Below are positions 1-64,000 of a stretch of DNA of 64,000 bases, piece after piece. The translations under genes were made by a program, and so were the position numbers. Location: the NCBI GenBank assembly GCA_021234155.1, contig JAJEKV010000054.1, positions 992,001-1,056,000 on the forward strand, given 5' to 3'. Every line of letters starts with the position of its first letter. Positions within the stretch are counted from its first letter, which is position 1. The notes beneath the pieces are model-generated. The model was not told the origin of the DNA, made no database searches, and saw nothing but the letters and a program-made list of their open reading frames with translations. The DNA comes from Isoetes taiwanensis (Eukaryota; Streptophyta; Lycopodiopsida; Isoetales; Isoetaceae).

Positions 1-558
1 TAGTTTATTCTATGCTTTAATCTAATAATTTTTTAATCGGCTTGGACAAAATTTTGGCCGAGATTAGACATTAATAATTGATGGTCTAGACCATCAATTA
101 TAACCACCTCTTGAGCTGTGGAAGAATGTTAAAAGCAGCGATGAAGTGGCATGATGAATCGGGATGTGCCAAACATTTGCTATTTTTTTCTTCCACTGCC
201 ATTGAATCTGGCAAGAAGAATAAAAGTCTGGCTAGTGAGCGTGAAAAGATTGTGGCCGATATCGTTCTAGAGAGCAGAGGTCATTGGCACTGAGCCCAAA
301 CTTCCAAATTTGCAAATCCAGCTCTGAGCATGGAGTTTCTAACGTTCACAATCACAGAGCTGCTAGGTTTCGGGTCAATTCTTAAAATTGAATTGGTTCT
401 TGCTTCTAAGAAGGTTGGAAACAATTGCCCACATTTTTGTTCATCTGGATCTTATACGAAATCTACAGGGATCTGGATCTTCAAATGCAATACCAAAACA
501 TGCCATAAAGGTTCGCAGAAAAACAAAAGTGAAAGAAATTCTTGAGAGAAGTGAATGT
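1..558 (+). other. Left flank with reading frame cut by the retrotransposon
   Basis: No known gene is recognised here. One plus-strand frame (from about 388) runs open into the CTTGG target site. If the element at 564-11790 and one copy of the duplication are removed, the frame continues without a break into 11796 onward and stops at TAA near 11853, adding residues AEIQVRGTLHDIFAKCYM after ERSECLG. The basic stretch VRRKTKVKEILERSE precedes the junction. This fits the 3' end of a host or repeat ORF disrupted by insertion, but I cannot name the protein and chance openness is possible over so short a span. Confidence 0.3.
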
Positions 559-563
559 CTTGG
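559..563. repeat. Target-site duplication, left copy (CTTGG)
   Basis: CTTGG immediately precedes the TGTGACG end of the left LTR. The same five bases follow the CGTCACA end of the right LTR at 11791-11795. A 5-bp duplication is normal for Ty3/gypsy integrases. Confidence 0.9.
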
Positions 564-2172
564 TGTGACGCTCCCAGAATATATACGACCCTCGGACGTA
601 TACATACGGGGACTTTCCCCTCCCATGGCGAACATCTCACCATGAGCAGGGCCCTCCGTCTGTTTCGGGCCACCTATGAAATGAGGCCCGAAAGAAGGAC
701 ACGAAGGGGTCATTCGGCCCACGCCTTCAATGGGACTCCTACGTCGCGGAAGCATGAATACAAGGGTTAGCACACAGCATGAATATACATAAATAACCAC
801 CACAAAGGGTGGCGCATCCATCTAATATACCAACGGCATAGAATATGCATCTAATCCTAGGAAAACACCCAGAACCCAGGTTCTACCCCGGCTCAGACTC
901 CAGTGAGGATCGACTGACGGCTAGGCCTCAAGAGATCGTGCGGACCGAATCTTGGCATGGCGTTGGCGGGCAATAGAACATCGGCTAGGGTTGTCCACTC
1001 CATCCGCCCCTCCACACACACTTTGCGGATGGGTCAATTCATGCTATGGCTTTGCTATAGCCTTAGGAGAGCAGGTTCGGAGGAATCACCCTTTGAGCCT
1101 ACTCCAGGTTCATGGCGCTGGTCCGATGAGGCAGGTCGGGGAAGCGTCCCTTCGGAGAATCCGCAGTGGTTCCACGGGCGAGCTAGAGAATACGTGCGCA
1201 TCAGCGACCCGTATCCGTGCCCGACTTACTGCGCCCTAAATCTACTCAAAGTGCAAGGTGCTCCATACGGATCACACCTTCCCACTCGGGGAGTGTCGGA
1301 CCCATACCCGGCCCTCGTGACCCGGCTATCGGGCCTAGCCCAATCGTAGGAGTCTCGGGGAGCCATGTATGCTCATGCAAGACCCCACCCCTCATGTCAC
1401 CACCGTGTTCCTTGTGCGGTGCTAAGCCGGACCATAGCATCTAGGACCCGGTGGGTTCTTGTGCCTGAGCCGCAAATAATGGGACTCTATTGGGCTATCT
1501 AGGAGCATACTACAATACATGGTTCGAGAGGTCTCTACCCCGTAATCCCCCGTTTGAGTCGATTTAACGAAGAGCTAACAATTCATCCTCTCGGTAGAAA
1601 TCCGAATTGAATATAAAGAGAATTTGTTTGTACAACCAAGGGTTAGATTGAATCCCAAAGAGAAGAGAGAAACGGACACAACCAAGCGTTATCTAGAATT
1701 CACATAGCCACCTACCTGAATTACTGGCTGGACTCATTTCCATGGGGCTTCCATCTCGGGGGAGTTAGGAATTCAATTTCTTTGGCTTTGCACGGGGGCG
1801 ACTAGTATGGTGATTCTCTGCGGTGGATGATGGCGCGGCTCACGGCCTTCCTTGGTCGATTAGAGGAGTCAATCCCAGGGATAGGGGTCAAGTTGGCATC
1901 CAAACTTGGCAACCCCCATGCACCCCAATCGATTGGAGCAGGTGGCGCCTTCCCAAATGGTAATTAGCCCCACTTCCTAAGTTATAGGTTATTACTATTA
2001 CTGTGTTAAATTAGCATAGCTAATTTAATCCATTGTAAGGTAACCCCTTAGGTTGCCATCACGTTCCCATACTCCCATGGTAGCGTACCTTTAGGGGGGG
2101 TGACGTGCTTGTATTTGTACGTGCCTCGTATGAATACGTGACGTAGACCGTATAAATACGTGGAACGTCACA
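564..2172 (-). repeat. 3' LTR of the chromovirus
   Basis: It is 1609 bp, begins TGTGACGCTCCC and ends GGAACGTCACA. It matches 10176-11790 along its whole length. The first ~300 and last ~340 bases are almost identical to the other LTR, while the middle (about 880-1800) carries many small indels and substitutions. The U3 side in element orientation (about 2095-2172) is dense in ACGT cores. Confidence 0.95.
2095..2172 (-). promoter_or_regulatory. ACGT-rich start of U3
   Basis: In 78 bases there are repeated ACGT cores (GACGTGC, TACGTGCC, TACGTGACGTAG, TACGTGG, AACGTCACA). ACGT cores with TGACG or CACGT flanks are binding sites of plant bZIP factors, by general knowledge. Lying at the outer end of U3, the cluster could be the element's enhancer. 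It recurs in the other LTR at about 11713-11790. Confidence 0.4.
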
Positions 2173-2185
2173 TTCTCCCCTTCTT
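2173..2185 (-). other. Polypurine tract
   Basis: On the minus strand AAGAAGGGGAGAA abuts the TGTGACG start of the 3' LTR. This is the expected place and composition for the plus-strand primer of reverse transcription. Confidence 0.8.
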
Positions 2186-2821
2186 AAAAAATAATGCTGT
2201 CCTCAGCATTGGGGTCAACTAAACGAATGTATTTAATTAGAAAAATGGAGTTAAGAATATAACATTACTACGTTGAAATTATAGTATTTCTGACAGTAAT
2301 ATATATTGAAGTTACAATAGCAAAGTACAAGCACGAAGGTGCCTTACACAAGTTATCATCAAGAGAGTTTAGGACCACAGTCCGATTCAAAACATTTAGA
2401 CAACATAAATCACACATGTAGACAAAAGGACTACGGGAAAAGTTGGGTCATCAGCAACCCTCTAAACAAGGCAGGCGACGACCTGTTCACTGGCCTGCAC
2501 ATATCCATATACCCGTAGATTAATAATATGATGAAGGTGTGGTTAAAGGGGCCACCCCCTATAAAGAAAAATAGAAAGTATCTAGAAGGGAGTCTATCAT
2601 GTCTAGGGCTTGCAATTTATTGCGGCATAAGGAATGGTTCAGTTCCCGCATTGCTTGGGAATGAACGCGGTCTATTTACTATATGCTTTTTTCAAGCAAT
2701 GCGCTGGTCATGTCAACATCAACAATACACCACGTCCTAGAGAACACGAAGGTGATCTCATCATTGGTTATTGTTATAAGGTACGATGCATCTACCCCTC
2801 TAGAACATGATTCTCGGCAAA
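2186..2821 (-). other. 3' untranslated internal region of the chromovirus
   Basis: This is the stretch between the chromodomain stop and the purine tract. Short ORFs occur on both strands (for example 2528-2740 plus), but none resembles a known protein. I see no repeat or RNA gene in it. Confidence 0.6.
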
Positions 2822-3037
2822 TCAGCCTTCAAGCTTACCGCCGGAAGCGGGGTTGATAGCATCATTGATGGTGCGGCCTTGAGATTCCCGCATGAAGTCC
2901 GGATAGTGCTTCTCAAGGTCTATCTTCATCACCCAGGTAGCATCCTCAACTGGTAAGTGCTTCCACTTGACCAAGTATTGCAACATTTGAGTCCTCCTGG
3001 TCTGTTTGTAAGCTCGATCAAGAAGAGCTTCGGGCAC
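2822..3037 (-). CDS. Chromodomain at the integrase C terminus (frameshifted)
   Basis: The frame contains LQYLVKWKHLPVEDATWV, the core of a chromodomain with its aromatic residues (Y, W, W). It is followed by a short acidic/basic tail and a stop. In chromoviruses this module follows the integrase and is thought to steer integration toward methylated histone H3. Here it lies in a different frame from the integrase ORF, which ends at 3037. A one-base deletion near 3037-3040 explains the shift, since the two frames overlap exactly there. The apparent first codon is GTG and is not a real start. Identification of the domain is firm, and whether this copy makes a fused protein is doubtful. Confidence 0.85.
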   Translation of the reverse strand: MPEALLDRAYKQTRRTQMLQYLVKWKHLPVEDATWVMKIDLEKHYPDFMRESQGRTINDAINPASGGKLEG

Positions 3038-4056
3038 TATTTCCGTTGCTCTTCCCGCATTTCTAGGAGTGTTGGAGTATCCAAAACCTCCTCTGGATCA
3101 GGGGTGTGTTGCTTCAGAAGACTCACGTGAAAGACCTTGTGGATCTTCAAGCGGGGTGGCAAGTCCAAGCGATATGCCTGTTCTCCCACACGTTCAGTAA
3201 TCCTGAATGGCCCAGCCCATCTGGGTGCCAACTTCTTACAGTTCCCAATTTTAAGCTTGGCTTGTTTTACTTTGATCTTAAGCCAAACCGATTCGCCCAC
3301 CTGGAAGATCCGTGGGGTTCGGTGCTTATCAGCTAGACTTTTCTGACGACTGCGTGCAGCCAATAAGTAACCCCGAACTTCTTCCACCAAGGCCTGCATT
3401 TCTAGAAGGAGTTGTTGAGAGACCTCCACTTTAGAAACAGGATTATGCCATGTGTCTGGAGTAAGACATTGATAGCCATAATTTATCATGAAGGGAGACA
3501 TTCTAGAAGACTCCTGCTTTGTACTGTTGTAGGCGAATTCTACCAAGTAGATATAATCCGCCCATTGTGACTGTTTACTCCATACATAGCTTCTTAGCAT
3601 GTCTTCGATAATACGATTGACACGTTCTGTTTGACCATCTGTCTGAGGATGGTAGGCTGTACTCATGGCAAGCTTGGTCTGAATGGTGGCGAAGAAATCC
3701 TTCCAGAATGCACTGACAAACTTAGGATCCCTATCCGATACAATTACTCTTGGCATCCCGTGCAACCTGAAAATTTCCTTTGCAAAGAGCAAGGCGGTGT
3801 CGAAGGCGGTGTCCGTGGTGCGACATGGCAGGAAGTGAGCCATCTTTGATAATTTGTCGACCACGACCATTAAGGCATCATACCCACGGAGAGTACGTGG
3901 AAGCCCCACAATGAAATCCATGGTTATGACTTCCCACTTGGCGTTGGGCACATCCAAAGGTTGCAACTCCCCAGGAACTCTTAATTGCTCTGCCTTGGTT
4001 TGCTGACAAACCTGACACTGTTTGATGTACCTAGCAATATCCTTCTTCATGGAAGG
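3037..4056 (-). CDS. Integrase (Ty3/gypsy pol, part)
   Basis: The N-terminal zinc-binding part ends CQVCQQTK. The catalytic core follows with its DDE triad in VITMDFIVGLPR, VSDRDPKF and TERVNRIIED. The GPY/F-like C-terminal region has WAGPFRITERVGEQAYRL and KIHKVFHVSLLK. The preceding RT frame is continuous with this one except for a TAG at 4057-4059 in a position where the family has tryptophan (the YFWP motif), so this is a TGG-to-TAG nonsense change. Integrase inserts the cDNA copy into chromosomal DNA. The downstream chromodomain is out of frame by one base. The enzyme domain is otherwise full length. Confidence 0.93.
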   Translation of the reverse strand, partial: PSMKKDIARYIKQCQVCQQTKAEQLRVPGELQPLDVPNAKWEVITMDFIVGLPRTLRGYDALMVVVDKLSKMAHFLPCRTTDTAFDTALLFAKEIFRLHGMPRVIVSDRDPKFVSAFWKDFFATIQTKLAMSTAYHPQTDGQTERVNRIIEDMLRSYVWSKQSQWADYIYLVEFAYNSTKQESSRMSPFMINYGYQCLTPDTWHNPVSKVEVSQQLLLEMQALVEEVRGYLLAARSRQKSLADKHRTPRIFQVGESVWLKIKVKQAKLKIGNCKKLAPRWAGPFRITERVGEQAYRLDLPPRLKIHKVFHVSLLKQHTPDPEEVLDTPTLLEMREEQRK

Positions 4057-5823
4057 CTAAAAATAGCTGGAGCGGATCTTAAAGTAAGTTTTCATAAAAC
4101 CCGCATGTGCTGCTATAGGGCTGTTGTAGGTGTCATGGAGAATCAACTTTCGAGCCCCTGAAGTCACTGGAACACACAACTTATCTTTGTAATATAATAA
4201 GTTGCCCTCCTTCTTATATGAACGGAATGCTTCACGTTCTCTATCGGTACGGGCTTCCCTACCCAAACTTTCCCAAATATTACAGAATTCGGGATCTGTG
4301 GCCAAGGTCTGTTCTATCTGCTTCCCAAACTCGCTGGTGAGTGTGGAAATGGCATTACAATGGGTGCGGATTATAAAGGGATGACGTGACAAAGCATCCG
4401 CAACCACATTGTGCTTTCCTGGCTTGTATACAATCTCGAAGTCATATTCCTCAAGGAATTCCATCCATCTTCGCTGACGGAGATTTAGATTTGGCTGGGT
4501 GGATAGATAGCGGAGACTCTGATGATCCGTATCCAACTGAAATCTTCTACCAAGAAGGTAGTGTCTCCAAATACGGAGCGCACGTACAACTGCCAGCAAC
4601 TCCTGGTCATGGGTAGGGTATCGCTGCTCTGCATCATTCATCTTCTTTGAATCGTAGGCAACAACTCTCCCCTCCTGCATTAACACACCACCGGTAGCTA
4701 TCTTACTCGCATCGGTGGCTACCGATTTATCCTTTTCCGGATCAGGCAAGGTAAGGACTGGTGCCGATGTTAAAGCATCCTTGAGTTTCTGAAAGCCGAC
4801 TTGGACTTTTGTTTTCCAATGCTCCATCCAATCCTTTACTTGCTCATGTCTTGTGAGATTAGTAAGAGGTGCGGCAATTGTTGCAAAATCCTTAACAAAT
4901 TTCCGATAATATCCTGCGAGTCCCAAGAAACTCCGGACCTCTGAAACATTAGCTGGAATGGGCCAATCCTTTACTGCTTCTATCTTAGCTGGGTCTGTAG
5001 CAATTCCTTCTGCTGAGATAATATGCCCCAAGTAGTCCACCCTCGGAGTGGCGAACTTGCATTTAGAGAACTTGGCGAAGAGCTGATGGCGCCTTAGCTT
5101 TTGCAAAGCTAATCGAAGATGTTGTTCATGTTGCTGCAGGGTTTTACTATAGATGAGAATGTCATCAAAGAAAATGACAACAAAGTCATCCAAGTATTGG
5201 CGGAAGATGTCATTCATCAGCCGCATAAACGTTGCAGGGGCGTTGGTCAATCCAAAAGGCATGACAGTGAATTCATAATGCCCATATCGGGTACGAAAAG
5301 CAGACTTATGGATGTCCTCTTCCTTAATCCTTATCTGATGGTACCCAGAGCGCAAATCAATCTTTGAGAAATATTTTGCTCCTTGTAACTGGTCCATAAG
5401 ATCATCTGCCCTAGGCAAAGCATAGCGATTCTTGATGGTATGCTTGTTGAGTTGCCTATAATCAATACACATCCTTAAGGAGCCATCTTTCTTCTTGACA
5501 AAAAGAATAGGAGCGCCAAATGGCGAAACACTAGGCCGAATAAACCCCAAATTCAGTAACTCTTGTAGCTGTTTCTTAAGCTCCGCTAACTCCGGAGGAC
5601 TCATTCGGTACGGGGCCTTGCTGGTAGGCTTCGTTCCTGGTTCAAGAGTTATCTCACATTCTACCCCTCTAAAAGGAGGAAGCTTATGGATCTCATCTGG
5701 AAAAAGATCGCTAAATTCCCGAAGAAGGGTAGCAATATCTAATGGTAAGGCATCGATTTCTTGCTTCCTGATACATGGATTGAGACAAAAAGTAGGTATG
5801 ATACAATGGGAACTTTTAAAGTT
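4057..5823 (-). CDS. Reverse transcriptase-RNase H (Ty3/gypsy pol, part)
   Basis: The open frame runs from just below an in-frame stop at 5822-5824 to the nonsense codon at 4057, and the first ATG (5604) is internal. The upstream part has [17 protein letters not shown] and [17 protein letters not shown], typical of the N-terminal edge of Ty3 RT. Fingers and palm follow: [48 protein letters not shown], and the catalytic FFDDILIYS. RNase H has its acidic set in [22 protein letters not shown] and VVADALSRH. No DTG or DSG protease motif is seen between the upstream stop and this domain, although proteases normally sit there. The enzyme copies element RNA into DNA in cytoplasmic particles. Confidence 0.95.
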
Positions 5824-5877
5824 CTACTGGCACACAGCGTAACCACAACAACGAAAACACAACGGAAAAGACCAAGC

Positions 5878-6366
5878 CTAGGGGTTGGCGAAGGGGTACA
5901 GGATCGCGTAGCGGGTACTCTCCCGTACAGCTCGGACGAGTTTATAGCGTGCCCAGGCTTGGACAATGATTGCTTGGTACTCCCATGTTGGGCTGATAAT
6001 CAGAAGGTTAAAGAGCCTTCGCATCGCATAAAAGAGTTGCCAAAGATGGTCGTTGGCGTCCTCAAAGGCTTCGTGCCTGGTCATATTCCAATAGTCCCAG
6101 GTACGACACAGGGTCATCTTCAGATCCTCGAAAGCTCGATCCCTGAGGATGCTAACTATCTCTAGCCCTTTATCAGGGTCATAGAGTTCCCCTGGTGGCG
6201 GTGGTTCGGTTTCATAGCCTTCCTCCCACTCTGGATATTCATCATATCTCTGGCCATAGTCCTGGTCTGGCGGCCCGGGATCGTCCCTCCTAACCATGTC
6301 GGTAATTCTTTCCTCATATTCCCAAATGGTTTCCTCTGCAACATAGTTGGAGTGAATAGAGAACAT
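5878..6366 (-). CDS. Unrecognised 162-aa ORF between the H3 ORF and pol
   Basis: The ORF starts with ATG and is intact to its stop. The N-terminal half is acidic and tyrosine/proline rich (EYEERITDMVRRDDPGPPD, EPPPPGELYDPDKG). The C-terminal half is rich in tryptophan and aromatic residues (CRTWDYWNMTRHEAF, DHLWQLFYAMRRLFNLL) and looks helical. I recognise no domain. It occupies the place where gag C-terminus or protease would be in a standard Ty3 element, but it has neither CCHC knuckles nor a DTG motif. It could be a lineage-specific structural protein or a piece of a longer frameshifted ORF. Confidence 0.45.
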   Translation of the reverse strand: MFSIHSNYVAEETIWEYEERITDMVRRDDPGPPDQDYGQRYDEYPEWEEGYETEPPPPGELYDPDKGLEIVSILRDRAFEDLKMTLCRTWDYWNMTRHEAFEDANDHLWQLFYAMRRLFNLLIISPTWEYQAIIVQAWARYKLVRAVRESTRYAILYPFANP

Positions 6367-6579
6367 TTTGTAATTCCACTATACCCTAAACTTTAATGCT
6401 TTGGAAGAGGATGTCATAAAAAAACAATTTAGTTATGCTCATCAAGAAAACTTTGTATTTAATAAGTAGATAAGGTACACATTTTTTCAATATGGTTTAA
6501 ACAATTGCCAATCCCAAAATCTCATAACTACATGTGGGTATATATATGTATATAACAAAATTTATATAGCATCTTTAGT

Positions 6580-7981
6580 TCAGGAACTAGGCCCTGCCTC
6601 TTTATCCTTAGCCCTAGGAGGTGGTGGAGGCGGTCGGTGTCGCAGCAGAGCTACCCCAGGGTCCACGGTGGCCGCCGCAACAGATGCAACCTCTGGTGGA
6701 TAAGCAACGGCCAATGGGGCTGCCGTGAGGAGCTTCATGCCCATCCAAGGCGCAATATCCTGGCCCAAGGCCGTAAGGGCAAGATCCCGTCGTACGAGTA
6801 CATACGTAAACGTACGATAGGGAAGCTTCTTGTGGCCGGCGAGTGTAGAAAGTGCACCTGGGCCCACCATGAAGCTTTCAGACCTCGCCCCAAGTCCCGG
6901 GCTATGAAGAGAACTTGCCCGTGTTTGAAGGCCGACAAAAAGAAATCGGTAAGGTGGTTACCCAAAGACCTTCCCTTATGGAATTTCAGATGCGGCCACC
7001 TCCTTATCCAAGTCCATGGGGACTTCTTCCTCCTTGAGCTCCTGTTGCTCCTCCTTCTTGTGTGCAGGGTTATGATATAAATCTTCGCCCTCATCATCTA
7101 AGTCGGAGGGAACCTCAACCATATTAATGTTTGGGACGGGAGGTCCCATAGCCGTGAAGGCTTCGTGCGGTCGTGGAAGGCGTTCCCCGCATCACAAAGT
7201 CCCCAAGGCGTAATAAAGTCTCCGCCGGCTCTAGGGTCTCCTGACGGAACTGAAGCAGCTGGTACACCTCCGAAGGAAGCTCAGTAGAAGTGAAGTCGAT
7301 AAAATCATCCATGCAATACTCCGCAAGCTCGTAAAGTACATGGTCCTTGCGCTTGGCGTCTAATCCGCCACCATATGATAAGTCCAGATGATATCATCCA
7401 AGAGGAGGTACTCCTGCCCTTGGTGATAAATAACGGGGAGGCCGTCTAACCCTGACAAGCCTATAGCTTGTTCACGGCGCGGTGGTAACTCCTCTGCCAG
7501 CTCTTTCCAACCGGCGAAGTCGCCCATCCCTATATGCTCATCATCCCCCTCCTCGGAGGATTCCGGCAGTTTGCTCCTCTCTCCTGGCAAAGTCTCATCC
7601 TCAACATATTGGTCCATGAGGATAGCCGTATGCGAAAAGTAGCTTCCAAATACTTTGCTGCCCCCGATGTTGACTACCGGTAGGTGTTTTCCCCATCGGA
7701 GTTTCCCCTTGAGGACGCCAGACGCATCGTGTCCCCACCTAACATCTCACGGACGATCTCCGCTCCAAACATACCGGGGGGAGGATCCCCAAGAGGAATA
7801 CATAGAGGAAGGATTTCCTCCATGTAGAAATCAAGAAATCCGGCGTAGTCCGGGTGCCGCTGCATGTTGGTAAGGAGATCTATCTTGCCGCATAGCAAAG
7901 GTTGCAGCAGATCGAAGGGAACCTCGTGGATCCCATGTCTCTCCGATCATGGTACCAAAGGCAAGGTCGGGCGGCAGCCAT
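6580..7981 (-). pseudogene. Broken unrecognised ORF of the chromovirus
   Basis: A chain of open segments in shifting frames suggests one former ORF beginning at the ATG at 7979-7981. The segments lie near 7674-7898 (PLCIPLGDPPPGMFGAEI), 7360-7617 (acidic ESSEEGDDEHIG, then YHQGQEYLLLDDIIWTYH), 7124-7380 (DDFIDFTSTELPSEVYQLL), an acidic linker near 6990-7120, and 6580-6900 (ALSTLAGHKKLPYRTFTYV, ending in a proline run and AGPSS). At least four frame changes and two stops separate them. No family is recognised. By position it is a second internal ORF between the H3-bearing ORF and pol. Confidence 0.4.
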
Positions 7982-8185
7982 GGCGCTAGAAGGGAGGAGA
8001 GAGGAAAAGAAGCGTTTAAAATAACCCTACAGTCCCCTTTTAAACCCTCTTAATAAAGCTGATGTCAGCATTATATTTTAAATTTAACATGGAAAAAAAA
8101 ACATTAAACTTTTAATTCAAAATAAAAGCTTCTTTATTAATTATCACAAAAAGAATATGTACAAATGCGGATCCCCGCAAGTAGG

Positions 8186-9427
8186 CTAAGGTTGCTCCCC
8201 CCGTATCCTACGGGCGAGGGCTAAATCCTTAGGCATTATGGTGACCCTCTTTGCGTGGATAGCGCAAAGGTTGGCGTCACCAAAAAGTGCTACCAAGTAG
8301 GCTTCAGCAGCCTCTTGGAGCGCCAAAATGGCAAAGGTCTGGAAACGGAGATCGGTCTTAAATTGCTGTGCGATCTCCCGTACCAGCCTCTGGAAAGGCA
8401 GCTTCCTGATCAGAAGGTCCGTGGACTTCTGAAATTTGCGGATCTCCCGCAATGCCACGGTACCGGGTCGGAACCGATGAGGCTTCCGCTGCGGCCGAGG
8501 CTGTACAGGTGGCCCCGACGGTGTGGGCACAGTCTTCGCCCCAGCAACTGGTCGGGCGTTGTCAACCCGCTGCTGCCTCCGGTCGGAGCTGGTCTTCTTA
8601 CCAAAAGCCCCGACAGTCCTTAGCTTTTCCTTGTAATGACTGCCGGACTTATGGGCGACACCCTTCCTCCGGTGCTTCACGGTCTGGTGCGTCGGTTTTG
8701 GGTCCGGCCCACTCCCAGACGCACCTCCCTCTTGCTGGTCCCGCTGGTCTTGCCGGTCCCGCTCATCTTGCTCAATCTTCTCCCGCTCCTCCCGAGCTCT
8801 CCTCAGATCTTCTTGGATCTGAGCAAAAAGTTGGGCTGCGGCACGGCGATTAAGTTCGGCGTGGTACCGTTGTGGCCGCAGACCCATGTCTATCTGGATA
8901 GTCACCAGATAGTCTAGGCTAATGTCGGGGATTTCCCCCCATTCAAAACTGTTGGAACCCTCATGCCAGTGGTATGAGGGAACCTCGATGGCCCTGCCAT
9001 CAATGACGGCAAAGCCGTCCCCGAGGTACCGGTACTCCCTCCCCCGGGCTGCCGTGTCGGCCCGCTCAATCTCCCGGTGGTCATCCTCTCTGGCCAAACC
9101 CCTGATACGGTCGGCCTCTGCCCTGACATCTTCCTCCTCCGTATGGCCTTCCTGCTCAGGAGGATAAAACTTGATGAGCATCATTACCATGTCTGGTTGC
9201 TCAACAATGGTATATGGGAGCTGGCGTAGGTTCAGCCGGATAAGAAACGGCTCTGAGAAATGATAGATAGGATAAGGAATCCTATCATTGTTCTCAAACC
9301 TGTTGACCAGCTCATCCAACAAGATGTCGACGAGGGCTGGGTCAGTGGCCATGTGCTTAGCAATCATGGCGTAGATCTCCACGATGCTCAAGGTGGTTGG
9401 ATCTGGAGCGCTCTTGGTGATAGCCAT
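8186..9427 (-). CDS. ORF in gag position with C-terminal histone H3 core
   Basis: The frame is open from 9493. The ATG at 9425-9427 (MAITKSAP) is the likelier start, giving about 413 aa. Residues up to ~310 (numbering from 9493) match nothing I know: a helical N-terminal part, an acidic charged stretch ([16 protein letters not shown]), a segment with [18 protein letters not shown], and a coiled-coil-like run of R/E/Q. A basic Ser/Gly/Lys-rich linker follows. The last 99 residues (8189-8485) are a histone H3 core, starting [20 protein letters not shown], then [47 protein letters not shown] and RRIRGE. By eye about 84 of 99 positions equal ordinary plant H3. Loop 1 has no CENH3-type insertion, and the usual H3 tail is replaced. 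The ORF has no stop or frameshift, while the frames downstream are broken. It lies in the slot of gag, so it may be the particle protein or an accessory chromatin protein. Its function is unknown. Confidence 0.88.
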
Positions 9428-10161
9428 AGGGAAGGGTGAGAGGCGCCGGGCGCTAAGAAGATGGCAAAAGGGGCTAAGAGGCACAAGGCACAAAAAGCGC
9501 CAGGAGCGTGGTCCGTCCGGGCGGGCGATGGCGAGGGCTGCTCAGCGGTTGAGGCGCTGAAGCACAAACAAATGGCAAAAATTAGTTTGTTAAACGGCCA
9601 CTTAACTTTTAAAATTTCAAATTTTTCCTTTATTAACGCCGAAATTTTATTATTATAAAATTATACGACGGAAATACGCCGCCACATACTGGGCCGGGCC
9701 GAGGGCATTATATGGCCTTCCACCTCGACCGGCGCCGCCAAAAGCAAGCCGGGCGCCTGAAAGTTGACTTCGGCGGGCCCGCTGCTGACTCGGTCCCGAC
9801 GGGTCGGGCCGAGGGCATTTCGGCGGCCCCCACCTTGACTACAAAGCTTCAAAATGCAAGCGGCCGAAGTTTGTTTTTGGGCCTGCCCTTGACCATTTTT
9901 CGCCTAGAGTCGACTGTTCTAGGGTAATTCGGGTACGCCCGATCCAATGGAGCCATCCTCTTCATCATTTGAGCTACCTACTGACACCTGTTAGGCCTCC
10001 AATCTTGGGCCCTCCACTTCAAAGCTATAATTTCTTTACTTAACCTAACACCAAACCAAACAACAAAGAGAACTAACGACACATTGACTTAGCCTCCTCC
10101 TAACTACCGTGCTACGAGTTAGTGTTTGGCCAGTGCTATGATTTCGAGCAACCGAAATCAC
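9428..10161 (-). other. 5' untranslated leader of the chromovirus
   Basis: This lies between the primer site and the first ORF. It contains a GC-rich half (about 9660-9860, with GGGCCGAGGGCAT repeated at about 9693 and 9806) and an AT-rich part next to the ORF. No coding sequence is recognised. A packaging or dimerisation signal would be expected here, but none can be read directly. Confidence 0.5.
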
Positions 10162-10174
10162 GGCTCTGATACCA
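10162..10174 (-). other. Primer binding site, tRNA-iMet type
   Basis: The minus strand reads TGGTATCAGAGCC one base inside the 5' LTR. It is complementary to the 3' end of plant initiator methionine tRNA and fixes the element's orientation. Confidence 0.93.
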
Positions 10175-10175
10175 C

Positions 10176-11790
10176 TGTGACGCTCCCAGAATATATACGA
10201 CCCTCGGACGTATACATACGGGGACTTTCCCCTCCCATGGCGAACATCTCACCATGAGCAGGGCCCTCCGTCTGTTTCGGGCCACCTATGAAATGAGGCC
10301 CGAAAGAAGGACACGAAGGGGTCATTCGGCCCACGCCTTCAATGGGACTCCTACGTCGCGGAAGCATGAATACAAGGGTTAGCACACAGCATGAATATAC
10401 ATAAATAACCACCACGAAGGGTGGCGCATCCATCTAATATACCAACGGCATAGAATATGCATCTAATCCTAGGAAAACACCCGAACCCGTGTTCTACCCC
10501 CTCGCTGACTCCAAAGTGAGGATCGACCACGGCTAGGCCTCAAGAGATCAGCAGACCGAATCTTGGCATGGCGTTGGCGGGCAATAGAACATCGGCTAGG
10601 GTTGTCCACTCCATCCGCCCCTCCTGTGCACACTTTGCAGATGGGTCAATTCATGCTATGGCTTTGCTATAGCCTTCCGGAGACGCAGGTTCAGAGGAAT
10701 CACCCTTTGAGCCTACTCCAGGTTCATGACGCCTGGTCCGATGAGGCAGGTCGGGGAAGCGTCCCCTTCCAGAATCACAGTGGTTCCACGGGCGAGCTAG
10801 AGAATACGTGCCGCATCAGCGACCCCCGTATCCGTACCCGACTTACTCGCCCTAAATCTACTCAAAGTGCAAGGTGCTCCATACGGATCACACCTTCCCA
10901 CCCAGGGAGTGTCAGACCCATACCCGGCCCTCTACGTGACCGGCTATCAGGCCTAGCCCACTGTAGGAGTCTCAGGAGCCATGTATGCTCATGCAAGACC
11001 CCACCCCTCATGTCACCACTGTGTTCCTTGTCTGGTGCTAAGCCAGACCATAGCATCTAGGACCCGGTGGGTTCTTGTGCACAGGCCGCAACTAATGGGA
11101 CTCTATTGGGCGCTATCTAGGAGCATACTACAGTACATGGTTCAGAGGTCTCTACCCCGTAATCCCCCGCTTCGCAGAGTCGATTTAACGAAGAGCTAAC
11201 AATTCATCCTCTCAGAGTAGAAATCCGAATTGAATATAAAGAGAATTTGTTTGTACAACCAAGGGTTAGATTGAATCCCAAAGAGAAGAGAGAAACGGAC
11301 ACAACCAAGCGTTATCTAGAATTCACATAGCCACCTACCCTTAATTTGACTCATTTCCATGGGGGCGCTTCCATCTCCGGGGAGTTAGTTAGGAATTCAG
11401 CCGCCACGCACAGGGACGACTAGTATGGTGATTCTCTCAGGTGGATGATGGCGCCACTCCCCGCCTTCCTTGGTCGATTAGAGGAGTCAATCCCAGGGAT
11501 AGGGGTCAAGTTGGCATCCAAACTTGGCAACCCCCATGCACCCCAATCGATTGGAGCAGGTGGCGCCTTCCCAAATGGTAATTAGCCCCACTTCCTAAGT
11601 TATAGGTTATTACTATTACTGTGTTAAATTAGCATAGCTAATTTAATCCATTGTAAGGTAACCCCTTAGGTTGCCATCACGTTCCCATACTCCCATGGTA
11701 GCGTACCTTTAGGGGGGGTGACGTGCTTGTATTTGTACGTGCCTCGTATGAATACGTGACGTAGACCGTATAAATACGTGGAACGTCACA
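10176..11790 (-). repeat. 5' LTR of the chromovirus
   Basis: It is 1615 bp with the same ends as the 564-2172 copy. It is adjacent to the primer binding site, hence the 5' LTR on the minus strand. It differs from the other LTR by scattered small changes in its central part. Confidence 0.95.
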
Positions 11791-11795
11791 CTTGG
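11791..11795. repeat. Target-site duplication, right copy (CTTGG)
   Basis: This is the second copy of the five bases that precede the left LTR at 559-563. Confidence 0.9.
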
Positions 11796-13447
11796 GGCAG
11801 AGATCCAAGTACGAGGGACTCTTCATGATATTTTTGCAAAATGCTACATGTAATGACAATGAATAGTGGATTACACTTCACATCGTTTGAAGCTTTCCAA
11901 GAAGCTCTCAGCATGGATTCTCTTATATTTTAAGAGAATTTAGAATCCTCATCGATCAATAATTCAGTTTCACTACGACCTTGCCTACTAAGGCGATGGT
12001 CATTTATTAATAAATTCAACCAGATAGTTCAGCAACTTCCTTGCGTTAACATTCGCTATGTGTATCTTCGTCTAACACTGAAAGAAACAAAGACTAATGC
12101 TTTTGTGCACATAACTTGGTAAAAGTATAGTAAACACTCATCAAAATTTATTACCATGCAATTTCATGTACAACTTAGTTAAATTATAATAATGATTGTT
12201 TGCCATTGTACTATTACTTCTTTATTGTTGCTTCTTTATCATCATACTCTTTGTAAAACGAGTGCCTTATTTAACAACTAGCATAAACGAGTGTCATGTT
12301 TAAACCAGCATTAAATTAGAAAAACTCCGTGTATTTTTTTCCTCAATATGGCTTTAACATAACAACAACGAAAAAGATTGCTAAGTCCACAAAAACCACG
12401 GCTACTTTTTTTGGTCCAAAATATGACCGTGGTTGAGAAATAAGGCGTTCGTCTGTAACATCTCAATGAATATAAATCTGACAAAAGTTTACTGATGCAA
12501 TAGACATCAGTCTCATATGGTCCTTATATAATAAGGGACTTGTATATTATATAACTATGATCATGATGCTATCACACTACCATTTATTAGGTTATTATGC
12601 TAGACAGTTAATGAATGAGCAACTCGTTTTTCATCTAGATGTTGAAGGGAGTTTTGCATTTGTTTGACAAAAGCTTTCCACTTATGCAATGATTGATTTA
12701 GTTTAAGCCTCCACAACTTTGGTTTAGATCTATATGATCCCCTTTAAACTTCTAGTTCCTGAGTTGCATAGCAAGCCATCGCTTGTGTTGTGCAATGCTA
12801 CAAATTTTAATTAAGCTACAAGTTTCACCTTTGAAACCATTTAATAATGCATGAGTGTACATCCTTAAATGATGGTAAGATGCAGCTTCTGAAGTAACTT
12901 ACTAAGAGACATCACTTTTGTTCTCATGTGTGATAGTTGGATCATAAAATAAGCCCTGGAATAAGCCCTAGAATATACCAAATCAAGGATGGAGGAATTT
13001 ACACCTCACACATCTATATAGCACAACACTTCCCACACAGCATCAAATACGTATGGGGATATCTTCCAATGGCAAGTAAATGTTGCAAGCATTGTTTTGG
13101 CATAGAATGTGTAGCACATGGTGCATTGGACAAATTTAAAGAAATGGAAAGAGAAAGAAAGACCATTCCACAATATATTCCTGCAATTCCTACAACTCTA
13201 ACACAGAGCGGCATACAGAACAAATGCAGCACAACAGATTACACGATTGCTGAAGGATGATTTAGGTATTACATGAATGTAGGGGACCTACGAACTGATT
13301 GTAAGAACATGATAGGTGTCTACTTTAATTTAAATATAGATTGTGAAAAAATGACTTTACGGTTTTATTTAGGCCACTTCACCCTCAAGAAACTGGAGGG
13401 CAACCCTCCGTGCGCAGCACCTTGTTAATTATCATTATTGGTGTAGG
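11796..13447. other. Intergenic stretch, no recognised gene
   Basis: The first ~55 bases continue the frame interrupted by the retrotransposon. The rest is AT-rich. An open frame at 12937-13260 (107 aa, with CCKHCFGIEC) has no recognisable domain and may be chance. Confidence 0.4.
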
Positions 13448-13465
13448 CTGATAACTAGTTATCAG
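13448..13465. repeat. 18-bp perfect palindrome
   Basis: CTGATAACTAGTTATCAG is its own reverse complement. It lies 20 bases left of a large foldback that reuses the GATAAC motif. Confidence 0.8.
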
Positions 13466-13484
13466 TATATAAGACCGATAAGGT

Positions 13485-13628
13485 GGTTATCGGTCGCCTC
13501 GGCCGATAACAAAAAATATGTGATCGAGGTTGTACGTCCGAGGCCAGATATGCCTTACATGCCAAATATCTGGCTTCGGACGTACAGCCTCGGTCACGCT
13601 TTTATCAGCCTCATCCAGACCGATAACC
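13485..13628 (+). repeat. 144-nt foldback (MITE- or miRNA-precursor-like)
   Basis: The outer arms 13485-13495 (GGTTATCGGTC) and 13618-13628 (GACCGATAACC) are perfect complements. The inner arms 13521-13551 and 13566-13596 pair over 31 positions around a 14-nt loop with three mismatches. All three would be G:U pairs in a plus-strand transcript. A further partly paired segment lies between the two. It could be a small foldback transposon or a hairpin RNA gene, and no coding role is seen. Confidence 0.75.
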
Positions 13629-14217
13629 TTACCTGTTCTAACAATATTGTCAATATCTTGTTTCGTGCAACAAACTAGAGAGAACAAATCGTGGCAATTG
13701 TTGTACCAAAAGCATAGCCCCAACAAATAAAAATTGATTCCTTATGTGGCATTTAGCTTTTGTCGCCTTCATTTGCACCACAATATATTTTCTAGTTTCT
13801 CAAAAAAGTTTGTTGCTCTCTTACAGTTCAGATCTAAGCTTCATTAACATTTCTAGCATTTGTGTTACAAATTTCTTGGTAGTCTATCCATTTACATGTA
13901 TTTTAAAGTTTATGAAGTTGGACGCTTCATTATGGCATTGGAATATTCCATCATGATGAAGCCCGAAGTCAGTGAATCCATTCATTTTTACATGTCCAAA
14001 CAATCTTGTTCTATATAAGCTTTTTCATTTGCTGCATATCACTTTTCCATTGCACGATCTCTGATTTGGACAAGCCATTGCACATGTACTGGTACAAATC
14101 AAGACCAGCAGATGATGTTGCACATCGATTTGAATTAACAACAATTCTTTATTTTGCTGAGACTTTGTAGTCCAGGAGTGCCAATCCAAGTCAATATACA
14201 TGTGGTTTTGTTGGGTG
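13629..14217. other. No recognised gene
   Basis: This is AT-rich sequence. Short ORFs (13744-13956 plus) lack any recognisable domain. Confidence 0.4.
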
Positions 14218-14329
<112 letters not shown>

Positions 14330-14340
14330 CAATTGTATTA

Positions 14341-14375
14341 TATTACATGCAGAAATACATAAGTATACAAAATTA

Positions 14376-14423
<48 letters not shown>

Positions 14424-14457
14424 ATTACATGCAGAAATACATAAGTATACAAAATTA
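14341..14457 (+). repeat. (CTAT)n microsatellite inside a 35-bp direct duplication
   Basis: TATTACATGCAGAAATACAT and the following ~15 bases occur at 14341-14375 and again at 14423-14457. A perfect CTAT tract of about 12 units lies between them. The layout suggests a local duplication with the microsatellite expanded at the junction. Confidence 0.9.
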
Positions 14458-14459
14458 TG

Positions 14460-15990
14460 GAGGTAGAGAACCCCTGATAAAATAGAGGCAGTGGAATAAA
14501 CCAGCTACCACCTCTCTATGAGTGTATTTACATTTTTAATTCAAAACGGTTTTAAGAATGCAAAATTAAAACACAGTGCAAGTTCTTGTAGCAGATCACA
14601 CGTCGAGCACTCCATCCAGTGTTATAATAGCGTAGGCCTCCCGGGTGTGTTCAAACATCAATCGATCAAGTTCCAATGGCCCATAAGTGGTGAATCCAGA
14701 AGATGTAAGATGCAAGCATCCCGTGCAGCTTCATGTATGTCCAGTTTCTCCTAAAAGTATGGCTTTAGCTCCGGATTGAATCGCCACATTCATCATCAGC
14801 CAAGACCCTCTCGCTTCCAATTACTTCAATTTTGACCTAATAGAGTGCTTCAAACGCTTCTTGCTGGTTCAGGTCAGAAGGAACTTCTCGAGCGTGCCCT
14901 CCTGTCATATGTTTTTTAACCAGGTAATCTGTCAATGGTACTATTTAGATTGTCAAGATAAGTAGAGAAAAAGTTGAAGAAACCTTGGAGACCTAAACTA
15001 TTCCAACAGGGGTTATAATTAGATTCTTTTATATTTCTATGTGCCATAGCAACATCGGCTATTTCCAATTGTACTGAGGCCTTCAAATTTGAAATTTTAT
15101 TGGAATTTTTGGTGGAATTTGTGAGAAAAAGAGGAAAATATCCCCTTTTTCTAGGAAGTGATTCAGTCCCAAAAGGGAGTGAGCCAGGGGCAAACAAAGA
15201 CATGTGAAGTGGTTTCCTACTGTCCACATCCAAGAGGACATTGATCAGAGATTTGACGATCAAATTTGGTCCTGTATGCATTCATCCTAAGGCTCTTGTT
15301 GAGCACAAGCCACCTGAAAAGAATCATTTTATTTGCACATTATAGCTTCCATCCTTTCCTAATAACTTGAATTGCTTCCTCTTCTGAGCAATTCCAGACA
15401 GAGGAGAACTTAAGAGAGTAGGCATCCAGTAGCATGGTATAAATGGTAGCAACTTTATATCCTTTACCCCCACAGAGTCAGTTAATTCCTTCTGTGCAGA
15501 GTTCCTGGGGCATTGAGTAACTGTCATGTAAATCTTTCTGTTAGTTTCAGTATTTCGAATAATACTTGAGACTTCCTGCCATGATTTCCATGTGTCATTA
15601 CTGTTATTACTCAATAGATCTTGGGGTTGGCTGGAGCTAATGACTTAAGGTTGAAGGAAGGATTAAATTAAAGTTCATTCCCACATTCCTTCGCTACTTC
15701 AGTCTGCATAAACCATTGACGTGCTGCAACTTTGAATTTAAAATGCATAGCATTACAATTTTTGCACTTTGATCTCAATTCTATCAACTCATCTACATCA
15801 AAAACTAACATGTAAAGCAGCACCTTATTATGAAGCTAGCTATATTTAGCATGCTAGTAGACTATACATACGGCAGAACCCAGTTTTTTGTCAATAAACT
15901 AGTTATAAGAGTGGTGCCATAAATGATATGGTCCAAAAAAAATATTTCCAAAAAATTTATTGATATATGACCTCAACCATCTTGCAGGTG
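14460..15990. other. No recognised gene; two minus-strand open frames
   Basis: Minus frames 15324-15614 (SWQEVSSIIRNTETNRKIYM) and 14916-15281 (SLINVLLDVDSRKPLHMSLF) are adjacent and look protein-like in composition. They could be decayed exons of one gene. I do not recognise the family, and no clear splice structure joins them. Confidence 0.25.
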
Positions 15991-15994
15991 AAGG

Positions 15995-16707
15995 ACATTC
16001 TAGAATGGGGCTCGCATGAAACCAATAAAACCGCCCTAGGCTTCTCATTCATCTCAGCAGATTTTCTACAATGGTGGATAGTGGGTAGCCGCACACATGC
16101 GAACTACCCATGAAAAATTAAGGGAATATCCAATGATATAATTTGGACCCCATAAAAATACAATGCTAATAGATGTTTGGCTTGTGTACCTGCCGAAAGC
16201 TTATCACCGGGATTAAAAAACCCCGCCCTTTCGGGTTTTCGAGGAAAAACTCTAGTGATAAGCCTTCGGCAAGGGGCTTGGACAAACGTAAGGCAGAGAA
16301 ATCGCTCCCAAAACCTATGAATGAAGAAGTCGAAGCTGCTGCCGCTCGCCAACCTGTACCTGCACATCACCAACACTAGAAAAAATGTGACAAAACAAAC
16401 CTCCCAAAGTGGAGGGGCTGATCACGCGTGCCACGCGACAATAAAACAAGAACCTCTTCAAATAGAGGGGTTGGTCACGCGTGCCAGGCGACAAATACAT
16501 TAAACAAAGAAGGGGGGGAGGGTGGGTTCAAAGAAAAAAGAAGAAGGTGCTGCTGAGAGAGAAGAGGAAGCGCCGATGAGACGTTGATGCAGAACCGCGC
16601 CTAAAATAGCGATCTCCCAACCAGAGAAGGCATGCGCCGCATGCATGCATACAAGACATGCATGCTCGCCCCATTCTAGAATGGCGATCTGATGTCTCGG
16701 ATCGATG
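15995..16707. mobile_element. MITE-like repeat, copy 1
   Basis: It begins CATTCTAGAATGGGGCTCGC and ends in the near-inverted CATGCTCGCCCCATTCTAGA, followed by a GATCNGATGTCTCGGATCGA tail. The right ~180 bases (16528-16707) are repeated almost exactly in copy 2. It contains a hairpin (16192-16270) and a ~50-bp tandem duplication with CACGCGTGCCA (about 16400-16495). No transposase is present. Confidence 0.55.
16192..16270. repeat. 79-nt hairpin
   Basis: Arms GCCGAAAGCTTATCAC (16192-16207) and GTGATAAGCCTTCGGC (16255-16270) pair with one mismatch. Between them AAACCCCGCCCTTTCGGGTTTT forms a second stem. Confidence 0.7.
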
Positions 16708-17091
16708 GGATTCTAGAATGGGGCTCGCATGAAACCAACAAAACCGCCCGAATACCAAAGGACTTCCTTAACAAAACTGGAATCGAGGACGAAGGTCACA
16801 GGATGAAGGCAAAAGAAGAGTCCAGGCCGAGAAAGGACATGTCACAGCATGAAAGAAACGCCAAATTGGCCAAACTAAGCAGGGAGAAGCCTCTCCCCTG
16901 CATGGGTTCAAAGAAAAAAGAAGAAGGTACTGCTGAGAGAGAAGAGGAAGCGCCGATGAGACGTTGATGCAGAACTGCGCCTAAGATAGCGATCTCCCAA
17001 CCAGAGAAGGCATGCGCCGCATGCATGCGTGCAAGACATGCATGCTCGCCCCATTCTAGAATGGCGATCCGATGTCTCGGATCGATGGGAT
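16708..17091. mobile_element. MITE-like repeat, copy 2
   Basis: It starts TTCTAGAATGGGGCTCGCAT directly after copy 1 and ends with the same CATGCTCGCCCCATTCTAGA plus tail as copy 1. It is shorter, and its interior (16760-16905) is unrelated to copy 1. The tandem, partly overlapping arrangement suggests amplification of a non-autonomous terminal-inverted-repeat family. Confidence 0.5.
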
Positions 17092-17473
17092 CAACCATAT
17101 AATGATGTTTGATTGTTGCAGTGTCCCGAGAACAAAATCGTTTTCTATCTTTTCAGATGCAGCATCCAACAGATTATCACGAGTGTCACTTGCTATCGTC
17201 TGTGGCTCGATTTGGGCTCTTCATGATCCGGTTACACGATATGAAGAGCATCGATAGGCCTCGCACACTAACAGACGTGACCGTTAGTTTAAGAGCGACA
17301 TCGGGTTTGGAGCAGTTTTCCGAATATTCCAAGCATATACTAATATATCCCTAGAATATGTAGCATAATAACAGGGGGTTTTCTTTGTGTTTTTGTATGC
17401 TTTTCGCTAAGGTTTTCCTATGATTTTGTGATGTATTCAAATGGATGTACTAATGCGTACATCTAGAGTGCAC

Positions 17474-17690
17474 CATTTCTGAGCCATTGATTTTAGCCTT
17501 TTTTTTTCAATGGTCAACAATCAATGGCTCACAACAAAAGCCTTTTTTTTTGTGCGTGTGGTGCATAATGGGCACATGAAGGGCCATTGATTTTAGCCTT
17601 TTTTTTCCAATGGTCAACAACCAATGGCTCACAACAAAAGCCCTCTTTTAGTGTGTGTGGTGCATAATGGGCACATGAAGGGCTTGAAGT
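17474..17690 (+). repeat. ~108-bp tandem duplication with internal inverted repeat
   Basis: GCCATTGATTTTAGCC followed by a T run, AATGGTCAACAA and CAATGGCTCACAACAAAAGC occurs twice (about 17480 and 17583), each followed by GTGGTGCATAATGGGCACAT. Within each unit, GCCATTGATT pairs with AATCAATGGC. Confidence 0.8.
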
Positions 17691-18828
17691 GCACATGTAG
17701 TGCAGTTTCCCCGCCGGCAATACATTTTTATCATAACCTTTGATCCAGAGCTTTGTTTGAGATGATTTTTATTGCGTTGGAAAGATCTCTGCGAGATCTT
17801 TTTGATAGTGTATGATATGGATATGTTTGGTTACGTTATCTATGCTAAAACAGCAATTTTTCGACCGGGTTTTAGCCTCTCGTTCTGACAAGTTTTTCCA
17901 CTTTCCAAAAAGCTGCCTGCATAATTCTGCTCTTAGAATTTGCTTTTTGTGGTGAACTATTTCTCTCCTGCAACCTCAAATGATCTGTTCTTGATCAGCT
18001 TTACCATTCCGAAACTTATTCGGGAATGTTTAAAAGGCTGCATTCTGTTCCTTGCAGTATTTAGAAAAACAAATACCCAGAGCTTCTTCAATGTGCCAAC
18101 TTGTAAGATTTTTTAATCACATTTGCATTGTGCTGTTCGTCTGCCATGATTTCGCAATTGCGAGAATTTTTGTGTAGTTTGTTTTGTAAATTGGTAGATT
18201 TATCATAATCGGGTTGTATTTATAGTTGATAAAATGCACTTCTGCCTGCAACCTGCCTTCAAAACGTTACGTTCAAATTCTGCTCTTGTTTCGAGCAAAT
18301 ACTAGAAACACAAATACCTAAGCCATCAAATGCTATGCCTTCTACAACTTCATGATATCATTTCAGTTCTAGGATAAAGCAATAAGTTAGAAGACGCAAA
18401 GAATATGCACTTTTTTAGGAGTTAGTGAAGGGATGTCAATTATGTACGCCAGATATTCTGAAGATGGGGTGATAGAGTGTAATACTGCTGCGTGAAACTC
18501 TTGGAACTGACCTTGAGTTGAGATGATATCAACAGGTCACTCTGGGCTACTTTTGAAAATAATGAAAAGAGAATTAAAAACCACATTAGATGAGTTTCGC
18601 ACATAATAATTATTTGCTTGTCTCATAAGATCATGATGTCTGAAGCTTGACACTCTCCCATTGCTCCTTCTAGGGTTCTATTCGAAAGAAAGTTTTGTGT
18701 TTTGTCTTCTTCCTGTTACATTTTTCATAGTAGATTATTGTGTAATGTTCGTCAAGAAATTGCATATGAAAGTTTGTATCCTTCGTGTCTAAATTTCTTT
18801 CTAATACTAGTGTCTCCCTGATTGCAGT
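17691..18828. other. No recognised gene
   Basis: This is AT-rich sequence with no domain-bearing frame. It may be old intron of the decayed ABC transporter to its right. Confidence 0.35.
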
Positions 18829-20148
18829 TCAAGGATCCTCATTTGCTTGCCTTGAACACACTAGAAATACCAGTGCATCCCAGACGCTTGGCCCTAATAA
18901 TAGGTTACAGAATACTGACTTCTTTTGTGGGTTGCTACTTGGGAACAATTTTGTTGCCTTGTTACATATCCTTTTTAGCATTCTATACATGATTTTAATT
19001 ATTAAAAAAGTAGCTGACTCTTTCTTGTACAAGAAACACGAGAATGTAGTTCTTAAAGGATGTGGGAACTTCCACAAAGCAGCACTGGTTCCTGTGTGTA
19101 TCTTACTCTTCTCTATTTGGCAGATTCTATCTGATTCTGAAGCATTTGCTATTGATATTAAAGGTGCAGCATTTAATTAGGACACATCTTCTGAGAGACC
19201 CACACTCAGCAATTTAGAACTGCATATAAAAGAAGGCACAACTGTTGTAGTTTGTGGTGGTGTTGGGACAAGAAAATTGAGTCTTCTCTCTTGTATTCTT
19301 GGAGAGATACCAAAGCCTTTTGGAGAGGTGAGCTTAGAATTCTGAACATGCGGTGTCCATTTTACTTTTGCATGAGTTATCTGACTGGCCTTGCATTTTG
19401 TTAAAGTTAAAGGTTAAATTACGTGGTAGCACGGCATATGTTGGTCAGACAACCTGGATTCAAAGTGGTAAGGTTGAAGATAACATACTTTTTGGGACTC
19501 TAATGAATAGAATCAAATATGAGAAAGTACTTGAGGTTTGTCAACTACAAAAGGATTTAGAGTTGTTGGCATATGGGGATGCTAATATTTATCTTCTTGA
19601 TGACCCCTTTAGTGCAGTTGATGTGCAGACTGGTACACAAATATTCAAGGTATTTGCTCACCTTGCTGCCATAATGTTTCTTAAAGTTTTCCTCCGAACC
19701 TTCAACTTGTAATGTTGACAGGAATGTATTCTTGGAGTTTTGGCATCGAAAACAGTTGTTCTGGTAACACATCAAGTGGAATTCTTGCCTTCTATAGACC
19801 ATATACTGGTACCTACATATATAAAGAAATTTAATCAAAATATGCTCTTTATGACTATAAACATTCTTGCAGGTTCTGCGTGATGGTAGAATAGTACAAG
19901 CTGGAACATTCCACGAGATTTTACAGGATAACACAGATTTTAAAAGTCTTGTTGGTGCCCACACCAAGGCAATGGAACTAGTAGGAGTATCAGAAATTGC
20001 TTCTGTCAAGGTAGACAGCAACTCCAGCCAAGACAATGATGATGACCTAAAAAATAATTCAACTGAAATTGTGGAAGTAGTGAGCAGTCAGTTGGATAAG
20101 AAAAATACAAATAAACAGTTGGTGGATGAAGAGCTCAGGCGTGTTTGA
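18829..20148 (+). pseudogene. ABCC (MRP-type) transporter pseudogene, NBD1 region
   Basis: Exon-like blocks with good splice borders end at 19327 and follow at 19413-19649, 19722-19808 and 19873-20148. They read [87 protein letters not shown] and VLRDGRIVQAGTFHEIL, the first nucleotide-binding domain of plant ABCC pumps and its linker (NKQLVDEELRR). Walker A is damaged (GGVGTRKLS instead of G-x-G-K-S/T). The LSGGQ signature and surrounding ~30 residues are missing between LELLAYGD and the Walker B strand. A TAG replaces the tryptophan before the domain (19178-19180). The left block (18829-19140) has a hydrophobic stretch that may be a displaced membrane domain. It is clearly non-functional as a transporter. 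Confidence 0.85.
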
Positions 20149-20790
20149 CCCTATGCCAAAGACTATGGATGGAATTAAACTGCCAATATTTAGACGAAAT
20201 GCTTTCATATCCTCCATCTTGGCTTCTATAATCCCATGGAAACATCAATAACCACTAAATTCTTGTATCAAACAATAAGACCATCTGATATTTAAATCTA
20301 GAGATTATTAGCTGAATAACTGCACAAGCATGCAGAAATGAATTTCTTCTATATCGTTTCGCTTCTTAAATCATTTAAAGAGCCTAAAAGTGATGGAGGA
20401 ATCGGGTACCTTTGCTCTTCCTCTACTCAAGGTCAGGTCGTTGAGGCCATATAAATAGAGGAGCAAACAAAATTTGAAGTCACAAATTACTGCACGTCTC
20501 AGAAGCATCCTCGAAACCTCACAAATGTGATTGAGAAGCAAGCTGTAGGAAAATGAGTTGAATTAGGGTTTGGATTTGAATTTGAATATTATTTTCGTAT
20601 AAGGGAATGTCTCTTCATTCCCTGTGTGGAAACAATGCCGACGACCAGACCTGCACTGGCATGGATATGGCAAGCTCTTGCCAGTTAGATGGTTTGCATA
20701 GTGGCCGCCCAACAACAGGGGCGACCGCCAGTTTACAACACGTAGAGAGTTTGGAGCAGTTTTCAGCATATTCCAAGTATATACTAGCAT
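20149..20790. other. No recognised gene
   Basis: About 20740-20780 (GTTTGGAGCAGTTTTC, ATTCCAAG, ATACTA) resembles 17305-17345 and may be a shared repeat fragment. Nothing else is recognised. Confidence 0.35.
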
Positions 20791-20797
20791 ATACCCA

Positions 20798-20884
20798 GAA
20801 CATGCCAAAAACCCACATAACCAAGGGATTGCCCCCCTAGAACATGCCAAAAACCCATATAACCAAGGGATTGCCCCCCTAGGG
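20798..20884 (+). repeat. 42-bp tandem duplication
   Basis: AACATGCCAAAAACCCA followed by ATAACCAAGGGATTGCCCCC occurs twice in direct succession, with one base different. Confidence 0.85.
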
Positions 20885-21017
20885 GCAACCCAAAAATTAC
20901 ATCTAATCATGATCCATGTAATGCCTTCCCATTAATCACAAACAACATATACCTTTACCAACAATGTGAATGCAAACAAAAACACCAATGACAACTAAAA
21001 TGCTAAAACAACTGTCA

Positions 21018-21120
21018 TATAGTCCTTGTTAGCCATAATGCTAGTATTATAGCATCCAGATAGAGTTGGGGCATGGATCTAGTCCTTGTTAGCCATAATG
21101 CTAGTGTTGTAGTGTCCAGT
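21018..21120 (+). repeat. Short tandem duplication
   Basis: TAGTCCTTGTTAGCCATAAT followed by GCTAGT, then a diverged tail, occurs at about 21020 and again at 21080. Confidence 0.75.
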
Positions 21121-21660
21121 GACCATATAAACTTGAATTGTTGTTTTAAATATTTATGGTAGCACGAAAGGTTTGAATGAGGGAAAACGGATGTAAAAAA
21201 ATGCCATAGATATCATGCTCATACATAATCACAAACTTGAGTTTCCACAATCCACCTTTATTTGCACAAATTAATTGTTGCACATTAGGTCATTATCAAT
21301 GGGACTACTAAACAAATATCAGACGTCTAGTCTCAAATTAGTAACTCATTCTTTGGAACACTGCTCGCTAAGACATTGCTAGGCCACTGTGATAGAATAA
21401 TGAATGGTCGCTCCAATTCTGAACGGTTATACATATACCTCTGACCACACATGCACTTCTATTAAACCATTTTTTGAAAAGGCATCAATTTGAGAATTGA
21501 ATCAATACGAAAACTCTTGAATTATAGATAAATCAGCTAACCACGAAGCAGACCAATAATACAGCTCCTGAAACATCCATGAGACCCGGAAAAGGGGAAA
21601 ATGACGTGATTTTACAAGCATCTTCTTTTTTATTTTTAGATGGTGTTGGTATTTGTGCAA
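21121..21660. other. No recognised gene
   Basis: This is AT-rich and holds only short frames without domains. Confidence 0.4.
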
Positions 21661-21682
21661 GGAACGCCGCATGCGGCGTTCC
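21661..21682. repeat. 22-bp perfect palindrome, GC-rich
   Basis: GGAACGCCGCA is followed directly by its exact reverse complement. It is a GC-rich island in AT-rich sequence. The flanking bases repeat GAGATCGAAGT (about 21702-21726). Confidence 0.85.
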
Positions 21683-22016
21683 CTTCATCTTGCGGCCCCC
21701 TGCGAGATCGAAGTGCGAGATCGAAGTCTCCCCCTGCGGGATGCAAGTCGACGAAATTAAATGCCGAATTTGAACTTTGGGCGCCAGCATCCAATGAAAA
21801 AATTTAGGGTGAAGGAGCCGTTCTGATGGCTGGTTCTCTCCGAAATGCTCAGCTCATTCTTACGCCTCAGAAGATTGTCCTCCGTCTCATTTGGCGCCCA
21901 TCTCATTTGGCACTCGGCTGGATGTAGACACCAGTGAATCTGCAGGTAAAGCACAACATTGAAACGACTCAGCTGGTGGGATCATGCAGAAAAACTAAAT
22001 ATCATTCTTTTCTCAG

Positions 22017-22320
22017 GATTTTTAGGATACCCAATTGAAGTTCAAGAGAAATCTTAGCTCTATAGCCGAGAACGAGCTTGCACCAGCTTAGAGGCTTAAG
22101 AGTGTTGAATTCTTACTGGATCAACTAGGTCGGTCTTTTCTTTGGTCAAATGTTTCTGATTTTTTTTTTTCTGGTTAACGTTTTATGCATGTTCAAGCTT
22201 TTTTATGCTTTCATGTGCAGGATTCTACATACAAGTATTTTGAAAAAATTCTGATGGATCCATTCCACACTGCAATTCATAAGGATTCAAGAACATTCTT
22301 CTGCAAACATTATGAGTTGA
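22017..22320 (+). pseudogene. RPL15: Ribosomal protein L15 pseudogene, two exons with an intron
   Basis: The first block (22017-22128) follows a CAG acceptor and reads TQLKFKRNLSSIAENELA. After a one-base frame change it reads LRGLRVLNSYWIN and reaches a TAG at the place of a conserved glutamate, then a GT donor. The second block starts at 22221 after TTTCATGTGCAG and reads DSTYKYFEKILMDPFHTAIH, then CKHYEL. These are consecutive parts of eukaryotic large-subunit protein eL15. The retained intron argues for segmental duplication rather than retroposition. No 5' exons or C-terminal exon are found nearby, so this is a decayed partial copy. Confidence 0.8.
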
Positions 22321-24267
22321 TTTTTTTTTATGCATTGAGATGTAGCCATGCTCCTGTTTTGAGATTAAATATGCTGTACAAATTTCTCAATGTCATAGCC
22401 TGATCCATTTGCCATGTATGTATAAACTGGAAAAAGCCTCAAATCAAACATGTACATATCCATCTGAATGGAAATGATTTGTTATGGATATGTATTAAAT
22501 AACCATATGCTTAGTTAGAGTCTTGAGCTTCAATAAGTTATGGATATGTTTTAAATATGTAGAAGATTCATAAAGCTAACGCTTTAGCTTCACGTACTGC
22601 TTGCTATGATCAGCACATGTTCAAGCACATGTTCAACGACTTATGGCTGTTTCAGAAGGAAATTTTGTCATAGATGTTTAAAGCAGACAGTTGAATATTT
22701 GTAGTAGTAAAGGAGAAAACATTGTATTTTTTCTCGAGAAGATGATTGTGAAGGCAGTTTTGCAGTACTTTTCGCTGACCAACCTTTTCTACTTTTCCAT
22801 TATGGGTTCTTGGATTTGCTATATCTACATTATGGTAAAGCTAATAATGACTTTTTTTTCTCAGGATTCAAAGCTTCTGGAGTTGGAAGGTAAGATTCAG
22901 CACCAAGTTAAGTTGTATCTTCTGTTATAATTTTTAAGTTTTTGTGAGCTTAGAGATAGAGGTAAGATCGTCCTAATGTACTGATTCTAAATGCCGGGTT
23001 CATTTATCCCTTAACACCATATCAACTGCTTTAGTATGCGTTTCTTCCTACCCTTAGGTGCCATGGGTTTAGTGCAAAGATGATCCCCATACCTACAGAA
23101 TGATTGTTTGTTTGGCTCAGCTCAGTTCCTTATAAGATCCATGTGATGGAATATTTTTGCTGAGTTTCTATAAAACATGCTAAATAGGTTCACAGCTACC
23201 TCCATTCATAGGATTACCTATTCTTAATGATCAATTATTATAGCTGTATTATTATCTAAGCTCTATAATTGTTCAGATTTGTCTATTAGCATGAGAGCAG
23301 GAGCAGAAACCATGCCTGCTGCTGCAGAGACAGAATTAGAAATTCAAGCATCATGTCTACCGCGTAGGCATTAGTTAATGTGCTTTCTACTGGATCATGG
23401 TGGTTACGCTTGGATGTAAGTTGAATTTTTTTGTTTTTTATTTGATTGTACCATGCTTTTTGAGCAATTGTTATAACAAACCATTTTATGGTTCACTAAA
23501 GTGATAGTATTTCCTTTGAAGTTTGTCATCTGGAATAGAATACTAATTGTGGAGGATGCTAACTTGGTAAATTCAAGTTCTGCTTTTAATGCACAACAAG
23601 ACAGAGATATTCGGGATTTTTTTTTTCTGTTTGTAATAGAGGTACATGCTCCGTCTCTCTATATGTTTAATATATTCTTTAATGCCTTTGCAAAGTTAAG
23701 TAGAGAGTTTTGGCGATTGAGTCATTTTTAACATCCACTGCTCACTCCTTTCTCTGATTTGGGCCGGAGACAGAGATGAAGCTATAGCTGTATCAGAGAC
23801 CAGATATATTCTTTTCACAATTCTGGAACACATTCATGCATTCATGGCATGGCAAAAAATCAAGTATGGCATGCGTAATCTATGTGCATTTAGAAGTATG
23901 TTGTTAGTAATATGGTCTCTCTATGCTATCTCAGCCCTTATATATTAGAGAGTCGTTATGATTAGTAGTGGTATAAATATGTATGGCTGGTTCCACGAAA
24001 TTCTTCTCCACAAATGCTTTGATGGACAGTACCTTACTGAATAAATCCACGTATCACATCGCATATAATAATGCATAATTTGCAGTCCTGAGTTTATGTT
24101 AGAGTGCTGCTTTCGATTGCTAATTGTAATTGGCACCCTATTTGCAGGTTGGAAAAGGCGCTATGTCATTGGATTTGGCTTGGAATCCTTTTACCAAGTT
24201 TTATATTTATGAGGTGAATGAAGGTTAACTCCATTGTTCAATTTCTGGTGATTTATGTTATGGTGTT
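22321..24267. other. No recognised gene; isolated exon-like pieces
   Basis: Possible micro-exons with splice-like borders occur near 22866-22890 (DSKLLELE) and 24149-24211 (GTTGGAAAAGGCGC...). Neither can be tied to a family. The rest is AT-rich with no repeat of note. Confidence 0.3.
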
Positions 24268-24270
24268 CCT

Positions 24271-24349
24271 TGGCGGTCTGCATTTATAATATACTTTCCT
24301 CTCTCGAATAGGCGGTCTGCATTTATAATATACTTTCCTCTCTCGAATA
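24271..24349 (+). repeat. ~40-bp tandem duplication
   Basis: GGCGGTCTGCATTTATAATA followed by TACTTTCCTCTCTCGAATA occurs twice, nearly head to tail. Confidence 0.9.
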
Positions 24350-24764
24350 GTTTTATATATTTTATGGTCTCTTTGAGTGCCTGCTGGTGGTCATCTCAAG
24401 TACTTATTGCATCATACATAGGACATTTTTACTCCATTATAGACACCATAACTGGAAGTTCAAAGGAGTCGCATTTCAAAGTGCTTGCAAGCTCATACTT
24501 TGCTGCTCACTGGCCCTTTTTTTAAAGCCCTTCCAATGTTTTATTGGCACATATGTATTGCATGTTGCATGTATTCATGCATGTCATGCGACGGATCTAA
24601 AGTTAACAACCATTGATCCTACACAAGAAGTTGAGGAATTATAATAACAAAGGGTTCCCATTATCTCATTATTGCTGAATAATATTTTTACGTTTTTTCA
24701 ATTATATTGTTTTTGGTAGTTTGGCAGTTTTTGTGCAAATGGCAGCGCTTATTATAAGCAGACA
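24350..24764. other. No recognised gene
   Basis: Only short frames without domains are present. Confidence 0.35.
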
Positions 24765-24915
24765 ATGAAGCATCACATTGTTGATCTGCAAAACAGGGAT
24801 GGGCAATTTTAATGATGGAGCATCACATTGTTGATTTGCAAAACAGGGATGTGCAGTTTTATTGATGTGCGACAATTGATTTGCAGTTTGAGTGATGTGC
24901 AAAACAGAGATTGAC
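24765..24915 (+). repeat. Imperfect tandem repeat
   Basis: GAGCATCACATTGTTGAT, TTGCAAAACAGGGATG and TGCAGTTTTA variants recur three times with growing divergence. Confidence 0.8.
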
Positions 24916-25080
24916 ATTTTTATTTGTAAGATGTTTCTCATCATGTTCCTTCTCTTTCTTGGCATTATTAAATACATTTTATGCCTTACAATTTGAGGCG
25001 TAGATAAATATAAGGAGGGTAGGCAAGAACATGAAGCCTCAAAATTATGGTTCATATAGTCATCATGATCATGAGACTCA

Positions 25081-25826
25081 TTATGTTCTATATGCCCATC
25101 CATGCTCAGGTAAATAAGCCTGAACTGCCTCCTTGATGGCAAGATTAGGTACAAGCTGATCAGGTTGAAGGGGAGCTCGGGTTATTGGGTCAAACTTCCC
25201 AATCTGTTAAAAATCAATTCCGCCCATATCTCGTCCAGAATATTGCTTGCAGGTTTCGCTCCCCTTCCAATATTTAGGGCCTAACAGATTAAAATTCATG
25301 TTATTCATAATTCTGGCTTGCAAATGTATTGTGCAACTCATTGTAGATGTTCAGGAGATTTAAATATAGATTGGATTTTCATTTTTCTGGAGAGGTTGGA
25401 GATAGTTATTAGGGAGACACCATCTTAATTTTTGTCTTTGCTAGCTAATATGACATGGCATCAAACTCACGTACTAGCTTACCCTTTGAAGTTGTTTTGT
25501 AGCTTCATCATATTGCTTCTTTTGGAGCAAAGCCAATCCCAACAAGTAATGTGACTGCATGATTGAAATTAAATCGATGATTGGCAGTCAAGCCGAGGAC
25601 AAAATGAAATAAGACACTGACCTTTACACTACCCTCAAGCTCCAAGGCCTTTCTACAATCAGCTTCTACATGTTCCCAAATACTACATTTTCTAATCAGC
25701 AATGTTATTTCAACAGCATCATCACATTTAATAAGAATATGGCTCTTTAGAGTCTTACTCTCCTTTCCTGTGGCAGAGCGCTCTGTTTGTCCAACAGACC
25801 GCTATATCAGGACACAAGGTAATTGC
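25081..25826 (-). pseudogene. CHIP: CHIP-type E3 ubiquitin ligase locus lacking most of the U-box
   Basis: There are five minus-strand exons with consensus borders. 25826-25759 reads AITLCPDIAVCWTNRALCHR. 25691-25622 reads WEHVEADCRKALELEGSVK. 25554-25483 reads SHYLLGLALLQKKQYDEATK. 25280-25215 reads ALNIGRGAKPASNILDEIWA. 25203-25081 reads IGKFDPITRAPLQPDQLVPN, then AIKEAVQAYLPEHGWAYRT and a stop. These follow the order of plant CHIP: TPR co-chaperone domain, helical linker, end of the U-box. The phases of the first three joins agree (2, 0, 0). Between EIWAEL and IGKFDP the family has a long linker and the first half of the U-box that binds the E2 enzyme. Here only 11 bases separate them, so an internal deletion has occurred. 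The first TPR exon was not found upstream. CHIP ubiquitinates Hsp70/Hsp90 clients in the cytosol, and this copy should not. Confidence 0.85.
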
Positions 25827-27667
25827 CTGAAACCAAACACACAATCGATAAGATTGATGAGCAATAAATTTGAAGCAGGCAAATTAGTTTTTACAACAGC
25901 CATGAGCAAGCATTCTGAGACTACAAATTGATGGGCAAGCCTAGAATAACGAGATACAACCTTGACTCGTCCTGTCTGCAAGGCATCTAAGGGATTATAT
26001 AAAGATGTTCTTGGGTATCGCCGATTAGATGTTTTACATTGCCTTAACCTGGGTTGGGCTTTAGTGTCTGTTATCTACATACGAAAACCTGTTACAATTG
26101 TCCTTGGCCTCTTCAAATCAATGCTTCCACCTTTTTTTGCCTATAGTGATCACAAAAAATAACTTAAATTCGAAAAAACATCATTCCGTAAAAACAAATA
26201 AAGCTACCATGGAATAGGCCTTACAGTGTAACTAGAAAGAGATAACGCATCAGCGCTCTCCTCCAGACTACGAGTTTTATAAATTAAACTTTTAGGACAT
26301 AATGCTAACTATAACTCAGCCAAATAGAGACTGCATTAGAGCTACAAAATTCAACTTTCACGTGAAGCTCTTACGACTTGGAACTTGGAAATGGTACCAT
26401 ATACCCTAAGCTCTTAGTTCCTCGCGGATTGTCTGATGTGGTTTGGGGCCCATGGGAGACCACTCGAGAGGATCTTGGGGAGGCGACACTTAATTATCAC
26501 ATATAGAGGATCAAAATCGCAACGTCTAGATGCTTTTGCCTAGTTGGTTGGGGCACGATAATTAAGGTGTTGTATCGTTGTCCATCCACATGAACATCCT
26601 TGATGATGCCCAAGCATGGACCCTGGTGTGCTTGAATTTTGGCCAGGTAGATTTTCACATAGTGTGCGAATGCACTTGAATTTTGGTCAGATAGATTTTC
26701 ACACTGTGTGCCTGGGGCATGTGTAAGCGAAGGTTTAGAATTTACATAAAAGTTCTTATATTATTGTATACAATCGGCAAAACATTTCTTTCAAGTGAAA
26801 TTTACTATAAATTTCCAACCGCTAAAACCTCACCGGTTTCCCCTCACCCTTGCGCCAACTCCAACGGTCATTGCCAACAAATAGAAAAACTTCTGGGGAT
26901 CAAATCCAATAAACAGATTCTCAACTGCTAAAATCTTGTCATTCACTTGCCCCCCTTTGCGCCTGCCTCTCATTGACGTATGACTTGCATATATATGCTA
27001 AACCATAGACAATATCACAATCGGATCAAGTCCGGTGGTGCATTTTTGTGCGGCTCATGCCCCAATATCAGGGAATCACAAACAGGTGCATCAATTTTGA
27101 ATTATAAGTTGAAATGGTGCCGACGACACTACTGTAGCTAGGTAGATCTTGTGAAACAGGCTCAGGTTGATTGAAAAAAAAAAGATCTAACGATTATGAT
27201 ATTGTTAGGGTAAGCTAACTGGTCTGTGATTGCCTGTTACCACATGCTAGTCGCTGATAACCTCCCGTCCAAGTTCCAGTTAGCCTAGGCCTACCCTTTA
27301 ATAACTTTCTTATCTTATTATAATTGGGCAAACATTATGCGGAGCTAGAAGAAGTCCAAAAGAATAAATGGTTAATGGTCTGTTTCATCTTCGACACCAA
27401 CTGCAGCACGTGTTGATCTCCAATTGGGAATTGTATGCGTACAACGCCTATTAGGTAAAGGCCTATGCTTATTCTTGCCGAACGGGAATGGGGTCGTCGG
27501 CCAAAGAGAGGAAAAGAGCGCTTGCCTGATACACCTGATCCTGCTTCTCTGACAATGTAGTTTTCATTTCAATTTTGCTCAATAGTCGCCACAAGGCTTT
27601 ATTTGGTGCGTATCTGTGAATTTGTTATTTTGTAAATTTGTATCTGAGGGCTTGTGGATTCACAGAT
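25827..27667. other. No recognised gene; upstream region of the transporter
   Basis: The expected first CHIP exon (minus) is not seen. About 26630-26705 contains a short duplication (TTGAATTTTGG, AGATTTTCACA). No promoter element for the gene at 27668 can be assigned with confidence. Confidence 0.35.
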
Positions 27668-29071
27668 ATGGACGGAAAACATAGCCTTGGACGCGTTTTG
27701 AGCTCTATTTTGTTGTGGTGGTTCTTTAATGTCATGACCGTCGTCTCCAATAAGTGGATTTTTCAGGTATATTCTCTTAGTTTTGAAGATCCAATTATTG
27801 CCTTATTCCCCTTGTTTACGTTTGCAATGCAGCACTTCTCTTCTTACCCTATTTTGGATTCGCAATTCTTTCCTTTTTGGATCTTCTTGAGTACTTTCTA
27901 GGGCGAAAGTCATATCTGATTTTTCTTTTAATTGATTTCTATCTTTTTTGCAGGTCCTAACATTCCAGTTTCCTTTAACTGTAACAGTTATCCATCTTTT
28001 AATTTCAGCATTAGGAGGCTGGATTAGTATAGAGGTTTTAAAGTTGAAACCTTTGATTAAGGTCAACTCTGCTGATCACATTCATCGGATACTTCCAATG
28101 TCAGCTGTATTCTGTGTGAATATTGTTTTAGGAAACGTGAGCCTCAGATATATTCCTGTCTCCTTCATGCAGACAATCAAGTCCTTAACGCCTGCTACTA
28201 CATGTAATGCAAATGTTATCTTTTCCCCCAAAGATAGTCAGAAAGCATAGATTTTTTCTAATGATATTCTTGGCATCTATTGTTTAGTGGTTTTACAGTG
28301 GCTTGTATGGAAGAAATCATTTGATAGGCGAGTATGGCTGTCATTGATACCTGTTGTTGGTGGGATAATGGTTGCATCATTGACAGAGTTAAGTTTTAAC
28401 ATGATTGGATTTCTTGCTGCTTTTTGTGGATGCCTTGTGACATCCACAAAAACTATACTAGCTGAAAAATTACTACATGGCTACAACTTTGACAGGTACT
28501 TTTAAGGTTTGGTTGATCCTTAAAAGAAGCAGGATTTAACAATTGAAACTCTTCTTGACAGCATAAATACTGTATACTATATGGCACCATATGCCGCCTC
28601 TCTGTTGCTCGTTCCCACACTTTTTCTTGAGGGCCAAGGTGTTTTCAAGTGGGCTGAAGGCCAGAGTTCTCTCATGCTTCCATCTTCAATATTGGTTATC
28701 TCTGGAACTGTTGCATTTTGTCTCAATTTTTCCATATTTTATGTTATTCAGTCTACTACAGCCTTGACTTTCAACGTCGCTGGGAATTTGAAGGTACGTG
28801 TGTTCATTGTGGTTGGTTGATATGTTAGAATGTTAAGAGTTACATTACGTTAAGGTTTCTTGTCCAAGGTGTTAATGGTATTTGTGCTCTTCAGGTTGCA
28901 GTAGCTATCATTGTCTCATGGTTGATTTTTCGAAATCCCATATCTATTTGGAATGCATTTGGCTGTATCATTACTTTGCTTGGCTGTATGTGCTATGGAT
29001 ATATCAGTCAGGTGGTTTCTCGAAAACAAGAAGTGGCATTGCTTCCAGCGATGAAGCCTGACAGATTTTGA
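27668..29071 (+). CDS. Nucleotide-sugar transporter, UDP-galactose transporter/GONST5-like
   Basis: Five exons give an uninterrupted 321-aa protein: 27668-27766, 27954-28203, 28288-28495, 28562-28793 and 28895-29071. All introns have GT-AG borders and are 66-187 bp, and the phases join cleanly. It opens MDGKHSLGRVLSSILLWWFF and continues NKWIFQ, KLKPLIKVN, NIVLGNVSLRYIPVSFMQTI, KSLTPATT, VVGGIMVASLTELSFNMIGF, STKTILAEKLLHGYNFD, SINTVYYMAPYAA, CLNFSIFYVIQSTTALTFNV and VSWLIFRNPIS. These are hallmark segments of the plant KT/TPT group that includes UDP-GalT1 and GONST5. Members are Golgi antiporters with about ten membrane spans that import UDP-sugars for wall glycan synthesis. The C-terminal tail is short and lacks the longer basic tail of angiosperm relatives. 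Substrate cannot be read from sequence. It appears functional. Confidence 0.93.
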
Positions 29072-29598
29072 GTATTAAAGTACTACCCAAAGTTCACATT
29101 TTGTAATGCAATTCCTTGATTGTATAAATTATTTTCTAATTAATACTGGACTCCCAAACAAAACATAGACTTTTCCTAGCCTTCGGAAGGACCAGTGGAA
29201 ACGGTGCATGTCCTCCTCGTAAGATATGCTCAGACATGGCCTGGAATTGGATAATAGAGACGTCCACCATAAGAGGGCTGGAAAGGCGGGGTTGTTTTTT
29301 TATAATATTGAAGGAGCACTCGTGCTTCAGAATCAGTAAGCTTTGAAGATATGAAGTTTACTGCTGTATTATCAAATGCTTCAGAAAATAGTAATATGCA
29401 TGCTGCTGCATAATGATTCAATCTGTTGCCCTATTTCATAAACATACTTCAAGCACATTGGATGCTTTAGCTGATTAAACGTCCCAACATAATTCAATCA
29501 GATTGGATGATTTAGCAGATTATAGGTCCTGACATATCTATAATATCATAAGCAACAAAGACATTTGGGTCGGGCCTATGACCATATCATGTAGGTTC
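29072..29598. other. Transporter 3' flank, no recognised gene
   Basis: The 3' untranslated region probably lies in the first ~100 bases (AT-rich, ending near TAATACTGGACTCC). A minus frame at 29230-29421 shows no domain. Confidence 0.4.
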
Positions 29599-29721
29599 TT
29601 TCTGACGTTATCATTTGAATGTGTTCTTTATTAGCTTCTACTTTTCTGGTTTGCTAGTAATTCTGACGTTATCATTTGAATGTGTTCTTTATTAGCTTCT
29701 ACTTTTCTGGTTTGCTAGTAA
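29599..29721 (+). repeat. ~61-bp perfect tandem duplication
   Basis: TTCTGACGTTATCATTTGAA through CTGGTTTGCTAGTAA occurs twice head to tail with no visible difference, so the duplication looks recent. Confidence 0.9.
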
Positions 29722-30704
29722 GCATGTGTAATATGAGCTTTTGAACCCTAGATATAATTATGCTCCTAGATATTGGCAATATCATATTTGACAATACACA
29801 TTTATATATTGTGATAACAATTTTATATTGGACGCGGGTGTGATATTTGATCCTTTAACCTTTTAAGTTTTACTAAAATTGCTAAAATACTCTTCGTTTA
29901 GGGGTGGGTGTGATATTTGATCCTTACTTTGTCTTTCAATTTTAGGAGAAAACTCTAAAATAACCTTTAAGTTTTACTAAAGTTGCAAAAATACTCTTAG
30001 TTTAGGGGTATTTTTGATGGAAATGACAATAATCCTTTTGTGATGATCCAAATAAGAATATGTCCTTCAAAGACGGCGTAGATTGTGATGATATTTTTTC
30101 ATAGAAGTTAAGTTCACCCGAATCTGAGTTTGGAATCACAAGTTATGCTACCGTTAATAACTCAAAAAAGTTGTGAGGATTAAGTAATCCATAACTTAAG
30201 ATTCAGGACTCCAATTCAGGTGATCTTAGCTTTGAAGGGAAGATCCCATCCTCATCCACAAAGCATTTGGATACATTCCCATTTGGATCATCAAAAAAAG
30301 AAAGATAAGGTCATCGCCATCAAATATATCCCTAAATTGCAGGTTTTTTGACAGCTTTAGGAAAACTTAAGGGTATTTTGGAGTTTTTTTTTTCCAATTT
30401 TATATTTCTATATATTTAACTAGGAGAGTGTGACATTTGAATTTTCACTTGTCTTGCTGTCTTTCATATAGAATTCAAAGTTGAAATGACTTTCATACAA
30501 ACTTCTTCCAGCCCTTTAAATAGAACACATAATGAGAGATGTTAAAGGAGGTTAATGGGGCTAGTCAATGTTTCATTGTGGTTCATTCTTATTGTAATTG
30601 TATTGAATCACGCCTGTTAGACCATCAGGTCCATAGACGCGAAAAAGTTACATGCATGTTTTTTTGGTCAACTGAAAAAATGGAAAAACTAACAAAACTA
30701 GACC
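29722..30704. other. No recognised gene
   Basis: Degenerate repeats of GGGGTGGGTGTGATATTTGA and ACCTTTAAGTTTTACTAAA occur between 29830 and 30010. The rest is AT-rich. Confidence 0.4.
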
Positions 30705-31911
30705 TTACACATCAAGGTCTTTTGCCATGTCGTAAAGGTCCAGTAGCTCTTTCCTTGACCTGTCATAATCTTGAAGATACATACCAAGTTTTATAAACTG
30801 GTAGATTCAAAAGCTCGTGAAAAGAATCGCAGCTGATATCATGCTGTGCCCTTAGGTAGTCAAAAGCTGAGCAATGGAGAAGAGCATGTCGTTCATCTTC
30901 TACTTGAGCGTCTAGGCAGCAAGGACAAAAACGCAATTCACGTGGCATATCCTGCTCTCGTCCCACCTCAATTGCCAGTCTATGTGAACTTAGGCGCATG
31001 CAAGAGAGAAGCTTCCGCTTTCCTCTACTAAGCTTACCATTTAAATAATCCTGCTCGCCATAGACTATCATTGCATTTACTTCTTCCCTGTAAAAGTTTC
31101 TTTTTGTCCCAAGATCTCCAACTGGCCACAATTTCAACAGAGATTTATTGGTCACTAAATCTCGAATCCCTATACTAGATGAAGGTAGATCATCCAGTCC
31201 AATGCTCCAATAGCCTGCCCACTCTTCTAAATACTTATACCATCCCACATGGGATTGGATCATAGATTCTTGCAAGGCTTGTCTCGACAATCTGTGGTCT
31301 TCTAATTTTTGTATTCTACCAAAATACTCTAGTGTTTGACAAAGGGCTTCCACTTCAAGCGGATACATACCTGTTTCTGCAAGCAGCATCTCATATGGGG
31401 TCTGAGTTTTAACTCCCAATTCTTCAAGCAAGAAACGCTTTTGAACCTTCCACTTTGATCGTGCAAGACCAGGACCCCAGACCATGCACCCATATAGTAC
31501 CACTGTTTGAACCAATGTCCGAAACATTAATTTACGGAGATGCCAACTCCAGATATGGTTATGTCTGCAATAGCTGAGCATATGATATAGTGCCCTTAGC
31601 CCCCCCGATATTCTCTTCCGGACTCCGCTATTCCATTTATAGTTATTTGTCAACTCTATGCCCAAATACTTGTATGATTTGACCTGTTCCAAAATCTCTC
31701 CATCAAATTCCATATCTGCTTTTTGGCGAGAACCCATCACCATCACCTTCGTTTTCCCTTTATTCACATTCATACCAGCATAGACACAAAATTTCTCAAG
31801 TCCTTGAAGAAGTTTTTGCAAACCCTGTGGTGTTTGAGAAACAAGTACCACATCATCATCAACATGAATATAATTGCATATCAGCATTATATTCATTGTG
31901 CAATTTACCAA
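30705..31911 (-). mobile_element. LINE (non-LTR retrotransposon) fragment, 3' part of ORF2
   Basis: The 382-aa minus frame (30763-31911) begins inside the reverse transcriptase palm at HVDDDVVLVSQTPQGL, a changed YADD catalytic box. It continues through VNKGKTKVMVMGSRQ, SYKYLGIELT, LVQTVVLYGCMVWGPGL, and a C-terminal zinc-like segment CPCCLDAQVEDERHALLHC. After VYKTW a frame change leads to LGMYLQDYDRSRKELLDLY and a stop at 30705. This is the usual layout of plant LINE ORF2 downstream of the RT core. The 5' half, including the endonuclease and most of the RT, is absent. The truncation is typical of LINE insertion. It is not functional. Confidence 0.9.
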
Positions 31912-32078
31912 TTCGGTAGATTGGAGCCCATGATCATAACAGTTCTTATCGGATACATCCCCTCATAGAATTAAATTGAATTGTTTTTTATTGATTTCTG
32001 TAGGAGCGAAGTGAAATTTATCAAAATGCCCTTACTTTTTTGCTCACTCTATCAAAATGCTGCCGAACGGAAGCCGAA
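31912..32078. other. Short spacer
   Basis: Nothing is recognised. Confidence 0.3.
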
Positions 32079-32240
32079 TGGTATAACATCATTTAGCATC
32101 AAACTTGGCATCTCTGAATCCACAAACAAATATGTGTACAACATGTATAATACTGAAGACGCTCAACATGGTTTTTCTCACATAATAATAAAGGTGAATG
32201 GTATAACATCATTTAGCATCAAACCTGGCATCTCTGAATA
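32079..32240 (+). repeat. Direct repeat, 118 bp apart
   Basis: AATGGTATAACATCATTTAG followed by CATCAAAC(C/T)TGGCATCTCTGAAT occurs at about 32079 and 32197. Confidence 0.85.
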
Positions 32241-32449
32241 GTTGCTCTTATCTGTTAAAAGGAATTTTGCAAAATGTTGCAATATGTTTGGAATTGGGAG
32301 GTAAAGAAACAAATTTCTTAACTGCTTTTATGTTGTTCACAAATTCTAAGGATGCGAAAGGAAGCTTCATTATGTGACTGAAGAACTTGCTCTCTATTGC
32401 TTCACTTATAAGTATGACTAGAGATTTTAGCAAGGATGACATATTCAAC

Positions 32450-33480
32450 AAAATTTGGACTTATTCAGATTTAATAGATAGCACTTCAAGAATGCAATTA
32501 TAAGAATATATGTATTGTTTGATTCTTCTTGATTGTTATAATTTTTATAAGTTTTAATTATATATGTTTATTTTTCAATTAAAACTATAATGGTTATCAA
32601 AGAATAAGCTTGATTTCCAAACTAAATTTCTTTTGAATCTATTTAGAATTAGATATTTCAAGAATTTAACAGATTTAAAATTTAGCAATCATGATAATTA
32701 AATGAAATCCGATGGTTTGATAAGCGATTGACTTAAACTATTATTAGAATTTTACAATCTATAAACTTTTACACTTTTAAAAATACTTTAAAAAACGTTT
32801 TAGGTTGAAACTAAATAAGGATATAAAGTTATTGGTTTAATAATAACTATTGAATAATTTATTATTAATAAAATAAAATATATTGATATTTAATCAATAA
32901 TTATAAACTATTTATTTTTTATTAAATATAAACGTAATCATTTAATTAATTTCAATCTAAAACTTTCTTTAAATATTTTGAAAAAAACAGCATTTTAATT
33001 ATACAGAGTTATCTTAGATGATAATTTAATTCTAAATAGATGAAACCGAGAATTAGTTTAGAAAGCAACTTTAAACTTTAATAAGTATCATATTTTTTTA
33101 TTTAAAGATAAACATAAAAAATTATTAAAATCAATAAGAGCTAAAAATACATATAATATTATTATAATGGCATCCTTGAAGTACATTTCTTAGATTTGAA
33201 TAAGTTCTTTGTTAAATATGTCATAAGGGATGATCTTATGGTGAAACAGGAGTTAACAAATGATCATTATGTATCATGTATTTGGCACCATATAATCGTG
33301 TATACTGTCATCCTTATTGGAAATGATATTTATGTATGCCAATGTATGTATGATGATTTATAATAGAATTTTGACGTAGTGACAATTTTTTGAAAGTTAC
33401 GACAATATAAGATTTGTTTATATACAGTAGTTGTCACTCAATTCTTCACTAATATCAAAATTCCATATGACTTTTAGCTA
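32450..33480. other. Strongly AT-rich block
   Basis: About 1 kb made almost wholly of A and T with many TTTAAT/ATTAAA stretches, and no open frame of note. It could act as a matrix-attachment-like region or be a decayed element interior, but nothing decides between them. Confidence 0.5.
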
Positions 33481-34439
33481 GGATCTGATTGTTAGGTAGT
33501 ATCACTATAGCCTACCACTATCCCTGATGCTGAGTCTCAGCAACTCTCGTCTTTCCAAATGGCAAGGGATAAATTCTTGATTGCTAAAGTCATGCGACAA
33601 GTGCAGTTCCATTTGAAATGTAGATTGGTCTGTCAATGCATTTCAATTGCCCCCTCTGTTCATGAAATACCCATTTAGATTGGCACTTTTGTACATTCTC
33701 AATGCTATTATCCGGCATCCCCTTGGACTGTAGTATTTGAAAAATCATGAAGATAGATTCCAAAGACTATAGAATGCTAGTTGTTTTTTTCTTTGCCATG
33801 CCAAAATATTCACTATCGAGAGTATGATCAGTTCGTTCTTACTGATGACCATCTCAATTCCATCCTATAAACATGAAATTATCTATGTAGATGCAACTGA
33901 GATGCCGTTTTTAGACAGTGACTCAGAGAACCACGTTCAGCCTACTAAGCAGTTCCACCTTCCCATCGGACCCCATGGGGGTGTTGGATGACTTTGATTT
34001 CACGGGCGACTGAAGGGACTGAAGAATTATAGGTTTGTTGGATCCCTGTCACGTTTCAATCAAGAATATCTCTCATGGCTCTTGTACATCAACATCAAGG
34101 GATCCCTGCATCCCAAGTGGATCTTATTCATCCTCTTCAAGCTCCCACAACTCAATAATGTCTATTGTCTGAAACATGGAAAAAAAAACACCCATTTATC
34201 CTCTAGCCTGTCGCACATAAGGTGGGGAGACTCAGGTTGTTTTGCACATTCAAACACCTGAGATGATGTTGTAGACTTGAGTAACCCTCGCCTCTAGACT
34301 TTGTCTTGCATTAAAGAAGGCAGTTGTGGCCTTGTTTAACAAAGACAAACGTCTTTGCATGGAGCTACATGAACTTAGAGGCATCAACAAGGACATGGAA
34401 TAATTCAAAATTTCTACCAAGCATGATGTATGTCCGGTT
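33481..34439. other. Probable upstream part of a decayed Ty3 element
   Basis: No intact frame is present. A plus-strand stretch near 34330-34440 (LFNKDKRLCMELHELRGINK) may be coding debris just upstream of the RT relic. No LTR was identified. Confidence 0.3.
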
Positions 34440-35420
34440 TGTAACGAACGTTTTGACTAAATCTCAACTACCAAGATTGGGTCAAAGCAGAAATTGACAA
34501 TTTACTTGCAGCTGGCTTGGTCTACAAAGTTAAACATTCAAAATAATCGATTGTCATTGCACTCAAACATAATGAAAAAATAAGAATTTGTGTAGAGTAC
34601 AAGAAACTTGATCTTACTATGAACTGTGATCACTTTCCACTCCCCTTCACGGAGTAGGTCCTTGATGACATAGCCGGCTCAAGAAACCCATTCATTCATG
34701 GATGTTTTTTAGAGTACATTAATTGATAGTTTTCTAGGGTACAATCACGTACGAGGACCAATAGTAGTCCAAATCTCTAACCACCTCTCAGTCATGCTCT
34801 TGGTCTTTTAGGATTTCATGAAGGATGATGCCTTTCTCCTTTTCAAGATGACTTCTCTGTCTATGCCATGGTCGAGTCTCATCTCAAAAACTAGAAAATG
34901 GTATCCAAAAAATGTATAGATATAGATATTAACCTCAATTCTAGAAAAACGTACCTTTTGTTAGATAGGTTATTAGTAAATAAGGTTTTACCATAGATCA
35001 TGTAACGTCAGTTGTAGTTCTACGAATATGAAAGAAACTTGAGGATCCTTGAAAAAGGTTAAACTACTATTCCTTTTTTATCCCAAACCTAGCCGCTATA
35101 GTTGCACTAATTTACAAATTAACATTTAGAGAAGAAGTGTGGACGTGAAAGGATTCTGATGCTATTTTTCAGCAACTAAAAATGCTCGGTACACAAGTCT
35201 CTATCCTCATGCCTTTTAAATGGAATAAACCATTCCACGTACATGTGGACATTTTTAGATATGCCATTGATGAGATGTTGGCTCAGGAATTTACCTTAAT
35301 CAAGGCAAACCAATCTGGTTTGCTAGTAGAAAGCGCAATTCAGTAGGATACAGTTATTCTTCTACAAAATGCGAAGCCTTAGGTCTTATTTTCAATATTA
35401 TTATTGGGCAGTATAATCAA
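34440..35420 (+). pseudogene. Decayed Ty3/gypsy RT-RNase H relic
   Basis: The plus strand reads DWVKAEIDNLLAAGLVYKV, then a stop, then HNEKIRICVEYKKLDLT and DHFPLPFTE, matching the fingers region of Ty3 RT. About 0.6 kb on it reads KPFHVHVDIFRYAIDEML followed by AQEF, the start of RNase H. Stops and shifts occur throughout, and the YxDD region is not readable. The reading differs from the chromovirus at 564-11790 and is much older. No LTRs or integrase are found nearby. Confidence 0.75.
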
Positions 35421-36679
35421 GTTTTTGAACAAGACCAGTCCCACAGGCCTACTTGCATGACTCTGGAAGAATGACATTAATGCCCACCTTGAGTTTTTTC
35501 AACCATATCAAGAACGATCCATGCCGCTTAGGCCACAGATTTGGGATGGCCATAAATCTACTTTGGGATATGGTTAACTCGGCCACATGTCTAAGCTAAG
35601 GACTGTTGCTCAATTTTGAGCTCAAAAGACAATAGTTTTTGCATGTTTTTTCACTAATCTTGGTTGATAGTGTTCAAATCTCCTCTCTTGAACGAATGAG
35701 GTTTTTAGGGGCTGATAAGATGATTCTAATGGTGCTTGAATCCCATTAAATCGTTCAAGAAGCTGATAAAAAGATCTATTCAAGGATCAGCATGCCGGAA
35801 CACAGTCACGCGCTCAATTTATCACGTGGTTATCCAGGCCGAAAGACAGCGGTTAGCTCGGACAGAATAGTGGTTGGCTCGGAGGCCCCACTCTTGGCCA
35901 TAGCTGGACTGTATACCAAAACAACATACCGACTTTGCTTCTCCTATAATACAGAAGTAAAATGCATTCCAGACAAATTGGCAATATATTTCTAGATTGT
36001 TGAGCTTCCACTAAATTACTGTTCTTTCGTAAAAATTCTCGACATGGTTTAACCTAGTATCCTGGTTGTTGGCATTCTATTTGCTTCTTAAGGTTCGGCC
36101 ACCCTCTGCTGTGACTCTACCTCGGAGCATGAGTCCCCCCCCATCCCTTCGCAGTGATATTCCATATTGTCATGGTACATGCATCCCCGGGCTACCCATG
36201 GTGGCCAGGTGTCATCGACTGGGGTTTTCATCGAACGAGACACCAGCGGCCATCAACCGTGTTTGTTGCGTCTCTGTCGCGAATTCAGGTGCTAGGCATT
36301 GTGCACTTGATCTCCAGATTCATGCATGTGAAAATACCCCGAGCATGTCGATTTGAAAGACGAATTCAATCTGGTGGTTTGAATTGGCGCCCAAATTAAG
36401 CACTCGATCGCTCGAGCTCAATTCAATAATCTGCTACGGCTTTGATCGACATAAAATCTTGCCCTCTCTTCACAGTGCATATGTTATCGACCAGAGGCTG
36501 CGAACAACACGAAGGGAGCTATGATTTTGACAAGGGCACGAAGAGATACCGATGCTGATCGAGGTACCAGGAGACCTGCATCCTCTAAGAGGGTCTGCGC
36601 ATCCAAGAGAAAAAAGAGGATAAAGCAGAGTTTCATTAAAGTTGGAATTCTGAAGACAAGTTGGAATAATTTTTATATA
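35421..36679. other. No recognised gene
   Basis: Several short plus frames (35792-35995, 36066-36399, 36521-36718) occur in GC-richer sequence, but none has a known domain. Confidence 0.3.
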
Positions 36680-36975
36680 GTATACCTTGGAGGGTTATGT
36701 ATACCTCAATACTTATAGTATGGTTATGTGTATTACAAAAGGTTATGTATACCTGTTGCATACTATGGTTATGTGTATTACAAAAGGTTATGTATACCTG
36801 ATAACAATAAGATTACAATAAGATAACAATAAGAGTACAACCAGATTACAATAAGATAACAAGTACTATTATTTTACTATTACTTATATTACGGTTACAA
36901 AAGGTTATGTGTACCTGTTGTATACTAACACAACCAGATTACAATAAGATAACAAGTAATATTATTCTTCTACTA
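36680..36975 (+). repeat. Clustered short tandem repeats
   Basis: AAGGTTATGTATACCTG, TACTATGGTTATGTGTATTA and AGATTACAATAAGATAACAA each recur two to four times in interleaved order. Confidence 0.85.
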
Positions 36976-37258
36976 TTACTCAATGATCGAAACTAGCGTA
37001 TAGGCTCCAGAGATCCTTTCGATCATGAACATTTGATACTCCCTATTCCACGGAGATGGATGATAACATCGGCGGGATCGGGATAATGGCGAGGATTGAG
37101 AACAGCAATGGTGAGCCGGTCTTCAAGCGGTATATCTGCGCTCGGCCAAGGCACCGCTTGAAGTCCTCATGATTCATCTTGCAAGTGATAGAATCACGTT
37201 CAAGACCGAGAATAAGTCATAGCTAGGCGGAGGCCAATGTTGTCGCACTCGGCAATTT

Positions 37259-37352
37259 GATGTATATTTATACCCACCAAAATTATTGATGGTATACCCA
37301 CCAAAATTATTGATGGTATATACTCATCAAAATTATTGATAGTATATACATA
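37259..37352 (+). repeat. ~30-bp tandem repeat, three copies
   Basis: CCACCAAAATTATTGATGGT followed by ATA recurs with small changes (CCACC, then TCATC), then a diverged fourth unit. Confidence 0.85.
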
Positions 37353-37419
37353 GAAATTATTGGATCATATACATGTATAGTACTTTCGTATAAAGGCAAT
37401 GAACACCAATAATTCATAT

Positions 37420-37694
37420 CAATAATTTTACTTCACTATAAAAGCGGCTCCATCCCAAGGTAGAGCTCATTCATCTCCCATGGCTTCCTTTGCCCGATCG
37501 TCGTGAGAACATCCAATCCTTCAGGTGCTACCTTAGCTATAATGATCCGTGTGAATGCTACGTAAATGGTATCAAACTTGATCCATGGTCTGCAAATCCA
37601 AAGCGATGGTCCTGCGAGTGCTTGCTTGGGAAGCTCACTTTCGTGTTAAGGTCCACCTTTATTGGCTTCCCGATCGAGAGATCTTTGAGCTGAA
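37420..37694 (+). pseudogene. Duplicated promoter-plus-start unit, copy 1
   Basis: CAATAATTTTACTTCACTAT followed by AAAA (37420-37443) resembles a TATA box. It lies 43 bases upstream of CTCCCATGG, whose ATG is at 37480. A protein-like frame just after it (CYLSYNDPCECYVNGIKLDP) is shifted from that ATG. The same TATA-to-ATG layout recurs at 38019-38079. The gene family is not recognised. Confidence 0.4.
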
Positions 37695-38018
37695 TAGCAT
37701 CACGCGGCTTTGATGTTGATGATGAGTGAATGCAGATATCCGCTAAGGATATAATAATGACATGAGTACCTATGAACTATGCAAGTCGCTTTTTATTTTC
37801 AATCACACCTATATTAGTCAAGCAGCAATGACGAGTGAATCATCTATGATATGTATACCTAATATAAGCACTTATGATTTGTGTATCTGTTAAGGATATA
37901 TATAATATAAGCATAGTGAATATTAGTTGATGTATAGAATCTGAGTACATGATAGAATCATACCTGTACGAGTACATGATACTTGTATACGCTCAATGAT
38001 GGCGCCACTGATCCACCC

Positions 38019-38240
38019 CAATAATTTTACTTCACTATAAAAACAAACCATTCGGGCTAGAGGTCATTCGCCTCCCATGGATTATTTTCCTTCTTCTATT
38101 CACCACATCGAGGCGATCAAGTGCTCGATGAGCCACTCGATCTTGTTGGTTGCCTAGATAGGCATCTTCTTCTTGATCCCTACCGCTAAGAAAAAAGCTT
38201 TGGGCGAGATTCATTGCCTCAAGCGTCAATTCGTGTTATG
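38019..38240 (+). pseudogene. Duplicated promoter-plus-start unit, copy 2
   Basis: The same 24-base TATA-containing block as at 37420 lies 41 bases upstream of CTCCCATGG (ATG at 38077). The frame from that ATG reads MDYFPSSIHHIEAIKCSMSH and soon hits a stop. Downstream TTCGTGTTA and TGGCTTCC words match copy 1, so an ancestral gene fragment was duplicated. Confidence 0.4.
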
Positions 38241-38469
38241 ATCCATCGATATGGCTTCCTGAGCGCATGAGCTATGAGATATCAGGGATCACTACTACAG
38301 ATCCTGAAGATGATTGAATCACCTGTTCAACATATAAGCACTTCTGACCATCTTATCTATGAATCATGTATGCATTTATATATTAAAGATGTAAGAAGTT
38401 ATATATGATCACAAATATAGTAATGTTATGTATTAAGATGAAAGATATGTATTACAAGTACAAGATCTC

Positions 38470-40471
38470 ATGTATTAAGATGAACAATGTGCTATGTCTT
38501 TCCACATGTCTATAATATATTTCGAATTTGGATTTGCTTCTACCTCTTGCCATTGGCATCCTGCATAATGAATAGCATCTAAATTTTCATACCTTGAAGG
38601 ATCGGAAGGATTAGGCCGCCAACGCTTAGTCAAGCAGTCTTTTGTAGTCCCCTCCAAAGAGGCTTCCACCACGATACAAAAATATGGCCAAAATATGTAG
38701 ATTCCGGATCAAGAACAAAAGATTCTCCTCTGCATATCCTAACCAAGTGGCGTTGTTATCATCTCCTGTGTCCGACTAGAACAAACATACCCTTTGTCAC
38801 ATGTGCGTGAGGATCAAACTCTTCAAGAGGCAACACCGGATGACCATCCGACGGGCCACAATAAGATGGTAAAGGTCGTGTGACCAAGGCAGATATCGTC
38901 GACCTCTCGAACAAATGTTTGTTTGTTCTAGAGGAGCTTGTCTTGTTTGTGGCCAAAATGCATCATTTTGAGGACGTCCCAAGCAACATCCTCCAAAGAG
39001 ATAAGAAGTCGGCTCCAATACTCAACACTTGCCGTGTATTGCCTTGCAAACAAGCTACTTTCTTGATTCTTACATATGTCCTTCCATAGGGAGATGTATT
39101 TGTTGATGCTATCCTTCAACCCCGAAGATCTTTCAATGTTGGTCTAGGAGGAATATTTTGTGGCACACCACTTGGTATCATTGGCTGACCATGTTCATCC
39201 TCTTTCCACATTCTAACTCCCGGAGAATCTGCTTTGGAAGCCACTCTTTATGTGTAGGACGCATTTTGTATTGCATAACGTGGCCAATCTCCCCGCCATC
39301 TTAAATTTGAAGAGCAATGGTTCAAGATGCCCAACCAGGCGTTGGCCCTTATCGGGATGAATCCCTTCACAAAATCCTTCCAATTTGGAACTTCATCAAT
39401 AAAGTATGGAATTGGGGATTTTGCATTGCATTTGCTAAACAAGTAAAGTAGCTCGTAGTGTCAAAGCATCCAACCTAACTCATCAAGGTTGAAAAATTTC
39501 CAAATAAAGCATCAATATCATCATGGGTGTGGCCGACCATCATAAAGCCCACTTGGATCTCATCAAAGACCTTAAGCCAAGTCAAATAAGATAAGTATGA
39601 AAAGACATACCTATTTTTGTTTTGCCTTCACGCATTATCAAGTTGCAAATAGAGATTTCGGGAAGAGGGTTGAACACCTCAGATTCGTTGTAGTTGAAGT
39701 ATTTGGCAATACTTCTCCCATGGAAGCAAGTTTGTTCTTCAAAGGATTGATGTCCTTGACCGCTTGCATCCATTTGCAATCTGCAGGCTTACTTCCACAT
39801 AAGTCACCTATCTTGTCCTCTTGCACCAATTCCAAGTTATGCAATATTCTAGAAAGTGAACCAATGTGGAAGTTTGAATCATCTTTCCATAAATCAAGTG
39901 AAAAATGACCATAGGCACGACCACCATGCCCATGAGTCAAAGCTCCCATCAAAACCGCTCTTCAAGCGATCACCTCTCCATACGATTTTGCTAGATGATG
40001 ACTTCTAGGCACTAAAGTCTTAACCTGATCCATCTTATCATGTATTATACATAGATGATTTTCAGGAGACCGCTGTGACAATGCTCTCCAATGCCAATAT
40101 TGACTTCTGCAAGAGCGTTGCTCTAGCATATGAGCCCGACGTTGAATTGCAAGATTTCGTCTCTCTCTTGTATCTTTTGTTTTTTCCAGCTTTTGCTTAA
40201 TTACCACGCAGATGTTGCATTTAGAGAAGGCTGTATTTTTTGCAATGCTAACATCTGGAAATTCCCTTTTCCATATACTATAAAAAGAGTTCAAGGCTAC
40301 AGTTGTTCCTGTAAGCTCTTCAACGACTGCTCCAACTTCTTTATGTATAAGCTTCTTATTAAGAATGGAAGGAAGCTTCCGTACATTTTCTCTTACATCA
40401 TCTCTACCTCTTTTTGCTCCTATGGGGAATACTTTCAAAGATTCTCCCGAATGAATCTGTCTAGCACACAT
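38470..40471 (-). pseudogene. DUF7869-like gene, broken C-terminal half
   Basis: Minus-strand blocks carry the signature order of a plant family I know as DUF7869 (name from memory). 39962-40471 has FSKCNICVVIKQKLEKTKDT, ERRNLAIQRRAHMLEQR and IIHDKMDQVKTLVPR. 39850-39952 has GALTHGHGGRAYGHFSLDLW and NFHIGSLSRILHNLE. 39481-39556 has QVGFMMVGHTHDDIDALFGN. 39248-39442 has PIPYFIDEVPNWKDFVKGF. Frames change between the blocks and the central LQLDNC-type motif is not readable. The VGHTH-DDID box and acidic residues have suggested a transposase-like nuclease origin for such proteins, though this is not shown here. It continues from the 40586-41632 ORF upstream. Confidence 0.65.
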
Positions 40472-40585
40472 TAAGTGGCCCGGTGTAGTGGATCCGGGCT
40501 TCTTAGAGCCAAGATACCCATGTTCACTACCTTTGCACCTGCTTCAAATCTGTTTCTCAATTGTAAAATGTTGATCGACCGATAC

Positions 40586-41632
40586 CTAAAGCCATGCGCC
40601 ACCCAAAATGACAATTCCATCCCCTTGAGCACTATCCTGTCCTCTCCTTCTCACATAAGTCACACTCAAAGACGTCAAAAAAAATACGTAACCCTTTGCA
40701 TTGTATGGTTGAGATAAAAATTCTTTTCTTAATTCACATACTTGATGCTTGGTAAGTTTCTTGTTGCAAGTATTTTTGCAGCAGCTTGTCTTCATGAACT
40801 TATTGATTGAAGTTGTGGAGCATAGCCTTTCCTCTTTGCTCTTTCCCTTGGGTTGTCTTGGAATCCTATGTGTGTAAGTATACTTCCTTTTTCGTTTGAA
40901 TTGAGCCTGAATGTTGTCCTCAAAAGATTCTATTTCCATATCCTCATTTTCTTTAGCTTCTCGAGCTTGCAGATGTTGTGAGACAGTCCTTCCATCCTGC
41001 AGCATCACATCGCTATTTTCCCATTGTACAAGGTAATTTTCTGCTGGCCTTTCTGCACAAGCATGACATTTGAGATCCTCTGTAATTAGTGCAGGAAGGA
41101 TCTTTCCCACACAGAGCCCCACCTTTGAGTCTCCTAAAAATTCATCGTCAACAGCATCCTGGGGATCACTGAAGACAATTATGGCCTCTGCATATTTACT
41201 TCGGTCACATGCATGAAGAATGTGGCAATGCTTATCCAAGAGATCGGTTCTTGAGAAACTAGGTGGTGGTTCATCATCATCTGATGCTATCCTCGCGAGG
41301 AAAACGCGTGTACCTAGATCCAATTGTAGGATCAATTTCTTCATCGCATCGACATTGCCTCTACGCATTCTACAATCGAGGTCGGTGATGGAGTAAGCTA
41401 AATCAATGGCATGATATCTTATATCTTGCCGAGGCCATTCGATAAACGTGCCCACAGCCTCTTCAATGTTGTCAGCGCCATCACATGGAATCGGAAGGAT
41501 GTGGGTAGGCACCACAGCCTCGGTAACTTGCACTCCTACGTTGAGTGCGTCAACATTCTTCCCATGGATGCAAGTTCTATTCACCAAGACACCCTTACCA
41601 ACCACAGTATTATTACTGACAAGGTTCACCAT
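40586..41632 (-). CDS. N-terminal part of the same gene (DUF8039-like plus CC-motif)
   Basis: The 348-aa open frame starts VSNNTVVGKGVLVNRTCIHG and continues VTEAVVPTHILPIPCDGADN and EEAVGTFIEWPR. This is the pattern of small plant domains catalogued, from memory, as DUF8039, often found in transposon-linked proteins. A central acidic region follows. A basic segment (KRKRKYTYTHRIPRQPKGKS) precedes SINKFMKTSCCKNTCNKKL and CELRKEFLSQPYNAKGYVFF, a cysteine motif that usually precedes the DUF7869-type domain. The downstream piece at 40471 is in another frame. A second copy of the first domain lies just upstream (41800-42019). Function is unknown. Confidence 0.6.
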   Translation of the reverse strand: MVNLVSNNTVVGKGVLVNRTCIHGKNVDALNVGVQVTEAVVPTHILPIPCDGADNIEEAVGTFIEWPRQDIRYHAIDLAYSITDLDCRMRRGNVDAMKKLILQLDLGTRVFLARIASDDDEPPPSFSRTDLLDKHCHILHACDRSKYAEAIIVFSDPQDAVDDEFLGDSKVGLCVGKILPALITEDLKCHACAERPAENYLVQWENSDVMLQDGRTVSQHLQAREAKENEDMEIESFEDNIQAQFKRKRKYTYTHRIPRQPKGKSKEERLCSTTSINKFMKTSCCKNTCNKKLTKHQVCELRKEFLSQPYNAKGYVFFLTSLSVTYVRRRGQDSAQGDGIVILGGAWL

Positions 41633-41799
41633 ATTCTCTCGTGGCCGCCATCGCTTGAAGGAGCGGGCGATGATTAATCGAAGTCCGATGATGTTGTGGA
41701 GGGACTACTAGGCAAGTTCGGGGTTTTCGATGATCGACGTTTCCGATGAGTAAGTTGGGGCTCCTTCACAAGATTTTCACTTGATTTCGAGGCCATTCG

Positions 41800-42019
41800 A
41801 TAAATGTCCCCACGGCCAAAGAATGTTATCTGCTCCCTCACATGGAATGGGAAGCACATGGGTGGGCACTATGGCTTCAGTGACCTCCACGACCACATTG
41901 CACCATGGAATGTTCCTGCCATGCAGATGGCCTCTATGCAATTCATGTCCCCTGGCAACTACCACATCCCCATCGACAAGGTTACGCAGGGGCCTTTTCC
42001 TGTGAGAATCAATACACAT
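41800..42019 (-). pseudogene. Second DUF8039-like domain copy
   Basis: The minus frame reads LRNLVDGDVVVARGHELHRG, VVVEVTEAIVPTHVLPIPCE and GADNI. After one base of frame change it reads AVGTFIEWPRNQV. It is a close copy of the opening domain of the 40586-41632 ORF (VTEAVVPTHILPIPCDGADN). The two stand in tandem on the same strand, so the gene either had two such domains or arose by partial duplication. Confidence 0.6.
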
Positions 42020-42119
42020 ATATATATATACTTGTTAGAGACATGCAACCCTCGATGACATATACTTAGTGAAAATAGCGCGAAAATGTGAAAGAAATTA
42101 TACGACATGAGACAAATGG

Positions 42120-42360
42120 CGCAGCTGCTCCATTTATTTAAATGAAAAATATCGCTCATTTACCTTTAAATGGCGCATTGCAAGATTACGCCATTTACTG
42201 TCAATGGGCCATTTTCCTTGAAATGGAGCAGCGCCCATTTCCCATTAAATGGCGCAATCGCTATTATTTAAAGGGAAATGGCGCACGCTCCATTTCAAGG
42301 GAAATGGCGCACCGCCCATTTCAAGGAAAATGGCCCATTGACAGTAAATGGCATCTTTAT
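42120..42360. repeat. Palindrome array A (AAATGGCGC core, CCTTGAAA linker)
   Basis: Repeated AAATGGCGC/GCGCCATTT and AAATGG/CCATTT units are joined by TTTCAAGG(G)AAA or its complement. The outer arms 42191-42226 and 42316-42351 are a perfect 36-bp inverted repeat 89 bases apart. The array lies directly 5' of the minus-strand DUF8039/DUF7869 gene. Confidence 0.85.
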
Positions 42361-42589
42361 TCTAAATGCTATATCTAATAGCTAGAGTTATGGATTCCTA
42401 TTACTACAAGATTCAACGCAAGACATCAATTGTTGAGAACTTATCTACTGAACAAGATAGAGAAGATCTACCCTTAAACATATTAAAATATTTAACATCC
42501 TACATCCTACATTAAACATACTAAAACATTTTACTAGAACTCGAATAGCCTCTAACCCGGACGCCATTGACGATTCCTGGATCTGCCAT
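42361..42589. other. No recognised gene
   Basis: This is AT-rich spacer with ACATCCTACAT and TAAACATATTAAAA repeated words. Confidence 0.35.
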
Positions 42590-42800
42590 ATCGAGAATGC
42601 GCTCAAGAATTTGGTCAAAGCGCTGAATAATCTTGACAAAGTCCGGACAAGCGCTTGGAGAATCTGGACAAGCGCTGAAAATGAAGACGAAGCGCCACCG
42701 AATGAAGCCAAGCGCTGAAGAATGAAGCCGAAGCGCTAAGAAACGAAGCCGCTACCAAGAATGAAGACAAGGGCTAAGCGGCCGCAAAAGAAAGACAAGC
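42590..42800 (+). repeat. AAGCGCT-rich degenerate tandem repeat
   Basis: AAGCGC(T) recurs about every 20-35 bases with AATGAAG(C/A)C or TGGACAAGCGCT neighbours, fading into GC-rich sequence toward 42970. The unit is imperfect. Confidence 0.6.
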
Positions 42801-43693
42801 GCCAAGCCGGCAACCGCCGCTATCGACTAAGGAACCAACGCCTAAGACGGAATAGACGCTTGAGAAGCGCCCGCTTTGTCGACCAAAGAGATCTCAAAGC
42901 GCAAAACCTACGAATATTGAAACGAGGGGCGAGGTGCATAAAATCGCAACCGTCGAGTCGAAAGTATAGCGCCTTCTAATGACCATGTCTCGCCTCGGCG
43001 ACAACAGACAAATGAAAGGCCCCATTATGAAGTGGATTCGCAAAATTCAAAGTTCAAAATACGGGCGGGCAAATTCAAATTTCAAATTTGAGCTGGCGGA
43101 CACACGGAGTGGTCTTTTAATGACTTAAACTACCTATGATTTATAATGGCGAATCCAAGGGAGAAAACGGACGGGGAAAATTCAAAATTTTTAAAATTTG
43201 TAGAGACGGATTTGGCGCCAAATTTCGAGACTGGACGGGCGGGGAATTTGAAGAGAAGAAGAGGCGGGTAAAATTGGTTTTTTTTCTTTCCCCGACTTTT
43301 CTTTTCTTTTCTTCCGCCCAATTTTCATTTTCAATTTCATTGTTCTTTTCTCCCTCCTCCGCCTTCCGCCTTCCGCCTTCCGCCACAAACGCTAAGCGCC
43401 GCACATTCTCTCTCCTAATCAACCATCTTCTCTCTCTGGCGCTGTTGATCCTAGAGCTTCGGAAAAAAAAGTGGAGTAGGATTTATCACGGTCCAGTACT
43501 TTTATACTTTTATACAATGGCGCAATCTTAGCTCAAAATCCGAGGAGCCAATTTCGGGTTAGTATCTGTTGTTTCTTAGGTAGTGTCTTAGGTAGTTGAA
43601 GTGTAGTGTCTTAGGATGGCGAAATGAAATGGACAGGCCATTTCGATTAGGAGAGGGTGGGTTTGTAGCGACCTTTTCCTCTTATAGTTTGTG
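42801..43693. other. No recognised gene
   Basis: A purine/pyrimidine-skewed part (43240-43420, with CTTCCGCCTTCCGCCTTCCG) and a short duplicated TAGTGTCTTAGG(T/A) are visible. There is no domain-bearing frame. It may be the 5' region of the plus-strand gene that follows. Confidence 0.35.
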
Positions 43694-44178
43694 AAATGGC
43701 GGTACTTCATTTTCCATAATGTCTGTTAATATTCTTGTAGAAGCGGACCCATAAAAAGAGCAAATGGCGAAAAAGCCATTTAGACTAAATAAGGCGGTGC
43801 CATTTAGACTAAATGGGCGCTCATCGCCATTTGCTATGGGTCCCCTTCGAAAAAAAAATGGCGGTAGCCATTTAGACTAATGAAAAGACCTGCGCCATTT
43901 GCTCTATTATATATAAAGCTAAATGGCGCTAGCCTGGCGCTTATTTAGTCTAAATAAATGGCGCGTATTTAATCTAAATGGCGACTCGCGCCATTTAGCT
44001 TTTATATAATAGAGCAATGTATGCCAGCCATTTATCTAAATGGCGCAAATGCGCTTCATTTCATCTAAATGGCGCAGTGGTCGCCATTTCATCTAAATGG
44101 CGCAGTGCGCCATTTAGTCTAAATGGCGCTGCGCCATTTAGATTAAATGGTTTAATTCGCCCATTTAGATAAATGCCG
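43694..44178. repeat. Palindrome array B (AAATGGCGC core, TTTAGACTAAA linker)
   Basis: More than a dozen AAATGGCG(C/G) and CGCCATTT units are joined by TTTAGTCTAAA, TTTAGACTAAA or TTTCATCTAAA. The linker is itself near-palindromic and differs from that of the other arrays. TATATATAAAGCTAAATGGC pairs with GCCATTTAGCTTTTATATAA, giving a larger foldback (about 43909-44012). Confidence 0.88.
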
Positions 44179-44798
44179 CTTGCCCTGCTTTTAACTTTCT
44201 AGCACATGCCATTTCTCTCACCATGCTTACCTCGCAAGCTGGTGCTTGTAGAAGAAATGGAACGCGGTGACTTCGAGGAGCATAGTCCTCATTTGGAAGG
44301 TCTGGTGTATGGAGATCGTTAGAGCCATACCCTTTGATCGGCGTAGGACCCAACCAAGGGAGACAAGAGGCGAGAACTTTGCCTCCTTGTCAAATCAGTC
44401 TGAAATGTGAAGAAGGAGCCTCAACCGTGGCCCCGGATGGGCATCATTGTCAACATGAGAGAAGTCAAGAAACAAGGAAGACTTGACTTTCTTGGTTGCA
44501 CAAATGGAAGATCCTCGCCAAGGCGGCATTGATCTCTATTGCATGGATTGGCGATTACTACGAGCCTGCAATGATGGAGTCCAAAGATGAAGGACCAAGC
44601 AATCGTCGGCCAAGAAAAAAGTTGGCCGCCATTTGCCATCTTATGAGTCCGTGAGAGCAAGCGATATCAAAGGCACGGTAGAGATCCTCAAAGGATTCAT
44701 GATTCTGGCGAGCGCCATGGACATGTCCAAAAACTCCGCGGTCCTACATTGTAAGAGCGAAGCTCTCGTGCAACATGCCAGCCAGTAATGGATAGCGG
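44179..44798. other. Possible 5' coding debris of the following gene
   Basis: The plus strand shows protein-like pieces (KWKILAKAALISIAWIGDYY) in shifting frames, perhaps earlier exons. No domain is recognised. Confidence 0.25.
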
Positions 44799-45806
44799 AT
44801 GGTCACCGGGAGAGATGCAGAAAAAGGTGTAAAAATTAAAAATGCCACCAAAGCTGGCAAAGGAACAAAAACAGGTGGAGGTGGTGATGTACACAGGGAT
44901 ACAGAACAAGAAGAAGGACGAGAAGTTGAGAAAGGGGAGGGGCATAGGGATGAGAAGAGGGATGAGACGGAGGCTCACAAACATGATTCTCCCGTGAAGT
45001 CCACTGAGAAGCCTGCTGATGAAAAGCCTGCTGATAGTGACCGCACTATTAGTGACAATAAGGAGGCTACAAAGCACATAAGAAATGTAGCATCCACGGC
45101 CAGATAGCACTCCAAAGAAAGAGAAAGCCGAAAACCAAAGCACAGATAAGGGCAAGGAAATTACAAAAGATTGCAGATCTTGAAGTGCCCGAGGAACTAA
45201 AGATGGACCGTGACGAAGAAGAAGAAATGGCAGAGGAAACACTAAAGAAAATACAAAAGCACGGCCACATGTTCCCCCTTGGAGTCACATACACCAGAAG
45301 AATATCTATCTGGGATCTAGAAGAGGCCCCACCTAATATGACCGCCAGGGTTATTAACCCCGAGCATGTTAGGAGGCTCTGCAAATCATTTGCTGAGGAT
45401 CCACACCCGGTATTCACTCCAAAGAGATGTAGTGCCCTTTGATCCGGATACAAAGGAGTTCTTGCCGAAATGGGTCACGTGAATCTCGACTTGATTCGAA
45501 AAAGATTTTATATTATCAATGGTAATCATTCTACGCCGCCGCCGGCTTCGTGTCTGCGATAAGTTGGGGACAGAGGGATGCTAGAGTCGAGCTCGCCAAG
45601 ATCTATGTCTATAGAATATGCAGAGTTCTTTTCCGAGAGATCGGTGACTGGACCTTCTTCACCGCTGGGATGTGAATGATATAGTAGCAAAGACCGCCTT
45701 CAAGGAACCATATGTGGATCGATCCACCATCTTCGCAAAGCGGCACTGGGAATGCGGAAGACCAGCCCCTGCTGGTAAGGGACAGTCAAGAAGTGACGAG
45801 TACAAG

Positions 45807-46136
45807 GTATGTTTACGTCTCCTTACCCATTCATTTATCGAAATGGCGCAGCTGCGCTATTTGAATTCAAATGGCGCAGCTGCGCCATTTGAATTGAAAT
45901 GGCGCAGCTACCCATTTGAATTGAAATGAAATGCTACCATTTGAATTCGCCAATGGCAAATGGCTAAGCGCCATGCTATTTTGAATTGAAATGGCGCAAA
46001 TGCGCTCGATTTCATTTCAAAGCAGTTGCGCCATTTGAATTCAAATGGCGCAGCTGCGCCATTTCAATTCAAATAAGGCGCAAATTAGATGTAAATAGCA
46101 ACATTTGAAATTCTAAAATCGCCAGCTCTCTTGCAG
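45807..46136 (+). other. Intron made almost entirely of palindrome array C
   Basis: The donor TACAAG|GTATGT and acceptor CTCTCTTGCAG|CACTAC are strong consensus sites, and joining them keeps the frame (DEYK then HYLEMADK). Without splicing the frame meets stops inside the array. Confidence 0.7.
45838..46085. repeat. Palindrome array C (AAATGGCGC core, TTTGAATTCAAA linker)
   Basis: AAATGGCGCAGCTGCGCCATTT-type units (longer perfect palindromes with a CAGCTG centre) are joined by TTGAATTCAA or TTGAATTGAAA. The core is that of arrays A, B and D, and the linker is specific to this array. Confidence 0.9.
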
Positions 46137-47754
46137 CACTACCTTGAAATGGCAGACAAGATTCTGAGGGGCAAACACACGAAGGATGTCAATCGGTTTG
46201 TCTTCATGCCAGATGATGTCTATGCACTCTTCCGCCAGATGTGGAACAAATGGAGGAAGGGAGAACTTAAGGACAACAGGGGTCAAGCTATAGTAATTAA
46301 TTTTGCTAAAGACAAAGATTACTTAGGATAAACTACCTTAGATGCATGAGGGGCTTGGACTATGATGATTGTAGAAAGGTCCTCGAAGAAGCTTTAAGCG
46401 GGGATATATACGTCAAAGTCACCTCAGATTACAAAGGCGATAATTTCTTCAAGACGAGGGCGCAGAACTTAAGAGTACTTGCTTACATGAAGAAGGAGAT
46501 ACTGCACTTCATTGCAGATCAAATTGGCACTAAGTACAAGAAATTCGAGGACCTAAGGAAAGCCACAGACCACTTCTCAGATTCTGCACTTCTGGTTTGG
46601 GGGGTATGCCACCATAAGTGGGTACAGGAAGGAATACTCAAAGAGGGAGTTCATGGTAACATGCCATTCTCCTTGGCCAGGTCCATTCGAAAAATCCTTC
46701 AGCCTGAAACAGAAAAGGCTTTGCCAAGATGGTTTGTGGAGCATGTCACTGCCGGGGGGATTCCGAACGAACGTGCAGTTCTACCTGCCAGCATGATATG
46801 TTTAGATGCAAGGCAGCTTACTCCAGCTTGGAAAAGTGAGACTGTAACCGCGTTCTTCGATAATGTCTCACGGATGATGTACTTAAGAGACATACTGGAT
46901 TCTATGTTTCGTCGGTAGGAGCATAACTTACTATTTGCCAAAGTCGCTTTGAAAGACTAGAATCCGTGTCTAGAGTGTTTGTAGGAATCTATGAAGAAGA
47001 GCCCGAGCTGTGTGTGGTTCAGAATCAAAGAGCCACAAGCTCTTCTATTTGCTACGAGGATTTCGCACGCAGGGGGGAGAGCCCCGGACGAAGACCGGAC
47101 CTTAGGCTATTTGGCGACCATCCTAGAAAGCTCCCCGCAAATTCCTCCTATTCCTAAGGAAGCCATCTAAGTGAGGGCGATGTTATGGCTAAAAACTCAT
47201 GCAAGATGTGTTTAAGTGGAGTTGGCGGTGGTATGGAGGGAGAATATCCGGTGCATAAACAGATTGGTCCCGCAATCTGCGTTCTACCTTGTTGATAAGC
47301 TCGCCCTCAAGGTAACATTGTACTAGATTTCTTCTCCTCGGTGGAGCCTTCTCTAGGGCATCCCTTCATGTAGGAAGAATCGGTGTGACATACGAGCATG
47401 AGTTAGGAAAGATGAAATGCGTGATGGCATTCTCGGGTAGGGTCGAGAACGCCATGTACCCCCGCTTGACCCAAAGGCCATTGACCAACGCCAACGGAAG
47501 TCTTGACTTTGCAAGATGGTGAATCTCGGAAGGGCGACGAAGAAGCTTCTCATACGAGAGAAAGGTGAGACGTCGGCCCAAAGCCGGAGCAGAGCGGGGA
47601 TCAAATTGACCGCAAGAAAAATTAACCCGGATGATTATGAGAAAGTCTCGATGAACACTTCGCCAATGACTATTAAAAAAATACGTATTTTGAAAAATTG
47701 TATCTATTAATATATATATCTACATGGTCTTACGAAAATATGTGTTATCTATAG

Positions 47755-48170
47755 CAAAATGGCGCGAGAGCACTATTTGCTTGGTCTTCACGCTCACGCA
47801 AATAAGACTTTGCACTATTTGCTCGCTCTTAAATAGCGCCGTCGCACTATTTGCTTGCTTTCACGCTTCAAGCAAATAGCTACCGCACCATTTGCTTCCT
47901 TTCGTTAAAGCAAATATCGCTTTAGCGCTATTTGCTTTGTGGTTATTTCTAAGCTAAAGGAGCGGCCGCGCCATTTTGTTTGCTTGCTTTCAAGCTTTTG
48001 GCAATTTAATATTTGCTTTTGTGTTTCTCGGGCCGCTTTTCCTCATACTTTCCAAGTAAATGGCGCCATAGTTCTCTTCCTGACAACTAAAACCGCGCTG
48101 TTTTATATTAAATGTAGCGGTTTTTGCATGATAACTGGTTTCTTTTTAAGCAAATAGTGCCATATCTAGC
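47755..48170. repeat. Palindrome array D (GCGC-CATTT/CTATTTGC core, AAGCAAAT linker)
   Basis: AAATGGCGCGAG, GCACTATTTGCTTG, CACGCAAATA, AAATAGCGCC, AGCGCTATTTGC and CAAGTAAATGGCGCC alternate over about 400 bases. The linker is built on GCAAAT/ATTTGC. It is more degenerate than B and C. It lies between the methylase-like block and the pogo-like transposase. Confidence 0.8.
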
Positions 48171-48286
48171 CATAAATGTGTGATAAAACAGGGAAGAAAC
48201 TGATTTCACGAGAAATTGGAATCACGAAATTTCCAACTTTAATGAAATTCTGCTTGATACCACATGACAGTACTGCAACCAGTCCA

Positions 48287-48932
48287 ATGCCGAGGAGGCC
48301 GACTAGGAGAGGCCAATGGACTGAGAAGCAAATGCTGGATATCCTTGAAGAGGTAAGTGAGCTTGGCATTTCTGTTAGAGAGGCGTCAAGGAGATTTGGT
48401 ATACCAGAATCTATAATTTGGGACTGGTTATATGGTAGAACAACCCACAAACAAACAAACCATCCACAAATTTTGACAACTCTCCAAGAGAAGAAGCTAG
48501 ACAATTAGGCCCTTAGCAGGCAGAGCAAGGAATGGGAGCTACTCTATCTGCTGTCTAGGCAGCAGATATGTCTAGAGAAGGGGGTAATTGTGGGATATCT
48601 GGAGTACCAGGTAGTAAGTGGTGGAAGCTTTTTAAGCAAAGAAACACCCAAAAGTTGCACTCAGGGGTGCAGAAACCCTAGATGTAGCTAGGGCCTGTGT
48701 CATGTCCCAGGAAAACCTCGACAACTTTTATGCGGGGCTCAGGCAGATTTATGCTGAGTTTGCCTTCCCAGCCTCAAGGATTTGGAACGTTAATGAGACT
48801 GGAATTCAGGCAGGGAAAGTGAAGCGGTTGAAAATCATAGGTAGAAAGGGGGAAAACAAGGTGAGTGAGGTCATCATGAGTGAGGTCGTCATGAACAATA
48901 GGGAGTGGGTTATAATTTTGGAGTGTGTAAAT
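48287..48932 (+). pseudogene. Pogo/Tigger-like transposase fragment cut by a Copia element
   Basis: The frame from ATG 48287 reads RRGQWTEKQMLDILEEVSEL and SVREASRRFGIPESIIWDWL, a Psq-type helix-turn-helix like that at the start of pogo-family transposases. Farther on (48702-48932) it reads SQENLDNFYAGLRQIYAEFA, RIWNVNETGIQAGKVKRLKI, KGENKVSEV and REWVIILECVN. This is the DDE region where the family has an aspartate in I-x-N-x-D-E-T-G; here the residue is asparagine (NETGI). Stops separate the two parts. The frame ends at 48932, where the LTR of the next element starts, and the remainder is not found on the other side. Confidence 0.8.
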
Positions 48933-49343
48933 TGTTAAACAATGTATAAGAAACAACTTGAATCAATATTTCAGTGCAATAGATTGGCAACTAACTCAAT
49001 TATCATACATAAGCTATATAAACAGCTTAAATACTTAGAATTTAGTCAATACAAGTAACAATGCTATTGACCAATATTTCAAGGCATTGATCACTTAGGA
49101 ATAACCATTCCCCTGCATATTAGTTTCACTAGGATCAGCATCACAAAAGCATGCAATTTTGTTTTATTTATAGATCCGATCCTAACCACTTGCAGTCGGT
49201 TCTGGATCAGTCCATTTCGGTCGCCTGTGCTATAGGATAACTATTCGATTCTATTCGACCCCTTAATTTAGCTATAAATATCATATTCTCCTTCTTTATA
49301 ATTAACCATGAATCATATGGTTTATCTTAAACCATTGTATTCA
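48933..49343 (-). repeat. 3' LTR of the Copia element
   Basis: It is 411 bp, starting TGTTAAACAATG on the plus strand and ending CCATTGTATTCA. It is closely similar to 53803-54205. A purine-rich GGTTAGAAGG abuts it on the minus strand as the likely PPT. Confidence 0.9.
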
Positions 49344-49500
49344 CCTTCTAACCATTGATATGCTCAACTTTGTCTCCATATATCTTCCCATTGATCTTGC
49401 ATCTTCCTTTAACCATGTTAACCTTACCCTTATATCTAACATTAATACTTCTAACATTCCCCTTCATGTTAGATATTCTATTTCAGATAATTCAACATGT

Positions 49501-49860
49501 TCAGTCATCTGTGTTAAACTGTATCTTTCTGCACCTTGTTCCCTTTACTGTATTTCCTGTATGATCATGATCTTCCCGTGAACATACTGTTATAGCTGGA
49601 CTTACACCAATATCTTCCTGCAACTTTATGAATCTGTGTACTGGGACCACTTTAGTCAACATTTCTGCAATTTGTTCTGTGGTATTTATGTACTCAACTG
49701 TAATAATTCCTTTTGCAACCATATCCCTTACAAAATGAAGATGAAGCTCAATGTGCTTTGTTCTTTTATGAAAGACTGGGTTTTTAGTTATGGCTATACA
49801 ATTTATACTAACAATAAAAAGTGTAGTAGGCTTTATTTGTGCTGAGCCTAATTATGTCAA
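49501..49860 (-). pseudogene. C-terminal end of Copia pol
   Basis: VEYINTTEQIAEMLTKVVPV and FIKLQEDIGV are the conserved end of Copia RNase H. The frame is separate from the RT/RNase H ORF above it, so a shift lies near 49723-49860. Confidence 0.8.
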
Positions 49861-50556
49861 TCATCTTCTTACCCAGACCACCTCCCTAGCTGCTAATGAA
49901 GCTGCATTGTATTCTGCCTCTGCTGTTGACATAGCTATACAACCCTGTTTTTTGCTTCTCCATGATATTGTGCTACCACCAACTTGTAAAATGTAACCTG
50001 AGGTTGATACTCTAGTGTCCATGTCTCCTCCCCAATCTGCATCAGAATATGCAGTTAGCTCAAGGCTATTATTTGAAAATGTTAAACCTTTATTATTAGT
50101 TCCCTTCAAAAATCTGAGCACATACTTTGCTGCACGCCAATATTGCTTTCCTGGGTTATTCCCAAATCTACTCAACATATTCACACAAAAGGCTATATCT
50201 GGTCTGCTACAATTTGCCACATACAGGAGGCATCCTGCTAGTTCCCTATATGGATAATCCTCCATCTCCAATATTTCCTTTTCACTTGTAGGACGTAAAT
50301 CCAATGACACTTTCTGACCTGTGACCATAGGAGATCTTACATTATTGCATTCAACCATTTCAAATTTCTGCAACATCCCTTGAATATTGCTGTTTTGAGT
50401 TAAGGTAATCCTTTTATGCTCTCGATCCCTGTGTACTTCAATCCCAAGGAATCTTTTAAGAGGTTCCAAATCTGTCATCTTGAATCTGTTGCTCAGTAGA
50501 TTTTTGCACTGATTTAAGCATTGTAAATTATCACTTACCATAATATTATCATCCAC
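49861..50556 (-). CDS. Copia RT (C-terminal part) and RNase H
   Basis: The frame starts at the YVDDN-type box (DDNIMVSDN) and continues FKMTDLEPLKRFLGIEV, YRELAGCLLYVANCSRPDIA, AAKYVLRFLKGT, and RNase H AYSDADWGGDMDTRVSTSGY then STAEAEYNAASLAAREVVW. The initial tyrosine/valine of the catalytic box and the preceding part lie in another frame (50612-51070). RNase H degrades the RNA of the hybrid during cDNA synthesis. Confidence 0.92.
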   Translation of the reverse strand: MDDNIMVSDNLQCLNQCKNLLSNRFKMTDLEPLKRFLGIEVHRDREHKRITLTQNSNIQGMLQKFEMVECNNVRSPMVTGQKVSLDLRPTSEKEILEMEDYPYRELAGCLLYVANCSRPDIAFCVNMLSRFGNNPGKQYWRAAKYVLRFLKGTNNKGLTFSNNSLELTAYSDADWGGDMDTRVSTSGYILQVGGSTISWRSKKQGCIAMSTAEAEYNAASLAAREVVWVRR

Positions 50557-50611
50557 ATATAATGCAATGATACAAAAATGATTTTTCTCCCTATAAGCAT
50601 ACAGATTACCA

Positions 50612-51070
50612 TCATTCTCCAGTTTTGTTGAATCCTTGCTCTCTCAAAAAACCATCCATGCACAAGTACCATTGCCTTGGAGACTGTTTGAGACCATAAA
50701 CATCTTTCTTTAGCCTCCGTACTGTATTTTTCCCTTGCTCAAATCCTTGAGCTTGCTGCATATAAATTTCTTCATGTAGAGCAGCATTCAAAAATGTTGT
50801 GTTGACATCCATATGGTAAAGTTCAAGATCTAGTGCATTAGCAAAAGCAAGAAGAACTCTCAAGCTTGTTAGTTTAACAATAGGAAAAAAAGTCTCATCA
50901 TAATCAATACTTTTTCTTTGAGAGAAACTTTGTGCAACCAGACGCGCCTTGAATTTTTGTTCCCCATCATTACCAACCTTCAGTTTGTATAGCCATTTGT
51001 TTATTAGAATATTTCTATTTTTAGGCTTCTCCACCAATATCTCATCTCTTCTTCCAATGCACTTTTCCAT
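50612..51070 (-). CDS. Copia RT, N-terminal part
   Basis: INKWLYKLKVGNDGEQKFKA, RLVAQSFSQRKSIDYDETFF, LLAFANALDLELYHMDVNTT, FLNAALHEEIYMQQAQGFEQ and VYGLKQSPRQWY are the fingers and palm of Copia RT. The frame stops at FNKTGE shortly before the catalytic YVDD. Confidence 0.92.
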   Translation of the reverse strand: MEKCIGRRDEILVEKPKNRNILINKWLYKLKVGNDGEQKFKARLVAQSFSQRKSIDYDETFFPIVKLTSLRVLLAFANALDLELYHMDVNTTFLNAALHEEIYMQQAQGFEQGKNTVRRLKKDVYGLKQSPRQWYLCMDGFLREQGFNKTGE

Positions 51071-51123
51071 TGGTCTGTATTTTCTGAATTTAGTGCTTCC
51101 TCATAAAACTATTCTATTCTATT

Positions 51124-51863
51124 CTATTCCTCATAATTTCTAGGCACACTAAGCTCCAGAATTGCCATTATATCATTAATCTCAATGTTGAAATTTTGCA
51201 ACCTTTTTGATGTACCAGCAGGCGTTCTTCCATGTTTTTCACGATCTATGTCATTGAATCCTTCTCTCAATCTCTCAACCTCAGTACTTTTCTTCCTTAT
51301 GGTCATTTCTTCTGTTTTATTTTCCACATGTTTATCAGCTTCTTTTTCTTTGTTTTCTTCATAGTGGTCTGATTGTGTTGTCTCCTCATCTTGATTGTTG
51401 TGATCTTCAACTGCAAGTTTATCATCATCTTCTACATATGAATTTACTTGTGCATCCTTTACCTCTGCTTTCTTGTGTTCAATATTGCCAAACAGGTCTT
51501 GTCTACCATCAATTTCTTTTCTATTCTTGTAGAGTATAGTTTCATTAAACTTCACATCTCTGCTAACAATGATTCTTCTTTCCTCTGGAACATAAATCCT
51601 GTAGCCCTTTGACATTTCATCATACCCTACTAGAAATCCTTTTATTGCTCTATTGTCAATTTTTTTCTTACTTCCTTAGGTACATGTGAGAAAGCCATAC
51701 AACCAAATGCCTTCAAATATTCATACCTTGTATTTGTCCTGCTCCACAAGTTTTCAGCTACCTGACCATTTAGGCTAGAAGAAGGTATTCTATTTTGAAT
51801 ATGAACAGCTGCTCGTACTGCTTCTTCCCATAAGAAATTAGGTAGACCAGATTGCTTTAACAT
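51124..51863 (-). pseudogene. Copia integrase C-terminal region and linker
   Basis: 51642-51863 reads GLPNFLWEEAVRAAVHIQNR, YEYLKAFGCMAFSHVPKEVR. 51124-51615 reads GYRIYVPEERRIIVSRDVKF and then a charged acidic linker. These are the conserved segments after the integrase core. Two frames are used. Confidence 0.85.
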
Positions 51864-52276
51864 AGATCTCGCACAGTGAAGAATTTACCTATTTTTCCTC
51901 TCAGCCACTCCATTTTGTTGAGATGTATGGCTACATGTAATTTGCCTTTTGATCTCCTTTTCTCTGCAGTATTTTTTGAATGTATCATTAACAAACTCTC
52001 CACCACGGTCTGACTTAAGCATTTTACCATTCTGCCTGTCATTCTTTCTGCTTCTGCTTCAAAAATCCTGTAAGCTTTGTAAGCTTGACTTTTTCCACTA
52101 AGGAAAAAATACTTAGTATGCCTAGAATGATCATCAATAAAGGTAATAAAATATTTTTTTTCTTGTAGACTTCTCACATTAATAGGTCCACAGAGGTCAG
52201 AATGTACCAGTTCTAGCAAGTCTCCAGCTCGTTCATGTCTTTTTTGAAAAGGCAATCTTGTGCTTTTTCCCACCAT
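51857..52276 (-). pseudogene. Copia integrase core, frameshifted
   Basis: GDLLELVHSDLCGPINVRSL and KYFITFIDDHSRHTKYFFL contain the first two acidic catalytic sites. The later part (after about 52030) runs out of frame before the third acidic residue (glutamate). Confidence 0.88.
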
Positions 52277-52304
52277 GCATCCATAGCAGACAAAGTCATT
52301 ACTT

Positions 52305-52784
52305 TCAGCAGCAGCCTTTCCTAATCATTTCCTTTAGATTTTCTATATTAGCATGTCCTAATCTCTCATGCCAAAGCTTTAATGTTGGAATCTCTACTGA
52401 ATTTATACTTCCAGACAAGGTTTTGTTATGAAACCCAAATAGATTCCCAACGCGTTTTGCAAGGAACTTAATTTTATTGTTCTCAAATACTTTACAACAG
52501 TATTTGTCAAGCATAAGTTTGAATCCCACGTCTACCAGTTGACTGACAAAGATTAAGTTCCTTACAATGTTTGGAACTAACTGTACATTATGCAGATTAA
52601 CAACATTGCCTTCCAAATCAAATAGCTCAAGCATTCCGGATTCTTTAACTTCTTGCAGCTCACTATCACCCATTTGCACAAATGTAGAAGTCCTTTTCTT
52701 CCCTTCCTTGAGAGCATCAGTAGATTTAACAACTGATCTCTCAGCTCCACTATCTATCAAAAGTATGTCGCTGTTTTTGTTAGC
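52305..52784 (-). CDS. Copia protease and GAG-pre-integrase domain
   Basis: DILLIDSGAERSVV holds the D-S-G active-site motif of the aspartic protease. LWHERLGHANIENLKEM is the zinc-binding domain that precedes integrase. The frame ends at a stop shortly after. Confidence 0.88.
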   Translation of the reverse strand, partial: ANKNSDILLIDSGAERSVVKSTDALKEGKKRTSTFVQMGDSELQEVKESGMLELFDLEGNVVNLHNVQLVPNIVRNLIFVSQLVDVGFKLMLDKYCCKVFENNKIKFLAKRVGNLFGFHNKTLSGSINSVEIPTLKLWHERLGHANIENLKEMIRKGCC

Positions 52785-52849
52785 AATTTCATTTAAAATA
52801 GAGCATGTAGCAGATCTACATACCTCAGCTTCAGAATCTTCTTCCTCAT

Positions 52850-53786
52850 TTAAAAAACCTCTTGTACCAGATTTACACTGCTAGCACCTTCATTTCTTCT
52901 CATGTTGCTGTTCCTTTTACCATAACCAGAATCCCATTTATCCTTATTCTTATTTCCAATCCCCTTAGGACTTGGACATGCAGCAGCTAAATGCCCAAGA
53001 CCCTCACAATTAAAGCATTTATTTTCTTTTAGCTTGGGACAATTGTTTTTCAAGTGACCATATGAGTTACATCCAAAACATGGTCCTAATTTCCTTTTTC
53101 CATTTCCCACTCGTCCTTTCTTTTTCCCTGCAAACAAGATCTCAGAGTTTTCTTCTTCTCCTTTTAACATTTTCTGTTGTTCAATTTATGTTCTTATCAT
53201 AAGCTCAGCTTTTTCTCTATTTCTAGCTACTGTTCTTACCAAGGTGGACAATTGTTCAAACTCAGAAAATGCCCTTGATAAGGAGAGTACATGAAAATCT
53301 TTGGTAATGGAAACTCCAGCAATCTCAAGATCTGTAACAATGTTATCATATCTTTGAAAGAAAACAGTTAGATTATCTTCTTTCTTGAACTTTAGTTCTT
53401 AAATCTCTGTCAAGTAATTCAATTTGAGATGAATTTTCCACCTGGTAATTCTTGATCAAAAAAGCCCATATCTCCTTGGGTGTTTTATTTTTTATTTTAA
53501 ACATGATACTGGAACTTCGCTTACTAGCAATGATACATCTTGCCTGATGTGCTCTTTTCGTGTGGCTCCCACTTGCAACAACATTTATTGATGGCTCACT
53601 TGCACCACTGTCTCTTGAATTTGCTGTACTGCTCTCACCTTCTTCAATATTTTCTCCAATAACCAGATCCCACAGATCTTCAGCCAGCAGCACATCCTTC
53701 ATCCTTTCCTTCCATGCTTGAAGTCTAGCTTTCCCTTGAAATATCTCAACTCCATTGAGCAAAGAGGAATCAAGTCTAGTTGCCAT
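52850..53786 (-). pseudogene. Copia gag with two zinc knuckles
   Basis: The ATG at 53786 begins MATRLDSSLLNGVEIFQGKA. The capsid-like part (53373-53786) ends by frameshift. 53170-52850 carries CFGCNSYGHLKNNC and CFNCEGLGHLAAAC, two CCHC nucleic-acid-binding knuckles. Gag forms the intracellular particle. Confidence 0.88.
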
Positions 53787-53789
53787 TTA

Positions 53790-53801
53790 GCTCTGATACC
53801 A
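53790..53801 (-). other. Copia primer binding site, tRNA-iMet type
   Basis: The minus strand TGGTATCAGAGC lies one base inside the 5' LTR. Confidence 0.9.
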
Positions 53802-53802
53802 A

Positions 53803-54205
53803 TGTTAAACAATGTGTAAGAAACAACTTGAATCAATATTTCAATGCAATAGATTGGCAACTAACTCAATTATCATACATAAGCTATATAAACAGCTTAA
53901 ATACTTAGAATTTAGTCAACATAAGTAACAATGCTATTGACCAATATTTCAAGGCATTGATCACTTAGGAATAACCACCCTGCATATTAGTTTCACTCGG
54001 ATCAGCATCACAAAAGCACGCAATTCTGTTTTATTTATAGATTCGATCCTAACCGCTTGTAGTCGGTTTCAGATCAGTCCATTTCACATGTGCTATAGGA
54101 TAACTATTCGATTCTATTCGACCCCTTAATTTAGCTATAAATATCATATTCTCCTTCTTTATAATTAACCATGAATCATATGGTTTATTTTAAACCATTG
54201 TATCA
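53803..54205 (-). repeat. 5' LTR of the Copia element
   Basis: It is 403 bp, highly similar to 48933-49343 with small gaps, and ends CCATTGTATCA on the plus strand. Confidence 0.9.
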
Positions 54206-55731
54206 CAAGAGAAAGCATGAATTCAACGACGATTGAAGACCAAAGACATGACAAAATATGGGCGCTTACCTGTGGCACTTGGCGTCCCCAGAGGATTGAT
54301 CGGAATGGAAGAGAGGATGCTCGAACACTCAATTTAAACCCATGACTGGAATGATGCCACTGTCCCATACCTAGTGGTTCCAGATTTCCAAAAAACTGGA
54401 CTTTAATGGCAAATTGCCTTTCTTGCGGTTGGGGCAGAGAATGTTCGGGCCAATTTGGATGTTCTGGATCGCGGAATTGGGAATGTCTTAGGAAGATCGG
54501 CTCGTATTTTGGCGAAGGCCGGCCAAATTGGCAACGGTGACCGTTGGCGAGTACCTCGATAGCTGGCGGCATAGGTCTCATAGGTGGCATCTAGGCCCGC
54601 GACCACGGTATAGATGTGAAGCCGATATTAATGGGATGTGGCCCATTCGTGAGAGACAGTCAAGCGTGCAATACCATTCAGATGCGCGGCAGGTGGCACT
54701 TATAGCGTGCCCGCGAGGCAATAAACCCCGCGACCCCTGGCTTCGGTTACCAGGACGTGTGGTTAGGGGCATAGCGATGGTGGATGCTACCCCGGCCCCC
54801 ACTGTGAGTCGCATTAACTTGCTAATTTTGCATTTTTTGGTGTTAGTTTCTTTTACAAAGTTGTTGTACAACATTAGGTCTCCAAAATGGCCAGCAGATC
54901 GAGGGACGCGTGGAATTCGGCTCCCTTGGAACAATTTGCCTCTTAAGTGCGCGAAACATGACGACCATACCCTATATTGCATTTACTTTTTGAAGTTGTT
55001 TTGCTTCCATTCTGCTTCCTTTGAAGTTTGTGATGACTACATTGATGCATGCAACTCCTCGAACCTGACATTATACAACACATAAGGAAACTCGTCGACC
55101 TCCTTAAGTACATCTCTGACAAAGCAATCTAGCAGATGTAAGAATGTTTTATGTTTTTGTAGTAGCAATCAAATGGACATGGGAATATATATTTACGGTT
55201 CATTTCAATCCTCCAACATAACCAATTAAGCTTATAGACTCAGATCACGCCTATGGTAAGGGTCACATAAGATCTTGAACCCCTACATGCTTGTTCTTGA
55301 GTTTTTATGTTTTACCACCAAAGGAAGATCTTCTTGAAATGGGACCCTCTTTCTTGAGTTTCTTCGATTCCAAGTGTCCTTTCCACCATACTTTTTATTG
55401 CCCCTACCCAGTGGTTGCAAAATATCGGACTTTGGAGCCATGCTAGATAACATACCACACATTGAATAATCACATAAGCTCATTGTATGTTCGACCAAGC
55501 AAAGGACAAGGTTAGAAAATAGACCTACAATGATGTTGGAACATAGATATTCGAACTGCAGAGCAGATATTTAGGACTAGGCTATCCAATACAGAGTTAG
55601 AACAAAAAATGGCGGCCCAGGCATCTGCGCAAGAATATTCTTACTTGCGGTGCTATATCTACTGAGACAAAGGTAGCATGCGTTGTTTCCTCTTATCCTT
55701 TTGATCCATTGCCGGGCTTGAGCATTCTAGA
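54206..55731. other. Intergenic region upstream of PFP-beta
   Basis: A 185-aa plus frame (54528-55085) and opposite minus frames exist in GC-richer sequence, but none has a recognisable domain. The last few hundred bases should hold the PFP-beta promoter and leader. No TATA box can be assigned confidently. Confidence 0.4.
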
Positions 55732-59679
<3,948 letters not shown>

Positions 59680-60281
59680 GCCTCATGCTCCTCTAACTGA
59701 ATCAAAATTTGGCGCAGGTGAGCAGATGGACGGGATCTGCAAAAATTTTACCTATGAATGGCCATAAATAAATAATGTAAAGCTTGGTTAAAACTTTGCA
59801 TCTGAATTAAAAGCTGCTAATAACATTGCGGGACTATCATTGTCAAAATTTGAGCATCCAACGTAATTATTTATCCAACATAATTATTTTTTCATTCATC
59901 AATTAAGGAGTGGTTTTTTAATCAACCCTTAATCAATTGTCCTTGCAGATTAAATTCTTTGAAAATTGAGCTACTTTTCACTTTGATCATCTGCACGGCT
60001 AGGGAAATCTATTTAAAGGCATGTATCGAAACCATATGAATCAGATTTGTTCTTATGTGCAAATATTTTGTCTCCCCATTTGCACCTTTCTTCGGGCACT
60101 CAATCTTAACTCCAGTTCTTCCTCCATTTGATTTAACCTACTCGGACAAATGGTAATGCGAAATAACCCTCGAGGCCATGATCACTGTGCATGCTAAGTC
60201 ATTCATTTGTTGCGGATATGGCATTGCTTATATGGACCATAGTCATGCCTCACTCACTAGGAGCTAGGAGGTCTTAGTTGC
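59680..60281. other. PFP-beta 3' flank, no recognised gene
   Basis: This is AT-rich and includes the probable 3' untranslated region. No repeat stands out apart from TAATTATTTATCCAACATAA-type words. Confidence 0.4.
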
Positions 60282-60722
60282 TGTTGAACCACAAGTGGTT
60301 CAACATGTTTTTGTAGACCATTTGAGCATATTTGGGGCATATTATAATAATTAGATTTTAATGGCTTGGATTAAGTGGTGGAAGTGGATAGTCAAGATGT
60401 GAAGAGGGAAAATTGATGGTTGTGATGAAGAGGTCGAAAACAATGGTGGGGATTAATAGGTGTAAAGCATAAATAATTTGAGGAGATACTCTCTCCTCCT
60501 CTCTTCCCTTCACGGTTCTTCATTGGAGCATGGTGGCAGTGCTCAGGGAGGGGTGTGGCAGCCCCCTCCATATTTGAACTGAAGGTCCCTTGCAAGGGAA
60601 TGATTTGTATCTGATTTCTGTTAATTGAAGATGAAATTTTAGTGCAAGTTTTTGATTTCTTGGCTATGGTGTTCAATTAAATTTATATGGGTGTTGGCCT
60701 GGCTGGGGAACCAGGTTCAACA
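60282..60722 (+). repeat. LTR 1
   Basis: It is 441 bp and opens TGTTGAACCACAAGTGGTTC, itself a palindromic start. It closes CCAGGTTCAACA. Confidence 0.88.
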
Positions 60723-61947
60723 TTATGGCACTCCTGGTGGGACCTGGTCTTTTGATCAGGTTCTTTCTTCCCCATTAGAAGCTTGGTTGCCGATTTATTG
60801 AAGCCCAGATGCAGCAAGTATGGTTGAAACGCTTGTGCAGACAACACAGATAATTTTCAAAGCCTGTGGATGGAGCTCTATCTGAAGAAATTTTTTCAGA
60901 GGCATTTCGTCCCAATAGCAACTGCAAAAACAAATTAGTTTTACCTGTTTGTTTAGCGGGGACAAATAGTGAAGATGTCTTGCACATATGTGAGCAGTGC
61001 TTATTTGTCCTGCAAAATTCTTTGTCAGACATTGTCTTGCTTGATTCTGCCTTCTTTTCGCTGCCTTTTTCTGTCATTTGGCTACAGAGCATCTGCCATT
61101 GCCAAATCCCGCCTTACGCCTTACTGCTCTATGTCTAACCTTTGAATATCTAAGATCTGTCCAAAGCCTTTGCTGACTGTGGCAAATCCATGCGTTTTTC
61201 TTTGCATCCTCTTTCGTGGTTCTCTTGAGCAAAATATTGCTTGTGAGCTTTGCCCAGCGATTGGTACAAGCAAATCTCCTAGTGCATCTGCAAGATCCAT
61301 CAAATCTTATCTCGCTTCGCTCTTTTTTTTCAGAATCGCCGGACCACTGCCCACTTCCATAAAGTCTGCCGATTCTGCTTGTCCCCTTGCCGAAATCTGA
61401 GAAAAGCTTGCCACCAAGCTGTCGATCCTTACCAAGCTGTCGATCCTTAAAACCTAACCATGCCATAGCCGAAAATTGCCTTTTGCTTCAACGCCTTGCA
61501 AATCCCTGCCAAAACTCATCTGTTCCTGCATCACCGCCTTCTATACTCGGGTTTGCAGCAAGGCCATCGTAACCTAACCCTAAAAAATCAATTCTTCCTT
61601 CGACCATTGCCTGACCTTTTCGACCATTGCCCAGACTTCATTGGGGCACCCCATGGTTTTGTTGTATTATACACAAGTGATATTATTTTATTGACTTTGT
61701 TAAAAATTATTACCAAGGAGGGATACTTGCACGTGGACCAGAGCCATAGTAGCCAGTGCGGACGATGTAAGCGACCTTCTTGGAATTCTCTTATTGAGCA
61801 TGGTTATTCACACGTGGTCCAGAGCCAAAGTAGCCAGTGCGGGCATGTGGGTGTGCCCAGCTCAATTATATGTACTTCATAATGTATCTTAAGTGCTATA
61901 CTATGTGTTAGGCCGAGGGGACCGGCCCACTTCTTTTTGGGGCATAA
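60723..61947 (+). other. Internal region 1, non-coding
   Basis: The primer site is at 60726-60744. The near-repeats CAGAGCCATAGTAGCCAGTG and CAGAGCCAAAGTAGCCAGTG lie at about 61739 and 61821. There is no retroviral domain on either strand. A purine tract near 61915-61921 (CCGAGGGGACCGG) is a weak PPT candidate. Confidence 0.75.
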
Positions 61948-62387
61948 TGTTGAACCACAAGTGGTTCAACATGTTTTTGTAGACCATTTGAGCATATTTG
62001 GGGCATATTATAATAGTTAGATTTTAATGGCTTGGATTACGTGGTGGAAGTGGATGGTCAAGATGTGAAGAGGGAAAATTGATGGTTGTGATGAGAGGTC
62101 GAAAACAATGGTGGGGATTAATAGGTGTAAAGCATAAATAATTTGAGGAGATACTCTCTCCTTCTCTCTTCCCTTCACGGTTCTTCATTGGAGCATGGTG
62201 GCAGTGCTTAGGGAGGGGTGTGGCAGCCCCCTCCATATTTGAACTGAAGGTCCCTTGCAAGGGAATGATTTGTATCTGATTTCTGTTAATTGAAGATGAA
62301 ATTTTAGTGCAAGTTTTTGATTTCTTGGCTATGGTGTTCAATTAAATTTATATGGGTGTTGGCCTGGCTGGGGAACCAGGTTCAACA
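61948..62387 (+). repeat. LTR 2
   Basis: It is 440 bp, nearly identical to LTR 1. Confidence 0.88.
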
Positions 62388-63595
62388 TTATGGCACTCCT
62401 GGTGGGACCTGGTCTTTTGATCAGGTTCTTTCTTCCCCATTAGAAGCTTGGTTGCCGATTTATTGAAGCCCAGATGCAGCAAGTATGGTTGAAACGCTTG
62501 TGCAGATAACACAGATAATTTTCAAAGCCTGTGGATGGAGCTCTATCTGAAGAAATTTTTTCAGAGGCATTTCGTCCCAATAGCAACTGCAAAAACAAAT
62601 TAGTTTTACCTGTTTGTTTAGCGGGGACAAATAGTGAAGATGTCTTGCACATATGTGAGCAGTGCTTATTTGTCATGCAAAATTCTTTGTCAGACATTGT
62701 CTTGCTTGATTCTGCCTTCTTTTCGCTGCCTTTTTCTGTCATTTGGCTACAGAGCATCTGCATTGCCAAATCCCACCTTACTGCTCTATGTCTAACCTTT
62801 GAATATCTAAGATCTGTCCAAAGCCTTTGCTGACTGTGGCAAATCCATGCGTTTTTCTTTGCATCCTCTTTCGCGGTTCTCTTGAGCAAAATATTGCTTG
62901 TGAGCTTTGCCCAGCGATTGGTACAAGCAAATCTCCTAGTGCATCTGCAAGATCCATCAAATCTTATCTGCTCTGCTCTTTTTTCTGTAAATGCCAGACC
63001 CTGCGCCACTTCCATAAAGTCTGCCGATTCTGCTTGTCCCCTTGCCGAAATCTGAGAAAAGCTTGCCACCAAGCTGTCGATCCTTACCAAGCTGTCGATC
63101 CTTAAAACCTAACCATGCCATAGCCGAAAATTGCCTTTTGCTTCAACGCCTTGCAAATCCCTGCCAAAATTCATCTGTTCCTGCATCACCGCCTTCTATA
63201 CTCGGGTTTGCAGCAGGGCCATCGTAACCTAACCCTAAAAAATCAATTCTTCCTTCGACCATTGCCTGACCTTTTCGACCATTGCCCAGACTTCATTGGG
63301 GCACCCCATGGTTTTGCTGTATTATACACAAGTGATATTATTTTATTGACTTTGTTAAAAATTATTACCAAGGAGGGATACTTGCACGTGGACCAGAGCC
63401 ATAGTAGCCAGTGCGGACGATGTAAGCGACCTTCTTGGAATTCTCTTATTGTTATTCACACGTGGTCCAGAGCCAAAGTAGCCAGTGCGGGCGTGTGGGT
63501 GTGCCCAGCTCAATTATATGTACTTCATAATGTATCTTAAGTGCTATACTATGTGTTAGGCCGAGGGGACCGGCCCACTTCTTTTTGGGGCATAA
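62388..63595 (+). other. Internal region 2, non-coding
   Basis: It differs from internal region 1 by small gaps. It leaves a 216-aa open frame on the minus strand (62440-63090) that is broken in copy 1 and lacks known domains. Confidence 0.75.
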
Positions 63596-64000
63596 TGTTG
63601 AACCACAAATGGTTCAACATGTTTTTGTAGACCATTTGAGCATATTTGGGGCATATTATAATAGTTAGATTTTAATGGCTTGGATTAAGTGGTGGAAGTG
63701 GATGGTCAAGATGTGAAGAGGGAAAATTGATGGTTGTGATGAAGAGGTCGAAAACAATGGTGGGGATTAATAGGTGTAAAGCATAAATAATTTGAGGAGA
63801 TACTCTCTCCTCCTCTCTTCCCTTCACGGTTCTTCATTGGAGCATGGTGGCAGTGCTCAGGGAGGGGTGTGGCAGCCCCCTCCATATTTGAACTGAAGGT
63901 CCCTTGCAAGGGAATGATTTGTATCTGATTTCTGTTAATTGAAGATGAAATTTTAGTGCAAGTTTTTGATTTCTTGGCTATGGTGTTCAATTAACCTTAT
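63596..64000 (+). repeat. LTR 3, cut by the window end
   Basis: Its first ~405 bases match LTRs 1 and 2, and the final TATGG...TTCAACA part is not included. Confidence 0.88.

Follow-up and report, generated by a model that had tools for sequence, protein, structure and literature searches.

Can a retrotransposon carry a histone of its own, and if so, of what use is it to the element? The question is raised by a stretch of 64,000 nucleotides from the genome of Isoetes taiwanensis (contig JAJEKV010000054.1, positions 992,001 to 1,056,000 of the forward strand), below called the window, in which an open reading frame of an LTR retrotransposon, ORF1, ends in the core of histone H3. A preliminary description, made from the letters alone, had placed this frame in the gag position of a complete chromovirus flanked by target site duplications (TSD) and had proposed that a host H3 was captured and might serve in genome packaging, nucleosome mimicry or targeting.

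The carrier of the H3 is a Ty3-type chromovirus LTR element. Its two LTRs with CTTGG on both sides, the polypurine tract and the primer-binding site (PBS), which we take to be of the initiator tRNA-Met type, are all in place (Table 1), and the assignment to the chromoviruses is borne out by the order reverse transcriptase, RNase H, integrase, with the chromodomain after it, which are Ty3/gypsy chromovirus features present in the window copy. A hAT transposase and terminal inverted repeats are not among the features of the carrier, which is an LTR element with reverse transcriptase, integrase and chromodomain. Contrary to what had been claimed, however, the element in the window is not complete, because the Gag-protease stretch is skipped: relative to another copy, C1064, about 1.94 kb are missing, and with them gag, the zinc knuckle and the greater part of the protease; ORF2 is broken too. 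The LTR pair differs by a K2P distance of 0.0508 (of 1593 positions compared, 49 show a transition and 29 a transversion); at the grass rate of 1.3e-8 per site and year, which may not fit Isoetes, this would be about 2 million years.

Table 1. Positions in the window of the H3-carrying element and its parts
Feature	Position	Strand	Basis or remark
Element	564-11790	(-)	LTR comparison, window copy
5' LTR, 1615 bp	10176..11790	(-)	
3' LTR, 1609 bp	564..2172	(-)	
TSD CTTGG, two copies	559..563 and 11791..11795		
PBS TGGTATCAGAGC	10163..10174	(-)	
Polypurine tract AAGAAGGGGAGAA	2173..2185	(-)	
ORF1, 413 aa	8186..9427	(-)	
H3 core of ORF1, corresponding to H3 K37-A135, without canonical tail	8189..8485	(-)	
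ORF2 remnant	6580..7981	(-)	stops and frame changes in window copy
ORF3, 162 aa, open	5878..6366	(-)	
Deletion junction	5767..5772	(-)	versus copy C1064
Reverse transcriptase and RNase H (pol part)	4057..5604	(-)	Pfam
Integrase core and Tf2-1-like SH3 domain (pol part)	3037..4050	(-)	Pfam
Chromodomain PF00385, E 4.9e-9	2825..3097	(-)	frame differs from that of the integrase in window copy

Elsewhere the window contains a Ty1/copia remnant (RVT_2, Pol_BBD; 49861-52760, minus strand), a reverse transcriptase remnant that by reading is LINE-like (RVT_1; 30763-31911, minus strand), and long (CAT)n and (CTAT)n microsatellites at about 14217-14328 and 14378-14423. Three further open frames of 169, 348 and 190 aa (39962-40471 and 40586-41632, both minus strand, and 46346-46918, plus strand) have no Pfam match at E up to 0.001.

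ORF1 is, as had been reported, one uninterrupted frame. It lies on the minus strand, the earlier description having named no strand; the plus frame has six stops. Residues 304-409 match the Pfam family Histone (PF00125, E 4.9e-41) and residues 312-412 match H3 chains in the PDB, best 7ux9_E, an H3.3 (E 4.1e-51). By hand count 85 of the 99 core residues from K37 to the end are identical to the commonest H3 of I. taiwanensis, close to the 84 or so estimated by eye. In front of the core (residues 315-413) lie an acidic N-terminal region (1-240) and a basic linker (241-314). For residues 1-312, a search over 3380 candidates gave no homologue at E up to 1. When all of ORF1 was the query, ordinary H3 dominated the result (5442 of the 8000 candidates scored), and the best 120 cover at most 41% of the query. 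No Gag capsid or zinc-knuckle match was found in Pfam at E up to 1. The AlphaFold2 (AF2) model of ORF1 has a mean pLDDT of 43 and is unusable. The centromeric H3, CENH3, has a longer loop 1 than canonical H3. The ORF1 core lacks this longer loop and aligns to plant H3 over 99 residues without insertion.

According to the preliminary description, an H3 segment confined to this one copy would have pointed to a chance insertion. A search of the I. taiwanensis assembly (1,658,258,908 bases in 1110 contigs) with ORF1 gave at least 101 genomic matches, 77-100% identical and mostly spanning residues 1-413, and many copies share the same junction; since scores were given to the best candidates, the number is a lower bound, and the sample favours intact copies. 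By hand count 67 of the best 101 are free of stops and 34 have at least one. For ORF3 there are at least 150 matches, and in 35 of 38 hand-matched pairs ORF1 and ORF3 lie on the same strand at a spacing of 1.77 to 2.01 kb. When plant H3 was the query, the best 15 of at least 150 matches were canonical host genes (97-99%); the other 135 (72-87%), many of which coincide with ORF1 matches, are taken as copies of the family's H3, in the following called retro-H3. The fusion is not a single accident.

Retro-H3 is under strong purifying selection. Over 46 copies (1035 pairs) the core has a dN/dS of 0.038 at a dS of 0.58, as against 2.7 and 5.8 for the same letters read in the two shifted frames, and 81% of the core differences fall at third codon positions. 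Among themselves the 15 host H3 genes have a dN/dS of 0.015 (93 of 105 pairs unsaturated). Along ORF1 (NG86, 30 copies) the stretch ahead of the core has 0.125 as a whole, with about 0.05 in residues 1-140 and about 0.2 in the linker; the core itself has 0.058. The N-terminal half of ORF2 (0.069, 14 copies), its C-terminal block (0.128, 9 copies), ORF3 (0.072, 14 copies) and a short piece of Gag (0.000; 8 rows representing 7 copies, L031 and L065 overlapping in one copy) are comparable, and the H3 part is therefore about as constrained as the other proteins of the element.

From where did the H3 come? In a tree with 46 of the 48 compared copies (L030 and L082, broken at the core, were left out) all retro-H3 lie on one side of a branch with 100/100 support and the 15 host H3 genes on the other, with the caveat that the bootstrap is not fully settled. 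That an H3 was captured and has been kept is thus supported by many copies with one junction, a purifying dN/dS and a clade apart from the host genes. Between retro-H3 and host H3, identity is 64-73% at the DNA level and 83-90% at the protein level, with synonymous sites saturated in every one of the 690 pairs. As far as the compared copies go, the capture was a single one, and it is old. Position 77 is E in the host H3 genes; of the 48 copies 17 have E and 29 Q, those far from the window copy tending to E and the nearer ones to Q. This pattern fits a capture from the plant lineage of the quillwort and is no proof of it.

Assembled from the window copy and C1064, the order in the family is LTR - ORF1(H3) - ORF2 - ORF3 - gag - protease - RT/RNaseH - integrase - chromodomain - LTR. 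The gag position given to ORF1 therefore has to be corrected: in other copies the real Gag-protease region lies downstream of ORF1, ORF2 and ORF3. Gag sequence was found in 8 of 10 downstream loci read (in 2 of the 8 in fragments) and is absent from L035 and L038. The region in C1064 has matches to Ty3_capsid and Retrotrans_gag, both interrupted by a frame change and slightly short of the cut-off, a CCHC motif (E 0.03 to 0.06), a protease above the cut-off (RVP_2, E 3e-13) and a match to RVT_1. By these matches C1064 has a Gag with capsid and CCHC knuckle as well as an aspartic protease. ORF1 is an accessory gene of this Ty3 chromovirus family.

ORF2 is open in C1064 (locus L064; 467 aa), with a sub-threshold Pfam match only (E 0.09); ORF3 has no Pfam match. 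When 8000 candidates were scored for ORF2, two relatives came up at E up to 1, namely P0122 and P0123 (43% identity over 98%); they lie on short ENA contigs (3374 and 2953 bases) and are themselves free of Pfam matches; ORF2 therefore exists outside the I. taiwanensis family. The ORF2 alignment found nothing in viral contigs. The idea, suggested by eye, that ORF2 contains an H2A and ORF3 an H2B found no support: small HMMs made from typed histones score no higher than with shuffles, the profile-profile probability is below 1 with shuffled columns often as high, searches of PDB profiles list no histone, and several residues aligned by eye are not conserved in the distant relatives P0122 and P0123. 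With such small typed profiles no signal of H2A, H2B or H4 rose above shuffles in ORF2, ORF3 or the other frames of the window.

Two side observations concern ORF2. The spacer between ORF1 and ORF2 (window 7982-8185, minus strand) contains TGACGTCAGC or a close variant, as do eight other copies, the stretch in L005 being covered in part. Mostly there is also a TTAAAAG resembling a TATA box, and directly ahead of ORF2 a pyrimidine run leads to AG or GG; these signals are candidates for a promoter of its own or a splice acceptor. A low-confidence AF2 model of the L064 ORF2 has three alike hairpin-plus-helix units (residues 62-80, 103-125 and 184-205), two of them similar in sequence (LPVVQHQGQQYL and LPVIHHQGQEYL), which are possibly internal repeats.

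Which parts of the histone were kept? The canonical H3 tail is missing, as had been noted, with the basic linker in its place. Remnants of the tail were looked for in the linker, whose scores in six copies lie within those of shuffles (equalled by 293 to 1785 of 2000). For the first 25 residues the score against the H3 tail is slightly higher (equalled by 60 to 213 of 2000 shuffles), a result carried by few residues. In 14 of 36 copies the tetrapeptide ARKS, the sequence context of H3K9 and H3K27, is found, by alignment in the linker, and the tail of ORF1 is therefore not clearly unmodifiable. The 36 copies are those of the 48 in the protein alignment, rows with stops and some close stop-free rows being excluded.

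Compared with a typed plant H3.3, the core differs in 48 of 48 copies at positions 54, 86, 87, 89, 102, 105, 107, 124 and 125. Some of these nine are presumably near chaperone-contact surfaces, and host chaperones may therefore refuse retro-H3. The positions that we take to make the H3-H3 contact (106, 109, 110, 113, 114, 116, 123, 126 and 130) are kept in 34 to 36 of the 36 aligned copies, as are most of the presumed DNA-contact residues; Y41 is F in 10 and S86 is T in 36. The equivalent of K36 is R in all 36. At the patch 87-90, 35 of these copies have FAIL, versus SAVL, TAVL or HAVL in the 15 host H3 genes; according to the accessible text of a review on viral histones, this patch directs H3 variants to assembly pathways (PMC9145170).

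From these observations we propose that, before the spread of the compared copies, an ancestor of the family captured an H3 core and joined it to an N-terminal part of about 310 residues. The ORF1 protein would pair with the host's H4 and enter nucleosomes as a tail-swapped H3 variant; pairing with H4 is suggested because the presumed H3-H3 and DNA-contact residues are kept. That ORF1 is an H3 variant incorporated together with host H4 is probable on this pattern of conserved residues. Silencing of transposons in plants acts largely via marks on the H3 tail. The likeliest benefit would lie at the element's own chromatin, where nucleosomes that lack the canonical H3 tail and have R in place of K36 would escape normal marking, which would weaken the silencing of new copies. 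As the purpose of the protein taken alone, anti-silencing is put forward tentatively. Equally provisional is the wider formulation, in which the chromovirus-made variant sits with host H4 on the element's own DNA and new insertions are either shielded from H3-tail silencing or marked for the chromodomain integrase; if it is true, a retrotransposon brings its own chromatin. For the explanation as a whole, a captured host H3 core kept as a tail-swapped nucleosomal variant with a benefit at the chromatin, we consider the chances to be even. A tail-less H3 core under strong selection would give a transposon a direct route to act on chromatin.

Alternatively, ORF1 could be a tether: its N-terminal part would bind Gag and integrase in the integration complex, which the H3 core would dock on chromatin via nucleosomes, together with the chromodomain that the family also has. 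Residues 1-140 equal the H3 core in constraint (dN/dS about 0.05), which makes a second partner likely; moreover, ORF1 keeps a constant distance to ORF3 in 35 of 38 pairs, with Gag next in 8 of 10 loci. Against this, no relative of the N-terminal part turned up in Pfam or among the 3380 candidates at E up to 1, and targeting of this kind appears rather unlikely.

The protein might also serve in packaging: together with host H4 it would compact the reverse-transcribed DNA into nucleosome-like particles, either ahead of integration or immediately after it. Such a role would suit the basic linker and the retained residues presumed to contact DNA and to form the tetramer, and it has a parallel in the giant viruses, which, in the text available of the same review, arrange their DNA with histones of their own (PMC9145170). 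The family, however, already has a Gag with a zinc knuckle, and since small typed profiles gave no signal of H4 (or of H2A and H2B) in ORF2, ORF3 or other frames of the window, the particle would need to take up H4 from the host. We regard packaging as improbable and incorporation into chromatin as more likely.

That the H3 is a passenger, a host fragment transduced by chance and copied without use, would agree with two papers that, in the parts consulted, describe plant LTR elements as commonly transducing host genes (PMC7264820, PMC13317346), and with the inactivation of H3 copies carried by hAT elements in several fungal species, so far as the text at hand covers them (PMC6710886). A passenger would drift toward a dN/dS of 1, however, whereas the 46 copies have 0.038 at a dS of 0.58, with the shifted frames above 1 and the frame intact in 67 of the best 101 rows, and this origin is highly improbable. 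Just as hard to sustain is the view that ORF1 serves as Gag and that H3 has become its domain for binding nucleic acids: ORF1 is the first long ORF after the PBS and the window copy is without gag, but ORF1 is not Gag because a separate Gag-protease follows ORF3 in C1064 (Gag in 8 of 10 downstream loci), and at E up to 1 it has no Gag match.

How does the proposed tail-swapped variant compare with known systems? In the open-licence literature, judged by titles and the openings of abstracts, we found no report of an LTR retrotransposon that carries a histone, nor of a chromovirus in which an H3-core fusion is under strong selection. Accessory ORFs that are kept across copies, and some of whose proteins are nuclear, have been described in plant LTR elements; in the part of the review consulted they are most frequent between pol and the 3' LTR, whereas ORF1 lies upstream of gag (PMC7264820). 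The word histone is absent from the main text of that review. In orchids, Ty3/gypsy elements carry a captured ORF with an m6A RNA demethylase domain (PMC9289625). There too, as far as the accessible text goes, an extra ORF from a host gene family was kept through rounds of replication; it encodes an enzyme acting on RNA, whereas here the product is a structural protein of chromatin and the carrier a chromovirus in which two further ORFs precede gag.

A captured H3 that spread to many copies is known from fungal hAT transposons, to judge from the passages available of two papers. In Pyrenophora tritici-repentis a hAT DNA transposon carries an H3-like gene, H3L, in 26 almost identical copies, judged to be recent and possibly subject to drift; H3L has insertions in the tail, changes in the fold and a neighbouring ORF of unknown function, and its authors ask about altered chromatin (PMC3538342). 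Pseudocercospora fijiensis and relatives have hundreds of hAT-carried H3 copies, inactivated by RIP, in some species all of them, and with no evident use in the text consulted (PMC6710886). Carriage of H3 alone therefore shows no function. The fungal carriers are DNA transposons with a near-whole, intron-free H3 coding sequence, whereas here an LTR element has the core behind a 310-residue part; and the fungal copies are recent or RIP-inactivated, whereas those of Isoetes are old and diverged, with a dN/dS of 0.038.

The nearest known mode of action is probably, by analogy, that of the single viral histones: the H4 of a bracovirus (CvBV-H4) and the single H3 of Manila clam xenomavirus and of DSLPV1 (PMC9145170). 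In the accessible text of that review, whose main text does not contain the word retrotransposon, these are captured one at a time, have a host-like fold and often a longer N-terminal part, and lack a partner histone; the bracovirus H4, which has an extended tail, enters host nucleosomes (PMC9145170). Retro-H3 is close to host H3, and a second histone was not found with small typed profiles. The patch 87-90 is altered in a comparable manner, the single viral H3s having SAIL and TAIL (PMC9145170) and retro-H3 having FAIL. The viral proteins come from DNA viruses or virus-derived particles, whereas in Isoetes an N-terminal addition of about 310 residues replaces the H3 tail in a retrotransposon. 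To the DNA viruses and fungal hAT DNA transposons with captured histones an LTR retrotransposon is thereby added and, in contrast to the fungal cases cited, one with old, diverged copies and clear selection on the protein.
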